A stretch of 64,000 nt of DNA from NCBI GenBank assembly GCA_947179485.1, contig OX359249.1, forward strand, positions 49,177,402 to 49,241,401, written 5' to 3'. Made by a program: the position numbers and the translations under genes. This document shows positions 1-64,000 of the stretch, piece after piece. Positions within the stretch are counted from its first letter, which is position 1. Each line of letters starts with the position of its first letter. The notes beneath the pieces were generated by a model. It searched no databases. It was not told the DNA's origin and worked only from the letters and a program-made list of their open reading frames with translations. The stretch is from Allacma fusca (taxonomy: Eukaryota > Arthropoda > Collembola > Symphypleona > Sminthuridae).

Positions 1-596
1 AAACAATCCCAAATGTGGAACGAATTTCTCCTTCAACTACGCGACGCCCCACCGAATTACGTCTCAGCGACGCCCGTTATTTCCATCGATCCGCAAATTC
101 GGTTCGAACAAATATCTCGGGCATGTTTGGAATCAGCCAACATTTGTGCAATCCAAACCCGTCGCTCCAATTGGATCAAGAAACACGGGCCACGTCAAGG
201 CCCTACTCTGACATTGCCTCAACAACTCCTGACAACAGCTCCACCGGACCCCATACAAAACCCTCTCGCCCAGCCGCCTCAACAAGGCCCTGTACATATA
301 CCTTCACTTCCGAAAGTGACTTCACCGGAAGTGATGACGACAGTTTGCCAAACTCGCCCTCTCCCAACTCTGACGCCCGGCCCCCGCCAACGACTCATAT
401 GATGACTGGTACGACGCATGTCAAGCCGCCGCCGCAATGGACTCCGACGACTGGGACGGTGATCGACCTCAGACCCCAACCGATAATGGAAACCATACAA
501 CTCACTCCTCTCCATCAACCTCACCGAATCTACCCGGAACTCGTTCTCAACGAACAAGGGGAATTCGTGGAAGCCCCGTCAACTTTTCAACCCTAA
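1..596 (+). CDS. 3' part of an unidentified retroelement-like ORF
   Basis: An open frame runs in from the left edge (first ATG at 15) and stops at 594-596. The product is rich in Thr, Pro, Ser and Asn and has no domain I recognise. It ends six bases before the hydrophobic start of the next ORF. This arrangement resembles the 3' end of a polyprotein ORF followed by an env-like ORF in LTR elements. The call rests on this context and on LTR-like sequence downstream, not on protein similarity. The upstream part lies outside the window. Confidence 0.35.
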   Translation, partial: TIPNVERISPSTTRRPTELRLSDARYFHRSANSVRTNISGMFGISQHLCNPNPSLQLDQETRATSRPYSDIASTTPDNSSTGPHTKPSRPAASTRPCTYTFTSESDFTGSDDDSLPNSPSPNSDARPPPTTHMMTGTTHVKPPPQWTPTTGTVIDLRPQPIMETIQLTPLHQPHRIYPELVLNEQGEFVEAPSTFQP

Positions 597-601
597 TAAT
601 T

Positions 602-1549
602 ATGATTTTTCTTTTTATCTTCGCTTGTGAAAGTGCTCCACTGGGCATTTGGGGAAGCCTCCCCAATCTATCCAAGATCACCGGTGCCGGAAACAAACTC
701 AACATGGCCCGGACCAATTCAATGCATAAGATGGTACCCCTTCAACGGTCAGTCAGTATCCAATCATTACCTTCCATGGCTCAAAACGGTAACAAAAATT
801 TTGATCTTCCCATGCAGGCTGCCCCTTCCAAGAAAAATAATGCGGTCAAAGTTATGGCTGCTGGAGCTGCTCTTATGGTAGCCCCACCAATTATAAGTAA
901 AATCTTGGATTTTATTCCCTCTCGCTCCAACACCTTCCCCGAAATTCCTAAACCTGACCTGGAAACTCTTCCTCCTCCTCCGCTCACACCTTCCCCCCTT
1001 GAAAAACGACTCTTGATAAATTCACCAATTACGATTGACGATTATAAAGATGATACTTTTAAGCCATTCAAAGACGTTAATAATTATGATGCTAACATAA
1101 CTCAAATGTTAGAAGAATGGAAATCTATTCATAATTCTTTTCTCTCCTTACAGAATAAGCAGGATGAGCCCGGCCAGACAGTTACTCTCACTACTACCCT
1201 CTCTCCGCCTGTCCATGCTAAGCAAACGGCACCGGAACCCATTCTTCCCGTTCTTCCGGTTCCAAAGATGGAAATTGGCGTTGGCGAGGGAGATTCCCAA
1301 GTTCTTCTCCGTATTTTCACATTGTCAAGTACTGCCCTTTCAACCATTATTGGTTTTGGTTTAATTATATATGGTTTATATTGTTATTACCGGTATCGTC
1401 AGCGAAACCGTCAGAACTCCCGAATCTCACATGCCCTACCCAGCGCCTACTTCATCAATAATCCCCGCCCACACAACAATGACCCGTACCCACCCATCGT
1501 GGCCCTCAACAATTTATCCAACCAGCTGTCTGCCCGGACTCCAGCCTAG
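602..1549 (+). CDS. Env-like type I membrane protein of a retroelement
   Basis: The frame is open from 437, but the ATG at 602 is the better start because it begins a hydrophobic signal-like stretch (MIFLFIFACES) directly after the preceding ORF stops. That gives about 315 residues. The ectodomain is Pro/Ser/Thr-rich with a short hydrophobic Ala/Gly segment near residue 90. Near the C-terminus a membrane segment (TIIGFGLIIYGLYCYY) is followed by basic residues and an Asn/Pro-rich tail. This is the layout of a single-pass surface protein. It has almost no cysteines, so it does not look like a classical retroviral or baculoviral envelope. Identity is inferred from position between a polyprotein-like ORF and LTR-like DNA. 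Confidence 0.4.
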   Translation: MIFLFIFACESAPLGIWGSLPNLSKITGAGNKLNMARTNSMHKMVPLQRSVSIQSLPSMAQNGNKNFDLPMQAAPSKKNNAVKVMAAGAALMVAPPIISKILDFIPSRSNTFPEIPKPDLETLPPPPLTPSPLEKRLLINSPITIDDYKDDTFKPFKDVNNYDANITQMLEEWKSIHNSFLSLQNKQDEPGQTVTLTTTLSPPVHAKQTAPEPILPVLPVPKMEIGVGEGDSQVLLRIFTLSSTALSTIIGFGLIIYGLYCYYRYRQRNRQNSRISHALPSAYFINNPRPHNNDPYPPIVALNNLSNQLSARTPA

Positions 1550-1812
1550 TTTTAAGCTCACTTTGATTTTATCATGATAGGATGTACTAATACAATATTG
1601 ATTTTACACCTGTTATCACCTTCACCTTAAATGATTACAGTATGTGTACTAGCTTGTAAAGAAAAACACAAAAATAATTTTTTTTTGTACTATCTCTTCT
1701 TTATTCTACCTATCTTTTGTTCAAACATACATACCAATTATACTAACACAATACGAATTTTAGATACAAATTATTAAATTTTGGGGACAAAATTTTCCCC
1801 GACCGACCGGGA

Positions 1813-3126
1813 TGTTAGGTATGTATATAGAAATTACATAAATTAGTTAAGTCTCACATGAATAATTAATTAAGTTGTGAAATACACAACCTTAGGTTAA
1901 GTCAGTTCAAAGTTACTTCAACACTTATTGTAAAGGTGCAATGTAAGCACTTCCCATCGGCTAAAGCCAACGAGTGTCAACGTCCCGTTACATCCGTTAT
2001 GATGTAACGTCTAGACTTAAGATAGTAAAAATAGGCTCAAGTAGCCACTTGTTAAGTTTAAGATTCTTCCAGACTCTTCAGTGAATAACTGAGAGTCATT
2101 CCAGTAACACCTATTTTTAGTTGTTAATCTTCATTTCCTTTTCCTTTTGATTTCAATTATAAATAAAAGCAATTAGTCTTCGGATTAATGTAAAGTCACA
2201 CTCAATCGTTTATTCATAATCATTCCTTTCATCAGCACGATTTCCAATTATTTACAATTTCTTGACAATTACATAAGTAAATAACCCAGGAGTTAGGATT
2301 TCATGGTATGACCATAACCTACTCTTACAATATCTTCCATTCCATGCCGGTTGGTTAGAATTAGTTGTTCAATATCAGTTGCGTATCCCGACCCCGAAGG
2401 TGCTTTCAGTTTGAGGGAATTATTATGGCTTGCTTAGATTGGAGGTGTCCGTTTGAAACCACCTTCGTTCATCCTTCAGAAGGGGAACCGTTATAATTAA
2501 CCCGTTCCTTCATTGTTCAGTAAAATGAAGCCTTCTGAATATTTACCCATCCTTCGTCCTTCCTTCATTCAATTCCTACTATAATCCTTCTTTCAGACTT
2601 AAAAAATATTTAAATGCCCTTCATGCGTTACCTTCCTTCCATGTTCATTCAACACAAGTCACAAAATCAGAGCTTTAAAATTCAAACTGTTTACCGCTGA
2701 AAAACTAATAATAGCTTACAATTAACTGCAATTATTGCAGAGTATCAGTATTACTTAATGTACAGTGAAGGGAATAGAATGCTTACATGCTCCGGGTATC
2801 ACGCTGCCATTGTCTGTCAGATAAGTTTTTCTAGAATAACATTAATTAGGTCCGCCAGAAAAATGTTTTTCAGTTGAGTAACAGAGTAACGGTGTACGAA
2901 TGTATATATAATACGGTGTACGTATACTTTAGTTACGGAAGGATTTTTTGTAAAATATAGGAAATGGGATTACTAGTTCCAATCCAACGGCGTTCAAAGG
3001 CTGTAAAATTAACATGCTCCTTCGCATTCGATTATTTCTGCAAAAAGCAGAGGCCTTCGTGCAGCCTTCGTTTCCTTTCCAACCTTTCTTCCCTACCTTC
3101 ATAATTGCCAAAGCTAACGCTTAATT
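1813..3126 (+). repeat. Possible 3' LTR, end not defined
   Basis: After the env-like ORF the DNA turns non-coding. At 1776-1812 there is a G- and C-rich block (TTGGGGACAAAATTTTCCCC) directly before TGTTAGGTATG. That is the position and start expected of an LTR. The partner LTR is outside the window, so the right boundary is a guess and the call is weak. No other gene is visible here. Confidence 0.25.
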
Positions 3127-5680
3127 CGTTCAAAGAAGCCTTTTTTGAAGGAAATCCTTCGAGGGATAGACACCTATGGATGATTGCAGCATATCTTCTC
3201 TTCTAAGTTGAAAGAGTGGATAGTCTCCGTCTCCGTCTCCGTGATGATGGTAAGATTCAAATATTCGCGCGCTTTTTTATTGGCTGAGCCAACAATAACT
3301 GGCTAAATAAATTATTAAAATGATTTTTTTTTAAATTAAAAAAAATATTAAAGCGTTATACTGTTTTGCGCTTTTTCTTTTTTTTTGAATGAAAAAATAA
3401 TGTTGCTCAAATGAAAAAAGGATGTTAAAAAGTCTTAATAACTCGAAATTATTAAAAAAACTTTTTCACATTTTTTTGCGGATTTGAGATTCAAAAGCGA
3501 GCTTTTTTTTATTTGCTGAGCCAGCAATAGCTGACTAAATAAATTATGAAAATTATTCTAAAAAAATTAAAAGCATTATACAGTAGCAAGGGTGGCGACA
3601 TTGCACGGGCAACCGTCCACAACCAAGACGGACCACTCACTCTTTCAAATTAGAAGAGAGAATCATTTTTAAAAATTTAAAGCAAAATTAAATGAAAAAA
3701 TCGTTTTACCGTACATTAGTCTACACATTTACTAGGGTTGTGCAGCTAGCTATTGCATTCAACTGTTATTTACTGTCTACCCTTTTTACATTTTCCTCGC
3801 TAAGCCAGCAATTTGCTGGCTGTGCAGTGCTCGTATTATGCAGATACGTCTGCTTAGCTAAATAGTATTAAGTTTAGGATTTTAATAATTTTTTTAATAC
3901 ACGAATATGCATTATAAATGTTTTATCGTTTAGATTGCAAGAATTTATGAAATTTAGTTTTTATTAATTTTAATATTATTTATTGTTCAGAAAGTTAAAA
4001 ATGTTGTTGACAATGATTTTTAAGGAAAACTATATTTAAGGGCTGATCCCTTAAAGATCACAGCACCAAAATTGTATACTAAGGTCGTAGTTACTAAAGG
4101 CACCCTCCTGAAAAATTTCATGTAGTTCCAAGGGGTGGAACGCACTTTTCTAGCTCGCAATGCTAAATGAACGGAGGCCATGGATATTTTTTTATGAAAT
4201 TGGTTTCAATTTTTGTTTATTTTTGCAAAGGAATGCCAAACCTTAAGGGCTATGCGATTGTAGAAATTCAAGGAGATTCGCCTTGTATTCCCATTGACTT
4301 TAAGCCTTTGACATTCCAAGTACGACTATTGGTTCACGAGTTATCTGAAAAATAATGTTAGGGAAATCCCGAGTAGCTCACAGGACGGACTGACAAAAAC
4401 ATCAGTCCGGACGGATTGGGATTGGGATTGACTATTTGAATGTACAGAGGGATTGAGACGGAGTGGGATTGACGCAAATATGTAGAAAACTGAGTGGGAT
4501 TGATGTTCAGAAATTATTCCACATTAACTTAATTAATTTAGTTAATTTAATTTAATTAATTAGAGGCGCTTTTTAAAATAGGCGCGGTTTGTACGCATGC
4601 GCGATCCAATTGAAGTTAGCATTGTTAGCACAATTGTGGGTCAATATCGGATCAGCTGTTTTTAAAAAAAAAATCCGCGGAGCGGCAGCTCATCAGATGT
4701 AGCTGAAGTGCGCTGCGTGTTCTCCAATACACACGTTGCATATTATACTGCACTCCCATTGCTTTACATAAAATATGCTTTATATGTAACGCGTGTGAGA
4801 GGACGCGGAGTTCCAGCCGCCAGCCGTCGCGGTCGCCGTCAGCTCATTAGCTGTAGCGTGCTCTCACATTGCATTACATGTAGCTTGCTGTATGACTGAA
4901 CTGACTGCACTACGAATAAGCAGTCAGTCAGTTCTGCATGGTTCTGCTGTTGACTTTAGTAAGTCTTGTGACGCGGGCGGAGGGAAATATAAAGTTTATG
5001 CCTCGGCCAAATTATTGTATTAGTGATAAATGTAGCCCGTGACAGTATCACCGCCCTTGCTATGCTTGCTAAGCCATATAACCTTTATGGTAATTTGTAT
5101 CCGCGAACCTATAAAGAGCGTTTAGGAGAAGGAGAGGGATGGAAGTTTTGACATTGTCGCCCCATCACGCGCGTTTTATATTTTAGAGATACTAGCGGTG
5201 TAGCCACCGCCTGCGTCGGTGGTTTGCATGGTTTCTGTTAAAAAGTGTACGACGCCTGCTGGTGACTTTACCGCTAGTAACAACTCTCGTTAGACATTCC
5301 TCATGATTTTGAATATATTTTATTTTTATTAAAAATGTAACGTTACACGTTACAAAACTTCCTTAAATACACAATTGCTTATGCACGTTCATTCACCTTT
5401 GCCCATCATTTCGTCCATGTTCTGCCATATCCGTTACAACTACCTTTATATTTTCTTTTGACTTACCCCTGGAAAAAGGAACACAGTTGACCATGCGAAA
5501 AAACGGATTTAAATAACGGCAAATAAATACCAACTTTCTCAAATCTTTGTCCATGAGATTTGTTAACGGTCGTAAGAAAGTTTGTTCTAATAGGAAACTC
5601 CCTTCGCTTTAATACAAATGAGTATAGTCACCACTTGAGGTAAGGTAACAATGACATCTTGATGAACTGAATCAGGTACT
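3127..5680. other. AT-rich interval without a supported gene
   Basis: Only short chance ORFs occur (for example 4167-4355 and 4708-4899), with no recognisable domain. The interval contains an imperfect direct repeat (3254-3363 and 3488-3583), AT-rich runs around 4520-4560 and a GC-richer patch at 4560-4900. Confidence 0.5.
3254..3583. repeat. Imperfect direct repeat of about 100 bp
   Basis: The block 3254-3363 recurs imperfectly at 3488-3583. Both start GATTCAAA, pass through a T-run, GGCTGAGCCA or TGCTGAGCCA, then CTAAATAAATTAT and end near GC(A/G)TTATAC. The copies are in the same orientation about 130 bp apart. They may be an internal duplication of a repetitive element. Confidence 0.6.
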
Positions 5681-5689
5681 CAGAAATTA

Positions 5690-6920
5690 CCAAACAATAA
5701 GAGCCCAGGGACAGACGGCATCCCTAACGAAATCTGGAAATACTTACCACAGGAATTTCGCTCATGTCTATTAGAATACCTAAGTGTGTGCCTTGTAAAT
5801 CACATCCCCGATACGTGGGGGAACTACTCATAGCTCCAATATAAACAAAGAGCGACAAAAACTCTCCATACAGACCAATTTCTTTAGACAACACAATAGT
5901 AAAGCTATTTACAATGCTCCTGTCAAAGCGACTGCACACTTTGATCGAGAAAAATAATGCGTTATCAGAATCCCAAGCGCCATGCAGAAATCATAGAAGC
6001 TGTTCAGACCACTTGTTTGTCTTAAACATCAATACAGAATGCGCTGGCAATCCAGATGAAGTTGTACTGCTTATTCGTAGATCTGTTCAATGCATTTGAC
6101 TCCATTAAGAGGAAACGGCTATGGAATAGGTTAGAAACGCTGGGAGTACCTGCCTACATACTTCAGAAAATACAAGAAATATACAGTCAAGCAAATACCA
6201 CCTCAAACAAATCCTATTGAAGACTAACACTGCAGTCGAGTTACTTTTAAACACTACAAGGTCAACCTGTCTGAACGACATAGAAATCAGCATGTGGCTT
6301 TTCAACTCTTTAGTAACAACAATCTCACTCTACGGATTCCCAATTTGGGGAATGAAGTTGGGAATGTATATGAAATGGAAAAGATACTGAGTAAATTTTT
6401 ACGAAAAATTACCGGAGCCTGCAATCTCACTCTTTGATACGTCCTCCGTCTGGAGACTGGAAGTAAATCAATGCAAACTTTAATCGCGAAAAGCATCATA
6501 ACAACAATGTACAATTTCATCTTCTCAGAAAATGCAACTGCAATGGCTTCAAAGTGCTACAGGATGCTGGAAGTAAACGAGGGAGACACGAATAACAGAT
6601 CTCAGTGGAAGACATTATTTAAATTAATTAAACTTCAAGAGGATTTCATTAAATTCACAAGTGAATACTTGCAAAGAACAGCAACAGTCTATGGAGAAAG
6701 ATAGACCTCCATTCTACAAACATAAATGAAGAAGATAAGTTGAAAACTGAGAGCAGCCGGTACATCGGATTAAAAACCCACGTTTGGAGGGAAGATTTTT
6801 ACGGAAAGGGACACAGCTGGGCGCTTACGTAATTCATACAAAATCTTAGACTAGTCAAACGAAGAATAAATGTTCAATGCAGAAACATTAATCTAAAAGC
6901 CATGACAGTTGTATGTAAAA
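5690..6920 (+). pseudogene. Decayed non-LTR retrotransposon reverse transcriptase
   Basis: Translation from about 5692 gives NNKSPGTDGIPNEIWKYL, the conserved N-terminal RT motif of APE-type non-LTR elements. RT-like fragments follow in shifting frames: 5914-6099, a lysine-rich thumb-like stretch near 6560-6700, and C-terminal pieces to about 6915. Many stops and frameshifts interrupt it and no YADD box survives in frame, so this is a dead fragment. It resembles the jockey/CR1-type element at 19.6-22.7 kb, which carries the same KSPG-DGIPNE signature. Confidence 0.7.
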
Positions 6921-7785
6921 GCTACGCTAATAACGCTGTATAAGCTAACGCTCGGAAAATTACCGATTAATTGACCCGAGCGTTCGCTCATAATTAGCAT
7001 AATGATGCAGGTGAGAGGGGAAGTTGCGAGCCTTCCAGTACGGAATTTTTATTCCTACAAGGAACACAACTGCGTGGGCGACTCGAGCCACCTGTTGTGC
7101 TGCATGGGGAACCCTTGGCTTTCCTTTAGTGTGGGAGGGAAAACTCGAGGGCTCCTGATTTCAGTTCGGGCTGCTCGGGACGGCTACTCACATTTTTGTG
7201 TAATCTTAAGTGGATCATACCTTTTTGAATCAAGATAGAATCAACTTCTGGTGCCAAGGAGGGGAGGAGTATTGTGATAGGAGCCTTTGACACGGTACTT
7301 TTAAATTTTGACTTGGTAAAAAATGACTTGATACATGGGTTTTAATTTGAGAAGTTAATTATGGTGATATTTAGCATTGCTTATTGTTAAACAGAAGCAG
7401 ATTCGGATTTTGTTCGAGGACGGGAATATCCTTCACATGGAAATATATATGGTTGGGAAATATGTTTTGTGTATGGATTTTCAAATTTGAAAGCCTGTTT
7501 AGAGGAGATTAATTGAGAAAGCGTGATTAACTATATATATATATATTGTTCTTATTTTCCTGGGACTTGACGAGTTATATGAAAATTATTTTCGTGTAGA
7601 GATTTTGAAACCGTTTCTTTTCAGCAAGAAATTTTGAAATCGTTGAGAACTTTCTTCCCTGAATATAAAGATTGGTGGGGACATTCAGTAATCCGAGTAC
7701 CAGGCAGAAGGTAATTATTTTTAACTAGATATTAATGAGTAATCTGAAATTGTTGTGATAAAAAATTGGTCGTAGCTTCCCTCAT
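6921..7785. other. Non-coding interval, nothing recognised
   Basis: A 78-codon chance ORF lies at 7002-7238, otherwise the sequence is AT-rich. I see no RNA gene or clear repeat until the minisatellite. Confidence 0.45.
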
Positions 7786-8066
7786 GGAAGTAATTCCCTT
7801 ACGGAACCGTATTTGTGCTTTATGTAATTCCCTTACGGTCTTATATCCATGCTTTAAGTAATTCCCTTACGGTCCCTTGTGGAAGCTTTAAATAATTCCC
7901 GTACGGTCCCTTGTCAATGCTTTAAGTAATTCACTTACGGTCCCTTGTCCATGCTTTAAGTAATTCCCTTACGTTCCCTTGTGGAAGCTTTAAGTAATTC
8001 CCTTACGGTCCCTTGTGAAAAGCTTTAAGTAATTCCCTTACGCTCCCTCGTCCGTGCTTTAAGTAA
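7786..8066. repeat. 33-bp minisatellite
   Basis: About eight imperfect copies of a roughly 33-bp unit containing TAATTCCCTTACGGTCCC, joined by CTTTAAG and variable GTGGAAG or GTCCATG spacers. The last copy runs straight into the terminal repeat of the adjacent short element at 8067. Confidence 0.85.
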
Positions 8067-8902
8067 GGGGTCATTCAAGTAATTAATAACGCAAAATTGG
8101 TCAAAATTTCACCCCCACCCACGTGGTCTAACACTAGGGTAACGCTGACTAAACTACCAGCTACCCGACATAACGCGTTACATGTTTTTTTAAATGCTGC
8201 TTTAGGAAATACTTTAGATTAAATATATGTACCACTGCTTAAAGACTACGATTCATCCGGTAAAACTAGGTTTATTCAATTTGTGGCTTCAGCCTCACAT
8301 TCAACAAATGGACTTTTTAACCGGTTAGGAATACTTTCAATAACTTCAATGTCACTGTCTTCATCATCACGGTCTGCAAACCCTTGTACAACACATTCAA
8401 TAATGTCCTGCGTTTATACTTTCAATTGCTTGAACAAATGAAGTCAGGCAGAATTTATGAAGTAAATTTCCACAGCTTAACGCTACAGCGTGATAATCAC
8501 TTCCTTGATCCCCCTCCGGGGTAACCCGAAGTGGTTTCAAACATGCTCCACATGCAATAAATTGTGCCATTTAAAATTTTCTAATTAATTCAATAAATGA
8601 TGCACAATACTTGAAATCTTTAAGGCGAATTTGGCTTTCCATGCACAAATGTTTTCAAGGATAAATGCGCAAAATCGTATCTGTATGAAATTTGCGTTAC
8701 GTGTATCTATAATAGGACCACCAACTCGTCGTAAACTTCGAAGCTTTAAAGGCGAGTCATTTAATTTTCAGAGGTAAGAAGGATCAAAACATTGCGTTAC
8801 GTACCAAGGTGATTTACGACCACCCGATGCACTTAACAAAGCATAAAGTTAGTTTGTAAGGCCACCCACTACCCCTGCGTTATGAATTACTTGAACGGCC
8901 CC
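8067..8902. mobile_element. Short inverted-repeat element (MITE)
   Basis: The left end GGGGTCATTCAAGTAATT and the right end (reading inward on the other strand GGGGCCGTTCAAGTAATT) are imperfect terminal inverted repeats of about 30 bp that share a TAACGCA motif. Flanks are TAA on the left and TTA on the right. If one A/T is counted in the repeat, the duplication is TA. It has no transposase ORF. Its ends and TAACGC content resemble the larger RING-carrying TIR element at 33.8 kb, which suggests one superfamily, probably PIF/Harbinger-like. Confidence 0.65.
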
Positions 8903-9225
8903 TTAGCTTGTAAGAAGCTGTTCTACTACTATTTAGTTGCTTTATGTACTCCCGAAATTGATGATATAGATGAAAACCGGATATAGAATTAGCTTAGTTA
9001 ACTATTCCTATCGGCTGATTTCTACATTCTTGCTTATATTATAAATTACTTTGACATCTATGTAGACAAGCAGTTAGCATTAACAATATAAAGGGAATAA
9101 TGCTTTTTTAATATACTGAGACAGCAAATATTATTCATATAAATTGCCGTAAATTCTACTATATAATTCATTATAGAGTTTTCACACTAAGATTTCAACT
9201 CTAACCTGAGCCAACATTGTTCAGC

Positions 9226-11092
9226 ATGGAGAGCAGTACTCAAGTCTTCCAAGATGGTCAAGGAGACGCTTACACTGGTATGTATTAATCATTAGATTTA
9301 TTTCAATTTCATTTGAATTTAAATATATACATGAATGTAATATGTAATTTGATAGTATAAAAAATATTTTTGTACTTTGTAGATGAGAGTGAGAAGGGTG
9401 AATGTCCTAACTATTCTGATCTTTTGGGAGTACATAACGTATCTTTACCCACCCCTGTGTCTGGGCCTGTTGAAACGGTATGGAAGTCACAAGCTAATTC
9501 ACGCCAGGATGCAGCCCAAATTGCAGAGATTGCCCGACAGGTGATGGGTGAATACTCCCCACAAAAGCGAGCAAGTTCTTCATCTTTGTCTGATGTAGTC
9601 AAGAAACCACTCAAGGCAAGACGTAAGATGAGTGGTATTTCGAGAACGGGAAAGTCCAAAAAATGTGAGTTTCAAAATGTAATATATGTTATGGTACATG
9701 TGCTTTATGATGATAATAATTATAAGTAAGCAAATCATAATTCTGAATATCTAAGCTCAAGATTCAGCCAAGGGTTGTACCAGCAAGGAGGGGGTGGAGC
9801 TGATCGATTTAGTGAGTGAAAATTCTCCAGAATGCGGCAACAGTAAAGCACTAACAAGGTAAGATTTTGGGATGGTACAAGCCGATTCAAACAAAGCATA
9901 GCACATGTTTTAGTACTCACCTAGTATGTTTCAAAACTCATGTAACTCGAGTGCATTTTGCCCCGTTCTCCTAGGACACGTCACCAAAGTTTCAAAAATT
10001 AAAACCATACCACAGGTGGGGACCTGTCTTTTCAAAAAAAGTTAATGTTAAATCCCATAAGGATTTTGAGTTCTTGAAAGTCGATGAAATTTTGATTTTC
10101 GCTATTTCAATGAAATTCAAGTTTTTACGTACACATTTATATATCCTTCAACAAAATTCCCCAAAAAGTAATCCCTCCATCATGGCGCATCTGTATTTAT
10201 GTTGTCGATACGATATATTCACTCCATATTTAATCACTTGTACATACGCATAAACTGGACTATTGAGAGTTGCCCTATGATGTACTTACATATCGTCGGC
10301 TAAACTTCCTAACCGGCTATAATTTAAAATGCCTAAAATGAAAACCGGGGAAGTGGAGATGAATTGGAGGGGGAATTGGAGGGGAAGTGGAGGGGGAAGT
10401 GGAGGGGAAGTGGAGGGGAAGTGGAGGGGAAGTGGAGGGGAAGTGGAGGGGAAGTGGAGGGGAAGTGGAGGGGGTCAGATGAATTATGGCCGGGTTTCAC
10501 TTTAGAGTTTGTAGCGGGAGCGCGATAGCCGGTTTTCATTTTAGGCATTCCTTATGGGATTTAACATTAACTTTTTTTGAAAAGACAGGTCCCCACCTGT
10601 GGTATGGTTTTAAATTTTGAAACTTTGGTGACGTGTCCTAGGAGAACGGGGCAAAATGCACTCGAGTTACATGAGTTTTGAAACATACTAGGTGAGTACT
10701 AAAACATGTGCTATGCTTTGTTTGAATCGGCTTGTACCATCCCAAAATCTTACCTTGTAAGTATACAATTTGCACCAAAGATGTACCTTGAACACAGCAA
10801 ATGGGAGAACGGAACGTGGTACGTTGTGATGTCAAAAAATGGAGAGTATAAAGACAGCTGGATAAACCTGAAGGAGCAAGGATTGCGAAATCTAGGTATA
10901 GCTGCCCAAAAGATGCTGGAGATTGTCTTTACACATCCCGAGATGGACAAAAAATGGATACGACAGCAATTATTTCTTCAGATTCTGAAGCAGAGTAGCC
11001 TTTTAAATATTCATTGGAACATGAAATTTGCACTACTAACTAGTTTCAATGTATTCTCACCTTATAGCAAAAACCATGACTTTAGTAAATGA
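9226..11092 (+). CDS. Unrecognised spliced host gene, interrupted by a MITE
   Basis: Three exons with good splice sites can be followed. Exon 1 is 9226-9277 (ATG, donor GTATGT), exon 2 is 9383-9664 (acceptor TTTGTAG, donor GTGAGT), and exon 3 starts at 9762 after CTCAAG. Exon 3 reads in frame to 9854, where a 903-bp MITE is inserted. Leaving out the MITE and one TAA duplication, the frame continues without a break through 10761 to a stop near 11092. The protein starts acidic and Ser-rich. Its C-terminal half is Trp-, Lys- and Glu-rich and globular-looking (YLEHSKWENGTWYVVMS). I do not recognise the family. It converges on the dUTPase gene. The insertion probably disrupts it unless the element is spliced out. 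Confidence 0.6.
9855..10757. mobile_element. Harbinger-like MITE in an exon, TSD TAA
   Basis: Terminal inverted repeats of about 200 bp begin CAAGGTAAGATTTTGGGATG and are flanked by perfect TAA duplications (9852-9854 and 10758-10760). A second pair of inverted 20-mers (ATGCCTAAAATGAAAACCGG at 10329-10348 and its complement near 10532-10551) and a GGGGAAGTGGA minisatellite lie in the centre. Another copy of the right arm is at 61050-61490 with flank TTA, so the target is TWA, as in PIF/Harbinger elements. No transposase is encoded. Confidence 0.85.
10346..10473. repeat. 11-bp minisatellite (GGGGAAGTGGA)n
   Basis: About ten copies of GGGGAAGTGGA with small variants sit in the middle of the MITE. 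The repeat is purine-only on the plus strand. Confidence 0.9.
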
Positions 11093-11272
11093 AATTATCT
11101 GAGAAATTGTATAAAACGAATATCATTAGCAAACGTAAAGTAGTTCATTAGGAAATGTAATCACATCTGTGTTTATTCACAGCATATTAGAATTGTAATC
11201 ACATTAATTTTTTTTGATCATAAGCATACACAATTTCATAAGCCTGTGACGACATTGCATAGCAGCATGGTT

Positions 11273-12530
11273 TCAGATACCAGTTGAACCCAGCCCGGCA
11301 GCACCTCTTGCAGTATCATCAAGCACCTGCACAAAAAATCAAAGTTCAAGTAAATACAATTGTATATACAAAGTGAATTTAAACAAATAGATTTATAATT
11401 ATAATAAAGTATTTACAATGCATGCTAGCAAAATAATCATTACTTCAACCTCCCGTACCATCACCTTCTCGTAGGGACAAATTATTAATTGAGCAATCCT
11501 GTCACCTCTGTGAATATTGAAAGCTTCGCTGGAATGGTTGAAAAGGCTCACATACGCAATGCCTCTGTAGTCTCCATCAATGATTGCACCTTTTTAAAAA
11601 TATAGTAAACATATACCAAGCGAAATTGCATCCTTGCAAACAGTATCAAATACTATAATAATATTTGTAGACTTACCCCCAACGTCTAATTCGTTTTTGC
11701 AGCTAGCCCAGAGCGTGGGGATATTCTCTGAAACGTTTCCTTCGGCATCTGAAGATTCAGACCACTCTTAATTACACATCGGTCACGCGCTCGTACTGTT
11801 ATGGTTTTCGAGATGTAGTAATAAACAAATATATTAAAATTATGAAAGGTGAGGAAACTCAACTTACTAAAAGCATGAACTACTGATGAGTGTGAACTCA
11901 ACTTTACAAAAAGCATGAACTACTAACGAGTATGAACTCAACTTTAGTACAGTATGAACTACTGATGAGTGGGTACTCAACTTTACTACAGCATGAACTA
12001 CTGATGAGTTTTTACTCATCTTTACTAAAGCATGAACTACTGATGAGTGGGTACACAACTTTACTAAAGCATGAACTACTGATGAGAGGGTACTCAACTT
12101 TACTACAGAATGAACTACTGATGAGTGTGAACTCAACTAGCATTTTTATTAACTTGTGTCTTTAGTAGGTAAGGTTGTGTAAGTTTATCAGAGTAAAAAT
12201 ATTTCAATAAAGAATGTCAAATCTAAACGCAAAAAATATAGTCTTGAAAGTTTTAATATTATTTGAACAAAAATATTTCTTACAAAATGTGAAACTTCAT
12301 CAGAGTAAAAATATTCCATTGCATATTGAGTTTTAAAAAAGTAAAAATAATTCCTTATACATTGAAGCAAAAGTAATTCTCAAATAATTTTTAAATTCAC
12401 CTCCATAAAATTTAATTTAAATTTATTTCATTTACCTTTTTAGATCCAATACAGCAGCATATTCTGACCCCTTCTCGGGAATAGCTGCAAATTCCTCACA
12501 TTTTACGACCTTTACAATTTTGATGCACAT
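11273..12530 (-). pseudogene. dut: dUTPase gene, probably inactivated
   Basis: dUTPase hydrolyses dUTP to dUMP. Minus-strand exons carry its motifs in order. Exon 1 (12530-12436) has the N-terminal strand (IKIVKVVKCEEFAAIPEKGS). Exon 2 (about 11850-11677) has ISPRSGLA and the DVGG turn. Exon 3 (11589-11444) has IIDGDYRG and GDRIAQLI. Exon 4 (11326-11273) has RGAAGLGSTG and a stop. Splice phases of exons 2/3 and 3/4 are consistent (GGG-G|GT, GAA|GTG). Damage: the A-run before the DVGG turn in exon 2 is one base short, giving a frameshift and stop. No clean acceptor for exon 2 is visible because tandem repeats occupy intron 1. A BEL element sits 31 bp upstream of the ATG. The one-base gap could be an assembly error. 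Confidence 0.75.
11847..12138. repeat. 39-bp tandem repeat array
   Basis: About seven copies of a 39-bp unit containing ACTACTGATGAGT, GTACTCAACTTTACT and ACAGCATGA. Because 39 is a multiple of three, both strands stay open (13-residue repeats), but this is low-complexity expansion and not a gene. It sits in the first intron position of the dUTPase gene. Confidence 0.9.
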
Positions 12531-12560
12531 TTCCCCTCGAAATGATCCTTTTAAACAAAG

Positions 12561-13337
12561 TGTTGCGTCCTACACTCTCATCTCTTTTTAGAATAAATGT
12601 TCCTAATCTGTATTATACATAAGTCTTACTTTGTGCAAAATCCTTCATTATTATTAGAATGAATATCTAATCATGTTGAACTACAACCTGATAACCTTTG
12701 TAACATTGCTCCCTGTATGTTGCACATAGATGTGCCCATAATGTAAATTAATGTTGGGGCTTTCGCTTCTTAGGTCTGTTTACTTTCGTCTAATGTAAAT
12801 AATTAGTGATTGTCTGTCGCTTCCCCGCTGTGAGGTAAAGTCGATGACCGGTTATCTGTGCTGGTCAACCTGGAAAACAGTCAACCAATCAGGCTCTTTG
12901 CATAGGATGCTGACTGTCTCTCTATTCCTGTTGGCGTGGGTCACTATCGTCTATAAAAAGGGATTCTTTGCCCATGGTCCAGTGCTCTCTAAAACTTCAG
13001 GTAACGACAGTCAAGACTTTGAGAATTGTCGCTACATGTTGTTAGCTAGAGGCCTCCAAATAAGTTGTCATTGACTGATTGGCTATTGTTTACTCTATTG
13101 CAGAACCTCATCACTGGAAGCTGACGTCAATCTATTTCTACTATATTTTTAATAAATTAAAGTTGCTTCAGTTATAGTTAAATAAAGCCCGCAATTAGTA
13201 GTTAACTCAGCCACTCACCCGCTTTGCTTATTTTGGAAACAGTAAAATTGTGCATTGAAATTGAGCATGAACATAGAACATTTTCTGAACCCTGAAACTC
13301 TAGAATTAAAATTCATACAGTCCACTAGTCCCAAACA
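12561..13337 (+). repeat. 5' LTR of the BEL/Pao element
   Basis: 777 bp, starting TGTTGCGTCC and ending CCAAACA. It contains a TATA-like box (CTATAAAAAGG near 12951) and AATAAA/TTAAATAAAG near 13180. It is nearly identical to 18556-19332. A 76-codon ORF inside (12844-13074) is repeated exactly in the other LTR and is not a supported gene. Confidence 0.95.
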
Positions 13338-13338
13338 T

Positions 13339-13356
13339 TGGTCCTTCGAACCGGAT
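13339..13356 (+). other. tRNA primer-binding site
   Basis: TGGTCCTTCGAACCGGAT begins one base after the 5' LTR. It starts with the complement of a tRNA CCA end and contains TTCGAA, the complement of a T-loop. The tRNA species was not identified. Confidence 0.75.
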
Positions 13357-13427
13357 AGCCGAATTAAGGAGTGAATCAGTATTGTGTTTGTGATAAGACT
13401 ATTTAGTGAATCTCAAACTAGCACAGA

Positions 13428-14534
13428 ATGTCGAGTAAAGATCTGCGTGCCCGAGATGCCATCGCCAAGAGAATGGTCAAGCACGAGAAGGCAGCCGATA
13501 ATCACATCACCAAGCCGCTGACCAGGATTTCAGTTGCAAATCATCTCGAATCCATTGAAAAAATATTTGAAGCCTTTGAAGAAAAACACTGGGACATCCT
13601 AGATGTCGCTGATCCCGCCGACCTCCCCGCCCAACAGCAAATCTATGATGACTTCGAGGAGTACAACCTGTCCGTTCAGCTGAAATTGAAGACAATTGAG
13701 GCAGAGCTGGCGTCACAGCCCGTAACGTCTACTAACCGCCTTCCAGCTGGTGGAGCAAGAGGTCGAAGTTCTCAGGAGGTTAAGCTGCCAACCGTAAATC
13801 TACCCAAATTCGACGGGAAGCTACAGGATTGGCCGTCCTTTTATGACAGTTTTATGCCCATGGTCGATAGCAGCGCAGGTCTACTTCCTGTCCAGAAACT
13901 TACGTATTTGAAAGGTGCACTCCAAGGTAAGGCTGAAAAAATGCTTAATCCGATCAAAATATGTGATAGCAATTACACAGTTGCCTTGGAGTTGCTCAGG
14001 AAAAGATTTGACGTAAAAAGAGAGATAATTGGCTCATACCTTAGACAGATTCTTGATCTTAAACAATTGGACGGTAGTGGTAGTGCTTTAATTGACTTTG
14101 TAGATAATGTGAATCGTGCATTAGAGTCACTCAAAGCTCAGAATCGTCCCCAGGACAGCGACTTTCTTTACTCATTTCTTGTTTACAAGCTTGACAGTAC
14201 TTTGCGAAGAGATTGGGAGAAAACGCTGAAGCCAGATGACATACCTACAGTTCCGGAGCTCATGGAGTTTCTAGAGAAGGAAGCATGGGTATGCATTGCA
14301 GCCGGTCCCGACAAGGCAAAGACCCACGAAGCTGCCAACAAGGACAAGACCAAAGAAATTAAGAAGAAACAAGCAACGAGTCATCATGGGTCCACAGGCT
14401 CCAACTGTGTCTGCTGTAATGGCCAACATTCAGTCGACAAATGTGAAGCCTTCCTGAAATTATCCACGGATGAACGGTTTGAAGCACTGAAGAAAAAGGG
14501 TGTGTTTTCTTTGCTTACAATCAGGTCATCGTAG
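13428..14534 (+). CDS. Gag of the BEL/Pao element, N-terminal part
   Basis: 368 residues. The central region matches the DUF1759-type gag of BEL/Pao (LPKFDGKLQDWPSFYDSF at about residues 124-141, then helical capsid-like sequence to about 290). A first Cys/His cluster (CVCCNGQHSVDKC) lies near residue 325. The frame ends at 14534, but the protein should continue into the zinc knuckle encoded in the next frame from 14500. A +1 shift at the AAGAAAAAGGG run near 14490 would join them. Confidence 0.85.
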   Translation: MSSKDLRARDAIAKRMVKHEKAADNHITKPLTRISVANHLESIEKIFEAFEEKHWDILDVADPADLPAQQQIYDDFEEYNLSVQLKLKTIEAELASQPVTSTNRLPAGGARGRSSQEVKLPTVNLPKFDGKLQDWPSFYDSFMPMVDSSAGLLPVQKLTYLKGALQGKAEKMLNPIKICDSNYTVALELLRKRFDVKREIIGSYLRQILDLKQLDGSGSALIDFVDNVNRALESLKAQNRPQDSDFLYSFLVYKLDSTLRRDWEKTLKPDDIPTVPELMEFLEKEAWVCIAAGPDKAKTHEAANKDKTKEIKKKQATSHHGSTGSNCVCCNGQHSVDKCEAFLKLSTDERFEALKKKGVFSLLTIRSS

Positions 14535-15048
14535 TAGCAACTGCAGTTGTAAGCAGACATGTGAGAGATGCTCAAGAAAGCACCACATACTACTGCACAA
14601 CAATGCCAAGAGGGGTGATTCCGAAGCCCAGAAAACCAATACCATGTTTGTGAGTGACAACGGTCCCTCCCAGGTACTGCTGTCTACTATACAGGTATTC
14701 GTGAAGAACGAAGAAGGAGTCCGTGTCAAATGCAGAGCGTTGCTGGACAATGGGTCGCAAGCAAGCTTCGTAACGGAGGAACTCGTGCAGAAATTAGGTT
14801 TGAGACGAAAGAGAACAGATGTTGAAATCTCCGGCTCAAGCGTAGGCGTATCTAAGGGTTATGCAGATCTAGAAGTAGCCTCAGTACATAATCGGAGTTA
14901 CTCAATTAATGTGCATTGTCTAATTCTTCCTAGGGTAACCGGTGAGCACCCGCAGCTTCCCTGCAACCCAGACAGATGGAAGCATTTGAAAAACCTTCAA
15001 TTGGCAGATCCCGAATTCAATGTCCCTGGCAGGATTGACATTCTATAG
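14500..15048 (+). CDS. Zinc knuckle and aspartyl protease segment of Gag-Pol
   Basis: 182 residues in the same frame as the following pol ORF. It opens with a CCHC knuckle (CFLCLQSGHRSSNC), then a second Cys/His cluster (CERCSRKHHILLH). The retropepsin motif is LLDNGSQASFV near residue 82, where the catalytic Asp is followed by Asn-Gly instead of the usual Thr/Ser-Gly. It ends at an in-frame UAG (15046-15048) inside the normally conserved IDILLG motif, where a Leu codon is expected, so this is probably a nonsense mutation. Confidence 0.8.
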   Translation: MCFLCLQSGHRSSNCSCKQTCERCSRKHHILLHNNAKRGDSEAQKTNTMFVSDNGPSQVLLSTIQVFVKNEEGVRVKCRALLDNGSQASFVTEELVQKLGLRRKRTDVEISGSSVGVSKGYADLEVASVHNRSYSINVHCLILPRVTGEHPQLPCNPDRWKHLKNLQLADPEFNVPGRIDIL

Positions 15049-15072
15049 GGAAACGAGATCTACGCTCAGGTC

Positions 15073-18000
15073 ATGTTAGGACGTAAAATCAATGGGGAAG
15101 CTGGGGAACCGGTTGCCATGGAGTCAGAACTAGGCTGGTTGCTTTGCGGATTGCTATCAAATGGAAATAATCTCTCAAGAATTCAAGTTCACCATTCAAC
15201 GGCGGACTTGAACCAGAACATGTCAAGATTTTGGGAGATTGAGGAAGTACAACCGAATCCATGCATGACTGATGAGGAATTAGAGTGTGAGAAATTCTTT
15301 TTAGAACATTATAAGCGTAATTCTTCAGGCAGGTTTATTGTGAAGTTGCCCTTTAAAATAAAATCCCCAGACTTAGGCAATTCAAGGAACAGAGCAGAGA
15401 AAAGATTCCGGCAAGTAGAGACACGGTTGAAGAATACCCCTGAACTGAAACAACAATATGAAGATTTCATGGAGGAGTATCTCACACTCGGACACATGGA
15501 TCTCGTTCCTGAAGAAGAGCCTGTCCCACCCGAAAACGAGACTTACTACCTTCCCCATCACTCGGTTGTCAAGGCTTCCAGTACAACAACGAAGTGCAGG
15601 GTCGTTTTTGACGCTTCCGCAAAAAGTGTGACGGGGGTGTCCCTGAATGACAAGCTGATGGATGGCCCGAAACTACAACAGGATATCTTCCCTCATCTCG
15701 TGCGTTGGAGAAGTTTCCTAGTTGTTATAAAATCTGATGCAGCCAAAATGTACCGTCAAATCCTTGTCGATCGTTCAGACTGCAATTACCAGCGGATCCT
15801 GTGGAAGGACAAGGAAGGTGCAACGAGAAATGCAAGATTACTGACCGTCACGTATGGTATGAAGCCCTCAGGCTATTTAGCTATACGATGTCTTAGGCAG
15901 TTAGCTATTGATGATGGTGAACAGTATCCAGTCGGAGCTCGAGCCGTCCTTTCGGATTTCTACGTGGATGATGAAATGTCCGGTGCGATGTCTACAGAGG
16001 AAGCTTTGGAGTTGTACCGACAGGTGACAGCATTATTAGCTGGAGGAGGACTTGAACTCCGGAAGTGGGCCTCTAACTCAGAGGACGTATTGAAAGAAAT
16101 TCCCTCGGCACTTCGGGAGACTCAGGTCCCGCTTGAAATGGATCCGAATAATTCTGTGAAGAGTCTCGGAATGAAGTGGAACCCTTTTCACGACACTTTT
16201 TCTTTTGAGACTTCCTTTGGCTCCACCATTGTACATACTAAGAGAAGTATTCTATCAGACATTGCAAAGATTTATGATCCATTAGGTCTATTAGCTCCCA
16301 TCATAGTCCGGGCTAAAATATTCATGCAGAGTCTCTGGCAGCTAAAAGTTGGTTGGGATGAAGCGATACCCACAGGTCAAGTCAAACTATGGAATAGTTT
16401 TCGAGAAGCTCTACCGAAAATCCAGGAGATAACAATTCCCAGATGCACTATAGCGACGAATGCCACGAAATTCTATCTCCGTGGGTTTTGCGACGCGTCC
16501 GAATCGGCGTATGCAGCGTGCATTTATTTAGTGTCCGAATTTGAAAGGGGAAAGGTTGAAGTGAGACTTGTTGCTGCCAAAACAAGAGTGGCACCATTAA
16601 AAACAGTTTCACTTCCTAGGTTGGAACTATGTAGTGCCGTGCTTTTAGTACGAGTAATTAAAATTGTACAAGATTGTTTGAGTCATTTGCAGATTCAGGA
16701 TGTGAAAGCATGGACGGATTCCACAGTGGCCAGAGACTGGATCAGAGGAAATCCAAACCGCTGGAAAACTTTTGTTGCAAACAGAGTCAGCGAAATTCGT
16801 GACGTCATCCCCCCTGTGAATTGGCATCACATTTCCGGAAACGAAAATCCAGCTGATCCAGCTTCACGTGGTGTGGCACCCGGAGACTTACGTGAAAACA
16901 AGTTGTGGTGGAATGGTCCTCCATGGCTTTCACACCCCGCTGCATTTATTGAAGACAGCAGTAAAGACCTTTCTGAAGAGGCTCTCATGGAAGAAAGAAA
17001 AGTTGTGAGTGTCAACGTGAATTGTACCTTTCGCTCAATAATTGACAATTTTGCAAATATCTCACAATTAAGGCATCGAACGGCCACATGGCTACGATTC
17101 ATAGCAAATCTGAGAGGTCCTAAGAGATTTGACCCATTGGATGCTGTGGAACATGATCAAGCTGAATACGTCTGGGTAAGGTTTGAGCAAAGATTGGCAT
17201 TCGTCAAAGAATATAATGATATGGTCTCCGGGAAATCCTTACACAGGAAGAGTGTGTTGTTCCATTTGTGCCCTTTTATAAGTGAAGGTGGTTTACTCAG
17301 AGTCGGAGGGAGACTCCGGAAATCCGATTTGAATTTCAATCAGAAGAATCCGATTGTCCTGCCCACAAACTGTCAACTGACCACGTTGCTCATTAAACTC
17401 TACCATACACGTACTCTTCACGGTGGAGTGCAACTCACCTTAGCTGCCACGAGATCCAAATATTGGATTATTAATGGCAAGAAGATCGTGAGAAAGTTTA
17501 TTCGTGGTTGTGTCATCTGCGTTCGCCAGGCTGCGATTACGGGCAAGCAACTCATGGGGGACTTACCGTCTGAGAGAGTCACAATTTCTCCTCCATTTAC
17601 AATGTGTGGCGTAGACTATGCCGGACCATTTACCCTTAAGTTTGGAAGAGGCCAGAAGACATGTAAGGGTTATGTAGCTCTTTTTGTTTGTATGTGTACT
17701 AGAGCTATCCATTTAGAACTAGTCGGGGACTTATCATCAGAAGCCTTTCTGGGGGCGTTCCGGAGATTCGCAGCAAGACGTGGCACCCCTAAGAAAATGT
17801 TCTCCGATCAAGGGACCAACTTCGTCGGTGCCGAACGGGAACTTAGATCTCTGGTGGATCTTTCCAGGTCACCCAAGGTGAAGAAGTTTTGGCAAGATGA
17901 GGGCATGCAATGGGAATTCAACCCTCCATCTGCCCCGCATTTTGGTGGACTTTGGGAAGCCGGGGTGAAGTCAACGAAATATCACCTCCGGAGAGTACTT

Positions 18001-18507
18001 GGAGAAGCGTTTCTTTCCTTTGAAGAAATGAGTACCGTTCTGGCACAGGTAGAAGGATGCCTGAACTCCCGACCCATTGGAGAAATCTCCAGTGATCCCA
18101 ATGACTACAATGTCCTCACACCAGGTCACTTCTTGGCTGGAAAATCATTGGTGGCTCTGCCCGACCAGAATCTGGAGGAAGTGCCAGTAAACCGTCTTAA
18201 TTGGTGGCAGAAGATACAGCAGATGGTACAGCAGTTCTGGAAACGGTGGGTTGATGAGTACCTAACTCGTCTCCAAACTAGGCCAAAGTGGTGTACCGAA
18301 CAGCCTAATATGAAGACTGGTGACTTAGTTATCATCAAGGATGAGCGGTTCCCCCCTTCAAAGTGGAAACTAGGCCGACTCATTGACTGCCATCTGGGAC
18401 ATGATGGAATGGTTAGGGTAGTAACAGTAAAAACGGCTGATGGGACCTACTCAAGACCCATTGTCAAGATTTGCCGACTACCAATCGAAAGCACTGCTGA
18501 AAACTAA
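15073..18507 (+). CDS. BEL/Pao Pol: RT, RNase H, integrase
   Basis: 1144 residues, in frame with the preceding segment beyond the UAG. RT: palm motif IKSDAAKMYRQI near residue 220 and FYVDD with catalytic D299 and D300. RNase H: FCDASESAY with D474. Integrase: H2C2-type zinc region (about residues 775-825), VDYAGPF (D848), FSDQGTNF (D912) and LWEAGVK (E962). A DUF5641-like C-terminal domain (about 1070-1140) includes MKTGDLVIIKDE and WKLGRL. All catalytic residues are present, so Pol itself looks functional. It copies element RNA and inserts the cDNA. Confidence 0.95.
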   Translation: MLGRKINGEAGEPVAMESELGWLLCGLLSNGNNLSRIQVHHSTADLNQNMSRFWEIEEVQPNPCMTDEELECEKFFLEHYKRNSSGRFIVKLPFKIKSPDLGNSRNRAEKRFRQVETRLKNTPELKQQYEDFMEEYLTLGHMDLVPEEEPVPPENETYYLPHHSVVKASSTTTKCRVVFDASAKSVTGVSLNDKLMDGPKLQQDIFPHLVRWRSFLVVIKSDAAKMYRQILVDRSDCNYQRILWKDKEGATRNARLLTVTYGMKPSGYLAIRCLRQLAIDDGEQYPVGARAVLSDFYVDDEMSGAMSTEEALELYRQVTALLAGGGLELRKWASNSEDVLKEIPSALRETQVPLEMDPNNSVKSLGMKWNPFHDTFSFETSFGSTIVHTKRSILSDIAKIYDPLGLLAPIIVRAKIFMQSLWQLKVGWDEAIPTGQVKLWNSFREALPKIQEITIPRCTIATNATKFYLRGFCDASESAYAACIYLVSEFERGKVEVRLVAAKTRVAPLKTVSLPRLELCSAVLLVRVIKIVQDCLSHLQIQDVKAWTDSTVARDWIRGNPNRWKTFVANRVSEIRDVIPPVNWHHISGNENPADPASRGVAPGDLRENKLWWNGPPWLSHPAAFIEDSSKDLSEEALMEERKVVSVNVNCTFRSIIDNFANISQLRHRTATWLRFIANLRGPKRFDPLDAVEHDQAEYVWVRFEQRLAFVKEYNDMVSGKSLHRKSVLFHLCPFISEGGLLRVGGRLRKSDLNFNQKNPIVLPTNCQLTTLLIKLYHTRTLHGGVQLTLAATRSKYWIINGKKIVRKFIRGCVICVRQAAITGKQLMGDLPSERVTISPPFTMCGVDYAGPFTLKFGRGQKTCKGYVALFVCMCTRAIHLELVGDLSSEAFLGAFRRFAARRGTPKKMFSDQGTNFVGAERELRSLVDLSRSPKVKKFWQDEGMQWEFNPPSAPHFGGLWEAGVKSTKYHLRRVLGEAFLSFEEMSTVLAQVEGCLNSRPIGEISSDPNDYNVLTPGHFLAGKSLVALPDQNLEEVPVNRLNWWQKIQQMVQQFWKRWVDEYLTRLQTRPKWCTEQPNMKTGDLVIIKDERFPPSKWKLGRLIDCHLGHDGMVRVVTVKTADGTYSRPIVKICRLPIESTAEN

Positions 18508-18555
18508 TATTTCAGATCTTCGTTTTGAAAGAATGGTCTTTCAAGGTGGGGTGTA

Positions 18556-19332
18556 TGTTGCGTCCTACACTCTCATCTCTTTTTAGAATAAATGTTCCTA
18601 ATCTGTATTATACATAAGTCTTACTTTTTGCAAAATCCTTCATTATTATTAGAATGAATATCTAATCATGTTGAACTACAACCTGATAACCTTTGTAACA
18701 TTGCTCCCTGTATGTTGCACATAGATGTGCCCATAATGTAAATTAATGTTGGGGCTTTCGCTTCTTAGGTCTGTTTACTTTCGTCTAATGTAAATAATTA
18801 GTGATTGTCTGTCGCTTCCCCGCTGTGAGGTAAAGTCGATGACCGGTTATCTGTGCTGGTCAACCTGGAAAACAGTCAACCAATCAGGCTCTTTGCATAG
18901 GATGCTGACTGTCTCTCTATTCCTGTTGGCGTGGGTCACTATCGTCTATAAAAAGGGATTCTTTGCCCATGGTCCAGTGCTCTCTAAAACTTCAGGTAAC
19001 GACAGTCAAGACTTTGAGAATTGTCGCTACATGTTGTTAGCTAGAGGCCTCCAAATAAGTTGTCATTGACTGATTGGCTATTGTTTACTCTATTGCAGAA
19101 CCTCATCACTGGAAGCTGACGTCAATCTATTTCTACTATATTTTTAATAAATTAAAGTTGCTTCAGTTATAGTTAAATAAAGCCCGCAATTAGTAGTTAA
19201 CTCAGCCACTCACCCGCTTTGCTTATTTTGGAAACAGTAAAATTGTGCATCGAAATTGAGCATGAACATAGAACATTTTCTGAACCCTGAAACTCTAGAA
19301 TTAAAATTCATACAGTCCACTAGTCCCAAACA
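18556..19332 (+). repeat. 3' LTR of the BEL/Pao element
   Basis: 777 bp, nearly identical to the 5' LTR. The two differences I see are T for G in ACTTT(T/G)TGC near 18627 and C for T near 19251. It is preceded by a purine-rich tract (AAGGTGGGG) and followed by the CAAAG duplication. Confidence 0.95.
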
Positions 19333-19337
19333 CAAAG

Positions 19338-19600
19338 CTTTAAACTGTCTTAATTTTAGATTTTCTTTCACTCTCCTCATGTATGTAACGTCTAAAATGC
19401 AAAAGCCCAATGAGAAGATTCATTCCTTAGCAGTAAAAAGTAAGAGAATTAACATAAGCTTGAAGCTCATAAAATGCATTCTGTCATTTGTAACAATGTG
19501 CAGCGGTAGCGCCTGCAAACATGAAACACGATACTATCACGTTCTGACGGCTGAAACATTCTAGTTGCAGTCGTAAGTGTATATTAATTGCTGTATGGAT
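19338..19600. other. Host DNA upstream of the dUTPase gene
   Basis: This 260-bp stretch lies on the far side of the BEL insertion and is continuous with 12556 once the element is set aside. It should contain the dUTPase promoter and 5' UTR. I see no clear core promoter motif. Confidence 0.45.
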
Positions 19601-19636
19601 ATGTGTCTTGATCCCAGCAATGGCTCAACACCATCA

Positions 19637-20296
19637 TCATCTGTATTTCTCATAGTGCATACACTCAAAAATTACGTGAAAATAATTTTCCACTATTTTC
19701 ATGTTACATAATTCACATTCTATCGTTCTTTCATTTTTCCATATTGAATTGATTTCATTTAGGTATCCCTTATGTATAATTATTTTGTAAACATGAACTC
19801 TTAAGTTCTGTACTAATTGAACATTCTTCCAACATTGATTTAACATATAGTGCTCCCTCATAATTACTTTTCTTTTAACTAGTGATTGCTGGGACAGTTT
19901 TTCATTTGATTGTATGCTTCTGACGTCTTCGTTTACTGACCAAAGATAGTATTTTACAATAAGTTCCCGCTTGGCTTCATCTTCGTTTCGCATGCATTTT
20001 TGAAATTCCTCTGTAATGCCCGCGTCTGTACATAATTTCTCCAGTTCTGTTAACCAGTTCCATTTTGTTCTTTCCTTTTTCTTAATTTCCTTCTGGCACT
20101 TTCTTGTAAATGAGGTGTTCTTTCTTGCTAATATGAAAACGTCAATGGAATTTACAATGGTTTTAAATATTGTGCATTTTATGTTCTCCGTCTCTAGTTC
20201 TAGTCGTAGAGCATAAGATGGAGTGTTATTGGATGTACCAGTCAGTCTTCTTAAGAATTGCGTTTGGAACATTTCAGCTTCCTTGATATACTTCAA
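19637..20296 (-). CDS. C-terminal zinc-finger domain of the non-LTR ORF2
   Basis: 219 residues, helical and Lys/Glu-rich, ending in a CCHC finger (CELCNMKIVENYFHVIFEC). This type of finger follows RT in many APE-type elements. The frame is intact to its stop at 19637. Confidence 0.7.
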   Translation of the reverse strand: MKYIKEAEMFQTQFLRRLTGTSNNTPSYALRLELETENIKCTIFKTIVNSIDVFILARKNTSFTRKCQKEIKKKERTKWNWLTELEKLCTDAGITEEFQKCMRNEDEAKRELIVKYYLWSVNEDVRSIQSNEKLSQQSLVKRKVIMREHYMLNQCWKNVQLVQNLRVHVYKIIIHKGYLNEINSIWKNERTIECELCNMKIVENYFHVIFECMHYEKYR

Positions 20297-20744
20297 TCCC
20301 CATATCGGGAATGCGTACAGGAGCGTTGATGTAACTAATGCGTTGAATAGTTTTAAACGATTTACAGTGTCTTTTATTTTCGCTTTATAGTATACCTCAA
20401 AGAGTTTCTCCTCTGCTCTCTTTGATTTTTATAAGAAGTGTTCCTTCGCCATTTTAAAAGATCCTGTGTTTCTGAAAGGTACCCCGAGGTATGTATAGGA
20501 TCTCCACTTTTTTCTCGTCCTACATAATAATGTCATTCCTTCTGTGTTTTCCATTTATTGTAAAAATCACCACTTTGGTCTTGTCCACGTTAACCTTTAG
20601 GTTGTTTCCTTCAAACAACTTCTTCAGTACATCTATCTGTTTCTGGAGGTCTTCTTTAGTTGTTACAATGAGTACCACGTCGTCCGCATATAATAGAATG
20701 GTAATTATTATAGTGTTAATTCTGATACCCTTGATTTTTCTTTC

Positions 20745-21176
20745 TTATAGTAATTTGACAATCTTGTCTATATACACTGAGAATAGCGTAGGCGATAATG
20801 TTTCTCCCTGCAAGTCCTCTTTCAAAATTTTTATGAAGTTGCTCTTCCCTTCCCTTCCTCTAACCCAAGTTTTTGCATTGTCATACATGCTCTTGATTTT
20901 AAGGTATAGCTCTACGCTGATGTCTTCTTCTCTTAGTCTGTTCCATAGTAGTTCTTGTACTATGGAATCGAAGGCTTGGCTCAAGTCTACAAATAGAGTG
21001 TACAGCTTTCCTTTTCGTTTTGAGAGTTGCATGTAGATTACAGAATTTAACGTAAATACGTGCTCTAAACATCCTTTCCCCTCTTGATATGCAGCTTGAT
21101 TTTCTGTTATAGTTCCTCTGTCCTTACAATGTTTCTTAACCCTTTCGGCAAGAAATATAGTGAATAACTTAACCAC
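20745..21176 (-). CDS. Reverse transcriptase palm fragment
   Basis: 143 residues with RT motif A (FVDLSQAFDS) near residue 67 and motif B (QGETLSPTLFSVYIDK) near residue 120. The YADD box follows in another frame at about 20685-20700, so a frameshift separates them. Confidence 0.85.
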   Translation of the reverse strand: MVKLFTIFLAERVKKHCKDRGTITENQAAYQEGKGCLEHVFTLNSVIYMQLSKRKGKLYTLFVDLSQAFDSIVQELLWNRLREEDISVELYLKIKSMYDNAKTWVRGREGKSNFIKILKEDLQGETLSPTLFSVYIDKIVKLL

Positions 21177-21290
21177 CTTGTTTAGTAGAGAGTTAGGTAT
21201 ATAGTTTTTGGGTTCCTCTTTGTTGCCCTTCTTATGAACAGGTTGTTATTTGTACAGTTGTTATTTCCCCCAGTAGTCTGGTATTTATAC

Positions 21291-21510
21291 TTTCAAGATG
21301 TTATTAAAGGTTTCTGTTAGTCTTTCTAATTTCCTTTCAAGATGTTATTAAAGGTTTCTGTTAGTCTTTCTAATTTCCTTTCAAGATGTTATTAAAGGTT
21401 TCTGTTAGTCTTTCTAATTTCCTTTCAAGATGTTATTAAAGGTTTCTGTTAGTCTTTCTAATTTCCTTTCAAGATGTTATTAAAGGTTTCTGTTAGTCTT
21501 TCTAATTTCC
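21291..21510. repeat. Five exact copies of a 44-bp unit inside RT
   Basis: Five head-to-tail copies of a 44-bp unit beginning TTTCAAGATGTTATTAAAGG. On the minus strand one unit encodes KLERLTETFNNILK, the normal continuation of the RT fingers. The four extra copies add 176 bp, which shifts the frame. The copies look identical, so the expansion is recent or reflects assembly. Confidence 0.95.
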
Positions 21511-22168
21511 TTTCATCAATGTTCTTCCACATCTCATTCGGGATCCCATCACTTCCTGGAGATTTGTTATTTGCTAATTTACACAGCGATCATCACTTCA
21601 GTTATATCAAGTTCTCGGTTCTTCTTTCGATGTCTTATTTATATACGGTTGTATATCTCCTCCCGGCATTTGTTCAACTTCGAATATACTTTTAAAATAA
21701 TTTCTCCATTTTTCGTTCGCATGTTATCTGGTTTTCAACGAATGCGTGTTTTGGATCTGTAAAGCAGTTTATTGATTTCCAGTATTCGTCGGGTTTTTAG
21801 CTTGTTACACCCCTCTTGTAATTCGTTCAAAGTAGGCTTTCCTTGTATGTACACATACTTTCTGATAGTTTTGTTTTGCATCATATAGTTCTAGTTTTGT
21901 TATGAAGTTGATTTTGTCTTCCTGTCTCAGCCTGCGTATGCACTTCCGGACCACCTTCTTTATTTCTGTGCATTTTCCATTGAACCACTTTGGGCCAGGA
22001 GTATTGTTAATCACGTGATATCCTTTGCAATTCATGCCTACATTTAAGGCTGCTTCTCTGATGCGTTCATTGAAGCCGGACATATTGCCCATCATATGGT
22101 ACCTTCTTGCCGTTATTTCTTCTAATTTTTCTGTAAATTCCGTTTTCTTTCCACTATACTAGTGTATT

Positions 22169-22657
22169 TTATGTAGATTCCATTTCCTTTTGATTCCGAA
22201 TTCTTGCAATAAGGCCCCCTAATAACATTACGTCGTTTGTTTTCAAATTGTATTTTCGCAGTACCTGATTGCACAGTTTTATATCATCTGTTGGCGATAT
22301 GTAAGTGAATATGATATAGCCTTCGTTATCTTTAAGCACTGCGTACCTTCTTTCCTCCCTAATTATCTTAACCTTATTTTTCAACTCCTTCTTAACTCCT
22401 ATAACTAGTCCACCTGCCGGTATTCCTCCTGTCTCCCTTGCTTCGATACATGTTACATCAAAATTATGCATATACTTACAATTTGCTAATGACTTCAATT
22501 CACTGACCCACGTCTCACATATACAAAAAATACTTGGTTCTTTTTTTAAAATCTGTAGTTTTTCTGCTAGCTGATCTTTTAAACCTCGTACGTTCCAGAA
22601 TATAACCTTATTTAGTTTTTCATTTAGTTGTAAGGGCCGGCCTCCTCGGTTTTCCAT
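22169..22657 (-). CDS. ORF2 N-terminus: apurinic-type endonuclease fragment
   Basis: 162 residues. It starts at an internal ATG and includes VIFWNVRGLKDQLAEKL and FCICETWV, the first two motifs of APE-type endonucleases of non-LTR elements. A frameshift or stop ends it before the SDH motif. The reading frame also extends upstream of this ATG towards the LTR insertion. Confidence 0.75.
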   Translation of the reverse strand: MENRGGRPLQLNEKLNKVIFWNVRGLKDQLAEKLQILKKEPSIFCICETWVSELKSLANCKYMHNFDVTCIEARETGGIPAGGLVIGVKKELKNKVKIIREERRYAVLKDNEGYIIFTYISPTDDIKLCNQVLRKYNLKTNDVMLLGGLIARIRNQKEMEST

Positions 22658-22709
22658 TCTTGTACTTTTCCCCTGCTTTCGTTTTTCCTCTCTGTATTTC
22701 TTGGCCTTC

Positions 22710-23312
22710 TGATGCGTTGAGCAAAATAAAGAAGTTGAGGAGAAGTTTGTTCAGACAATATTATTTATTTGAACTGATCAAATCCCAAAATTGTACTGAT
22801 TTTACATGCTGAATATGTACGCTATTTATACTAAAGTTAGAAGGACAAAATATGTCAAAAAACAACTTTAAGGTAAATTTGTACAAGTAAAATCTAATTA
22901 AAGTTGACAATAAGAATTGTAGGAAAAAGTAGAATTATTCAATTTGTTGTTCTTAACTAATTAACATATACGCAAGCAGGCTCTCGTCCGTGGTTTCATC
23001 TTACCACGGAAGTGAGAGGCAATCAATGGTTTAAGGATTGTGTGTGACGGCATTGTCATTGAACTTCATGCTCAACCGCACACAAATGGGAAACCTGTTA
23101 TGAACGGGATTCCTTGTGTGGACGGGAAACCAGAAGGTCGTCTTGTCCACACTTACAATGTCAAGATAAAGAAACATGTAATTAATACTTGTTTCACAAG
23201 TCATCTTCCTTTTGGGGAATTTTGTTTGTGAGCAACAGGTACATAATCACACGTGCGTATTTGCTTACGTAAATACGTAGTTATATAATAATATTGTTTG
23301 CATAGCACAACA
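22710..23312 (-). repeat. 3' LTR of the giant element
   Basis: 603 bp, matching 36521-37123 except at 23056. It lies 79 bp beyond the polyprotein stop. Adjacent outside sequence is the CCTTC duplication within the non-LTR host element. Confidence 0.95.
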
Positions 23313-23391
23313 TTCTGCCAGCCTTGATTTATCTAATCAAAACTAATTCTATACATGTTAAACTAATTTTAATGTTAATTCAAATATTGTT

Positions 23392-26329
23392 TTACAATAG
23401 CTTCTTAATCATCGCTTGGGATCCTAACCATAAGGTAAGGATGATAACCGCTATGATTACAAGAACAGTAACACCTCTAATAAACCAGTTGTACCAACCT
23501 AATCCTGTGAGGGAGAGTAGGCTGAATCCGGTATGAGTATCAAGTGGCTCATATGCAACTGTCATGTGACTGTTCCTTACATCCACATTACTCAAATATT
23601 GAAGGTGTCCCTTTATATCTAATTTGATGGTATTTTTAGAACATTTAAATTCACATTTCATATCAACTTCTGGTGTATCTAACTTAATAATTAAATGATG
23701 AGCTTCTGAGTCCGTCTTCAATGGTACTGGAATAAAGAATCCAGCATCGGCGCATTCTAGACTGGCTACAGTTTCTCCATGTTCAACCTTAGCTTCTAGA
23801 GTTAAAGTTGCTCCTTGAAGGCAGCTGTAACATCCTTCTAGTTTGATGAATTCGGCGAAGCATTTTGATTCTTCCACCTCCTTGGTGAGGTGATAGTTTT
23901 CGGTGACGATTTGAAGTTCCAACAACGTGTTAGTTGATGATTCGAATACTATATCGTCTTCATGTCCTAAAAGGATTCCGTTTGCTATCTTCAATGGCAT
24001 CGGATTGATGGCCATTAACTTCTCTGGGTCCAATAGTTCCGAGATACATCTGACTCCATCTAGATCTGCGATGGCTCGTATGAGGTGCATACTTCCAAAA
24101 CAGTTTTGATTCAATGCCTTGGCGTCTTGAAGTGTGTTGCACTGAATTTCCCCAAGTTTGTTGAGAGTTGTTTCTTCCCTGGAGTTACATGGTGCCAGAG
24201 CGGATTGTTTTCCTTTTGTTAATATACAATCGTTTAATAGAGGCATGGGAGGAGTAGATATTGATACTAAGGTAAAGGTTATCCCATCAATTTCTTGATT
24301 TAATCCAGCGTCCAATCTAGTTTCGTTCCGGATTATTTTGTCTCCCATGTTCAGAGTGATAACTAAATTGCTTGAAAAGGTCCATTCAGGGCAATTGTAG
24401 ACAGCGTAGGCTTCATTTGTAGGGTTTTCCAACCAAAGTCGGTAATAATTACAGTCCTCAGTTAGAATCCATGGGCATTTCGGGTGTCGAAGGCCCTTAC
24501 AATAGGACCATCCGAGGTGTCCCTTAGAGTCCTTGAATCCTTTGACGGTATCGTTGGTTTTAAAGTCTCGGCATTTATATCCGTGACATTCAGCGTCAGA
24601 GTAAAGATTATAACATAAGAATGAGCTGTGACAGTTGGACACTGCCTTCGGTACGTAGTACAACAATTGCTTTTTACATTTTAAGGCTACAGATTTAGTT
24701 TCCACAGTAATAGTTCCAAGTAGTTTGTTGTGATTATCTTCAATTCTGAAGCACGATTGTTGTCCTAAAGGGCTGAGAGCTAGTCGAGTATTAATTCTTA
24801 CTGAACAAGCTATTTCATTTTCTGAGTTTACAGTACATTCTCTGGATGATGTCGTCATTGCTGCAAAGTTAGAACATGAGTATGCTCTGGCGATAAGTGC
24901 AGCGAGAATAATCGAGATTCCCAGATAAGCACCAGGAAAATAACGATTTGGTCGATTTCGTCCTCGAGGTCCAGTAGTCCGCACTTCATCTACGGATGCC
25001 AATGTTGTTGGTTGATAAGGGTTGGAAGACTGATCCAAGAGGGGATGTTCATCATCGTCGTTTCTTCTATGTACTCCACGTACATTTCGTTGTCGTTGTT
25101 TTCTTTGACGTTGTATGCGTAAACATACTCTTGCAGGCCAGCAAGCGTACCATGATATCCACATCAGTGCTCGAGTTACATACATTACAAGTATAATGAT
25201 GATAGCCAAGGTGATTCCAAGGGTTGATAATATAATCCACTGGTAAATATTGTAACAGGACACATTTCCCCAGCGGTCCATGCATAGGTGGCATGTTATA
25301 AGTTCACACACTGGTATTCGTGGGCAGTTTCTTTCGAGCATCGTGGGAGAATCGTAGTTGGGAAACCACAATTCAATAGTTAATTTTCCGGTTGCGGTCA
25401 GCATATTATTTGTTAAATGCACTTCTGTTGATTCTGAAGTTGGCATAGTTGAAACAAATCCTGGATTCTTCTGGGCTTTAATGTATCTTGCCACCTTTCC
25501 TGGTGTGGTGACCTTTAAACCGTAGCGGGTGCATTCGGCTTCACAATCGTCACATTCGTAGTGATCTTGAGTTTGGCTTCGATCTTCCTTCCGGGTTAAG
25601 GTGTAAAGATGTCCCCAGCAAGTAGGAGTAACGTCTCCTTGATCCGTTTTGATTTTGTAAACAACAGTTTTAGGGTCATATGTGCAGACACAGTTAGTAT
25701 TTTCTGGATTACACATGAAGTATTTGCAGAATACTGTGTCACCTCTACATTGTCCCATGGCACAGTCAACATTTTCACAATTTCCAGAACAGTTATAAGA
25801 TGCGAAGCGTTGTAGTTGAGGTTCTTGTCGTAAATGTAAAGATGAGAGGGGGTACACTTTATCCCTAATAGTTGCTACTGGTACATATTTCACTTCTTCG
25901 ATAAAATGTCGACAATGTCTAAGTATGTAGTCACCAACAGCACAGAAGTTACTTTGAGTGCCGGGTAATTCCAGTAAAGATCCATCAGTTGATAATTCGT
26001 CTGTTTGACAATCCAATTGGTCTAGTTCCAATTTGTTCCATTTGGGGCAGGCGTCTTCTGGTTGGATGCAACCCTTTGCTTCCGTATTGACTGCTTGTTT
26101 CGATGCACAGGCGTGAGTTCGATAGCAAATATTTCCATCCGGAAGTATTTTTAACCATTGAACACTTCGGGTACACATGGGAATCTCGTGATGAGTGTTC
26201 CATTGATATTTGCACACCGAAAAGATTGAGGTCATTTTATTCTTAGTTTCTGCTTCAGCTCCGGTATGGGTTATCGCAAGAAATAGAATTAGCAGTGTCG
26301 TAAGGCATGATAAATTGCATGAGATGGAA
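23392..26329 (-). CDS. Phlebovirus-like two-part envelope glycoprotein
   Basis: About 980 residues. A signal-like segment (LTTLLILFLAITHTG) starts a Cys-rich Gn-like ectodomain (26230-25260) with several N-glycosylation sites, ending in a membrane segment (WIILSTLGITLAIIIILVMY) and a basic cytoplasmic stretch. A second signal (GISIILAALIARAYSCSNF, about 24930-24870) starts a Cys-rich Gc-like ectodomain (24870-23500) and a C-terminal anchor (VTVLVIIAVIILTLWLG). Two glycoproteins, each with its own signal and anchor, follow phlebovirus Gn/Gc order. Acquisition of phlebovirus-type Gc by BEL/Pao elements is known in nematodes. No furin-type site or fusion loop was assigned. Confidence 0.7.
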
Positions 26330-29300
26330 AATCGTCTTCCCTCCTGCGGCCAAAGTAGTTGACAATACGCCTTTCGGTATTGTTGGTTCATAATTGTATA
26401 GATCAATAAGTTCAAACAGGGTAGAGTCCAAGTAAGAGCGTCGCAAAACAAGATGATGTCTTGATGGACTGTTTCCTTGGAGATTATGGTGTGTATAGTC
26501 AATGCAGGCATATAACACATTAAGAAGCAACCAAATATTATGACTATAGACCTAGTCAGTTGTTTTTCTGCGGTAGTAGCGAAGTCCAAAGTTTCACTAT
26601 TTTCGATGTTTCCTCTGGATTGACAACGTCTTAAGGCCTTCCTGGCTTTTACCACATGATAGAGGATAGCGATGTAACACATGATCGTGGTGATAACTGG
26701 TACAATTATCTGTAGCAAGATCATCATTGTCCGAGGTGATCGTCCAGATTTATCTGCTCGTAGATAGCAACTCTTATATGAGGTGATATAGGCAAATTTT
26801 CCCCATATGCCCAATAGTGCTGGTATCATGAATCCGTAGCTTAAGATCCAGATTCCGATTATAACGAGCGTAGTTTTCCGATAAGTAAAAACGCGATGGT
26901 ATAAATGGAAATGAACTATCCGTATATACCGATTGATAGTGATCGTTGTAATAGTTATTATAGAGCAGGTCACGCTTCCATAATATATGAACGGTCCAAG
27001 TTGACACCAACTGCTGTCCTTAACCCAAGTTAGACCGGCATGTCGAAAAGCCGTGAATGGTAGGGCTATTACGCTGAATAGGAAATCCGAAATACTTAGG
27101 CTGAGGGTAAACCAGGTGGTTGTTTGTCTTCGTAAAGATGATGAATTGCAGAGAGCCGTTACGGTCATAATATTTCCAAGTGATCCAATCACGGATAAAA
27201 ATATGGCGTAGTACATCAATGCTGGTTTATGTAGTTCTCTTGTTCCAGGTTTACTGGCTTCTGTAAACTGGTAAGTTCCATTGTCCGTGGTAGTTTCGGT
27301 GAAATCCTCCGGAAACTTGGTTAAGGGTTGTTCTTCACACATGGTGGTGTGTATTAGACACATACATATAAATGTACTGATCCATTTTCTGGGGGTAGTT
27401 CTTTTTCTTGTTCTCTTGCGAGTTAGCAAGGTTGCTGTAGATATTTTCTTCTCGTCCATATCTTCAGATTGAATGTCGTCATCCATGGGTAGTTTTGCTA
27501 GTTTTGTGATGGGCCTCACAAATTCTTTCGTAAACTTTTCGGTTTGTCCCTTTTTGCTACGGTACGAACCTTCGGTTTCTACTGTAGTTACTCTGACCAA
27601 ACCATCTTTGCCGGGGTGAGTTTCCTTGATTCGACCCAACTTCCATTGCATGGGAGGTAAGTTATCTTCCATTACCAGTACCATGTCTCCAATGTTTAGA
27701 TTTGGTTGGGTACTTTGCCATTGACTTCGGCGTTGTAGGGTTGTTAGGTATTCTAATTGCCAACGTTTCCACAGTTCAGTGGATCTTCGTTGAATGCGTT
27801 GAAACTGATCCAGTCGGTTGACATTCAGGTTGGTTAGATCGTGTTCAGGTGTCCACATCAGAGATGTTCCCACCAGAAAGTGAGCTGGAGTTAGAGCCTC
27901 CAGATCATGAGGGTCAGTAGACATCGGCGTAAGCGGTCTGGAGTTTACCAATGCTTCCGTAAAAATGAGTATGGTTTCGAATTCTTCAAAGTTGTAGATA
28001 TCTTGATCCACAATTTTCTTCAAGTAAGTCTTCACGAGCTTTACGCAAGCTTCCCATACTCCACCTTGGTGTGGTGCTCTTGGAGGATTGAAGTGCCAGT
28101 TGATTTTTTCTAACTGAATGTCAGGTAGAATTTTGTCCTGGGCTTGCCTTAGTTCCATGAGTGACTCCACTGTCGTACTCATATAATTGTTAGCACCAAC
28201 AAAGTTTAGACCGTTGTCGGAATATATATCGGATGGTCTGCCTCTTCTAGCCATAAATCGGCGTAAGGCTAGAAGAAATCCTTCGTAGGTCATTGAACTG
28301 ACCAGTTCCAAATGTATCGCTCGGGATACAAGGCATGTAAATAGGCAGATCCACACTTTAAATTTAGTGGATCGATTTCCACAGAAGTTCTTCAGTTCGT
28401 AGGGTCCAGCGTAGTCTACTCCTACGAGTAGAAACGGGCGAGTTGGATTTAAGCGGTATGCTGGCAAAGGTGCCATTAATTGCTCCATGGGTTTTGCTCG
28501 TAAACGAAAGCAGAGTACACATTTGTTGATGATACTCTTCACTGTGCGATTTCCTCCATGGATCCAGTAACGCTGACGGATGTGGTTGTAAGTTGTTCTG
28601 AAACCGGCGTGTGCCAATAACTGATGATAGTGGAGAATCATGCTGCTCACTATAGCATCACTGCCTGGAAGTAGAGCGGGGTGTTTGATGTGGTAGGACA
28701 GATTGTCATTTCGCAACCGTCCTCCCACACGCAAAATTTGTTGATGATCGAGAAATAGACATAATGTTCGTAAATGACGATCTGTCGTGATCTGTGACTT
28801 GTTATCAGTAAGATTCTGAATAACATCCGAAAAATATTTTTGTTGAAGTAGACGGGTGAGTAAATCTTCGGCGTTGTCCAATTCTCGTGGAGTTGGTGGG
28901 TTTGTCCAATTAATCCGGAAACTGTGTAAAAGTTTCACTCGTTGTAGTAGGACCATGGTAGCTAAGATTTTCTTCCAAGATGAAATGTCTGCCAAATCTT
29001 GAATGATAGTACGCATGTCTATCTTCTTTTGTATGGCCAGAACTATTTTCTTTTCTTCGCCAGTAGTTGTGTTTCCATCCAGTGACATCAGGTCGGGAAT
29101 GTTATACGTGGTTTCTGCCAGCCATGAGGGTCCATTCCACCATAATGCATGTGCAGGTAATTCTTCTGGGGAAATACCTCTGGACGCACAGTCGGCTGGG
29201 TTGTCTTCTGAACGCACGTGGTGCCATTGTGATGAATCGGATACGTCTTGAATTTGTTGAATCCGATTGGCCACGTAAATTTTCCACCGGGATGGTGATG

Positions 29301-32300
29301 ACTGAATCCAATGTAGCACTATTTTTGAGTCCGACCAGTAATGGGATGTCTGGATAGGTACATTCCACGTAGTTCGTACGTGATGCATTAATTGCGCTAG
29401 TAATACAGCCCCTTGAAGTTCCAATCTTGGAAGGGTGAGTATTTTTATCGGAGCAACTCGAGTCTTGGCCACAACTAGACGGGAAGTAACTTGATTGTTA
29501 TGAACCCCTCGCAGGTAAATAACAGCTGAATAGGCCTTTTCACTGGCGTCAGAAAAGCCATGTAATTCGTAGACGTTGTCGTCCACATACTGCAAGTATC
29601 TGGGTATGCGAATTGATTCCAAGTTGAACAACTGGGAGGCATAATCAATCCATAATGTTTGCAGGTCCTCGGGTAATTCTTGATCCCACTCGAGGTCCCT
29701 TGTCCAAATTCCTTGCATTAGGATTTTTGCTTTGACTATCGTGGGTGATAGCCAACCTAATGGGTCATAGATTTTCGAAATTTCAGATAGCAGAGTACGT
29801 TTAGTATGTGATTTCTTCCATTCGATCGTTACTTGGAACGAGAATAAATCGGTAGCTGGGTTCCAACGGAGTCCTAGCGTCTTAACGGTATCTGATTCGT
29901 CAATCTTCATGGGAATTTGAGTTTCCCGGTAATCTTCAGGTATATTTTCCAATACCTTAGTAGAGTTGGAGCTCCATTTCCTTAGTGCAAAATGGGCTGA
30001 AGAGAGCATTTTGATGAGTTGATTTTGCAGCTCGATTGCAGCTGCTTCATCTTTGACCGATGCCAAGAGGTCATCCATGTAGAAATCCTGGAGAACTGTA
30101 TCCGCGGCTTGCGGAAAGTTGTCCCTTTCGTCTTCGGCTACTTGAATTAAAGTGCGGCAGGCCAAAAAGGGTGCAGGTGAAGTCCCAAACGGAATTACGG
30201 TCATCCGGTAACTTTTTAGTGGTTGGGACGGATCTGGTCTCCAAACAATCCGACAATAATCTCTGTCATCCGGGTGAACTGAGATCTGTCGGTACATGGT
30301 TTTGATGTCAGCAACTAAGGCTACGGATCGTAGCCTGAACCGGAGTAAATGATCAAACAGTTTCGGTTGAACTGTTGGTCCAGGTATCAGTATGTCATTA
30401 AGTGACACACCTGTAGAAGTACTAGCTGAAGCATCGAACACTACCCTTAACTTGGTGGATGTGCTCGAAGCCTTTATCACAGCGTGATGTGGCATGTAAT
30501 AAGAAGGAGTCTTATTAAGCTCAGCTGGAGGTACTTCTTCCATCTGATTGAAATCCAGGTATTCCTGGAGTTGTGCATGGTACGATGCCATGGCTTCGGG
30601 ACTCCGTAGTATTTTCTTTTCTACGGACATCCAACGGCTGGTGGCAAGTTCTCGTGAACTGCCGAGTTCCGGGTGTTCAGGTTTGAACGGCCACCGGACT
30701 TGGTATTGACCATTATCCAACCGTACGGTATTAATTTTGTAATGGTTTTCGCAAATCTGCTCCTGTTCAGTTAAAGCCTTCTGCATCGGTATTTCTTCGA
30801 TGTTCCAGAATTTTTCTATGTCAAATTCCAGTTGCTTTGACGGGTAGACAGTGAGTACTTGATTGGCATGTTGAGCAGGAATAGGTCCCATGACGATGTA
30901 TCCCAAATCCGTGGAGTATGCACTGGGGGTCCCTCGTTGTCCTCGTATTTTTCTACTTCGGAAAAGCCGGTCAATCACGGGTATTCCCAATAATACGTGT
31001 ATAGGTCCGGGTAGGCTGAAGTCTGGGTCTGCCAAAGGTACTTTTACCAAATGGTTCCAGTCTTGAATGTCAATGGGTTGATTTGGAAGATCCGCGGTGA
31101 TTTCAGGTAGGATATGAGCGTCGATCTGAAATGTCTTGTCGGGATATTTCAGGGATCGGATCCAGAATGATGTCTTGCCTAAGACGGGTAAATTATTACC
31201 TCCAGCTACGGAAAATGATTCATCTCCGGCTGTTTTAGGTAATTTTAGTCGATTCACGACTTTTTCAGTAACAAAGGAATTCTGAGCGCCAGTGTCTAGC
31301 AGACAGCGAGCTAGTACAGACTGGCGGCCGTGTTCAATTGCAACGACGGCTGTCGGTAGGAGTCCCGATTCTTCACCTTCTTTGATACTTTGATGAAAAA
31401 CTGTATGTACACTAGGTTTCGGGCTGAAACCCACAGTTTTATCAGAGTGCAATGCAGTATTATGTCGTTTCTGGCAAATTGCACATGTGCGAGTGGAATG
31501 GCAATCAGTAGATTGATGACGTCCCAAACAGTTGAAACATCTTTGATTAGCCTTTATCCAATCCTTGCGTTGGGATACATTTAATCCCATGAATTGTCCG
31601 CAAGAATAAATCGAGTGAAAACTGCTCCCGCAGTAGCTACAAACTCGAAGACCGGGTTTCGGTCGTAAGGTAGGTTTACCTTGACGGGGAAGTGATTCTA
31701 CAGATGAGCTCCTGGAGCGTGTCTGGGATGTTCTCCGTTTCACCGTGGCTACGGTGCGTTTTGTCTTGAATCCTGGTGATTTTCCACGCGGCTGATTCTT
31801 CTTAGACTTGAGTTTTCTTGATCTTGGTGCACTTATTGACTCGGAGGAAGTATAACCGCATTCGCTATCCGAGGTGGCGATCATAACTCGGTGCTCTTTC
31901 CTTGAGCGAACTTGAGATTTGGAGGTATTGAGCGTCGATATACTGTTGGTGCGGATCTCCTTGGTCAGACCAACATTCTTTGCTTGCTTCTCCAAGAATT
32001 GAATACAGGTGTCCAACGCCGGTACATCATTATTTGGCAGTGATTGATTGAATTCATTTAGAGTACGAGAATCCAATCTGCCCAGAATAAAATGTAGATA
32101 CAGGACTTCGGCCTCTGTTACGGCCCCGAGTTGAACCTGTTTGAGTTGCGACCGTGTTGTCCTCACGGTGCTGATGAGTTTATGCAATCCTGTCTCACTT
32201 TGGCTAATTAGCGCGGGTAATTCCAGAAGTGGACGCAGGCATGCATGTACAGTCTCTCGTGGACTGTCGTAACGGTCGGTCATGCGTGTCCACGCAATGA

Positions 32301-33528
32301 CCCAGTTACCGTCATTGATTTGTAAATCAGAAATTGTCTCCTTTGCCTCACCATCGGCCAGGGCCTCAATCAAGAGACGCAGTTTCTCCGAGGATGAGTA
32401 GACGGTGGATGTTGCGATGAGTGATGAAAATTCACTTCTGAACATAGGCCATTCTCTGTGGGCACCGCTAAATTTGGGTACGGCCACACGAGGCGTCTCG
32501 AGACGAGAACTGGTAACAGATATGCTGAGAGATTTGCCAATATCTGTTAGATCTGCACGAACCTTTGTATACGAGGCTTCCAGCGCTGTTTGTGCATTAA
32601 GCGCAATGGTTCGCTCGTTAGGTGGCGTGGCTTGAGGGTCATCCTTAAAGTTTTGGTAACAGCTTAGTCGAAGCTTTTGTACCTCAGAATTTAAGGACGT
32701 GAGGTCATCCAAATTGATGGTGACCTGAGTCGCAGTCAGCTGAGGCCCTGATGTCCTATTATGACTCACGACTTGCTTCTCGTAATCATGTATTTTGTCT
32801 GCCAACGCATCGTGCAGATTCACATGGTCCTGCTTGGATTTCACCATGGTACTGTTGCCTGATGGTGTTCCTTGAGGAGGAGGAGAAGGTGGAGGAACCG
32901 GCGGAGGGTTTCCTGGGATCTGCTGATGGATCCCGGGACTATGCGGATTAGTCCCTTGAGATGAAATCGGCGGTGGATTTCCTTGAGAGGTCGTCTGATC
33001 AGGCTGCTGAGGAGGGAACTGCGTTTGGCCCTGTGGCTGCGTCTGTTCTCTTCGTGTTGCTCCTGATGGCCCTGCTTGTGGATCAGACGGTTGATCGGTA
33101 CCCTTCTTTGGGGGCACACTAGAGTAGTCTGGATTCTTGTCCCTTGAGTCGGAATCCGAGTCGTCAGACCGGCGTGGATCTTCGGGTTGCCCACTGCTAG
33201 TTCTGAGAGTCTTGAATCTTGTGTCGATGTCTTCTTCGTCGGTTTCTTCCGTTTCCGCAGTTGAGGAAACTGGATTGTCGTCGGAGTCGACACTGACGTA
33301 ATAATCGGCCTGAATGAGGCTACCTAAACCACTGTCTAGGATTTCTTGTTGAAGTTGAACTTCCGATCTTCGGAATCGGGCTTCTTCCTTAGCGTGTTGC
33401 TGGCTAGCAACTTCTTCTGCCTTTGCTTCTGGACTTGGGGGTTCTTCAGGGAGAATGGAGTGAAATTCAGTAAAGGAAATAGATGGATCGTCGATTTGGT
33501 CAACTATATAGAGTTTTAATATGTCCAC
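23392..33528 (-). CDS. Gag-Pol-GPCR-Env polyprotein, 3378 codons
   Basis: One uninterrupted frame. The listed first codon is GTG. The frame is open further 5' to the UAG at 33628, and the first ATG is at 32847 (residue 228), just before the Gag core. Residues 1-227 are acidic then Pro/Gln-rich. Gag with a WPMFRSEF motif is about 340-560, three zinc knuckles 630-694, protease LLDTGAQ (D745), RT YMDD (D1152, D1153), RNase H (D1327), integrase D1705, D1771, E1826, DUF5641-like to about 2010, GPCR 2015-2395, envelope about 2400-3378. Normally BEL/Pao ends after the DUF5641 region. Expression could use UAG readthrough, internal initiation or splicing; the sequence alone does not decide. Confidence 0.9.
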   Translation of the reverse strand: MDILKLYIVDQIDDPSISFTEFHSILPEEPPSPEAKAEEVASQQHAKEEARFRRSEVQLQQEILDSGLGSLIQADYYVSVDSDDNPVSSTAETEETDEEDIDTRFKTLRTSSGQPEDPRRSDDSDSDSRDKNPDYSSVPPKKGTDQPSDPQAGPSGATRREQTQPQGQTQFPPQQPDQTTSQGNPPPISSQGTNPHSPGIHQQIPGNPPPVPPPSPPPQGTPSGNSTMVKSKQDHVNLHDALADKIHDYEKQVVSHNRTSGPQLTATQVTINLDDLTSLNSEVQKLRLSCYQNFKDDPQATPPNERTIALNAQTALEASYTKVRADLTDIGKSLSISVTSSRLETPRVAVPKFSGAHREWPMFRSEFSSLIATSTVYSSSEKLRLLIEALADGEAKETISDLQINDGNWVIAWTRMTDRYDSPRETVHACLRPLLELPALISQSETGLHKLISTVRTTRSQLKQVQLGAVTEAEVLYLHFILGRLDSRTLNEFNQSLPNNDVPALDTCIQFLEKQAKNVGLTKEIRTNSISTLNTSKSQVRSRKEHRVMIATSDSECGYTSSESISAPRSRKLKSKKNQPRGKSPGFKTKRTVATVKRRTSQTRSRSSSVESLPRQGKPTLRPKPGLRVCSYCGSSFHSIYSCGQFMGLNVSQRKDWIKANQRCFNCLGRHQSTDCHSTRTCAICQKRHNTALHSDKTVGFSPKPSVHTVFHQSIKEGEESGLLPTAVVAIEHGRQSVLARCLLDTGAQNSFVTEKVVNRLKLPKTAGDESFSVAGGNNLPVLGKTSFWIRSLKYPDKTFQIDAHILPEITADLPNQPIDIQDWNHLVKVPLADPDFSLPGPIHVLLGIPVIDRLFRSRKIRGQRGTPSAYSTDLGYIVMGPIPAQHANQVLTVYPSKQLEFDIEKFWNIEEIPMQKALTEQEQICENHYKINTVRLDNGQYQVRWPFKPEHPELGSSRELATSRWMSVEKKILRSPEAMASYHAQLQEYLDFNQMEEVPPAELNKTPSYYMPHHAVIKASSTSTKLRVVFDASASTSTGVSLNDILIPGPTVQPKLFDHLLRFRLRSVALVADIKTMYRQISVHPDDRDYCRIVWRPDPSQPLKSYRMTVIPFGTSPAPFLACRTLIQVAEDERDNFPQAADTVLQDFYMDDLLASVKDEAAAIELQNQLIKMLSSAHFALRKWSSNSTKVLENIPEDYRETQIPMKIDESDTVKTLGLRWNPATDLFSFQVTIEWKKSHTKRTLLSEISKIYDPLGWLSPTIVKAKILMQGIWTRDLEWDQELPEDLQTLWIDYASQLFNLESIRIPRYLQYVDDNVYELHGFSDASEKAYSAVIYLRGVHNNQVTSRLVVAKTRVAPIKILTLPRLELQGAVLLAQLMHHVRTTWNVPIQTSHYWSDSKIVLHWIQSSPSRWKIYVANRIQQIQDVSDSSQWHHVRSEDNPADCASRGISPEELPAHALWWNGPSWLAETTYNIPDLMSLDGNTTTGEEKKIVLAIQKKIDMRTIIQDLADISSWKKILATMVLLQRVKLLHSFRINWTNPPTPRELDNAEDLLTRLLQQKYFSDVIQNLTDNKSQITTDRHLRTLCLFLDHQQILRVGGRLRNDNLSYHIKHPALLPGSDAIVSSMILHYHQLLAHAGFRTTYNHIRQRYWIHGGNRTVKSIINKCVLCFRLRAKPMEQLMAPLPAYRLNPTRPFLLVGVDYAGPYELKNFCGNRSTKFKVWICLFTCLVSRAIHLELVSSMTYEGFLLALRRFMARRGRPSDIYSDNGLNFVGANNYMSTTVESLMELRQAQDKILPDIQLEKINWHFNPPRAPHQGGVWEACVKLVKTYLKKIVDQDIYNFEEFETILIFTEALVNSRPLTPMSTDPHDLEALTPAHFLVGTSLMWTPEHDLTNLNVNRLDQFQRIQRRSTELWKRWQLEYLTTLQRRSQWQSTQPNLNIGDMVLVMEDNLPPMQWKLGRIKETHPGKDGLVRVTTVETEGSYRSKKGQTEKFTKEFVRPITKLAKLPMDDDIQSEDMDEKKISTATLLTRKRTRKRTTPRKWISTFICMCLIHTTMCEEQPLTKFPEDFTETTTDNGTYQFTEASKPGTRELHKPALMYYAIFLSVIGSLGNIMTVTALCNSSSLRRQTTTWFTLSLSISDFLFSVIALPFTAFRHAGLTWVKDSSWCQLGPFIYYGSVTCSIITITTITINRYIRIVHFHLYHRVFTYRKTTLVIIGIWILSYGFMIPALLGIWGKFAYITSYKSCYLRADKSGRSPRTMMILLQIIVPVITTIMCYIAILYHVVKARKALRRCQSRGNIENSETLDFATTAEKQLTRSIVIIFGCFLMCYMPALTIHTIISKETVHQDIILFCDALTWTLPCLNLLIYTIMNQQYRKAYCQLLWPQEGRRFSISCNLSCLTTLLILFLAITHTGAEAETKNKMTSIFSVCKYQWNTHHEIPMCTRSVQWLKILPDGNICYRTHACASKQAVNTEAKGCIQPEDACPKWNKLELDQLDCQTDELSTDGSLLELPGTQSNFCAVGDYILRHCRHFIEEVKYVPVATIRDKVYPLSSLHLRQEPQLQRFASYNCSGNCENVDCAMGQCRGDTVFCKYFMCNPENTNCVCTYDPKTVVYKIKTDQGDVTPTCWGHLYTLTRKEDRSQTQDHYECDDCEAECTRYGLKVTTPGKVARYIKAQKNPGFVSTMPTSESTEVHLTNNMLTATGKLTIELWFPNYDSPTMLERNCPRIPVCELITCHLCMDRWGNVSCYNIYQWIILSTLGITLAIIIILVMYVTRALMWISWYACWPARVCLRIQRQRKQRQRNVRGVHRRNDDDEHPLLDQSSNPYQPTTLASVDEVRTTGPRGRNRPNRYFPGAYLGISIILAALIARAYSCSNFAAMTTSSRECTVNSENEIACSVRINTRLALSPLGQQSCFRIEDNHNKLLGTITVETKSVALKCKKQLLYYVPKAVSNCHSSFLCYNLYSDAECHGYKCRDFKTNDTVKGFKDSKGHLGWSYCKGLRHPKCPWILTEDCNYYRLWLENPTNEAYAVYNCPEWTFSSNLVITLNMGDKIIRNETRLDAGLNQEIDGITFTLVSISTPPMPLLNDCILTKGKQSALAPCNSREETTLNKLGEIQCNTLQDAKALNQNCFGSMHLIRAIADLDGVRCISELLDPEKLMAINPMPLKIANGILLGHEDDIVFESSTNTLLELQIVTENYHLTKEVEESKCFAEFIKLEGCYSCLQGATLTLEAKVEHGETVASLECADAGFFIPVPLKTDSEAHHLIIKLDTPEVDMKCEFKCSKNTIKLDIKGHLQYLSNVDVRNSHMTVAYEPLDTHTGFSLLSLTGLGWYNWFIRGVTVLVIIAVIILTLWLGSQAMIKKLL
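26330..27486 (-). CDS. Captured class A GPCR, Tre1/Moody-like
   Basis: About 385 residues (2015-2395 of the polyprotein). A hydrophobic leader (WISTFICMCLIHTTMC) and a Thr-rich N-terminus precede seven membrane segments. TM1 has GSLGN, TM2 SLSISDFLFS, TM3 ends TITINRYIRI, TM4 IIGIWILSYGFMIPALLGIWG, TM6 CFLMCYMPALTI, TM7 PCLNLLIY, then NQQYRKAY. The NRY in place of DRY, and the long TM4/loop match, resemble insect Tre1/Moody receptors, which act in germ-cell migration and barrier formation. TM7 has NLLIY instead of NPxxY, so signalling may be altered. Host capture is inferred from family knowledge. Cysteines for the TM3-ECL2 disulfide appear present. Confidence 0.85.
27487..32847 (-). CDS. Gag-protease-RT-RNase H-integrase region
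   Basis: This is the canonical BEL/Pao part of the long frame, starting at the first in-frame Met (MVKSKQDHV). Three knuckles are intact: CSYCGSSFHSIYSC, CFNCLGRHQSTDC and CAICQKRHNTALH. Protease has DTG, RT has FYMDD, RNase H has FSDASEKAY. Integrase has VDYAGPY, YSDNGLNF and HQGGVWEACVK. The C-terminal domain ends GKDGLVRVTTVE and so on. All catalytic residues are present and nothing breaks the frame, so this copy may be retrotransposition-competent. Confidence 0.93.
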
Positions 33529-33795
33529 AAACTCTTGATAAAATTCTTCGTTGAGTTCAACGGCTAGTTTCCTGGCTACTGCCTTTTGAAATTTTCGAAA
33601 TATAACGACAAAATCGTCGTCTGTGGGCTAATTTCCAGCGTTAAAATGGCGTGGAAGTTCGACAGTAAAATTGGTAGGTGATACAATGTGGAATTTGAAA
33701 TTCTGCCTTCGGCGTAGAGTTTCTTCTACGGGAAATGCGAGAACCTTTGGTGATCCGGTACCACCTTCCTTGGCGGCTTGTAATCTTTCGGCTAA

Positions 33796-35380
33796 GGGGG
33801 CATGCACAAATTATATAACGCTAATTTGCCACATTTTTGACCACCTCCGACCCCGCGTAACGCATACGTAACGCTGTCATCTAACCCCCACCATCATACA
33901 TAACGCAATGATAACTAATTTAATTTAACCGATAATAAATGTTCATTATGATATGCCTTAATTTAATCCAAACTTTGCATAGATCATACGGCGTAGTTTC
34001 CTCAGCCGATCTTCGGGTACCCGAACATCGGATGGTACTGGACAGGCCTCTTTAGCATGAAAAGGACTTGAACAACTCCAACAGAACCTGCCGTAAAAAT
34101 GTATCCGAAAATTGTTTGCACTTCATTCCTTGTCAAATCAGTGACATCCCACGTAATAAGCTGTAAAAAATGGCGTAGAATGCTCCCAGCTTCTGTGTCA
34201 GGTATTTCTGTCAGTAGAATGACCTCTTCAGTCGTAGCCAGCTTCGTTTGTGGTGTCACGGCAGATATTCTAAAATGAAATAATAGAAGTAGTAACATAA
34301 GTAAGAAGGTACATGGGGTGTTATAATTAATATTAAGTCTAATAAAAATATATTGTTACCTTAAAAAGCACCGAAAAGGGCAATCTAAAGTTTGATGATC
34401 GTGGGCTTCACAATTCATACATGAGGAGTCACTAAACACCGTGATTCCACTTCTTACCCTGGGGTACCCCAGGGTGAGTTGTTCTTGAAGGACAGCTATT
34501 TGTTGAGTCTGCTGTTGTATAGTGCTATTCTGCACGGCCAGCGTCTGATGAAGTTCCGTAACTTCTTCCCTTAACTGATCTTGTTCCAAAGACATTTGCG
34601 CCATCATCTGTGACAACTCATCAACCTCATATTCCATTGTAGGATGGAGCAGGATAGTAGAGATTGGAGGTACCCCCTTTCTGCATATTGGACACCTACA
34701 AAATTAAATACATAACAATTTAAAGGATTTAATCAAGATTTTCAGGATTTTCATCCTCTCCTCTCTTTTCTTAATGACAGTTGCCTTTAATAGTGCGTTA
34801 AATAGATTTTTCAAAACTGATTTACTGTAAATATGTTAACAGTTTTTATAAAATGAGACTAAAATTCACTCCGGCTGGGATCGCCTTTGGGAGTGCTAAA
34901 ATAATTACAATAAAGTAATAAAAATATACAACTTACATGTTTGTATTAAGCGATCTATCCTTTGCAACATCCTGTGGATTCAATCTGGCTAGTTGTGCGG
35001 CGGCTACAAACGATTTGTCCAGATAGTCAGTGTGGAATACATGACCACAAGAAGTTGTTACGATCGCAGATTCTTCAGGGGTGCCCCTGAAGATCTCGAA
35101 GCAAGTGCCACATCCGAAATACTTTGTCATGATGAAATTACTCGTGTCTTGTAGAAATTGCAGTTCTTTGATTTTCCCACATATTCTTAAAATTTAAACC
35201 TCGCTCCCAAATATTTTCACTAAATATTCCAAGAATGCCTACGCGTTAAAATCGGGTCTAATCAAATATTGCGTTACGTAAAAGAGTACACAGGTACTAC
35301 CTACTGTGCGTAACGTTAGCGTAACGTTAAGAAAAACCACCACCGATCGACTAAGCGTTACATAATTTGTGCATGCCCCC
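33796..35380 (-). mobile_element. Harbinger-like TIR element carrying a RING-finger gene
   Basis: Ends GGGGGCATGCACAAATTAT and its complement, with TAACGCT following, are perfect or near-perfect terminal inverted repeats. They are flanked by TAA duplications (33793-33795 and 35381-35383). The 3-bp TWA target and G-rich ends fit PIF/Harbinger. There is no transposase ORF. Instead it contains a three-exon gene on the minus strand. It sits inside ORF-B of the young giant element, so it is the newest insertion of this nest. Confidence 0.88.
34002..35130 (-). CDS. Spliced RING-finger/coiled-coil gene inside the TIR element
   Basis: Three exons: 35130-34937, 34695-34360 and 34272-34002 (third exon starts at the acceptor near 34269), with donors GTAAGT and GTAACA and AG acceptors. 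The total coding length is divisible by three, giving about 265 residues. The RING spans the exon 1/2 junction: CGTCFEIF, CGHVFH, then CPICRKG in exon 2. The sixth ligand (C after HxxH) is Tyr in HTDYL, so zinc binding may be incomplete. A Gln-rich coiled coil (EQDQLREEVTELHQTL) and a small Cys/His cluster (CMNCEAHDHQTLDC) follow. RING proteins are usually E3 ubiquitin ligases. Exon 3 has a hydrophobic stretch near its end. It is probably a captured host gene, resembling TRAIP-type RING/coiled-coil proteins only loosely. Confidence 0.75.
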
Positions 35381-35875
35381 TAAGTAGTTATACTTTCTTG
35401 TAGCCTTCGGTGTTTCACTTGCGGGAACAGTGGCAGCTGCAGCTGCGGTTGCACTGAGTACCTTCGCGGTTGGGGGAGGTTGTCTCTTTCGGATCTCTTG
35501 AAGGACCCACTGATCGATATCCGGGTAATTTTGTTTCAGAAAGTAGAGATTCAAACGGATCTTCGTACGTATTAATTCGTCGACCTTTGTTTGATTACCA
35601 GCCTCTTCATATAACTCGATGCCCCACTGGCAGAGATAGTACTGGTACTTCCAGTAATCTATGTCGTAATGGTCTCGACGAATTCTTCCGGTTTTTTCAC
35701 TTTTGGTACCGGGAATTCTCGTGTCCGGGTCAGTGTAGTTTTGTAGATCTTCCCACTGAAACATTGACTGACTCTGGGGTTTTGTAGGTCATTTGTGCCC
35801 CTCGCGGAGGGGAAATGTGCTAGACCGACAATACCTTAAGTAACAGTTAGAATTATAAAAAGCGATTGCCGTTTT

Positions 35876-36235
35876 CTAAGGATGCAGACCTCGGTCATAT
35901 AAATCCTGTTCCCAGTCGAATACTAATTGTTCGTAAGTAAATAACAGATCAAAAATGGTCTGGAATTTTTGATTTATTAATATATCAGGAATTGAAGGCA
36001 ATCTTTCTATTATTCTATGAAAGCTATCCTGAATGGACTTCACTTGATCACGCCTATTCTTTATGATTTGAAAGTGGGTGCTAATACCTGTAAAATTACT
36101 AACCGGTGATGGATTATGCTTATAACCTTCTACTTGATCATGAAGTGCAATTACCACGTTGTTAGTTAATTTCAACACTTGACCATAAAATTCACTGGTA
36201 GTACGGTATGGAGGATAGGTCTTAGATGAGGACAT
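35876..36235 (-). CDS. Accessory ORF-A of the giant element
   Basis: 119 residues from the ATG at 36235. The open frame extends upstream into the LTR (36535), but that would read through the primer-binding site and encodes low-complexity Pro/Ser/Ala sequence, so the internal Met (MSSSKTYPPY) is a better start. The product is predicted mostly helical (EFYGQVLKLTNNVVIALHDQ) with no signal peptide or membrane segment. I do not recognise it. It could be a leader or structural accessory protein. Confidence 0.5.
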   Translation of the reverse strand: MSSSKTYPPYRTTSEFYGQVLKLTNNVVIALHDQVEGYKHNPSPVSNFTGISTHFQIIKNRRDQVKSIQDSFHRIIERLPSIPDILINQKFQTIFDLLFTYEQLVFDWEQDLYDRGLHP

Positions 36236-36500
36236 AAATGGAGGAATTAGGTTAAGCAACGTCCGGGAGACGATGAAAACCTGGGTACCGGCGGGTATCG
36301 CGGCAGCGAGCGATGATCCGGGTAGCGGGATGATGCGGGCCAGAAGAAGGAGAGTGGCGGAAGAGCCAGGAGACGACACAAAAGGCAGTTGACGGGGCTC
36401 GGCGGGGGGCAGGACCTTTCCGGCGGCAGCAACTGGCGTCCTTCTGCTCGGAGCACAATTCGGGATGAATCCGGGGCGGGAGCCTGGAGGAGACCGTAGT

Positions 36501-36518
36501 CGATAAGTCGGGGAACCA
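36501..36518 (-). other. Primer-binding site of the giant element
   Basis: On the minus strand, TGGTTCCCCGACTTATCG starts two bases after the 5' LTR and begins with TGG, the complement of a tRNA CCA end. It differs from the site in the smaller BEL element, so a different tRNA primer is likely. The tRNA was not identified. Confidence 0.65.
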
Positions 36519-36520
36519 AA

Positions 36521-37123
36521 TGATGCGTTGAGCAAAATAAAGAAGTTGAGGAGAAGTTTGTTCAGACAATATTATTTATTTGAACTGATCAAATCCCAAA
36601 ATTGTACTGATTTTACATGCTGAATATGTACGCTATTTATACTAAAGTTAGAAGGACAAAATATGTCAAAAAACAACTTTAAGGTAAATTTGTACAAGTA
36701 AAATCTAATTAAAGTTGACAATAAGAATTGTAGGAAAAAGTAGAATTATTCAATTTGTTGTTCTTAACTAATTAACATATACGCAAGCAGGCTCTCGTCC
36801 GTGGTTTCATCTTACCACGGAAGTGAGAGGCAATCAATGGTTTAAGGATTGTGTGTGACGGCATTGGCATTGAACTTCATGCTCAACCGCACACAAATGG
36901 GAAACCTGTTATGAACGGGATTCCTTGTGTGGACGGGAAACCAGAAGGTCGTCTTGTCCACACTTACAATGTCAAGATAAAGAAACATGTAATTAATACT
37001 TGTTTCACAAGTCATCTTCCTTTTGGGGAATTTTGTTTGTGAGCAACAGGTACATAATCACACGTGCGTATTTGCTTACGTAAATACGTAGTTATATAAT
37101 AATATTGTTTGCATAGCACAACA
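36521..37123 (-). repeat. 5' LTR of the giant element
   Basis: 603 bp. On the element's strand it begins TGTTGTGC and ends CGCATCA. It differs from the other LTR at 36867 (G here, T at 23056). The 63-codon ORF seen on the opposite strand is repeated in both LTRs and is not supported as a gene. Confidence 0.95.
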
Positions 37124-37760
37124 CCTTCTCCGCTTTTTCTTTATTCCTACCTGCGAGATGAATACAGGAAGGTTTTTTGCCTTCAGTATTCTTTTACTAT
37201 TAAGTACGGATTCCTAATTGGTCTAATGAAACTCACTATCACCGCCCTTGGTTTTCCTTGCGCTCCGTTCCTAACCCTATAAGCAGTATCAATAAAAATC
37301 TCATCAATTTCCAATTCATTACAAATAAAATTAGTCACAATCTCTGCTCACAAGCTTCTGGCGTGTTTCTTCCTTCCTCTCTGCCAGGCCGTAAAATACC
37401 AAGTCGTTTTCCTACAGATGCGGTCAATTCTATTTTCAGCGACGGTTGCTCTCTATTTAGCTCATGATTTCCGTCCTGTAGCGCCACGACATTTGATTTA
37501 AGGGATTCCATTTCACCTTCCAATTCTTCTACTCTTGCCTCCAGTACTTCAATCCTTCCAGTCATCACTTCCTGGATGTCAGCGAGTTTTTTGGTGAGGG
37601 TAATGGTCTGCATACTTGTAAGTATCCTTTGGGATTCTGTTATCCTGTTCTCCATTTCGCTCAGCATTTTTGCTATTACGGTCATATCTACTTGCGATAG
37701 GTGTGAGAAATTATTGACGAGAAACAAGTCAGACTATATCAACAACAAGACATGCGAAAT
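37124..37760 (-). mobile_element. Non-LTR retrotransposon, 5' part (ORF1)
   Basis: This continues the interrupted element at 19600-22709. The 129-codon ORF (37727-37335) is a long coiled coil (EARVEELEGEMESLKSNVVA), and translation to its left gives an RRM-like ORF1 core (IDTAYRVRNGAQGKPRAVIV) in another frame. This coiled-coil plus RRM layout is typical of ORF1 proteins that bind element RNA. The frame shift between the two shows decay. Confidence 0.7.
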
Positions 37761-37799
37761 TTGTTTACTCGCAACGTTCTCTCGAGACTCGCAATAATC

Positions 37800-40265
37800 A
37801 ATACATTATAATTTAGTGAATAAATATTTTTGCGAAGATGCTTTTTTCTCTAGATGCGAGTTTATACAGGTTTTTGGAGTATCAAAGGTTCGAACATACA
37901 CATCGGCAGCCAAATTCTAAAAAGTACCATTTTCAATGGATACCTCAATTTAAAAGCATGGGTTACGATATAAAAATCATGCATTTTAAAATCTAACCAA
38001 ATATATATTTTTTCGAATTCGATTTTATCGAAATATGTCCTTGTCTACATACAAGTGCCTACGAAATATTAATTTTTTAGCATAACCTACAATTTGACCT
38101 ACTTATAAGCAAATATGTAGGGTATACGGTCAGCTTTGTTTTAGAAGTTTATGAGTAAATGAACTAATAATTACAAGTGTATTTATGAGTCTCACCGCAA
38201 TAAGTGGAATGGCTGTATGCTATTGATTTTATCTCTGGCTTATGGCCTTGTTTTGAATCATTTTCACATTGATTTAATTCTTCGATGATTTCGGCTACTT
38301 CTTTACTTATATTGAAATCTTACAGTTTCAGTGCAAAAAAAACTTATAGTACATACTAATTACATCGAAATTATGACTTACTTCTAATAATTGTTAACAA
38401 AACCATTCCACTTTAACACTAATCGATAATCACTGCACAAGCCTCGATGGCGGTTTGCTAAACACTTCGGTATTCACAGTTTTCTCCAAACCAAGTGCCC
38501 TTATAACTACTGCATAAAAGGTTTTATTCACGTGAAGTTTGATTTTTTTACGGAAATAAATACCTACAAATTACCTGAAATGTTAAGTTCCGGTTCAGTG
38601 AATTAAAATACTGTGACCCGAAATTGAACCCGATAAAATGTTGATTTTATTTTACACGAACTTGAAGGTAACCCAACTGAATTTTCAGTAGCGTATCTTA
38701 CACCTACCCGCACTGGTCGAGATATGCAAGTAATTAATTTTAGCTAACTCGAACCCAACTCGACTTGTATTTTTTCAGGTACTACCTAATACCTACAAGC
38801 AGATCTGATTTGCTAACATTTGCTGTCTGCTTAAAGCTCGAATCGTGAGGATGCTAAAATAGGTATTTAAAAAATGTTGTAAAATAATATTCATTGAATA
38901 TTAGATGCTTTCTTAAATACACAAACGTGACATACCTTAGCTTCAATTCAAATTTTAAATCCGACCCTAACAGCATAATGTGCAGTAATGTTACCCTTAA
39001 GAGGAAGAACACTGCTTGCGCCGATAATACATAAATTGCTACAAACTTATTCGTGTTCTTGATTAATGGATGTTGAAATGATTATCCACTCAACTACTTT
39101 GAAAGAGTAGACCGTCTTTTTCTTCGTGTAATACTGATTTGAGATTCAAATTTAGCGCTAAATACATTATCAAAATTAATATTTCAAAAAATTATTTGTA
39201 ACCGATTTTTAAAAAATTGAGGGTGAATACCCGTCTGTTTTGTAGTAGTCACTTGGTTATCAAAACCCATTTTTACTCACTGTTAACTCTATGTAGCATT
39301 TTGAAAGACAATGTAAGACAATGTGAAAGTAAAGATTTGCAGTCGGCAACTTAGGATTCAGTGCAGTAACCACTGCGATGCGTATGCTAAAAAAAATCAA
39401 AAAGAATCATAATCCATGGAGTGTTGCATATTGTCACAGGTATCACCTATAGCGCAAATGTGGACATCTTGCTCGAAGATGAAAACACTAAACATGACAA
39501 CATACAAGAGGTAAGAGGAAAACTTGAGGGGACCATAACTAAGTTTGCCAGCCTTGTTAAATACTCACTAACAAATTTCAATTAGTAATATAGACAGCCT
39601 TATGAAATCTAAACAAAGTTTGCTGGTGAAAATAAAAGGAGATATCGGGTTCCAAAATGCTGGTGTGTCCATATATGAAGAACAGTTAATACTTTTCATC
39701 CAGAATCTAAATTTCCATGTAAATGTCGCTGAGAACAAGTATGGACGGACAATAGTTAATTATTTGTCAAAAATAGACAATATTATTTCCGATTGTATTG
39801 AAGATGCTACAAGCTCGGGAATGACCAACCTCGAAATGCACGAAATAGAAATTGAAGTCAACATTGAAGTGTGCAGATTGTTTCAATCTGTTCAGGATTA
39901 AGATACAGATGCTGAAAGGATTTGGACCAAAATAAAACAATTTAGACTTAAAAAAATATCATCATATCGAAAAAGCCTGCAGCAGGGTGTCATTAAAGCT
40001 AGAGCTGGCAACTATACTCTTCTTAAATCAGGGACAGTGGATCTTTTGTTGTAAAATAGATTTATCAACTTATATCATTCTTTTGAAAAACCTTTACAGA
40101 CTACCACGAGGGTTTTAACCAACTCCATTTTTCCCGGCGTATTTCATATGTTAACAATTCAATTGAAAACACTATTGCAGGCACTATACCACACATACAC
40201 TATAACTAATAATGTATTACTAAATTAATTGTTTTTATAATTGTTCAATAAATCGAGAAAAGTAT
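37800..40265. other. AT-rich interval with one small unrecognised ORF
   Basis: Nothing recognisable except a 99-codon ORF at 39602-39901 (+), with a moderately protein-like, Ile/Glu/Asn-rich product. Weak coding-like sequence in other frames follows to 40200. It may be a decayed gene fragment. No repeat or RNA gene was seen. Confidence 0.4.
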
Positions 40266-40269
40266 GAAA

Positions 40270-43180
40270 ACCATTGAATAAAAATGAGGTTCTAAAAATA
40301 CCAAAACGAAGATGCTTTACTGTTCTGAAAAGTGAAAAACTAGCATTTGACATGGGAAAATATAGCGAAATAATGAACGCAACAAAGCATCTTGGGTGCT
40401 ACCGAATTAAGGCTTCCATCCGGACGGATAAATCGAATATCCGATCCGAATCCGACCCGAACCGAAATTTTCGGATAAATTTTCCTATTATCCGATCCGA
40501 CAGTTACGGATCGGATAAAAATTGTATTCATCCGTATTCAATCCGACCCGCGGATATCCGAAATTATCCGAATTGACACCATTGGATGATAACAACAAGT
40601 ATTAGGAATTTTCACTGCAAAAATGCATTAGCTTTTTACTACAATCAATCAATCAATCAATCAATTAGCCAATCGTGGGCTTGCTTTATTACACTTGGGG
40701 CTAACCCATAATGAAACGAATTTCGCTTAACGCACAGTGTAGTACATTAAATTACATATACAAAGAAAATTGTTTAACTATACTTTCATTCTTACTGTCT
40801 AACATTGTTAACAATTTAACTTTGCCTTTATTTCTCCTGAGTTCATACTTCATCCGTATTTCCTCGTACAATTTACACATGATAACGCAATGGATTAAAT
40901 TGTTTTAATAAGGTAAACCATAGCTTTTACATTCATTACATTAAGAGAATAATAGATGATAGTTTACACGATAATCCATTCGAGTCAGTATGAATTTGAC
41001 CGGTCTTCCTCTTAAACGAGTTAATGTGAAAGTTAAGCATACTCTTGTAGCCATAAACGTCTTTGTTGTGTTATTTTGAGTAAATCATGCGTGGAATGTA
41101 ATTCTCATTATCGGGGTCTTTAATGGCTCTTACAATATTCTGGAGATTTTCAAGTAGTAGCTGAGAGCAATGTTGTTAAAAATACATGCCATGCATCTTC
41201 GTTTGGCCTGATTGGGAAGAAAGTCCAGGCTGCTTCACTTGGCCCTTATTTCGGTTTACCTGGTTAGGGAGGACTACATCCTTAGCAACTTTTGCTAGAA
41301 GGGAACCATCAGATTCGTAGAAGCTTTCCTTGGACCCATTCTTGACCATCAGGTACCTCCAGGATTTAATCTGGAAGGTTATGTTAGGCTTATCCAAAGC
41401 GAGCTCCTTCCCGAAAGACAACAGATGCTTTTTAACGATTCGCTGTTGTTTTGACAGGTCTGGTGAGACGAGGTAGTTGGAATGTTTGAGTTTGAATGAG
41501 TTTTTAAGGAGCTTCCCAACGATCCCAGATGATGTAAATCGACATCTAACGGCAACATTCTCCCCCAGTAATATAGTTCGTATCAATTACATCTGCAATT
41601 TCTAGGCCAGTAAGATTTAGAGCACGTTGAATAGAAGATCTGACTACATCCTTACCGGCTTCCTTTTGTAGGTTGACTCCAGAGATTATGCCAAATGACA
41701 AAAGTGACGATTGCTGGAGCTGGAGGAGATCGTTTTTTACGTGGATTATTTCAGCACTGTGCCTTGAAAGTAGAGATTCTGTTTTTTCATCCTTTTTTCA
41801 AGTAATTCTAGTTTCTTTGACTGTGCCGCAATGGTGCATTTAATGGCCTTGATGTCCTTTGAAAGGTCCTATAGCGTAGACTTGGAGTCCTTGACGTCCT
41901 GTTGCAGTTCGGTTAATGTTTCATTGGTAATTTTTGAGCCGCGATCCAGCTTAAGTAATATGCGCATTATTTTTTCATTTCCGTTCTCGGTTGTTTTCAA
42001 TTCATTATCTTGCACAATCTCGTCTTCTTGCGGTTCCGTTTCTACAAAAGTAAATCTGTTTGTATGACCTTGTGGAATACTCCCATTCCCAGGGACCTGG
42101 GATTTAGATACTTTTAGAGGCAAATGCAAGGGATGGAAATAAACAGCTATAAGAAAGAACTCGCCTGGAGTAACGCCCGGAATGCACCTCCAGCAATTCC
42201 ACCTTTAGCCAATTTAGAGCGTCAGCTTAGTGACCTGGTGCAACCGGGCAAGTAAAGCGGTGAGATGGTTTTGCAGATTTAGCCCAACAGCGTACAGAAG
42301 TTAGTAATTTTTGTCACGGACTACAATTTTATTACAGGGTGTACTTTTTTGTTACAAATTTAAGCTTAAAACTTCTCCAATACACGATATATACATACAG
42401 TGGGAAGGGAGCTTATCGTGGCTGAACGCTGATAAGAGGTTGCAGGTATAGAGCTAGGATAAGTGAAGGTTCTCTTTTGACTTTTAACTATTTGGTTCCT
42501 TGTCCAGTATGGTTTAGACACAAGGTTCAAGTGATAAGAGAGCCAAAATCGAGCACAACCTCGCTCTTCCCAGGCTAAAATAGAACTCCGCTTTTTACTA
42601 CATCACAATATTAATCATTTTTGCATACATTACGTAAAAACTGAAGAAAAACTTAACAAACACCACTGTAAAAGTTTTTTCATTAATAAAAAACACGTAA
42701 AAAGCGCCACAGTTACTCCTTGGACAAATTTTTGTTGCACACTTTCGTTATAATTGGGGCACGAACGCGAACACGAAAATTTGATTTTTGGATATCCGTC
42801 AGATTATCTGATATTTATTATTTGTGATCCGAACCGATCGGATAAAGTCGTTTCCAAATCCGATCCGATCCGAATCAAATTACCGGATAAGGGGTACGTA
42901 TCCGATCCGATCGGATTGTGTTCGGATCGGATAAGTAGTGTATCCGATCCGAAATTTCGGATATCCGATCTTCGGATATCCGCGGATCATCCGATCGGAT
43001 GGAAGCCTTATACCGAATAATATATTATCTAGTTACGTATGTGTTTGTACCCGAGATGTTCTATTTCGTTCATTATTGCTCTAATTGCTCCCATATTAAA
43101 TGCTAGTTTTTCACTTTTTAGAGCCTTATAAGCATCTTGGTTTTGTTTTTCTTAGAACTTCATTTTTTTCTACATATTTT
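40270..43180. mobile_element. Long inverted-repeat element with GATCCGAT-rich arms
   Basis: Two arms are inverted copies. The inner arm starts GGCTTCCATCCG at 40411 and its complement CGGATGGAAGCC ends at about 43006. Both contain many ATCCGATCCGA-type units (40411-40580 and 42770-43006). Outside these, a further stretch of about 130 bp (40275-40405 against 43020-43170) is also an inverted match, sharing AAAAAGTGAAAAACTAGCAT. The core holds a non-LTR ORF1 remnant. This may be a DNA transposon with long arms or two copies inserted head to head. Target duplication was not resolved. Confidence 0.6.
41176..42129 (-). pseudogene. Non-LTR retrotransposon ORF1 remnant
   Basis: Two frames. 42129-41869 is coiled-coil-like with LKLDRGSKITNETLTELQQD. 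41586-41176 has an ORF1 RRM/C-terminal domain look (VRCRFTSSGIVGKLLKN, then LVSPDLSKQQRIVKKHLL). A frame break lies between. RT was not found downstream, so it is a fragment. Confidence 0.6.
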
Positions 43181-44028
43181 TATCACTTCTGAAGAAATTT
43201 GGAATTTTCTGCTTTTTTAATGCATGTTTTCAAGCTAATTGATTTCTAGAATATTTTTCTATACTTGTTTATTTTTATGATATAATGTAAATTGTTTCCT
43301 TTGAGGCTAAAGGTGTCACCGTGAGAATTGGGATAGGAAGGTGTGAGATGCGATCTGAAAAAAGACATGTTTTTTGCAAATAAAATTTGAGAAGACTCAT
43401 TTTGAGAAGAGCACCCCTGATTGATCCGAAAATTTATGGAGCACGTATGAATCATGCCTATATATGTATGATTCAACCTACGTATATGTACTGCACGTAA
43501 GCGCGAATCATTGGAACCCGCCGAGCTTAAGCTGCTGTATTGTATAAAACTAATCCGGCCCATACTTAATCCTTACTTCTACATAAATTATTTTATTATT
43601 CCAATTTCATGAATATTGAGATATGCAAAAATTCGACATAACCATTGACCCCTAACAAGAAGTTTAATAATTTTGTACTGCTTTATGTATGCCAAAACCA
43701 TAACCAGCCTATATCATATTGAAAATTCAACATAAAATTTGGCCCCAAATCGTATAGTAACAAATAAAAAATCATTATTAGTAGGTATTTTATAACGTTT
43801 TACCTAAGTCAAACGGATAACCCATTATCCTAGCGAATATTGGTAAAAATGCTGTTAATGTTAATATATGACAGCTGATATCTAAATTGCATCGCAATAT
43901 TAAGGTAAATTTCGGTATAACGTTTAGCCCCCCTAAAATGTATATTAAAATAAATAAATAAATCTTTGATATTAGAGGATAAATATTTTATGATTTTAAC
44001 TTTGTCACAAACGAAATTATATGCAAGC

Positions 44029-44070
44029 TTTCGACATCTAACAGACTGTCATCCTCAGGCACTAAAAAGC
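44029..44070 (-). ncRNA. Candidate hammerhead ribozyme core
   Basis: Downstream of the Penelope-like endonuclease, the minus strand has CTGAGGA (44058-44052, fits CUGANGA) and GAAA (44032-44029). They are joined by a hairpin whose arms GACA and TGTC pair. Upstream CACT and AGTG could form stem I. Penelope-like elements are known to carry hammerheads in their terminal repeats. Stem III and the cleavage site are not convincing, so the call is tentative. Confidence 0.35.
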
Positions 44071-44195
44071 AAGTGACAGATAAATTCACACAATGGAAAA
44101 AATGTAGAATTATAAAAAAAACGTTTTAAACAATTTTTTTTGACGATTGCTATTTTTAAAAAACTGTCAGTTAGAATCTTCTGAATTAATGGTTT

Positions 44196-45277
44196 CTATG
44201 AAAAATAATAAAAACCATCATTGACGTTCATCAATTTTCTGTCGGATTGTTGGATTATTAGATCCTCCTTAATTTTCCTTAAAAATTGATTTGGTTCTTT
44301 AATAATTGACTTGGCGTTATCCCAATCGATGGAATAATTTCTGCTGTTGTGAATATGTCGAGCAACTGCTAATTTCTCACGGTTCTTCAAACGAACATGG
44401 TTCATATGTTCTTTCAGTCGTATGTGTAATGGACGATAAGTTTACCGTCATAAATTTTGTCACATGAATTACATGGAATCTTATATATGACGTGATTTTC
44501 ATTTTCTTCTTTGTCCTTTATTAGGTTTAGCATACTTTTGATTTTCTTACCAGGTAGAAATGTTATTTTCCATTGAAATTGTCTTCTTAGTAGTCTGTTA
44601 ATTCTATTGGATAAATTACACAGAAATGGAATGGGAACCCAATTGGTATCTTCTTCGGGTCCTTCTTCTGTACTTTCTATCCGAATATCAAGTTCAGAGT
44701 CGGTAATGATAGGAGGTTGCTCATTCCTTGTGCAAAAATCATTCTGATTTATCAGGTTGAACATATTTTGTAGGCTGAATGCTTTACATTTTATACGCAT
44801 TCTATTTAATCGTTTTGAAATTAGACTAGATGGGTATTCATTTCGCTGCAAGATTGTTTTAACATGCATGATTTCATCTTGTAAGTAATCTTTATGACAT
44901 ACGGAAAAAGCTCTGAATAGTAAAATGACAATAACGGAGATCTTATTTGACTGATGATGATATGATTGATAGTGTAAATATCGGTCTGTATGAGTCTTCT
45001 TTCTGTACACGTTGGTCTTAACTGTGCCATCTTCTTGCCATTGTATTGAAACTTCTAAGAAATGTATTTACTCATTACCTTCCACTTCGACTGTAAACTG
45101 GATGTTTAGATGGAATTGATTGATCTTGCATAAAATGTTTTCGACTTCATTTTTATTTACAATGGCCAGAACATCGTCATTATATCTTACCCAAAAAAGT
45201 ATTTGTGGATGATTATCGTCTACATATCTTACCCAAAAGTGTATTTGTGGATGATTATCGTCTACATATCTTACCAA
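44196..45277 (-). mobile_element. Penelope-like element: RT end and GIY-YIG endonuclease
   Basis: On the minus strand, the RT catalytic region (45277-45068, RY(V/N)DD) is followed in the next frame by VYRKKTHTDRYLHYQSYHH (about 45023-44960), the signature of Penelope-like RT. The linker ends in CNLSNRINRLLRR and the endonuclease begins VIYKIPCNSCDKIYDG, where the normal second YIG is changed. The endonuclease end is in 44405-44196 (HIHNSRNYSIDWDNAKSI). Frameshifts separate the three pieces, so the copy is inactive. Upstream RT is missing. Confidence 0.85.
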
Positions 45278-45283
45278 AAAGTG
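45181..45283. repeat. 42-bp tandem duplication over the RT YxDD box
   Basis: Two and a half copies of a 42-bp unit. On the minus strand each adds the 14 residues around RYVDDNHPQI, so the catalytic box appears three times in a row in one open frame. The most C-terminal copy (RYNDDVLAIV) is the one in the normal context. Confidence 0.85.
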
Positions 45284-45456
45284 TATTTTAAAATTAAAAG
45301 TGTGTAAGCGCCTGTCCTATAGTATATTGGTAAAATAATCATGTTAATATATGACAGCATATTATCAAAATTGCATCTCAATATTAAGGTAAACGTTGGT
45401 ATAACCGTTGATCCCCCAAATTGTCTAATAAAAAAAATAATCATGGCTATTTTATA

Positions 45457-47100
45457 TCACGTTACCCTTGTCAAACATATACACCCCACTGTCGTATAGA
45501 ATATTTGTAAAAATACTATTAATGTAAAGGCATGACAACATATCATCCCAATTGCTTCGCGTATAGACCGCATGGTTGTAAACCAAGTTTCAAAACACGT
45601 ACTATGAATGTAAATTACGAGATCATCAGCATAAGCCACAAAACTGGCTCAAATAGCAGAGCCAATATATGAGAAATACACTATAAAAAGTCACGGACCC
45701 AATTATGAACCCTCAGGTACCCCATTTAAATCCGAATAACATTGAAACAACTGACCATTTAAATAAATCTGAAAACTACGATTGGACAGATAGTCAGCTA
45801 ATAAATGCAAAAAATAATTGTCACGCTTAAATTTAGATTTAAGATGTTCCAACAATAACAAACATGACACCGAGTTAAAAGCTTTTCTTCAGTCGATAAA
45901 TACTGCAAGTACTTTAACAGTTGTAAACAAAGATAATTGCAAACTGTGGATAGGCCTATAGTTATCAGCAGATGTTAAACTCCCTTTTACTTTATACATC
46001 GGTGTAACGGTTGCTGTTTTAAAATACCTAGGAAGCATACCTTTACAAAGTATAAGGTTAAAAAGTATCAGAATATGGGTCATGACAATCTACATAGCCG
46101 CACAATAGTGTGAAGGATCTTGCCAAGGTATTACAAATAGATGCATTATCACTACAAACATTACAAAAATCACTACAATCATTATGAAAAAGCTCTGTTA
46201 TGGGTACATGTGATTTCGTTTCTTTAACAGGCAAGTCATCCACCAATTTCCAAACATATTTTTCTGCTATCGTAGTATTATCTTGTAGCTTAGATACAAG
46301 GTACAAACGCTTAGCAGCATAGATAGCAGACTTGACATTGGACCTAGCTCTTCTAAACTTACTTGATAGTTCAGAACTACCCTGAAAAAGCAGCCATATG
46401 TTTCAATCACGCTACTGAATTTGTTTTAAAATGTCTTTGCTGATCCAACATTCAACAATGTGCCTTACACGCTTTTTACATGCCGGTACAAGATCATCCA
46501 GCAATACCTTTATCGTTAAGTTAATATTATTGAAAACAAGGTCAACATCATAATCATTGAACTCTAAAAATGTCCAGTCAATTTTACATAACACTTTATT
46601 TAGTACACCCAAGTCAAAATGTTTTAAAACTCTAGAAAAAATGTATTTTACTTGGTGAGTTGATTTACGTTTGAAACTTAACTCAAAGGAGATAATATCG
46701 TGATCTGATAAGCCTGTTTGGACTGAGTTCCATTGAATTTGAGTATTCTTTGGAACATACAAGTGGTCAATGAGTGAACTAGATTTAATTTTTCCATACA
46801 TTTTTCTTGTTCTACTGATATTAGCTGCTTATAACCAAAGATACTTAAACAAGCTGAAAGTTTTACACATTCAAGACTCACTGATGATAAGTCTATGTTA
46901 ATGTTCCCCAAAAGGTAACATTTGGAATTAGACTGAATTACAAATTTAAATAGCAAGTCAAGAAATAAAAATTTCTCCACTGAATAGCATGGTGGTTGGT
47001 GGTCAAAAATAAAAATATTAGATATATACTCAGAAATCCCTATCTTAACAGCCAAGTATTCAACACCTGAGTTAAAAGTCTCTACATTGGGATAAAAAGC
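45457..47100 (-). pseudogene. Decayed jockey-type non-LTR retrotransposon
   Basis: Minus-strand pieces in several frames. The endonuclease end has SSSLIDHLYV and GLSDHDIISFEL (46801-46412). An RT segment has ATVTPMYKVKGSL and ADNYRPI (46083-45889). A motif-A-like KAFNSV lies near 45875, and YADDLVIYI is at 45639-45600. Stops and shifts throughout show an old copy. Confidence 0.8.
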
Positions 47101-47159
47101 CTTAAAAAGTATACGTTTATGTACTATAAAGAACTTTCTATGGGCTCAATCAGTCCTTT

Positions 47160-48400
47160 ATAAATAAATATATATGACTTTAATATCCACAGAACAGATA
47201 CTTGAACTACAACAAGACAAGTTAATGTGATAATAAATACTTTTCACAATTATAAGGCATAATACAATTTTAAGCAAACGACCTGTCGGTAATAACAATA
47301 CTGTAGTAATCGAACCGACCATTCCCTAACACAACTCATTAGCAATGGTTGAACCGACCACAACGCTTATAAAACCTGCGAAGGAATAAGAGTTGAATTA
47401 GATTACATAAGCAAGCAAACGAGCTCAGAGTATCTCAACTGCACGCGATTCAACTCTAGCGTCGAGCTCCTCAGACGGCCAGAATGCATCTGAGTAGATT
47501 AGGATGTCTCTCCTCTGCATGAAAAGAATAAACGATTTCTATTGGTTTAATACTCATATTAACAATGCAAAGAATTGTAAATATACTAAACAAATGGTGG
47601 GTGCTTGAGGCCGTTACCATGGGAAAGAGTATACAAATACTTTACAGTACATACAATGAAATTCCTCCGCCTTTTCCCCCATCCTCTGTATCCCTACTGG
47701 CAATCTCAAAACCTCTTATGTCAAATAGATTAGAACTAGTATTGCTATCGAAGTAAGTCTACAAAACCTACAACATCCACATAATCTAAGTCTGTTTAAT
47801 TTCCTCGAACTTATAGGGAGTAAAAATGTTAATTCTTAAATGAATAAATTTTACTAACTGACTATTTAATTTGTGTGCTTCAAGATCACATGAATGTATG
47901 GGCACGTGGTCAAAAGATGAAGGCACAACGCTATATGTATGAGTCACAGTTGTCATACAATCCGTGCAAACCCATAGATCAACGTCAATACACAGCAAGC
48001 TTAATATTTAAGAATTTACACATTTTTGCATTTAAACACATATTTACACTTTACGCACACCAAAGAGAGAACGTTTATGCCAATTTTTATTGCATTTCAA
48101 AGTACTACAATATTTGCAGTAAACAATAATAAAAACAATAAAAATCGTGAAAGGGTATACACCATAGCAAGGCAAACTCCAAGGACCGGAAACAAACAGC
48201 AAAAACAGCACAATATATTAAAACTTTTCCAAGGGAGTCAACAACCCAGCAACGGCAGCAATACAGTTGGAATATACCGCCAGTAATACATTCGTGCTTT
48301 TAGGTGCAAAGAAACCTGCTGCAGAGCAGCTATTACAGTATAACAGTCCAGCTCAGCAGTCTGGACAAAATTTGATGACGGTTTTAAAGCTCACGTCGAG
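47160..48400. other. Interval without a supported gene
   Basis: Short ORFs only. A GC-richer patch with a TATAAAA motif at about 47370-47380 could be part of a solo LTR, but no partner copy is in the window. Confidence 0.35.
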
Positions 48401-48626
48401 CTTCATCATTACTGTATGTATGTATTTATTAAGTACTTCTTGGCACATATCCATAGAATATTTAAATTACATCCAGTTTATGATTTACATTGTTTAACTT
48501 CCTTACAAGTGAGTCTTATACTGGACCTCATCGGTTTACATCAACCCGGTGATTGTGTGCGATTAGTGGGACCATATGTCCATCCCCTGCATTCAGCAGG
48601 TACATGCACCTTTCACACATAGCCTA

Positions 48627-48628
<2 letters not shown>

Positions 48629-48705
<77 letters not shown>
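48629..48705. repeat. (TA)n(GA)n microsatellite
   Basis: About 20 TA units followed by about 16 GA units on the plus strand. Confidence 0.98.
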
Positions 48706-48706
<1 letters not shown>

Positions 48707-48790
48707 TACCCACGAAGTTTTGCAGGGTGAGTTTGAGTCGAAGTCGACTGCATTGCAACCGTGCAGATACGCTACACCACTGAGGCGCCG
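48629..48790 (-). mobile_element. tRNA-like SINE with microsatellite tail
   Basis: On the minus strand from about 48790 the sequence reads as a tRNA-like head: a D-arm-like CTCAGTGGTGTAGCGTA and a box-B-like ACTTCGACTC near 48745-48735. It ends in long TC and TA runs (48629-48705). Head plus simple tail is typical of SINEs. The region is flanked by direct copies of GCTTCATCATTACTGTATGT (48404-48423 and 48803-48822), which may be a target duplication or an older repeat. Confidence 0.4.
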
Positions 48791-49339
48791 GGCCACCTCT
48801 CGCTTCATCATTACTGTATGTATTTTCAGCTTTATTTTATCAGCAGGGCAAGACGCGGTTGTTACACAACGGGCGCGAGAGTCGGTCACGTGATGCGAAT
48901 TCAAACTCTTATTTGACTATTTTTTACGAACTTTCACGTAGTTTTTGGAGGAACGGTTTTACTGTACAAGCATAATAAAATAATCTCCACCATGGACATT
49001 GAGACAACATTCTCTGAATTAAATTCAATTTTAAGTGTTTCTAGGACACATTTTATGATTCATGGACATTCTAAAATGTAATTATCGATGGGCACAGAAA
49101 CGGAGAAAGAAATCAACGTCGATGAAGGGAATACAGCTACAAAATTATCTGTAATATATTTCAGGACGGACCACTATGAACTTTAACAGAAGTATTAATT
49201 AGCAAAGCTTCTAATTTACGCAACCGATATCTGTCATAGAAAGAATATATTTATTAACAACCAATCGGGATGGAGAATTACTTCGACAAAATCCTTTGAG
49301 TTAAAAATTGGCGAGATTAAAGTGTTACATTAGGCTGGC

Positions 49340-49661
49340 AGTGGTTACTTTCCCATGCCAATACTGGATAGGAAAGGCTTTATAAACTTTAAAAACGGCA
49401 AGGATCCATATTTACTTTATTGCGTCTCCGCCGTTTTTTCAATAATGAAGAACCCCCAACGTCACAAGAATCGTTCCGACGTTGGGAAAAGTATTTTCAC
49501 CGCTTTGATATGGCGGGCGTAAACTGTCTGGTTGATGTGGACTCGGAAGTTCCAAAGTTTGAAGAAAACAACGGTATTGGTATTATCATTTTAACCTATC
49601 AAGAAGGACAGATAATTGTTCTAAGAGAAAATTTGTACAGCGTGTCACACTTCTTTTGATT
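49340..49661 (+). pseudogene. Polinton-like protein remnant, left part
   Basis: Translation gives GFINFKNGKDPYLLYCVSAV (about 49377-49436) and, in another frame, RRWEKYFHRFDMAGVNCLV and VPKFEENNGIGIIILTY (49480-49610). This order (a Cys-containing segment, then a K-FE-NN-I block) is seen in the N-terminal region of proteins linked to Maverick/Polinton-type DNA polymerase B in invertebrates. The remnant has a frameshift and is cut at 49661 by the non-LTR insertion. Its continuation should be at 54222. The family call comes from memory of the pattern and is moderate at best. Confidence 0.4.
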
Positions 49662-49771
49662 CAGCAAAAGCATGTATGTATTTGTAGGGACCAAAGTCTA
49701 TCCATAATTTGGATTTCCTTTGGAGGCGCTCAAGCCAGAGACTTATTGCGCTCGCCCTGATGCAGTTACTT

Positions 49772-50056
49772 TCAGCTTTTGCCCAACCTTATTGTAGCCA
49801 TGAGAAAGGCTACAAGATTACGGTGGGAAGCTTCTTGCGTGACCATATGCCAAGATGCTATGCCATGATGTAGATGAACCAACCTCTGACCGATATAGAG
49901 AGGGCATTCACAAATGATATGCTCCATTGTCTCATCGGCCAGTTTGCATGAGCATGTGGCTCCTACACCTTTCAGTTTATGCATATGCGCGTTGGTGGGT
50001 CCAAACCCCGTATATGCATAGGTAAGCAGTCTAGTTGCCCGCCTGCTTACCCCCAC
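49772..50056 (-). CDS. ORF2 part 4: C-terminal Cys/His domain
   Basis: 94 codons in the same frame as part 3 but beyond one stop codon. RLLTYAYTGFGPTNAHMHK and the CSC...H...C cluster are typical of the end of RNase H-bearing non-LTR ORF2 proteins. Confidence 0.75.
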   Translation of the reverse strand: MGVSRRATRLLTYAYTGFGPTNAHMHKLKGVGATCSCKLADETMEHIICECPLYIGQRLVHLHHGIASWHMVTQEASHRNLVAFLMATIRLGKS

Positions 50057-50107
50057 TATACTCTCTGTTCCCCACTTGGGTCCTGAGATAAATTTCTTTG
50101 ATTTAAT

Positions 50108-50593
50108 CTAGGAGAGGTTCCAACACCTGACGTGTTCTGCCCTCTTCCACCCCCTGATTGCTATATTAACCACGGAGGAAGAGATGGATACTGTAGGTTC
50201 CGGGCCTATGCCCACCCTACTAGTTCCCCGTCTTGTAGCTCTCCTTGCCATCTCATCTGCTTTCACGTTGCCTACGAGACCCGAGTGCCCCGGTATCCAC
50301 CCTAAGGTTACCCGGTTCACCTCTGCCAGTGCCTGTAGTTTATCGTGACATTCTTTTAGAATAAGAGATCTTATACAGCCATTTTCCAATGACTCCAACA
50401 TGCTTTTACTATCGGAGTAGAGGTAGATCTCTCTTCCCTCTACTCCTCTTTCTAAAAGCCAATAAGCTGCCTGAAGGGCCGCAAAGCATTCGCTCTGAAA
50501 AACAGTAGCATATTTCCCCAAGGGGGTATGAAGACATGTGAATGTCCTCTCCCCCTTCAACAATATATACCCCGCTTCCAGCCAGGTTGTCAT
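50108..50593 (-). CDS. ORF2 part 3: RNase H end
   Basis: RNase H residues continue in this frame: ECFAALQAAYWLL, LYSDSKSMLESL and GWIPGHSGLVGNVKADEMAR. A stop at 50110-50108 is in frame with the next block (50056-49772), which has a Cys/His motif (CSCKLADETMEHIICECP). Confidence 0.88.
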   Translation of the reverse strand: MTTWLEAGYILLKGERTFTCLHTPLGKYATVFQSECFAALQAAYWLLERGVEGREIYLYSDSKSMLESLENGCIRSLILKECHDKLQALAEVNRVTLGWIPGHSGLVGNVKADEMARRATRRGTSRVGIGPEPTVSISSSVVNIAIRGWKRAEHVRCWNLS

Positions 50594-51833
50594 CTCCTTT
50601 GGACCCGTCCGTATAGCAGTTTATGTGTTCCCTGTGTCTCAGCGAGAGGTCTTCCTGTTTCCAGTCTTCCCTACTCCTGAGATTAATTCCGTAATTCCTA
50701 TTAACCATGAACGTACAATTGTCTGAGGGCATTTGCAATTCCGTTATATTGATCCCCAGCCCGGTACACTGTTTTGCATGTCCCCGGGTTAGTCTATCAT
50801 ACCTCCAATGCCCATTAGCCCTCAGCCTGTGCATCGTAGAAATCGCCACGCCTTTCAGATGTATGGCTATGGGGGTCAATCCAGTTAAGCACTCTATGGC
50901 CTCCCTTGGAGTCCCCCGCATGGCTCCCGTGATGAGCAGTCCCGCCTGGTACTGCAACTTGTTCAGTGCCCCCAGACAGGTAGTCTTATTAGCTGAACCG
51001 ATCCAAGCGAAAGCACCATACTCGATGATTGGCCTGATAACTGCGGTGTAGATCCAAAGCATTCGCTTAGGAGTGAGCCCCCAGTTCCGACCAACCATCC
51101 TCCTGCTATAGCCTAGCGCGGAAGTGGCCTTGTTGCTCTTATCTCTCCAGTGCTCCGTCATTAGGAGTTTGCTGTCGAGTAAGACTCCCAAGTACTTTGC
51201 CGAAGTCTTATACTCGAGTGTGGTTTCCCCAATGGAGATAATCCTGAGTCCCACCTTCCTTTTCCGAGTGAACGGAATTATTTCCGTTTTGCCTGCATTT
51301 AGCTTAAGACCACGAGCGGGACACCACTCCGCTATTGCCGAGATTCCACGCTCCAGTATATCCACGATGGTCCCAGTATCTTTTCCTCTCACAAGCATGG
51401 CGACATCGTCAGCAAATGCCTGCGAAAGAAGTCCCGGGATCATCGCAAGTTTTGACAGCAATTCGTCTATTACTAGGTTCCACATCAGGGGGGACAAAAC
51501 ACCTCCCTGAGGGCATCCCCTAGTAACTTGCCTGTATACTTTTTTACCGTTGAGTTCTGAAAAGACTGTCCTGTTATAGAGCATAAACAGTATCCATCTT
51601 TTCAAATCTCCTGAGATTTGGAACCTCTCTAGGGCATCCCGGAATGCCGACAAAAAGAGATTATTAAAAGCCCCCTCTACATCCACAAAGGCTCCGAGGG
51701 CTATTTCTGAACTTCCCAGTGCACTCTCAATTGGAGTGATTATTCTATGCAGTGCCGCCTCTACGGAGCAGCCCCTCATATATGCAAATTGATGATTCGC
51801 CTTGAGTCTCGATATTAAGTTGCTCGTCCTCAA
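50409..51833 (-). CDS. ORF2 part 2: RT core and RNase H start
   Basis: 474 codons continuing from the previous part after a one-base shift. RT has HQFAYMRGCSVEAAL, AFVDVEGAFNN, GCPQGGVLSPLMWN and QAFADDVAML. RNase H starts with CYTDGSKG near residue 405. The frame leaves the RNase H at about 50515 through another frameshift. Confidence 0.92.
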   Translation of the reverse strand: MRTSNLISRLKANHQFAYMRGCSVEAALHRIITPIESALGSSEIALGAFVDVEGAFNNLFLSAFRDALERFQISGDLKRWILFMLYNRTVFSELNGKKVYRQVTRGCPQGGVLSPLMWNLVIDELLSKLAMIPGLLSQAFADDVAMLVRGKDTGTIVDILERGISAIAEWCPARGLKLNAGKTEIIPFTRKRKVGLRIISIGETTLEYKTSAKYLGVLLDSKLLMTEHWRDKSNKATSALGYSRRMVGRNWGLTPKRMLWIYTAVIRPIIEYGAFAWIGSANKTTCLGALNKLQYQAGLLITGAMRGTPREAIECLTGLTPIAIHLKGVAISTMHRLRANGHWRYDRLTRGHAKQCTGLGINITELQMPSDNCTFMVNRNYGINLRSREDWKQEDLSLRHREHINCYTDGSKGDDNLAGSGVYIVEGGEDIHMSSYPLGEICYCFSERMLCGPSGSLLAFRKRSRGKRDLPLLR

Positions 51834-51840
51834 GTGCTCA

Positions 51841-53496
51841 TCAACAACTTTCTCCAGTCTTCAGAAGAAAGGAGGTGAGAGATACAGGTATCCATGCATT
51901 TGCATGGCTGTAATCGCTCTTGCCTGGTTTTGGTAAAAATACTACCCGGGCTTCCCTCCATACCTTTGGGACATACCCAATTTTTAAACAGGCTGTAAAC
52001 AGCAAGTGAAGATGGTGCGCAAGAGCAATGCCCCCGTTCTTCAACATTGCCGGATATATCGCATCCGGGCCAGGAGATTTGAGTGGTTTGAAGGAGGTCA
52101 GTGCTCTGACGACCGCCCTCTCGTCCAACCAGTCACAGTGTCCTGCTTCGACCAGGTCCAACGAACCCCTGCATTGTTCGAAGCTAGTATCTTCTGGGAA
52201 GTGGTATGCCAGTAGGCTGTCCAGTATTGCCCCCGGGTCGCTGTACAGAGATCCTCCCGGTGCCTGGATCCCGCTTGGCTCCCTTCTCCCATCAGTTTTT
52301 ATACATTTGTATGCTCTTGCAGTTGCCGAAAGGTCCTCCAGGCTCTCACAGAATTTCCTCCACGATTCCCTTTTGGCCATCTTGACTGCCGAATTGTAAT
52401 TGTTTCTGGATCTTCTATATACTTCCCAGTGCTCATCATTCCTAACTGGACCTAGATTCTTGAAGGCTACTCTCGTCTCCTTCCTTAAAGTAGTGAGTTC
52501 ACTCGTCCACCAAGGTATCGCCTTCCTATTCGGATGCTCCCTTGTGCTCGGAGTGGCCAGATCGAAACTTTTCTTCAGGGCATAGTATATCTCCTTTGTG
52601 CGATTTTCAACCCCCAAAGGAGTTGCATGTATCGGACCTTTGATCCTCCCAAGTTCCTCTGTGAGTTCCCTGGTATAGGTTCTCCAGTCCGTATTTTTAA
52701 TGTTCTTGTTATAAGATCGATTTGTATTGCTCGATCGCATTTTGAATCTGATATACCTATGGTCCGATCCGCTCTCATCTGACGAAACCCGCCAGTTTCG
52801 AACCAGATCGTGAGCCCATTGGTTTGTAAGGGTAATGTCAAGCACTTCCCTCCTGACTCGAGTTACAAAAGTGGGTGCACTACCCACGTTCTCAATTGTT
52901 AGGTCATTCTCAACAATAAAGTCCATGAGAGCTTCCCCTCTCTCATTGGTATCTGTGTTCCCCCACTCCATATGGTGTGAGTTAGCATCAGTCCCAATAA
53001 TCAGTGGTATTTTGTTTTCGCTGCAATGCCTTACAAGTCCCTGTAGTTTCTCCGATGGGTGGAGTCCTACAGGTATCCCATGCGGCATGTACACGGAGAC
53101 AACTATTACAGGTTGCCTTTGCCACATAGTTCTAATAATTGTGTTGTCTCTATCACAGTATTCATTTATCAAGGAGGCTTGGATGGTTCTGGAGAGGATG
53201 ATGCAGGTTCGTGGTGACTCTCTGTCACCACCCGCTACCACCACCCTGTCCGCCCACCCCCACCCGCGGACTTTGCCTTTGTAAACGTATGGCTCTTGAA
53301 CCAGTGCAATAAAAGAAGGAGGTTTGTAGTGGGGTTGTGAGGTATTCCTCTGTAGCACCACTCGATCCCGGAGTTCGCATAGTGAGGCGACCCCCATTGG
53401 AGAGTGGTGCATATTAATTTGGATCACCTCTGTCCCCAGGTCCCGCGCCCTGGTTACACGAGATGATCCATTACTGAGATTTACACTTGTGCTCAC
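51841..53496 (-). CDS. ORF2 part 1: endonuclease and RT start
   Basis: 551 codons. APE endonuclease: QINMHHSP, ALVQEPYVYKG, VSVYMPHG, GTDANSHHMEWG and SGSDHRYI. RT begins with KSPGPDAIYPAMLKN and VWREARVVFLPKPGK. The frame ends by a one-base deletion near 51857, after SLTSFLLKT. The first codon is GTG and overlaps the ORF1 stop as GTGA, where other elements often have ATGA. Confidence 0.9.
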   Translation of the reverse strand: MSTSVNLSNGSSRVTRARDLGTEVIQINMHHSPMGVASLCELRDRVVLQRNTSQPHYKPPSFIALVQEPYVYKGKVRGWGWADRVVVAGGDRESPRTCIILSRTIQASLINEYCDRDNTIIRTMWQRQPVIVVSVYMPHGIPVGLHPSEKLQGLVRHCSENKIPLIIGTDANSHHMEWGNTDTNERGEALMDFIVENDLTIENVGSAPTFVTRVRREVLDITLTNQWAHDLVRNWRVSSDESGSDHRYIRFKMRSSNTNRSYNKNIKNTDWRTYTRELTEELGRIKGPIHATPLGVENRTKEIYYALKKSFDLATPSTREHPNRKAIPWWTSELTTLRKETRVAFKNLGPVRNDEHWEVYRRSRNNYNSAVKMAKRESWRKFCESLEDLSATARAYKCIKTDGRREPSGIQAPGGSLYSDPGAILDSLLAYHFPEDTSFEQCRGSLDLVEAGHCDWLDERAVVRALTSFKPLKSPGPDAIYPAMLKNGGIALAHHLHLLFTACLKIGYVPKVWREARVVFLPKPGKSDYSHANAWIPVSLTSFLLKTGESC

Positions 53497-54206
53497 CCCT
53501 CACCCCCCACTACTCCCTGTTCCCCTCCCTCTCTGTTCCTATTCACTATTTCGGACATATAAAGAGGTACCGACCTAAAATATAGGACCCCCCTTCTCTC
53601 CTTTAAGAACTCCGCCGAGCCTTCATCAATTCCAATTTTTAGAAAACGGCTACCACCGTTTTCAGGCCACCCAGTTCCTTGAACAAAACTTGAGTTCCAC
53701 CACCTCCAGTTCTTGGTGCTGAGTCCCGGATTTAGTGCCTCTAGTCTGCTGCAGAACGAGTCCCAGTCTAGCTTGCCCTCGTGCCTAAGGCTCAGTCCAT
53801 AATTAGTGAGCTTGGGTCTTCGAGGTATGTCCTTGGCCAGGCTTCCCTCAAAAGCTATGGTATTCCCATCTGCCTTTTTCCAGGTAATACCCCAGGATTT
53901 TTGTATTACGTACGCAGCCGCTTCCGCATCACCACAAGTAACCCAGATCCTGCCGGAGCATAGACCCGATCCAGTGATTTTGACAGCCTTCTTCTCAATC
54001 TCCCAATCTCTGTCCAGCTCCTTGTCCAGTCCTTTCCGGAACTGTTGAGCCGCACTAGCATCTAACCATTTGTCCGGCTGGCCTTGTTGGGTCACGATCA
54101 CTGCGTGAGGATCTTCCTCCAACTCAGGCGCTTCCTTTCTAGTCCTTTCCTGCGGAACCGTCTCCCACCGGGATTTTTTGCCGCTGTCCTTCATTACATT
54201 TTTCAT
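53493..54206 (-). CDS. ORF1 protein of the non-LTR element
   Basis: 237 residues. The N-terminal part is basic/acidic. A globular region from about 65 to 220 has WVTCGDAEAAAYVIQKSWG and FCSRLEALNPGLSTKNWRWW, a look found in insect ORF1/DUF4780-type domains. No CCHC knuckle is seen, although most family members have one, consistent with 5' truncation or loss. The stop codon overlaps the start of the ORF2 frame. Confidence 0.7.
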   Translation of the reverse strand: MKNVMKDSGKKSRWETVPQERTRKEAPELEEDPHAVIVTQQGQPDKWLDASAAQQFRKGLDKELDRDWEIEKKAVKITGSGLCSGRIWVTCGDAEAAAYVIQKSWGITWKKADGNTIAFEGSLAKDIPRRPKLTNYGLSLRHEGKLDWDSFCSRLEALNPGLSTKNWRWWNSSFVQGTGWPENGGSRFLKIGIDEGSAEFLKERRGVLYFRSVPLYMSEIVNRNREGGEQGVVGGEG

Positions 54207-54221
54207 TACAGCAAAAGCATG

Positions 54222-55090
54222 GAAAAATATTTAAATGTCATTATGTTTTTTACGCATCTCGATATGTTTCTAAGAAACAAGTGAACGTATCACGGATCCC
54301 AGCAACAACAAAAGGACACACGGAATATGAAAATAATCAACTCATTTACTAGTGCACTTCGTCTTATATTGAACTGTGGTGAAAAAAACTGTCGTAGACT
54401 ACAAATCACTATGATACTACCTAAACATGGGAATGACTTTAAACAAAATTAAATGGGGCTTCAAATTTACCAAAAAACCTTATTTCAGGGATTACGTCCA
54501 GCTTAATTTTGACCAGAAAAATTAACCAAAAGCGAATCGCAGAGATCGCTAGTAAAAATAACAAACAATGGAATCTATAGAAAAAGCAAACAAGAATAAC
54601 GACTGAAATTTTTTCAGTCCATCTCAGCAGGCGTGAAAATTTCGATAAATCGTTGTGCCCTTTTGTCCCAATTACAGACACTCTCACTATTGTTATGCTC
54701 AGATGCACATCCTCATGACGACAGAGCGCAGCACTCGCACTCACCTCGCAGTCGTTGTACTCACGAGTTTACTTTGAGGATGAGTACATGTTATTATACC
54801 GTGCACTCTTAATCATGAGTGCGAGTACATACCACAGATATGCTTATTAATGAGTGTGAGGACAAGAACACAAACATATACACAAGTTTTTTAAAAAATG
54901 GAATAGTCTGCACTCTGGTACATGTATATGTTTCTGTAAATCAGTACTCGCACTGTGTAATTTTGGCAATAAAGCCTTTACATTACATTAGTACAAAAAA
55001 TGTAATTTAATTTTAGGCTTGTATATATCATATATACAATTGTGTACAATTACGCAAAAAACGAAATTGTTCAGTGAGTATCACTGAGAA
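54222..55090 (+). other. Polinton-like remnant, right part, then unassigned DNA
   Basis: Directly after the target duplication, 54222-54282 continues the pre-insertion frame of 49640-49674 (MEKYLNVIMFFTHLD). Further decayed coding-like sequence may reach 54480. From 54500 to 55090 I see no gene. Confidence 0.3.
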
Positions 55091-55099
55091 TTCCAATAT

Positions 55100-58000
55100 C
55101 TATTAAAGACTACAACTTCAACGGTGCGACACAACCCACCTGTAAAAAAGAAACTCACTTTCAAAGATCCTATAGAAAATGAGGAGGACGAAGGGCACTT
55201 AGTGCAAAAAGATCCAAATTACACTTATGCCAGACGGAAGGTTTTACCCGGAGGACCAATTCCCAACCCCAATCCACAATCTATGACGTTAGATCTTACA
55301 CCTGAAACAGGCTCTACCTATCCAGCATCAAATCAACCAGCTACTGAAGAAAGAATTGAAAGACAAAAGAAGCATTGGTCAACATCCGGAACATTAGACA
55401 ACAAAAGAAGCAGACAGTCAAGAGAGGAAGACGTGTCGAAGATAGCTCTTCAATAATCCATTACATAAGATCATTTGAAAGATTTATTAATAAATATTGA
55501 CTATGGAATATTATCAAATCGATATCGCTGAATCCGAATATACCATCAGATATTCGAGTTATATTTGTCTTCATATTGATTTTTTAAGTCAAAGCTATTT
55601 AAAGGGGACAGTTGGATTCCACTTTTTATAATATGCAGTTATAAAAACGTTTTTCTATTTTAATAAAATAGGGAAAAAAGAGAAACATGCGAAATTGAAT
55701 ATTGGCCGATCCACAATATGGCCGATCAGGATGTTGGCAGAAACCTGAGATACAAACTGCTAGAGACAATTTCTCATCACTGAATCCTGAAGATAGTCGT
55801 TGGCCCTGTCCTTTTGGGGATAACTTTGCAAAAGCAAAGGAGGATGCCGAAGACATCACACAATCACATCACAGTCAAAATCGAGCGGATATTGCAAATG
55901 AAATACTAAAAGATGAAATTATTACTGAGAATGCCCGCGGGGGGAACTACTTCGAAACAATAGACACCACAGCATTCGCTCACTTATAGCTTCTATACTT
56001 AAAGAAACAGGATTAAGAGTTGAGGAAGTGTACAGACAACAATAATGAAAGTAGAAGAGCAGACATTCTTGCCTACGACCATATTACTAGCAAGGGATAC
56101 ATAATAGACCCTAAAATTAGAATGGAACAAGACCTCCATCAAGCGGAGAATGTGAACTACGAGAAACATGTATTTATGAACCATGTATACCTTACTTCAA
56201 AAGTAAATTCAATTTACGTGAAATTGAAACAATAGGATTGTTTATAGGTTCACGTAGAACAATTTCAAAATGTTTTGCAAAATTTCTAAACAGGTTTATA
56301 ATTTCAAATACTGTTATTGATGAAGTTGTAAGAAAAGTGCTAAAAAGTGGTGCTTTAATATGTAATAATCATTTATATAGAAATTCGTAACACATTGTAC
56401 TATCATATATGATGTAATACACTAGGAAGTAGTGTACTGAGTCAATGTATGGCTACTTCTGCTGAGAAGCAGTGTCAATAAAGTCTATATATATGCAGAG
56501 ACAACAAGGAAACGATTAATCCCTACTACAGCCCATTGATCCGAGAATCTCAAAGAACCAGACCTCTGAACACAAAATTGATAACAGCATTAAAAAACAC
56601 CGAGAGACAAGAAAGCCTTCAGAGACAAGTCCAATAGCTCCGTCAACAGTGCAAAAGTTGAGACAAGACCTGTCGATTTTGAGAAATATCGATTAAAGAA
56701 TACTTATGAAACCTCCACACGCGAAACCTCAGCCACCAGCACGTCATTCAGAAGCACAATCGAGAGCGGAGAAAGCCAGACTGACAACCGTGAACGTGGG
56801 ACAAGGAGAGACCATCAGGAGAACCCTGCCGAGAATTTGGACGGAAATAGACAATTTAAGACACGAGTTATTAGCACTCCAAAAAGAAATAGCCGAGGAA
56901 AACCGTGCCCACCAACGAAGGAGGGAGCAGAACCAAATCCAAATGTCAGACAAATCCAGTCACACATTACCCCAAATGTCTCCGGAAGTAAAAACCCCGA
57001 AAATCCTGCAGGCAGAGGCGACCCACGCTCAACTCCGAAAACAATTGGAAGAGACAATCTGTGACAGGCACAACAATCACAGACAGAGAGACCTGAACCT
57101 AAGGATTTTAGAACTCCAGAGGGAAGCTCAAGAATAGTTAGAAAATTCTACAGGAAAGGAACAAGATTCCCATGACTACTCAAAATAAGTTCATAACGAC
57201 TCGCATAGGACAAATCAAGGAGGAAATAGTGACAATTCAGCAACTGTTAGAGATCCAAATACAACAGTTGTTATTAACGTCTGAGATAGCACCAGCAACG
57301 ATTTCTCCAGGAAGCACAACAATACAAAGCATTCCTTCAGATTCGTCAGAATACAAAATTAGTGAAGAGGAAAGTGATTGTGTAAAGGAAAAAATCCAGT
57401 TTCAAGAGATACCCCACCCGTTTCAGAAAATCACCAAAACGACTACTATTTGAGACAGAGTAATGAACTCTTACTATCTCCACCACGTTCTAAAGTTCAC
57501 AAACCCTCAACCAAAGAAGGAGCCAGAATATTCAGTGGGAGAAGTGATCAAATTATTTACGTCGACGGAACTAAGGCAAAACGCATTAAGCACGTTCAAC
57601 TATTTTACGTAGAGCAAAAATTTGATGACAAGCTTTTTAGAGTTAATAGGCTGGATGGATAAAAACGGACGGCAATCATGCGTATCCAAGACAGCAAGGA
57701 GTAACTCATGCGAAACACCATGGTCACGAGAAGACCACAATATGCACCGACGTTTATTTTGGAAACAATATGTCAGCACGACTGATATTCAGCAACCTGC
57801 ATCAACTTTACTACCCAATGAATTACACACTTTTTGGAAGCAGTGCACAGTTTACACGGACGGATTGCTAAGAGTATTCTCATCCGAACAGAATCAAAAA
57901 ATGAGATGATCTGTCATTCATTCTTTATCGGAGCAATCAAAGAGCCCAACATCGCAAATTATTACAGAATTTTAAGAAGAGAGCCCTACTATTGCAGCTG

Positions 58001-59110
58001 TACCAGGAGGTTCAAGAAATACGCGGAGGGAAAAGAGCACCAGATGCTATGGTTTTCCTATTTAAAGACCAACCTTTTTTGCCAACAAAAACTAATGAAG
58101 CTGCGGCACCCGACATCAATATAAATCGCCAGGAGGGAGATCCATGGAAAATTGTACCATTTAAAGGAGAGATTAAAAAAACCATGAGCAATGGCACACG
58201 ATCTAGATAAGGAGAGAGAGTTTCACATTTGAGATTCATCACAGAAACAATTTGAGCCGATTACGTTGTTAAACTCACAAAGAAGAGGCTACATGGCATA
58301 ATTGATTGGGGCTAGGAAGAATTACATACAACGGTCCCATTCTAGCCATTGGAAACAACCTACTTACCTTCATGTTACTAATGGGAATAGTTACGATGGG
58401 ACTAAGACTAGAATCTACGACTAAGTCGCCAGGCCCAATGATTTTCAACAATTACTTACACAGACGTGAGGAATTCAGCCGAATGCTGAACTATTTAATG
58501 ACACCGAAAAACACGACAATATCACCTGCAACAATATGGAACGTCACAAGAGACTTCATTCCAGGGATACGCTACCACCGCCACACAACACAGGGGAAAG
58601 TATTCGTCCTTCCTTTTCAAATTGGATACAAATATGGAAAAACTCGGATACAGCAAGAGGATATAAAGCAGGGAATAGCAGCAATAACTATAGGATGGTT
58701 TTTATGACACTGGCTTATGCAGATCGATTTTGGCAAATATCACAATAATCAACCGACCATTCCAAAAGATTGGTTTATGGTCAAGTACGGACGACCCTGT
58801 GGATCACTCTACCCATACACAAGGCAGATGAGATGGAACTGCAAATTACACTGCTTATTTAAACACCACTTACAACTACCACCACAGCTACACCATCTCT
58901 ATATGTGAAGAAAACTATTTCTGTCACATCCAAAAGACAGGCAATGTTACAACACCAATACCGACAGCACCACCGCAGGAGGAATTAGCTACTTCAACAC
59001 TGGCACACAAAAATCAACCCAAACCAAGCAAAGGAAAAATGGAGGAGGGAAAGCAACAAGGAAAAAGTCCACCTTCATAAACTTAGAATGCCCAAGCCTG
59101 GACGTCATGA
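55100..59110 (+). pseudogene. A-rich, broken multi-ORF region of possible viral origin
   Basis: The plus strand is markedly A- and C-rich compared with its surroundings. It carries a run of open frames that shift often: 55124-55456, 55702-55989, 56706-57137 (coiled coil), 57172-57453, 57992-58210 and 58306-58707. In 55702-55989 the stretch GDNFAKAKEDAEDI loosely resembles the helix of parvovirus-type phospholipase A2 domains. 58306-58960 encodes beta-rich, Asn/Thr/Tyr-rich sequence like a capsid. These hints suggest an old densovirus-like integration, but no replicase was found and the evidence is thin. A non-LTR fragment (55950-56400) interrupts it. Confidence 0.3.
55950..56400 (+). pseudogene. 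Fragment resembling the restriction-like endonuclease end of an R2/NeSL-type ORF
   Basis: In two frames the translation reads SLIASILKETGLRVEEV, then SRRADILAYDHITSKGYIID and PKIRMEQDLHQAENVNYEK, then IGLFIGSRRTISKCFAKF, ending at ICNNHLYRNS-stop. The AD..(19)..D-x-K spacing fits a PD-(D/E)xK core. An AATAAA sits at 56479. It looks like the 5'-truncated tail of a retroelement. The family name is an inference. Confidence 0.45.
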
Positions 59111-59399
59111 ACAAAGGAGAGTAAATTTTCGGGTTAATTGTCAGAGTATACCGAGAGGCAGGATGGGACCCCCTGTAACATCTGAAATGATATATGGTGC
59201 CCTACAGAGCCAAATTGCAGGTATTTATTATGGTTTAATGAGAAGCAAATGCTTCACACGCGAGTTACAGAACTCAATTAGAGAGACAGATGATTTTCTC
59301 AAAACAAATTAAATATGTTTTGCACAGGATCAAACCGATAAGGACCGTTGATGATAGAATGTGTACTGATGAGGAATTCGGTGGAAGCCCAGTTCCCAC

Positions 59400-59700
59400 T
59401 TTGAATCCTAGTACTTCCCCTGATGGAAGGGGATCAGTTGATTGTACACCGATGGGGCGCAGGGCAAGTCGGACTATATTAGAGAGCGGTCCCACTTTCC
59501 CATTGGTCGTTCCTTGGATGACCAGTTCACAGCGGGAGATGGGAAATTAACTAATTTTAGCTTGATCACCTGCTTTCCTCAATGCATGAAATGTCTTCAA
59601 AGTCTTCAAACTATCCAGGGAATTCTCCAAACTAGAAATCACTCTGTAATGAGCAAAGTTATACCCTTGAAACAGATGAGCACAGGATGTCCATAGACGT
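59400..59700 (+). pseudogene. RNase H-like retroelement fragment
   Basis: 59442-59696 reads MYTDGAQGKSDYIRERSHF, resembling the start of a non-LTR RNase H (YTDG with the first catalytic Asp). It decays after about 60 residues. Confidence 0.4.
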
Positions 59701-59799
59701 TCAGCCGGAAGCTGATTTCCATAAATATTGGAAAGTTCGAGATCCCTGATAAGTCCAGGAGGGCGAGATGAGACATCGGTTACGATTATTAGATAATTT

Positions 59800-61490
59800 C
59801 GGGGAGGAATCTCTACTGGACTATTGAAATTTGCCCTATGATGTACATAAGTATAACCAGGGTTACTCAAATGAAAATGTCATGGGTTTTGATTGCCTAC
59901 CCACCTGAAATTGCACTTAAAATGCTCTAGTCATTCAGTGCCCGGATATTTTGGGCATTTTTAGCGTATTGGTGACGTTAGCAGAAACATGTACACTGTT
60001 GTTGGTCGTTCAGCGTTTTTTCCGGAGCATTTCGATATAATCGAACCCATACAGTTTTCGAAAATTTTATTGTTAAGTTTACGAAAAATCAATATGTATA
60101 ATTAATTACATAGTGGTTTAAAAATTTTTTTAAGGATTTTAAAAGAGTTGGGATTTGAAATTGTAATTAGCGTAGTGCCTGTGTAAGTTCCGAATTTGGA
60201 TGACGCCTATATTTAAATATTTTTAGCAAAAATACATAAATCTTATAAACAATTTAAAACTTGGAGCTTATGTAGCAATTGTTGGGTCGACTTTGAAAAT
60301 GGAATTTTAACAGCCCAAGTAAGTAAACCTAGGAGTCAAAAATGTCACAATGCAAAAATTATTGCATATAGATAAGTTATTTAATCTTTGTTTGTTACAT
60401 TTTTGCACAAATGTGTTTGCACGCTAAATGACTAGGTGCACAAGGAATTCTTACACCAAAATAAATAAAAAATAATGATTATATTTTCGATGAAGTTGTC
60501 TATTTCAACTTGTAACATACTGCTTTGTGATTTAGTATGCAAAGTTAGTAGATCCATAGCTAAAGCTACATATTGAAACAATTCTCGCGAACATAGCAAA
60601 AATACCTGCCTCAGGCTGAATATACCCGACTACCCAACGTGCCATAGATGCCCAAAATACCATCAAATGAAAATGCCGAAAATGCCAGGGCAGTTTGGAC
60701 AGGGATAAAGCCAAAAATGCCAAGGCATTTTTAATTTCTCTAGCGTACATATGTACAACCTCCATAATTTGCCCCCCATAAAATATCATCAAATTTTCTC
60801 CAAATTTAATCCCATCAATAATTCATTGCGGAGTGAAACAAATAAAAATTTTGAAAGATTACCTGTCGAGAAAATTTGACGATATTTGTGTGGGGGGGTT
60901 ATCTATACAGGCTGTACATATGCACATCAGAGATAAGCGAACTATGCTGGAGGGATTCATTGAGAAGGAAATCATTAGTGCACATGTTGAAGGGATTACT
61001 TTTCAATCAAATGTGACAATATTTGCTTGGGAGGGCTAATTATTAATGTTCTACATATGTACATCATAGGGCAAATCTCAATAGTCCAGTTTATGCGTAT
61101 GTATAAGTGATTAAATATGGAGTGAATATATCATATCGACAACATACATACAGATGCGCAATGATGGAGGGATTACTTTTTGGGGAATTTTGTTGAAGGA
61201 TATAAAACTATGTACGTAAAAACTTGAATTTCATTGAAATAGCGAAAATCAAAATTTCATCGACTTTCGAAAACTCAAAATCCTTAGGGGATTTAACATT
61301 AACTTTTTTTGAAAAGACAGGTCCCCCACCTGTGGTATCGTTTTAAATTTTGAAACTTTGGTGACGTGTCCTAGGAGAACGGGGCAAAATGCACTCGAGT
61401 TACATGAGTTTTGAAACATACTAGGTGAGTACTAAAACATGTGCTATGCTTTGTTTGAATCGGCTTGTACCATCCCAAAATGTTACCTTG
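59800..61490. mobile_element. Truncated Harbinger-like repeat, second family copy
   Basis: 61050-61490 matches the right arm of the MITE at 9855-10757, including GAAAAGACAGGTCCCC and CATCCCAAAATGTTACCTTG. It ends at 61490 with flank TTA. An inverted piece of its inner arm (CTATGATGTACAT) is at 59806-59850, so the left arm is incomplete. The centre has palindromic segments (60720-60920) and no gene. Confidence 0.65.
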
Positions 61491-61497
61491 TTAGTAT

Positions 61498-61723
61498 CAG
61501 AGCTATGCAGTATTTTCAAATACAGTATTTTAAAATACGTATTTTCAGACCACAAAGTATTTTGTATTTTGTATTTCAAAGTTGGTAAGCAGTAGCAAGT
61601 ATTTTGTACTAAGTATTTTGAGAGCCAGGAAGTACAAAAGTATTTGGTATTTACTTACTCTCAATGAAATATGAAATGTAATTCAAATAAAGTATTTTGC
61701 TCAAAATACTTTTCGCTGGTGTT
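61498..61723. repeat. hAT-like short element with AGTATTTT repeats
   Basis: Starts CAGAGCTATGCAGTATTTTC and ends AAAATACTTTTCGCTGG, with many AGTATTTTG/CAAAATACT units between. Ends loosely match as inverted repeats starting CAG. Target duplication is not clear. Confidence 0.4.
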
Positions 61724-61757
61724 ATTTCTGATTTTGACACTGTATGTAGCTTATACG

Positions 61758-62526
61758 ATGTGTAGGGATTGTAATGCCGATATAGTCATACGATATTATC
61801 GTCCATATCGTACGTTTTTCGAAACGACAATTGAACGATAATTCTCGTAAACTTTGAACAATATATCGGTCAGTTTCCATATCGTAAATATGTGGTTCAA
61901 TTCCCCAAATAATAATTCACCCCAAACATTTTAATGTATATTAACTAATTCAAAACATCATGTAAGTCAGCTCATAATAATACCATGTAAATTCCTGGTT
62001 TCCTCAAAACATGCGTTAAAACATTGTCAGAACCAGTTTTTCTGTAATTAATAAAAAGTTTATTTCTGCTGGAATCGAAACACAGTTGGTGGAACCTGCG
62101 TGATTCCTTACTGTTCTCACCAGTTTCAGAAAAATTAATACCAATCATTAAGCTGTCAGTGGGGTTAAAATAGCCTTACGTAAATCCTCATTGTAAGTAC
62201 CAGTTCTCTGTCAATTAATACCAACTGTAGTCTCGGTGTTCCGAATGGTGTCAGTAAAAAGAAAAGTTCTTTGATAATTTTCTGAACAATGCATTTTTGT
62301 GGCACTTTTTGTTATAAACAGTAGTAATAAGGTGAGTATTTAATTAATCATCAATACTTCGGCAGTGTCGGTCGATTATTTTTATATTTTATATTATTAA
62401 CCGATGCGTTTCAAATTGAAACAAATATCGTTATTTTGTCCTTCGATATCGTTATCGTCATTTTTGGGATGAACGATAACGATATTAACGATATTTAAAA
62501 AATGCCCGATACGCCAATGCCTATCG
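61758..62526. mobile_element. Possible hAT-like element with CGATAT-rich arms
   Basis: The left arm (TAGGGATTGTAATGCCGATA and CGATATTATCGTCCATATCG) and right arm (CGATATCGTTATCGTC, AACGATAACGATATTAACG, ending GCCAATGCCTA) are in inverted orientation. Such degenerate, short-motif arms are seen in non-autonomous hAT elements. There is no ORF of note. Confidence 0.4.
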
Positions 62527-62724
62527 ATGTGCAATGTCTGTGAAAATTCCATTTTACACAGTGGAATTAATCCCTTGGCTAAATCAAACATGTTCAGATT
62601 CTCGATACCGTATATCGTCGTTGAAGAGGCGAAATGGTCTACGTGCGCATGGTTTTTACAGCACAGTCCATTTTGCCTCTGCAACAACGATATTTAAGAT
62701 ACGCCGAAGACGAATACCTACGAG

Positions 62725-64000
62725 CATACATGGGCACCCTCACGAGGGATTGAGGGATGCCTCGCCCTCTCCCTCGTCCTCGCCCTCACAAACTGCGAGG
62801 GTGATGGCGAGTACACGTTGATTTTAGGCGCCCTCATGAACATGAGGGAGAGGACCTATGAATAGGATGTGAACGAAAGAGGGGGAGGCAGAGTACACAT
62901 GTAAGCCCTCATGACCTTCTCTTACCTTAATCGTTAAGCGAAAATCATACATATACATATTTTTCTGTAGCAAGACCAACTTCATACCGTCTTAGGTACC
63001 TGGTTTATGGCCCTGTGCAAAAATCCCAGTTTTAATTTTTAAAAGTAAAAGGGCCTCTTGTTTAGGTTAAAATTTCTCATATTAAACTCCAGAAAAAAAT
63101 TTCATTTTAGGATGTCGGGGAGACATGATCATTTATAAACAAGGGCACCTGGGCTTTATATTTGATAAATGCTGTTTTCAGACCCTACTATTGTATATTA
63201 CTGGTATGAGGTTATATAACCTATTTGTGACTAATCTTTATTAACCAAAGACGTAGAAAACAGCTTTGATCAATAATAGTCATTTTCTGAGCTACTGAAT
63301 CGATTATAATGAAGAATTATTGTCATAGACCAACAAAAATGTTTTTTATAACAAAATATAGTAGTTTGACTACTGAATGTTTTCCATTTTCGCGACAATT
63401 AAAATATAAGGAAGTTATGCACTTTGTACCGATGAATTAGAATTTTAAACTTGTTTTTCACGTTATTTTCAGGACAAAATCGAAAGAACATTGTAAAATT
63501 TTCAAGTTTTTTATACTTTTTACAATTATGTCAATCACGAAACCTAGTATGTACCTGTACCCTAATACCTGTGTATAACCTGCACCAATAAAGGGCACTA
63601 TTTTGAATACAGTAGTTTATTTCAACAACAATTTTTTAAAAATTTGTTTTGAACGCTAGGTTGTAGAAAATTTTATAAACTTTGTAAGCTATCCAAAAGT
63701 TCCGTACGTTCAGAACTGGGGGGAATGTCGACACATATTGAAGTTGTCATATTTTAACCAAGTGTCAGCGAAAAAATTATTTGAAGGCAAAGGTATTGTA
63801 GTAAATTGTAGGGGGATTATTTACGTGTAATATAAAATAACGAGGGCCCTCATGAGTGCGAGGGAGAGGGATGTGTTTTAAAAGTAGCCCCTCACGAGGG
63901 CGAGGGCGAGGGCGAGGACAACCCGTAACGTGTTGCTCGATTGATGACGAGGGAGAGTGCGAGCAGGTTATATTCCATCCCTCGCACAATGAGGGAGAGG
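62725..64000. repeat. CCCTCG/GAGGGC-rich inverted arms, right side truncated
   Basis: 62728-62870 is rich in CCTCGCCCTC and CCCTCATGAACATGAGGG. 63840-64000 is rich in GAGGGCGAGGGCGAGG and CCCTCATGAGTGCGAGG, mostly in inverse orientation. The pair looks like low-complexity terminal arms of one element with an AT-rich non-coding core (62880-63835). The right end lies outside the window. Confidence 0.5.

What the first reader, a model, noticed from the sequence alone, without database searches (positions are those of the whole stretch)
23392..27486. Retrotransposon polyprotein continuing into a GPCR and a viral-type envelope
After the BEL/Pao integrase/DUF5641 region the same open frame runs, without a stop, through a complete seven-TM class A GPCR and then a two-part Cys-rich glycoprotein with its own signals and anchors. 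I know of BEL/Pao elements with phlebovirus-like env, but not of any carrying a GPCR. A mobile element that displays both a receptor and a fusion-type glycoprotein could be targeting migrating or germline cells. That function is inference.
Basis: partly seen in the sequence, partly recalled or inferred. Interest (0 to 1): 0.96.

Follow-up and report, generated by a model that had tools for sequence, protein, structure and literature searches.

The report
Retrovirus-like element carrying stolen GPCR
A springtail genome holds several families of virus-like retroelements that have taken over a copy of a host cell-migration receptor, of the kind that guides germ cells in flies, and kept it under selection next to their envelope genes, which may help them reach the germ line.

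Summary
On the minus strand (22710-37123) lies a BEL/Pao-type LTR element: 603-bp LTRs with one mismatch and a 5-bp target duplication. One stop-free frame (33627..23392) runs Gag-Pol, a class A GPCR (7tm_1, E 1e-33), then phlebovirus-type Gn/Gc (G1 2e-19, G2 1e-61). The genome matches springtail Allacma fusca. The junction is neither misassembly nor single-copy: of the 47 closest integrase hits genome-wide, 45 have a GPCR match downstream; 0 of the next 47 do. At least five sequence groups share the order Pol-GPCR-Env, found on all six chromosomes. The GPCR is under purifying selection (dN/dS 0.04-0.10 in three pairs). Eight element GPCRs form one clade within the Tre1/moody family, nearest an intron-containing springtail Tre1-type gene, yet intronless: a captured mRNA. 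Seven literature searches listed no GPCR in an LTR element. Best reading: an endogenous envelope-bearing BEL lineage that transduced a host migration receptor and makes it together with Gn/Gc. Capture and constraint are shown; processing and function (moving infected cells towards the germ line) are inferred. This copy is itself damaged: a transposon-like insertion interrupts its Gag leader.

The parts
36521..37123 (-). 5' LTR (603 bp)
   Evidence: 602 of 603 identical to the 3' LTR; begins TGTTG, ends CATCA on the minus strand
22710..23312 (-). 3' LTR (603 bp)
   Evidence: flanked by the 5-bp direct duplication CCTTC (22705-22709 and 37124-37128)
36480..36520 (-). Region just inside the 5' LTR where a tRNA primer site is expected
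   Evidence: read; tRNA complementarity not tested
35380..35788 (-). Conserved N-terminal Gag leader reading frame, cut by the insertion
   Evidence: 100% to a copy on chromosome 1 over the 63 residues held there, 44% and 32% in two other groups
33797..35379 (.). 1.58-kb insertion with inverted ends (about 26 bp inside the insertion) and a RING-like reading frame; absent at the same place in a copy on chromosome 1, where the two matching blocks overlap by 5 bp
23392..33627 (-). Single stop-free frame Gag-Pol-GPCR-Gn-Gc (3411 codons)
27493..27807 (-). DUF5641, end of Pol
   Evidence: Pfam residues 1941-2045
27337..27381 (-). Segment read as a signal peptide before the GPCR; a similar W-I segment stands here in the other groups
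   Evidence: residues 2083-2097 by eye; a hydrophobic peak above threshold in 6 of 8 representatives, not in this element's own copy (L001) nor in L016
26398..27177 (-). Class A GPCR core (7tm_1), Tre1/moody family
   Evidence: E 1.2e-33; model mean pLDDT 76.5, helical bundle; Foldseek class A GPCRs including GPR84
26269..26325 (-). Hydrophobic segment read as signal peptide before Gn
   Evidence: residues 2435-2453; peak in 8 of 8 representatives
25135..26118 (-). Gn-like glycoprotein (Phlebovirus_G1); anchor at residues 2797-2815
   Evidence: E 2.2e-19
23908..24876 (-). Gc-like fusion glycoprotein (Phlebovirus_G2)
   Evidence: E 9.6e-62
23431..23865 (-). Gc C-terminal domain (Phlebo_G2_C) with anchor at residues 3383-3401
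   Evidence: E 1.7e-12

Best explanation
This is one copy of an endogenous, envelope-bearing BEL/Pao lineage of the springtail Allacma fusca that long ago transduced a spliced mRNA of a host Tre1-type GPCR into the space between pol and env. Shown: structure, multi-copy junction, one clade for the 8 element GPCRs put in trees, absence of the host's introns, purifying selection. Inferred processing: the polyprotein, or a spliced mRNA, enters the ER; signal peptidase cuts before the GPCR, before Gn and before Gc, giving a seven-pass receptor plus Gn and Gc at the cell surface, a layout like a phlebovirus M polyprotein with the GPCR in the upstream place. Inferred function: the receptor signals in the producing cell and makes it migrate, polarise or cross epithelia as Tre1 does, bringing element-bearing cells and enveloped particles to the germ line.
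For: LTRs and target duplication; domains; Pol upstream and Gn downstream of the GPCR in 44 of 50 loci examined; 45 of 47 integrase matches of at least 63% identity have a GPCR match within 3 kb downstream, 0 of the other 47 (43-48%) have one within 10 kb; 45 of the 52 best of 93 Gc matches have one within 4 kb. Purifying selection on the GPCR: dN/dS 0.10 (0.06-0.15), 0.04 (0.02-0.06), 0.09 (0.04-0.13) in three pairs; pN/pS 0.17 among 11 near-identical stop-free copies. Tre1/moody kinship: profile search; trees, 99/99 with ant moody, 97/96 and 92/98 for one element clade; of four compared genes the host X1 gene scores best with 8 of 8 element GPCRs, and its intron splits the R codon of N-R-Y at the place where Drosophila Tre1 exon 5 begins RYILIACH. 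The R of NRY, essential in Tre1 for germ cell migration (PMC2911388 abstract), the anchor residues of helices 2 to 6 and the Cys pair are invariant in the eight aligned receptors (helix numbering recalled).
Against: No expression, splicing, protein or ligand data. The Pro of NPxxY is missing in all eight aligned receptors and its Tyr is His in one group, although the host X1 gene also lacks that Pro. The sister position of the host X1 gene to the elements has only 74/74 support, and the other X1 host gene was compared as an incomplete set of exons. The first signal-peptide-like segment does not pass the hydropathy threshold in this element's group. The GPCR diverges faster between groups than integrase and Gn, so its ligand or role may drift. 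This copy's Gag leader is broken.
Confidence: 0.45

Rival explanations
1. The receptor rides in the particle envelope beside Gn/Gc and acts as a targeting or co-attachment protein that binds a ligand on germ-line or other cells, rather than signalling in the producing cell.
For: It is encoded in one frame with Gn and Gc and, by my reading of the topology, goes into the same membranes.
Against: Residues used for signalling (R of NRY, the Pro residues of helices 5 and 6) stay invariant in the eight aligned receptors, more than binding alone would need.
Confidence: 0.2
2. The receptor is a ligand sink or a constitutively active switch that alters host immune-cell or barrier signalling, as herpesvirus GPCRs do; Tre1 also acts in hemocyte extravasation.
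For: Viral GPCRs of that kind exist (US28, UL33; PMC8879092 in search listing); Tre1 signalling is reported in hemocyte extravasation (PMC6122984 abstract and section titles).
Against: No feature specific to this was seen; the element is multiplied in the germ-line genome, which favours germ-line access as a selected trait (inference).
Confidence: 0.15
3. The seven-pass segment is only a membrane spacer or chaperone for making Gn/Gc, an NSm-like role, without signalling.
For: Position upstream of Gn with signal-peptide-like segments on both sides.
Against: Conservation of GPCR switch residues and dN/dS of 0.04-0.10; phlebovirus-type envelopes elsewhere do without it (recalled).
Confidence: 0.1
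4. Assembly artefact, chance fusion, or passive passenger without function.
For: None beyond the lack of expression data.
Against: Junction seen in 44 of 50 loci, on all six chromosomes, of an assembly from 80-fold HiFi reads, a 99% identical predicted protein on a separate 5,580-bp A. fusca contig, and purifying selection.
Confidence: 0.02

Closest known systems
Crocodilian endogenous retrovirus CrocERV29 with captured KIT-ligand (PMC4299795, section 15 read)
   Same: [quoted passage not shown] KIT-ligand has a role in gametogenesis
   Different: A vertebrate retrovirus; the cargo is a cytokine ligand, not a GPCR; the surrounding virus is described as no longer functional
BEL/Pao elements (Belpaoviridae; PMC8742986 read whole), some with env; nematode ones with phlebovirus-like env (recalled)
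   Same: LTRs, Pao-type Pol with Peptidase_A17 and DUF5641, envelope-like gene in some
   Different: No GPCR is mentioned there; 14.4 kb here against the stated 4.2-10 kb
Tre1/moody/CG4313 GPCR family (PMC8540695 passages; PMC2911388 abstract and section 6)
   Same: Sequence family, NRY motif, placement in trees
   Different: Host genes have introns and stand alone; element copies are intronless, in one frame with Pol and envelope, and lack the Pro of NPxxY
Herpesvirus-encoded GPCRs such as US28 and UL33 (PMC8879092, search listing only)
   Same: Virus-borne GPCR of host type; linked to cell migration in vitro
   Different: Large DNA viruses, chemokine-receptor kin, separate genes, no reverse transcription (recalled)

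Membership tests
BEL/Pao (Belpaoviridae) | Two LTRs of 0.2-1.2 kb | tested here: met
   603 bp, 602 identical; also a 5-bp target duplication CCTTC
BEL/Pao (Belpaoviridae) | Pol order protease, RT, integrase, with the Pao Peptidase_A17 domain and DUF5641 | tested here: met
   Pfam order (RVT_1 and protease below their cut-offs, A17 and DUF5641 far above); no RT tree was built
BEL/Pao (Belpaoviridae) | Length 4.2-10 kb as stated by ICTV (a descriptive range, not a demarcation rule, so I still file by Pol) | tested here: not met
   14,414 bp between outer LTR ends, 1.58 kb of it a later insertion
BEL/Pao (Belpaoviridae) | Primer site complementary to tRNA-Arg or tRNA-Gly | not tested
   Region read, no tRNA comparison made
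Class A GPCR | 7TM bundle, Cys pair, conserved anchor residues of the helices | tested here: met
   7tm_1 E 1.2e-33; model and Foldseek; 52 invariant columns. Exceptions: the Asn of helix 1 is His in the L027/L034 group; Pro of NPxxY missing in all eight
Tre1/moody GPCR family | Groups with Tre1/moody genes against melatonin-type receptors | tested here: met
   99/99 with ant moody, 99/98 with ant moody and three host genes
Tre1 proper (orthologous branch) | Sister to a host Tre1 gene to the exclusion of moody | tested here: inconclusive
   74/74 support; 8 of 8 best scores to the host X1 gene; Drosophila Tre1 itself was not in the tree
Phlebovirus-type envelope | Gn and Gc homology with membrane anchors | tested here: met
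   G1, G2 and G2_C above Pfam cut-offs, anchors
Phlebovirus-type envelope | Fusion activity | not testable with these tools
   needs experiment

The most novel reading that the evidence does not exclude
A retrovirus-like lineage has stolen the receptor that guides germ cells (Tre1), kept it under selection through at least five diverged groups and even exchanged it as a module between them, and uses it to steer infected cells or particles into the host germ line. It would be the first GPCR known in any LTR retroelement or retrovirus and a direct link between a germ-cell homing pathway and germ-line invasion.
Probability: 0.35. Interest if true: 0.96.

Novelty: new variant of a known kind. Interest (0 to 1): 0.9.

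Why it matters
How env-bearing retroelements get from soma to germ line is an open question; here an element carries a relative of the receptor that moves germ cells, and is linked to hemocyte extravasation, in flies. It makes a testable link between receptor signalling and germ-line invasion, adds GPCRs to the gene types that reverse-transcribing elements transduce, and gives a natural experiment on which receptor features are kept when a GPCR works for a parasite. In Allacma fusca paternal genome elimination is reported (PMC9630974, search listing), so germ-line routing has unusual stakes there (my inference).

Tried and rejected
Misassembly or single-copy host exon: rejected. Elements of this clade lacking the GPCR: of 47 close integrase matches 2 have no GPCR match within 3 kb, both on C8 near 51.34-51.36 Mb; I read the stretch downstream of one of them, which holds a LINE-like reverse transcriptase frame where the GPCR should be (L053), and did not fetch the other. 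Of the 52 best Gc matches 7 lack a GPCR match within 4 kb: one has it at 11 kb, two are cut short upstream (L052, L053), two are 50% matches with the same score (one read, L051: no Pol, Gn or GPCR at E 1e-3), and two were not fetched. The 41 weaker Gc matches were not tested. No clean env-only intermediate was found.

Relatives outside A. fusca: none found, but little could be searched. (receptor part of a 2,411-aa piece) scored none of 1,213 candidates at E 1e-3; (viral contigs) gave none. No other springtail or insect genome was available.

RING-like frames in the leader were first taken as element genes; they lie in a separate insertion. The moody label was refined to Tre1-type by the host genes.

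In one search stop-containing copies had been filtered out beforehand, so its 0 stops proves nothing. In one search several dS values are saturated and give no ratio; in the near-identical pair L027/L040 the ratio is uninformative.

Literature: searches listed no report of a GPCR in an LTR element; the listings showed 7 of 7, 20 of 96, 20 of 31, 10 of 284, 15 of 19, 8 of 8 and 15 of 87 papers; subscription papers are mostly not held.
Full report
What is there. On the minus strand, 22710-37123, lies an LTR element with two 603-bp LTRs that differ at one position and a 5-bp duplication CCTTC on both sides. Inside is one stop-free frame, 33627..23392, of 3411 codons. Pfam reads it, in order, as DUF1759 (Gag), protease, RT, Peptidase_A17, integrase zinc binding, DUF5641, 7tm_1 (E 1.2e-33), Phlebovirus_G1 (2.2e-19), Phlebovirus_G2 (9.6e-62) and Phlebo_G2_C (1.7e-12); protease and RT are below their cut-offs. 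Hydrophobic segments lie before Gn and before Gc, and one anchor ends each glycoprotein. Residue n lies at 33627-3(n-1).

Where it is. The own genome has 392,743,791 bases in 91 contigs. A receptor piece is 99% identical, over 67% of its length, to an unnamed protein of Allacma fusca on a 5,580-bp contig. The window's contig has the size of X1.

It is repeated. The receptor piece gives 108 matches (matches, not copies; some are host GPCR exons) in the genome; the first 12 rows cover all 389 residues at 97-100% identity, 11 of 12 without a stop; further rows of the element kind lie mostly at 92-96%, 69-76% and 32-48%, with open frames up to 3,651 residues. I looked at 50 loci: the 30 cut and 20 chosen by me from later rows. 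Pol (IN or DUF5641) upstream and Gn downstream of the GPCR are both present in 28 of 30 (not L021, L024) and 16 of 20 (not L041, L045, L046, L050). Many of these are frameshifted or otherwise decayed; in L001, L022, L029 and L032 the pieces lie in one frame. By identity there are at least five groups, represented by L001 (this one), L016, L022/L023, L027/L034 and L031/L033.

The GPCR marks a clade. An integrase-DUF5641 query gives 94 scored matches with a clear gap: 47 at 63-100% and 47 at 43-48%, the latter often with frames of about 1,700 residues, which suggests Gag-Pol alone. Of the first 47, 45 have a receptor match within 3 kb downstream. Of the other 47, none has any of the 108 receptor matches within 10 kb downstream. 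Downstream of one of the two exceptions a LINE-like frame stands where the GPCR should be. Of the 52 best of 93 Gc matches, 45 have a receptor match within 4 kb; the seven others are described under Tried and rejected. No env-only intermediate was found, so the gains of env and GPCR cannot be ordered in time.

The receptor is kept. NG86 dN/dS (300 codon bootstraps) for the GPCR is 0.10 (0.06-0.15) between L001 and L016, 0.04 (0.02-0.06) between L022 and L023 and 0.09 (0.04-0.13) between L031 and L033; dS is high (1.4, 1.6) in the first two and 0.33 in the third. Pairs between the large groups are mostly saturated at synonymous sites, and there the GPCR differs more (dN 0.5-0.6) than integrase (0.2-0.3) and Gn (0.3-0.4). 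Among 11 near-identical copies, filtered to be stop-free, 19 synonymous and 11 non-synonymous variant codons give pN/pS 0.17; the same count gives 0.18 for integrase (11 copies), 0.54 for DUF5641 (12) and 0.33 for Gn (7). Fifty-two columns are invariant over eight receptors, among them D89, C116, N140-R141, W168, C195, P218, Y226, P282 and N314. The Pro of NPxxY is absent in all eight and its Tyr is His in the L027/L034 group.

It moves as a module. In 200-base steps L031 and L033 are 84-94% identical over the receptor, against 58-81% in the 1.8 kb before it and 58-77% in the 2.6 kb after it; the first kilobase of the locus is again 85-92%. Synonymous divergence is 0.33 in the receptor but saturated in integrase and Gn. 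The simplest reading is recombination that swapped blocks, the receptor among them, between two subgroups.

Where the receptor comes from. By sequence the nearest solved structures are GPR84 and melatonin receptors; the AlphaFold model (mean pLDDT 76.5) matches class A GPCRs, GPR84 among the first ranks. A profile of eight element receptors finds ant moody at E 4e-57 as the best protein outside A. fusca. In a tree of 20 rows the elements are one clade (97/96), sister to ant moody (99/99). Searching the genome with ant moody found, besides the elements, three host loci: a moody gene in at least four pieces on chromosome 4, and two on X1 near 34.36 Mb and 51.0 Mb. With these added the elements stay one clade (92/98); the X1 34.36-Mb gene is their sister with weak support (74/74) and scores best of the four compared genes with 8 of 8 element receptors, though the 51.0-Mb gene was compared with fewer residues. 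In the 34.36-Mb gene an intron splits the Arg codon of ITIN-R-YILIAHY by my reading of the splice signals; in Drosophila, tre1 exon 5 begins RYILIACH directly after intron 4 (PMC2911388, section 6). So this host gene is very probably Tre1. The element receptor runs through that place without an intron, as expected of a captured spliced mRNA.

How it probably works. The topology can be read as: signal peptide, receptor with outside N terminus and inside tail, second signal peptide, Gn and anchor, third signal peptide, Gc and anchor (no dedicated predictor was run). The first of these segments passes the hydropathy threshold in 6 of 8 representatives, not in L001 or L016; the second in 8 of 8. 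In the L027 group no Met lies between DUF5641 and the first signal-like segment in 6 of 7 copies looked at, which suggests synthesis from the polyprotein or from a spliced message that brings its own AUG. Tre1 is needed for germ cell migration, with the Arg of the E/N/DRY motif critical (PMC2911388 abstract), and is reported to be required for hemocyte extravasation (PMC6122984 abstract and section titles). An element that profits from reaching the germ line would profit from such a receptor in the cell that makes its particles. This last step is inference.

What is known. [quoted passage not shown] Some BEL/Pao elements have env (PMC8742986 whole text; PMC3118150 passages). A soma-to-germ-line transfer route without Env exists in Drosophila (PMC11952523 abstract). 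Seven searches listed no GPCR in an LTR element. Hence a known kind of event with a cargo for which I found no precedent.

State of this copy. Its near-identical LTRs mean a recent insertion, but a 1,583-bp segment with inverted ends (33797-35379) lies in the Gag leader; a copy on chromosome 1 lacks it. The leader frame, which is recognisable in other copies and groups, is therefore broken here, while the finding's own region is open.

Limits. 

Noticed in passing
window 12561-19332 (+): A second BEL/Pao element with 777-bp LTRs (99.7%) and duplication CAAAG; DUF1759, Peptidase_A17 and DUF5641, no envelope domain in the pieces searched; reading frames broken, with a stop at 15046-15048.
   Followed up: partly
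window 33797-35379: 1.58-kb insertion with inverted ends (31-nt arms that include the 5 flanking bases) and a split RING-like reading frame, probably a DNA transposon, in the Gag leader.
   Followed up: partly
L031 and L033: The receptor block is far more similar than its near flanks: exchange of the GPCR module between element subgroups.
   Followed up: yes
G000:C12:14820844-14846610: Five integrase matches of an ordinary BEL element at a constant spacing of about 6,136 bases: a tandem array of a retroelement unit.
   Followed up: no
G000:C1:180042-181079 and 195258-196295: Two copies with identical scores in opposite orientation about 14 kb apart near the end of chromosome 1: probably a large inverted duplication.
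   Followed up: no
window 374-1549 (+): 391-residue open frame with a signal-like segment and a C-terminal membrane segment by eye, perhaps a surface protein of another element.
   Followed up: no
window 19637-22750 (-) and 50108-54230 (-): Frames that read by eye like two non-LTR retrotransposons (endonuclease and reverse transcriptase); the first holds a 44-bp tandem repeat at 21246-21559.
   Followed up: no
window 11871-12177; 9850-10764 and 61056-61497: A 39-bp tandem repeat, and near-identical sequences about 50 kb apart that look like copies of one small transposon.
   Followed up: no
L021 (G000:C9:1368185-1371967): A piece of the receptor (TM3 region) is repeated many times in tandem with a 37-base step inside a decayed copy.
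   Followed up: no
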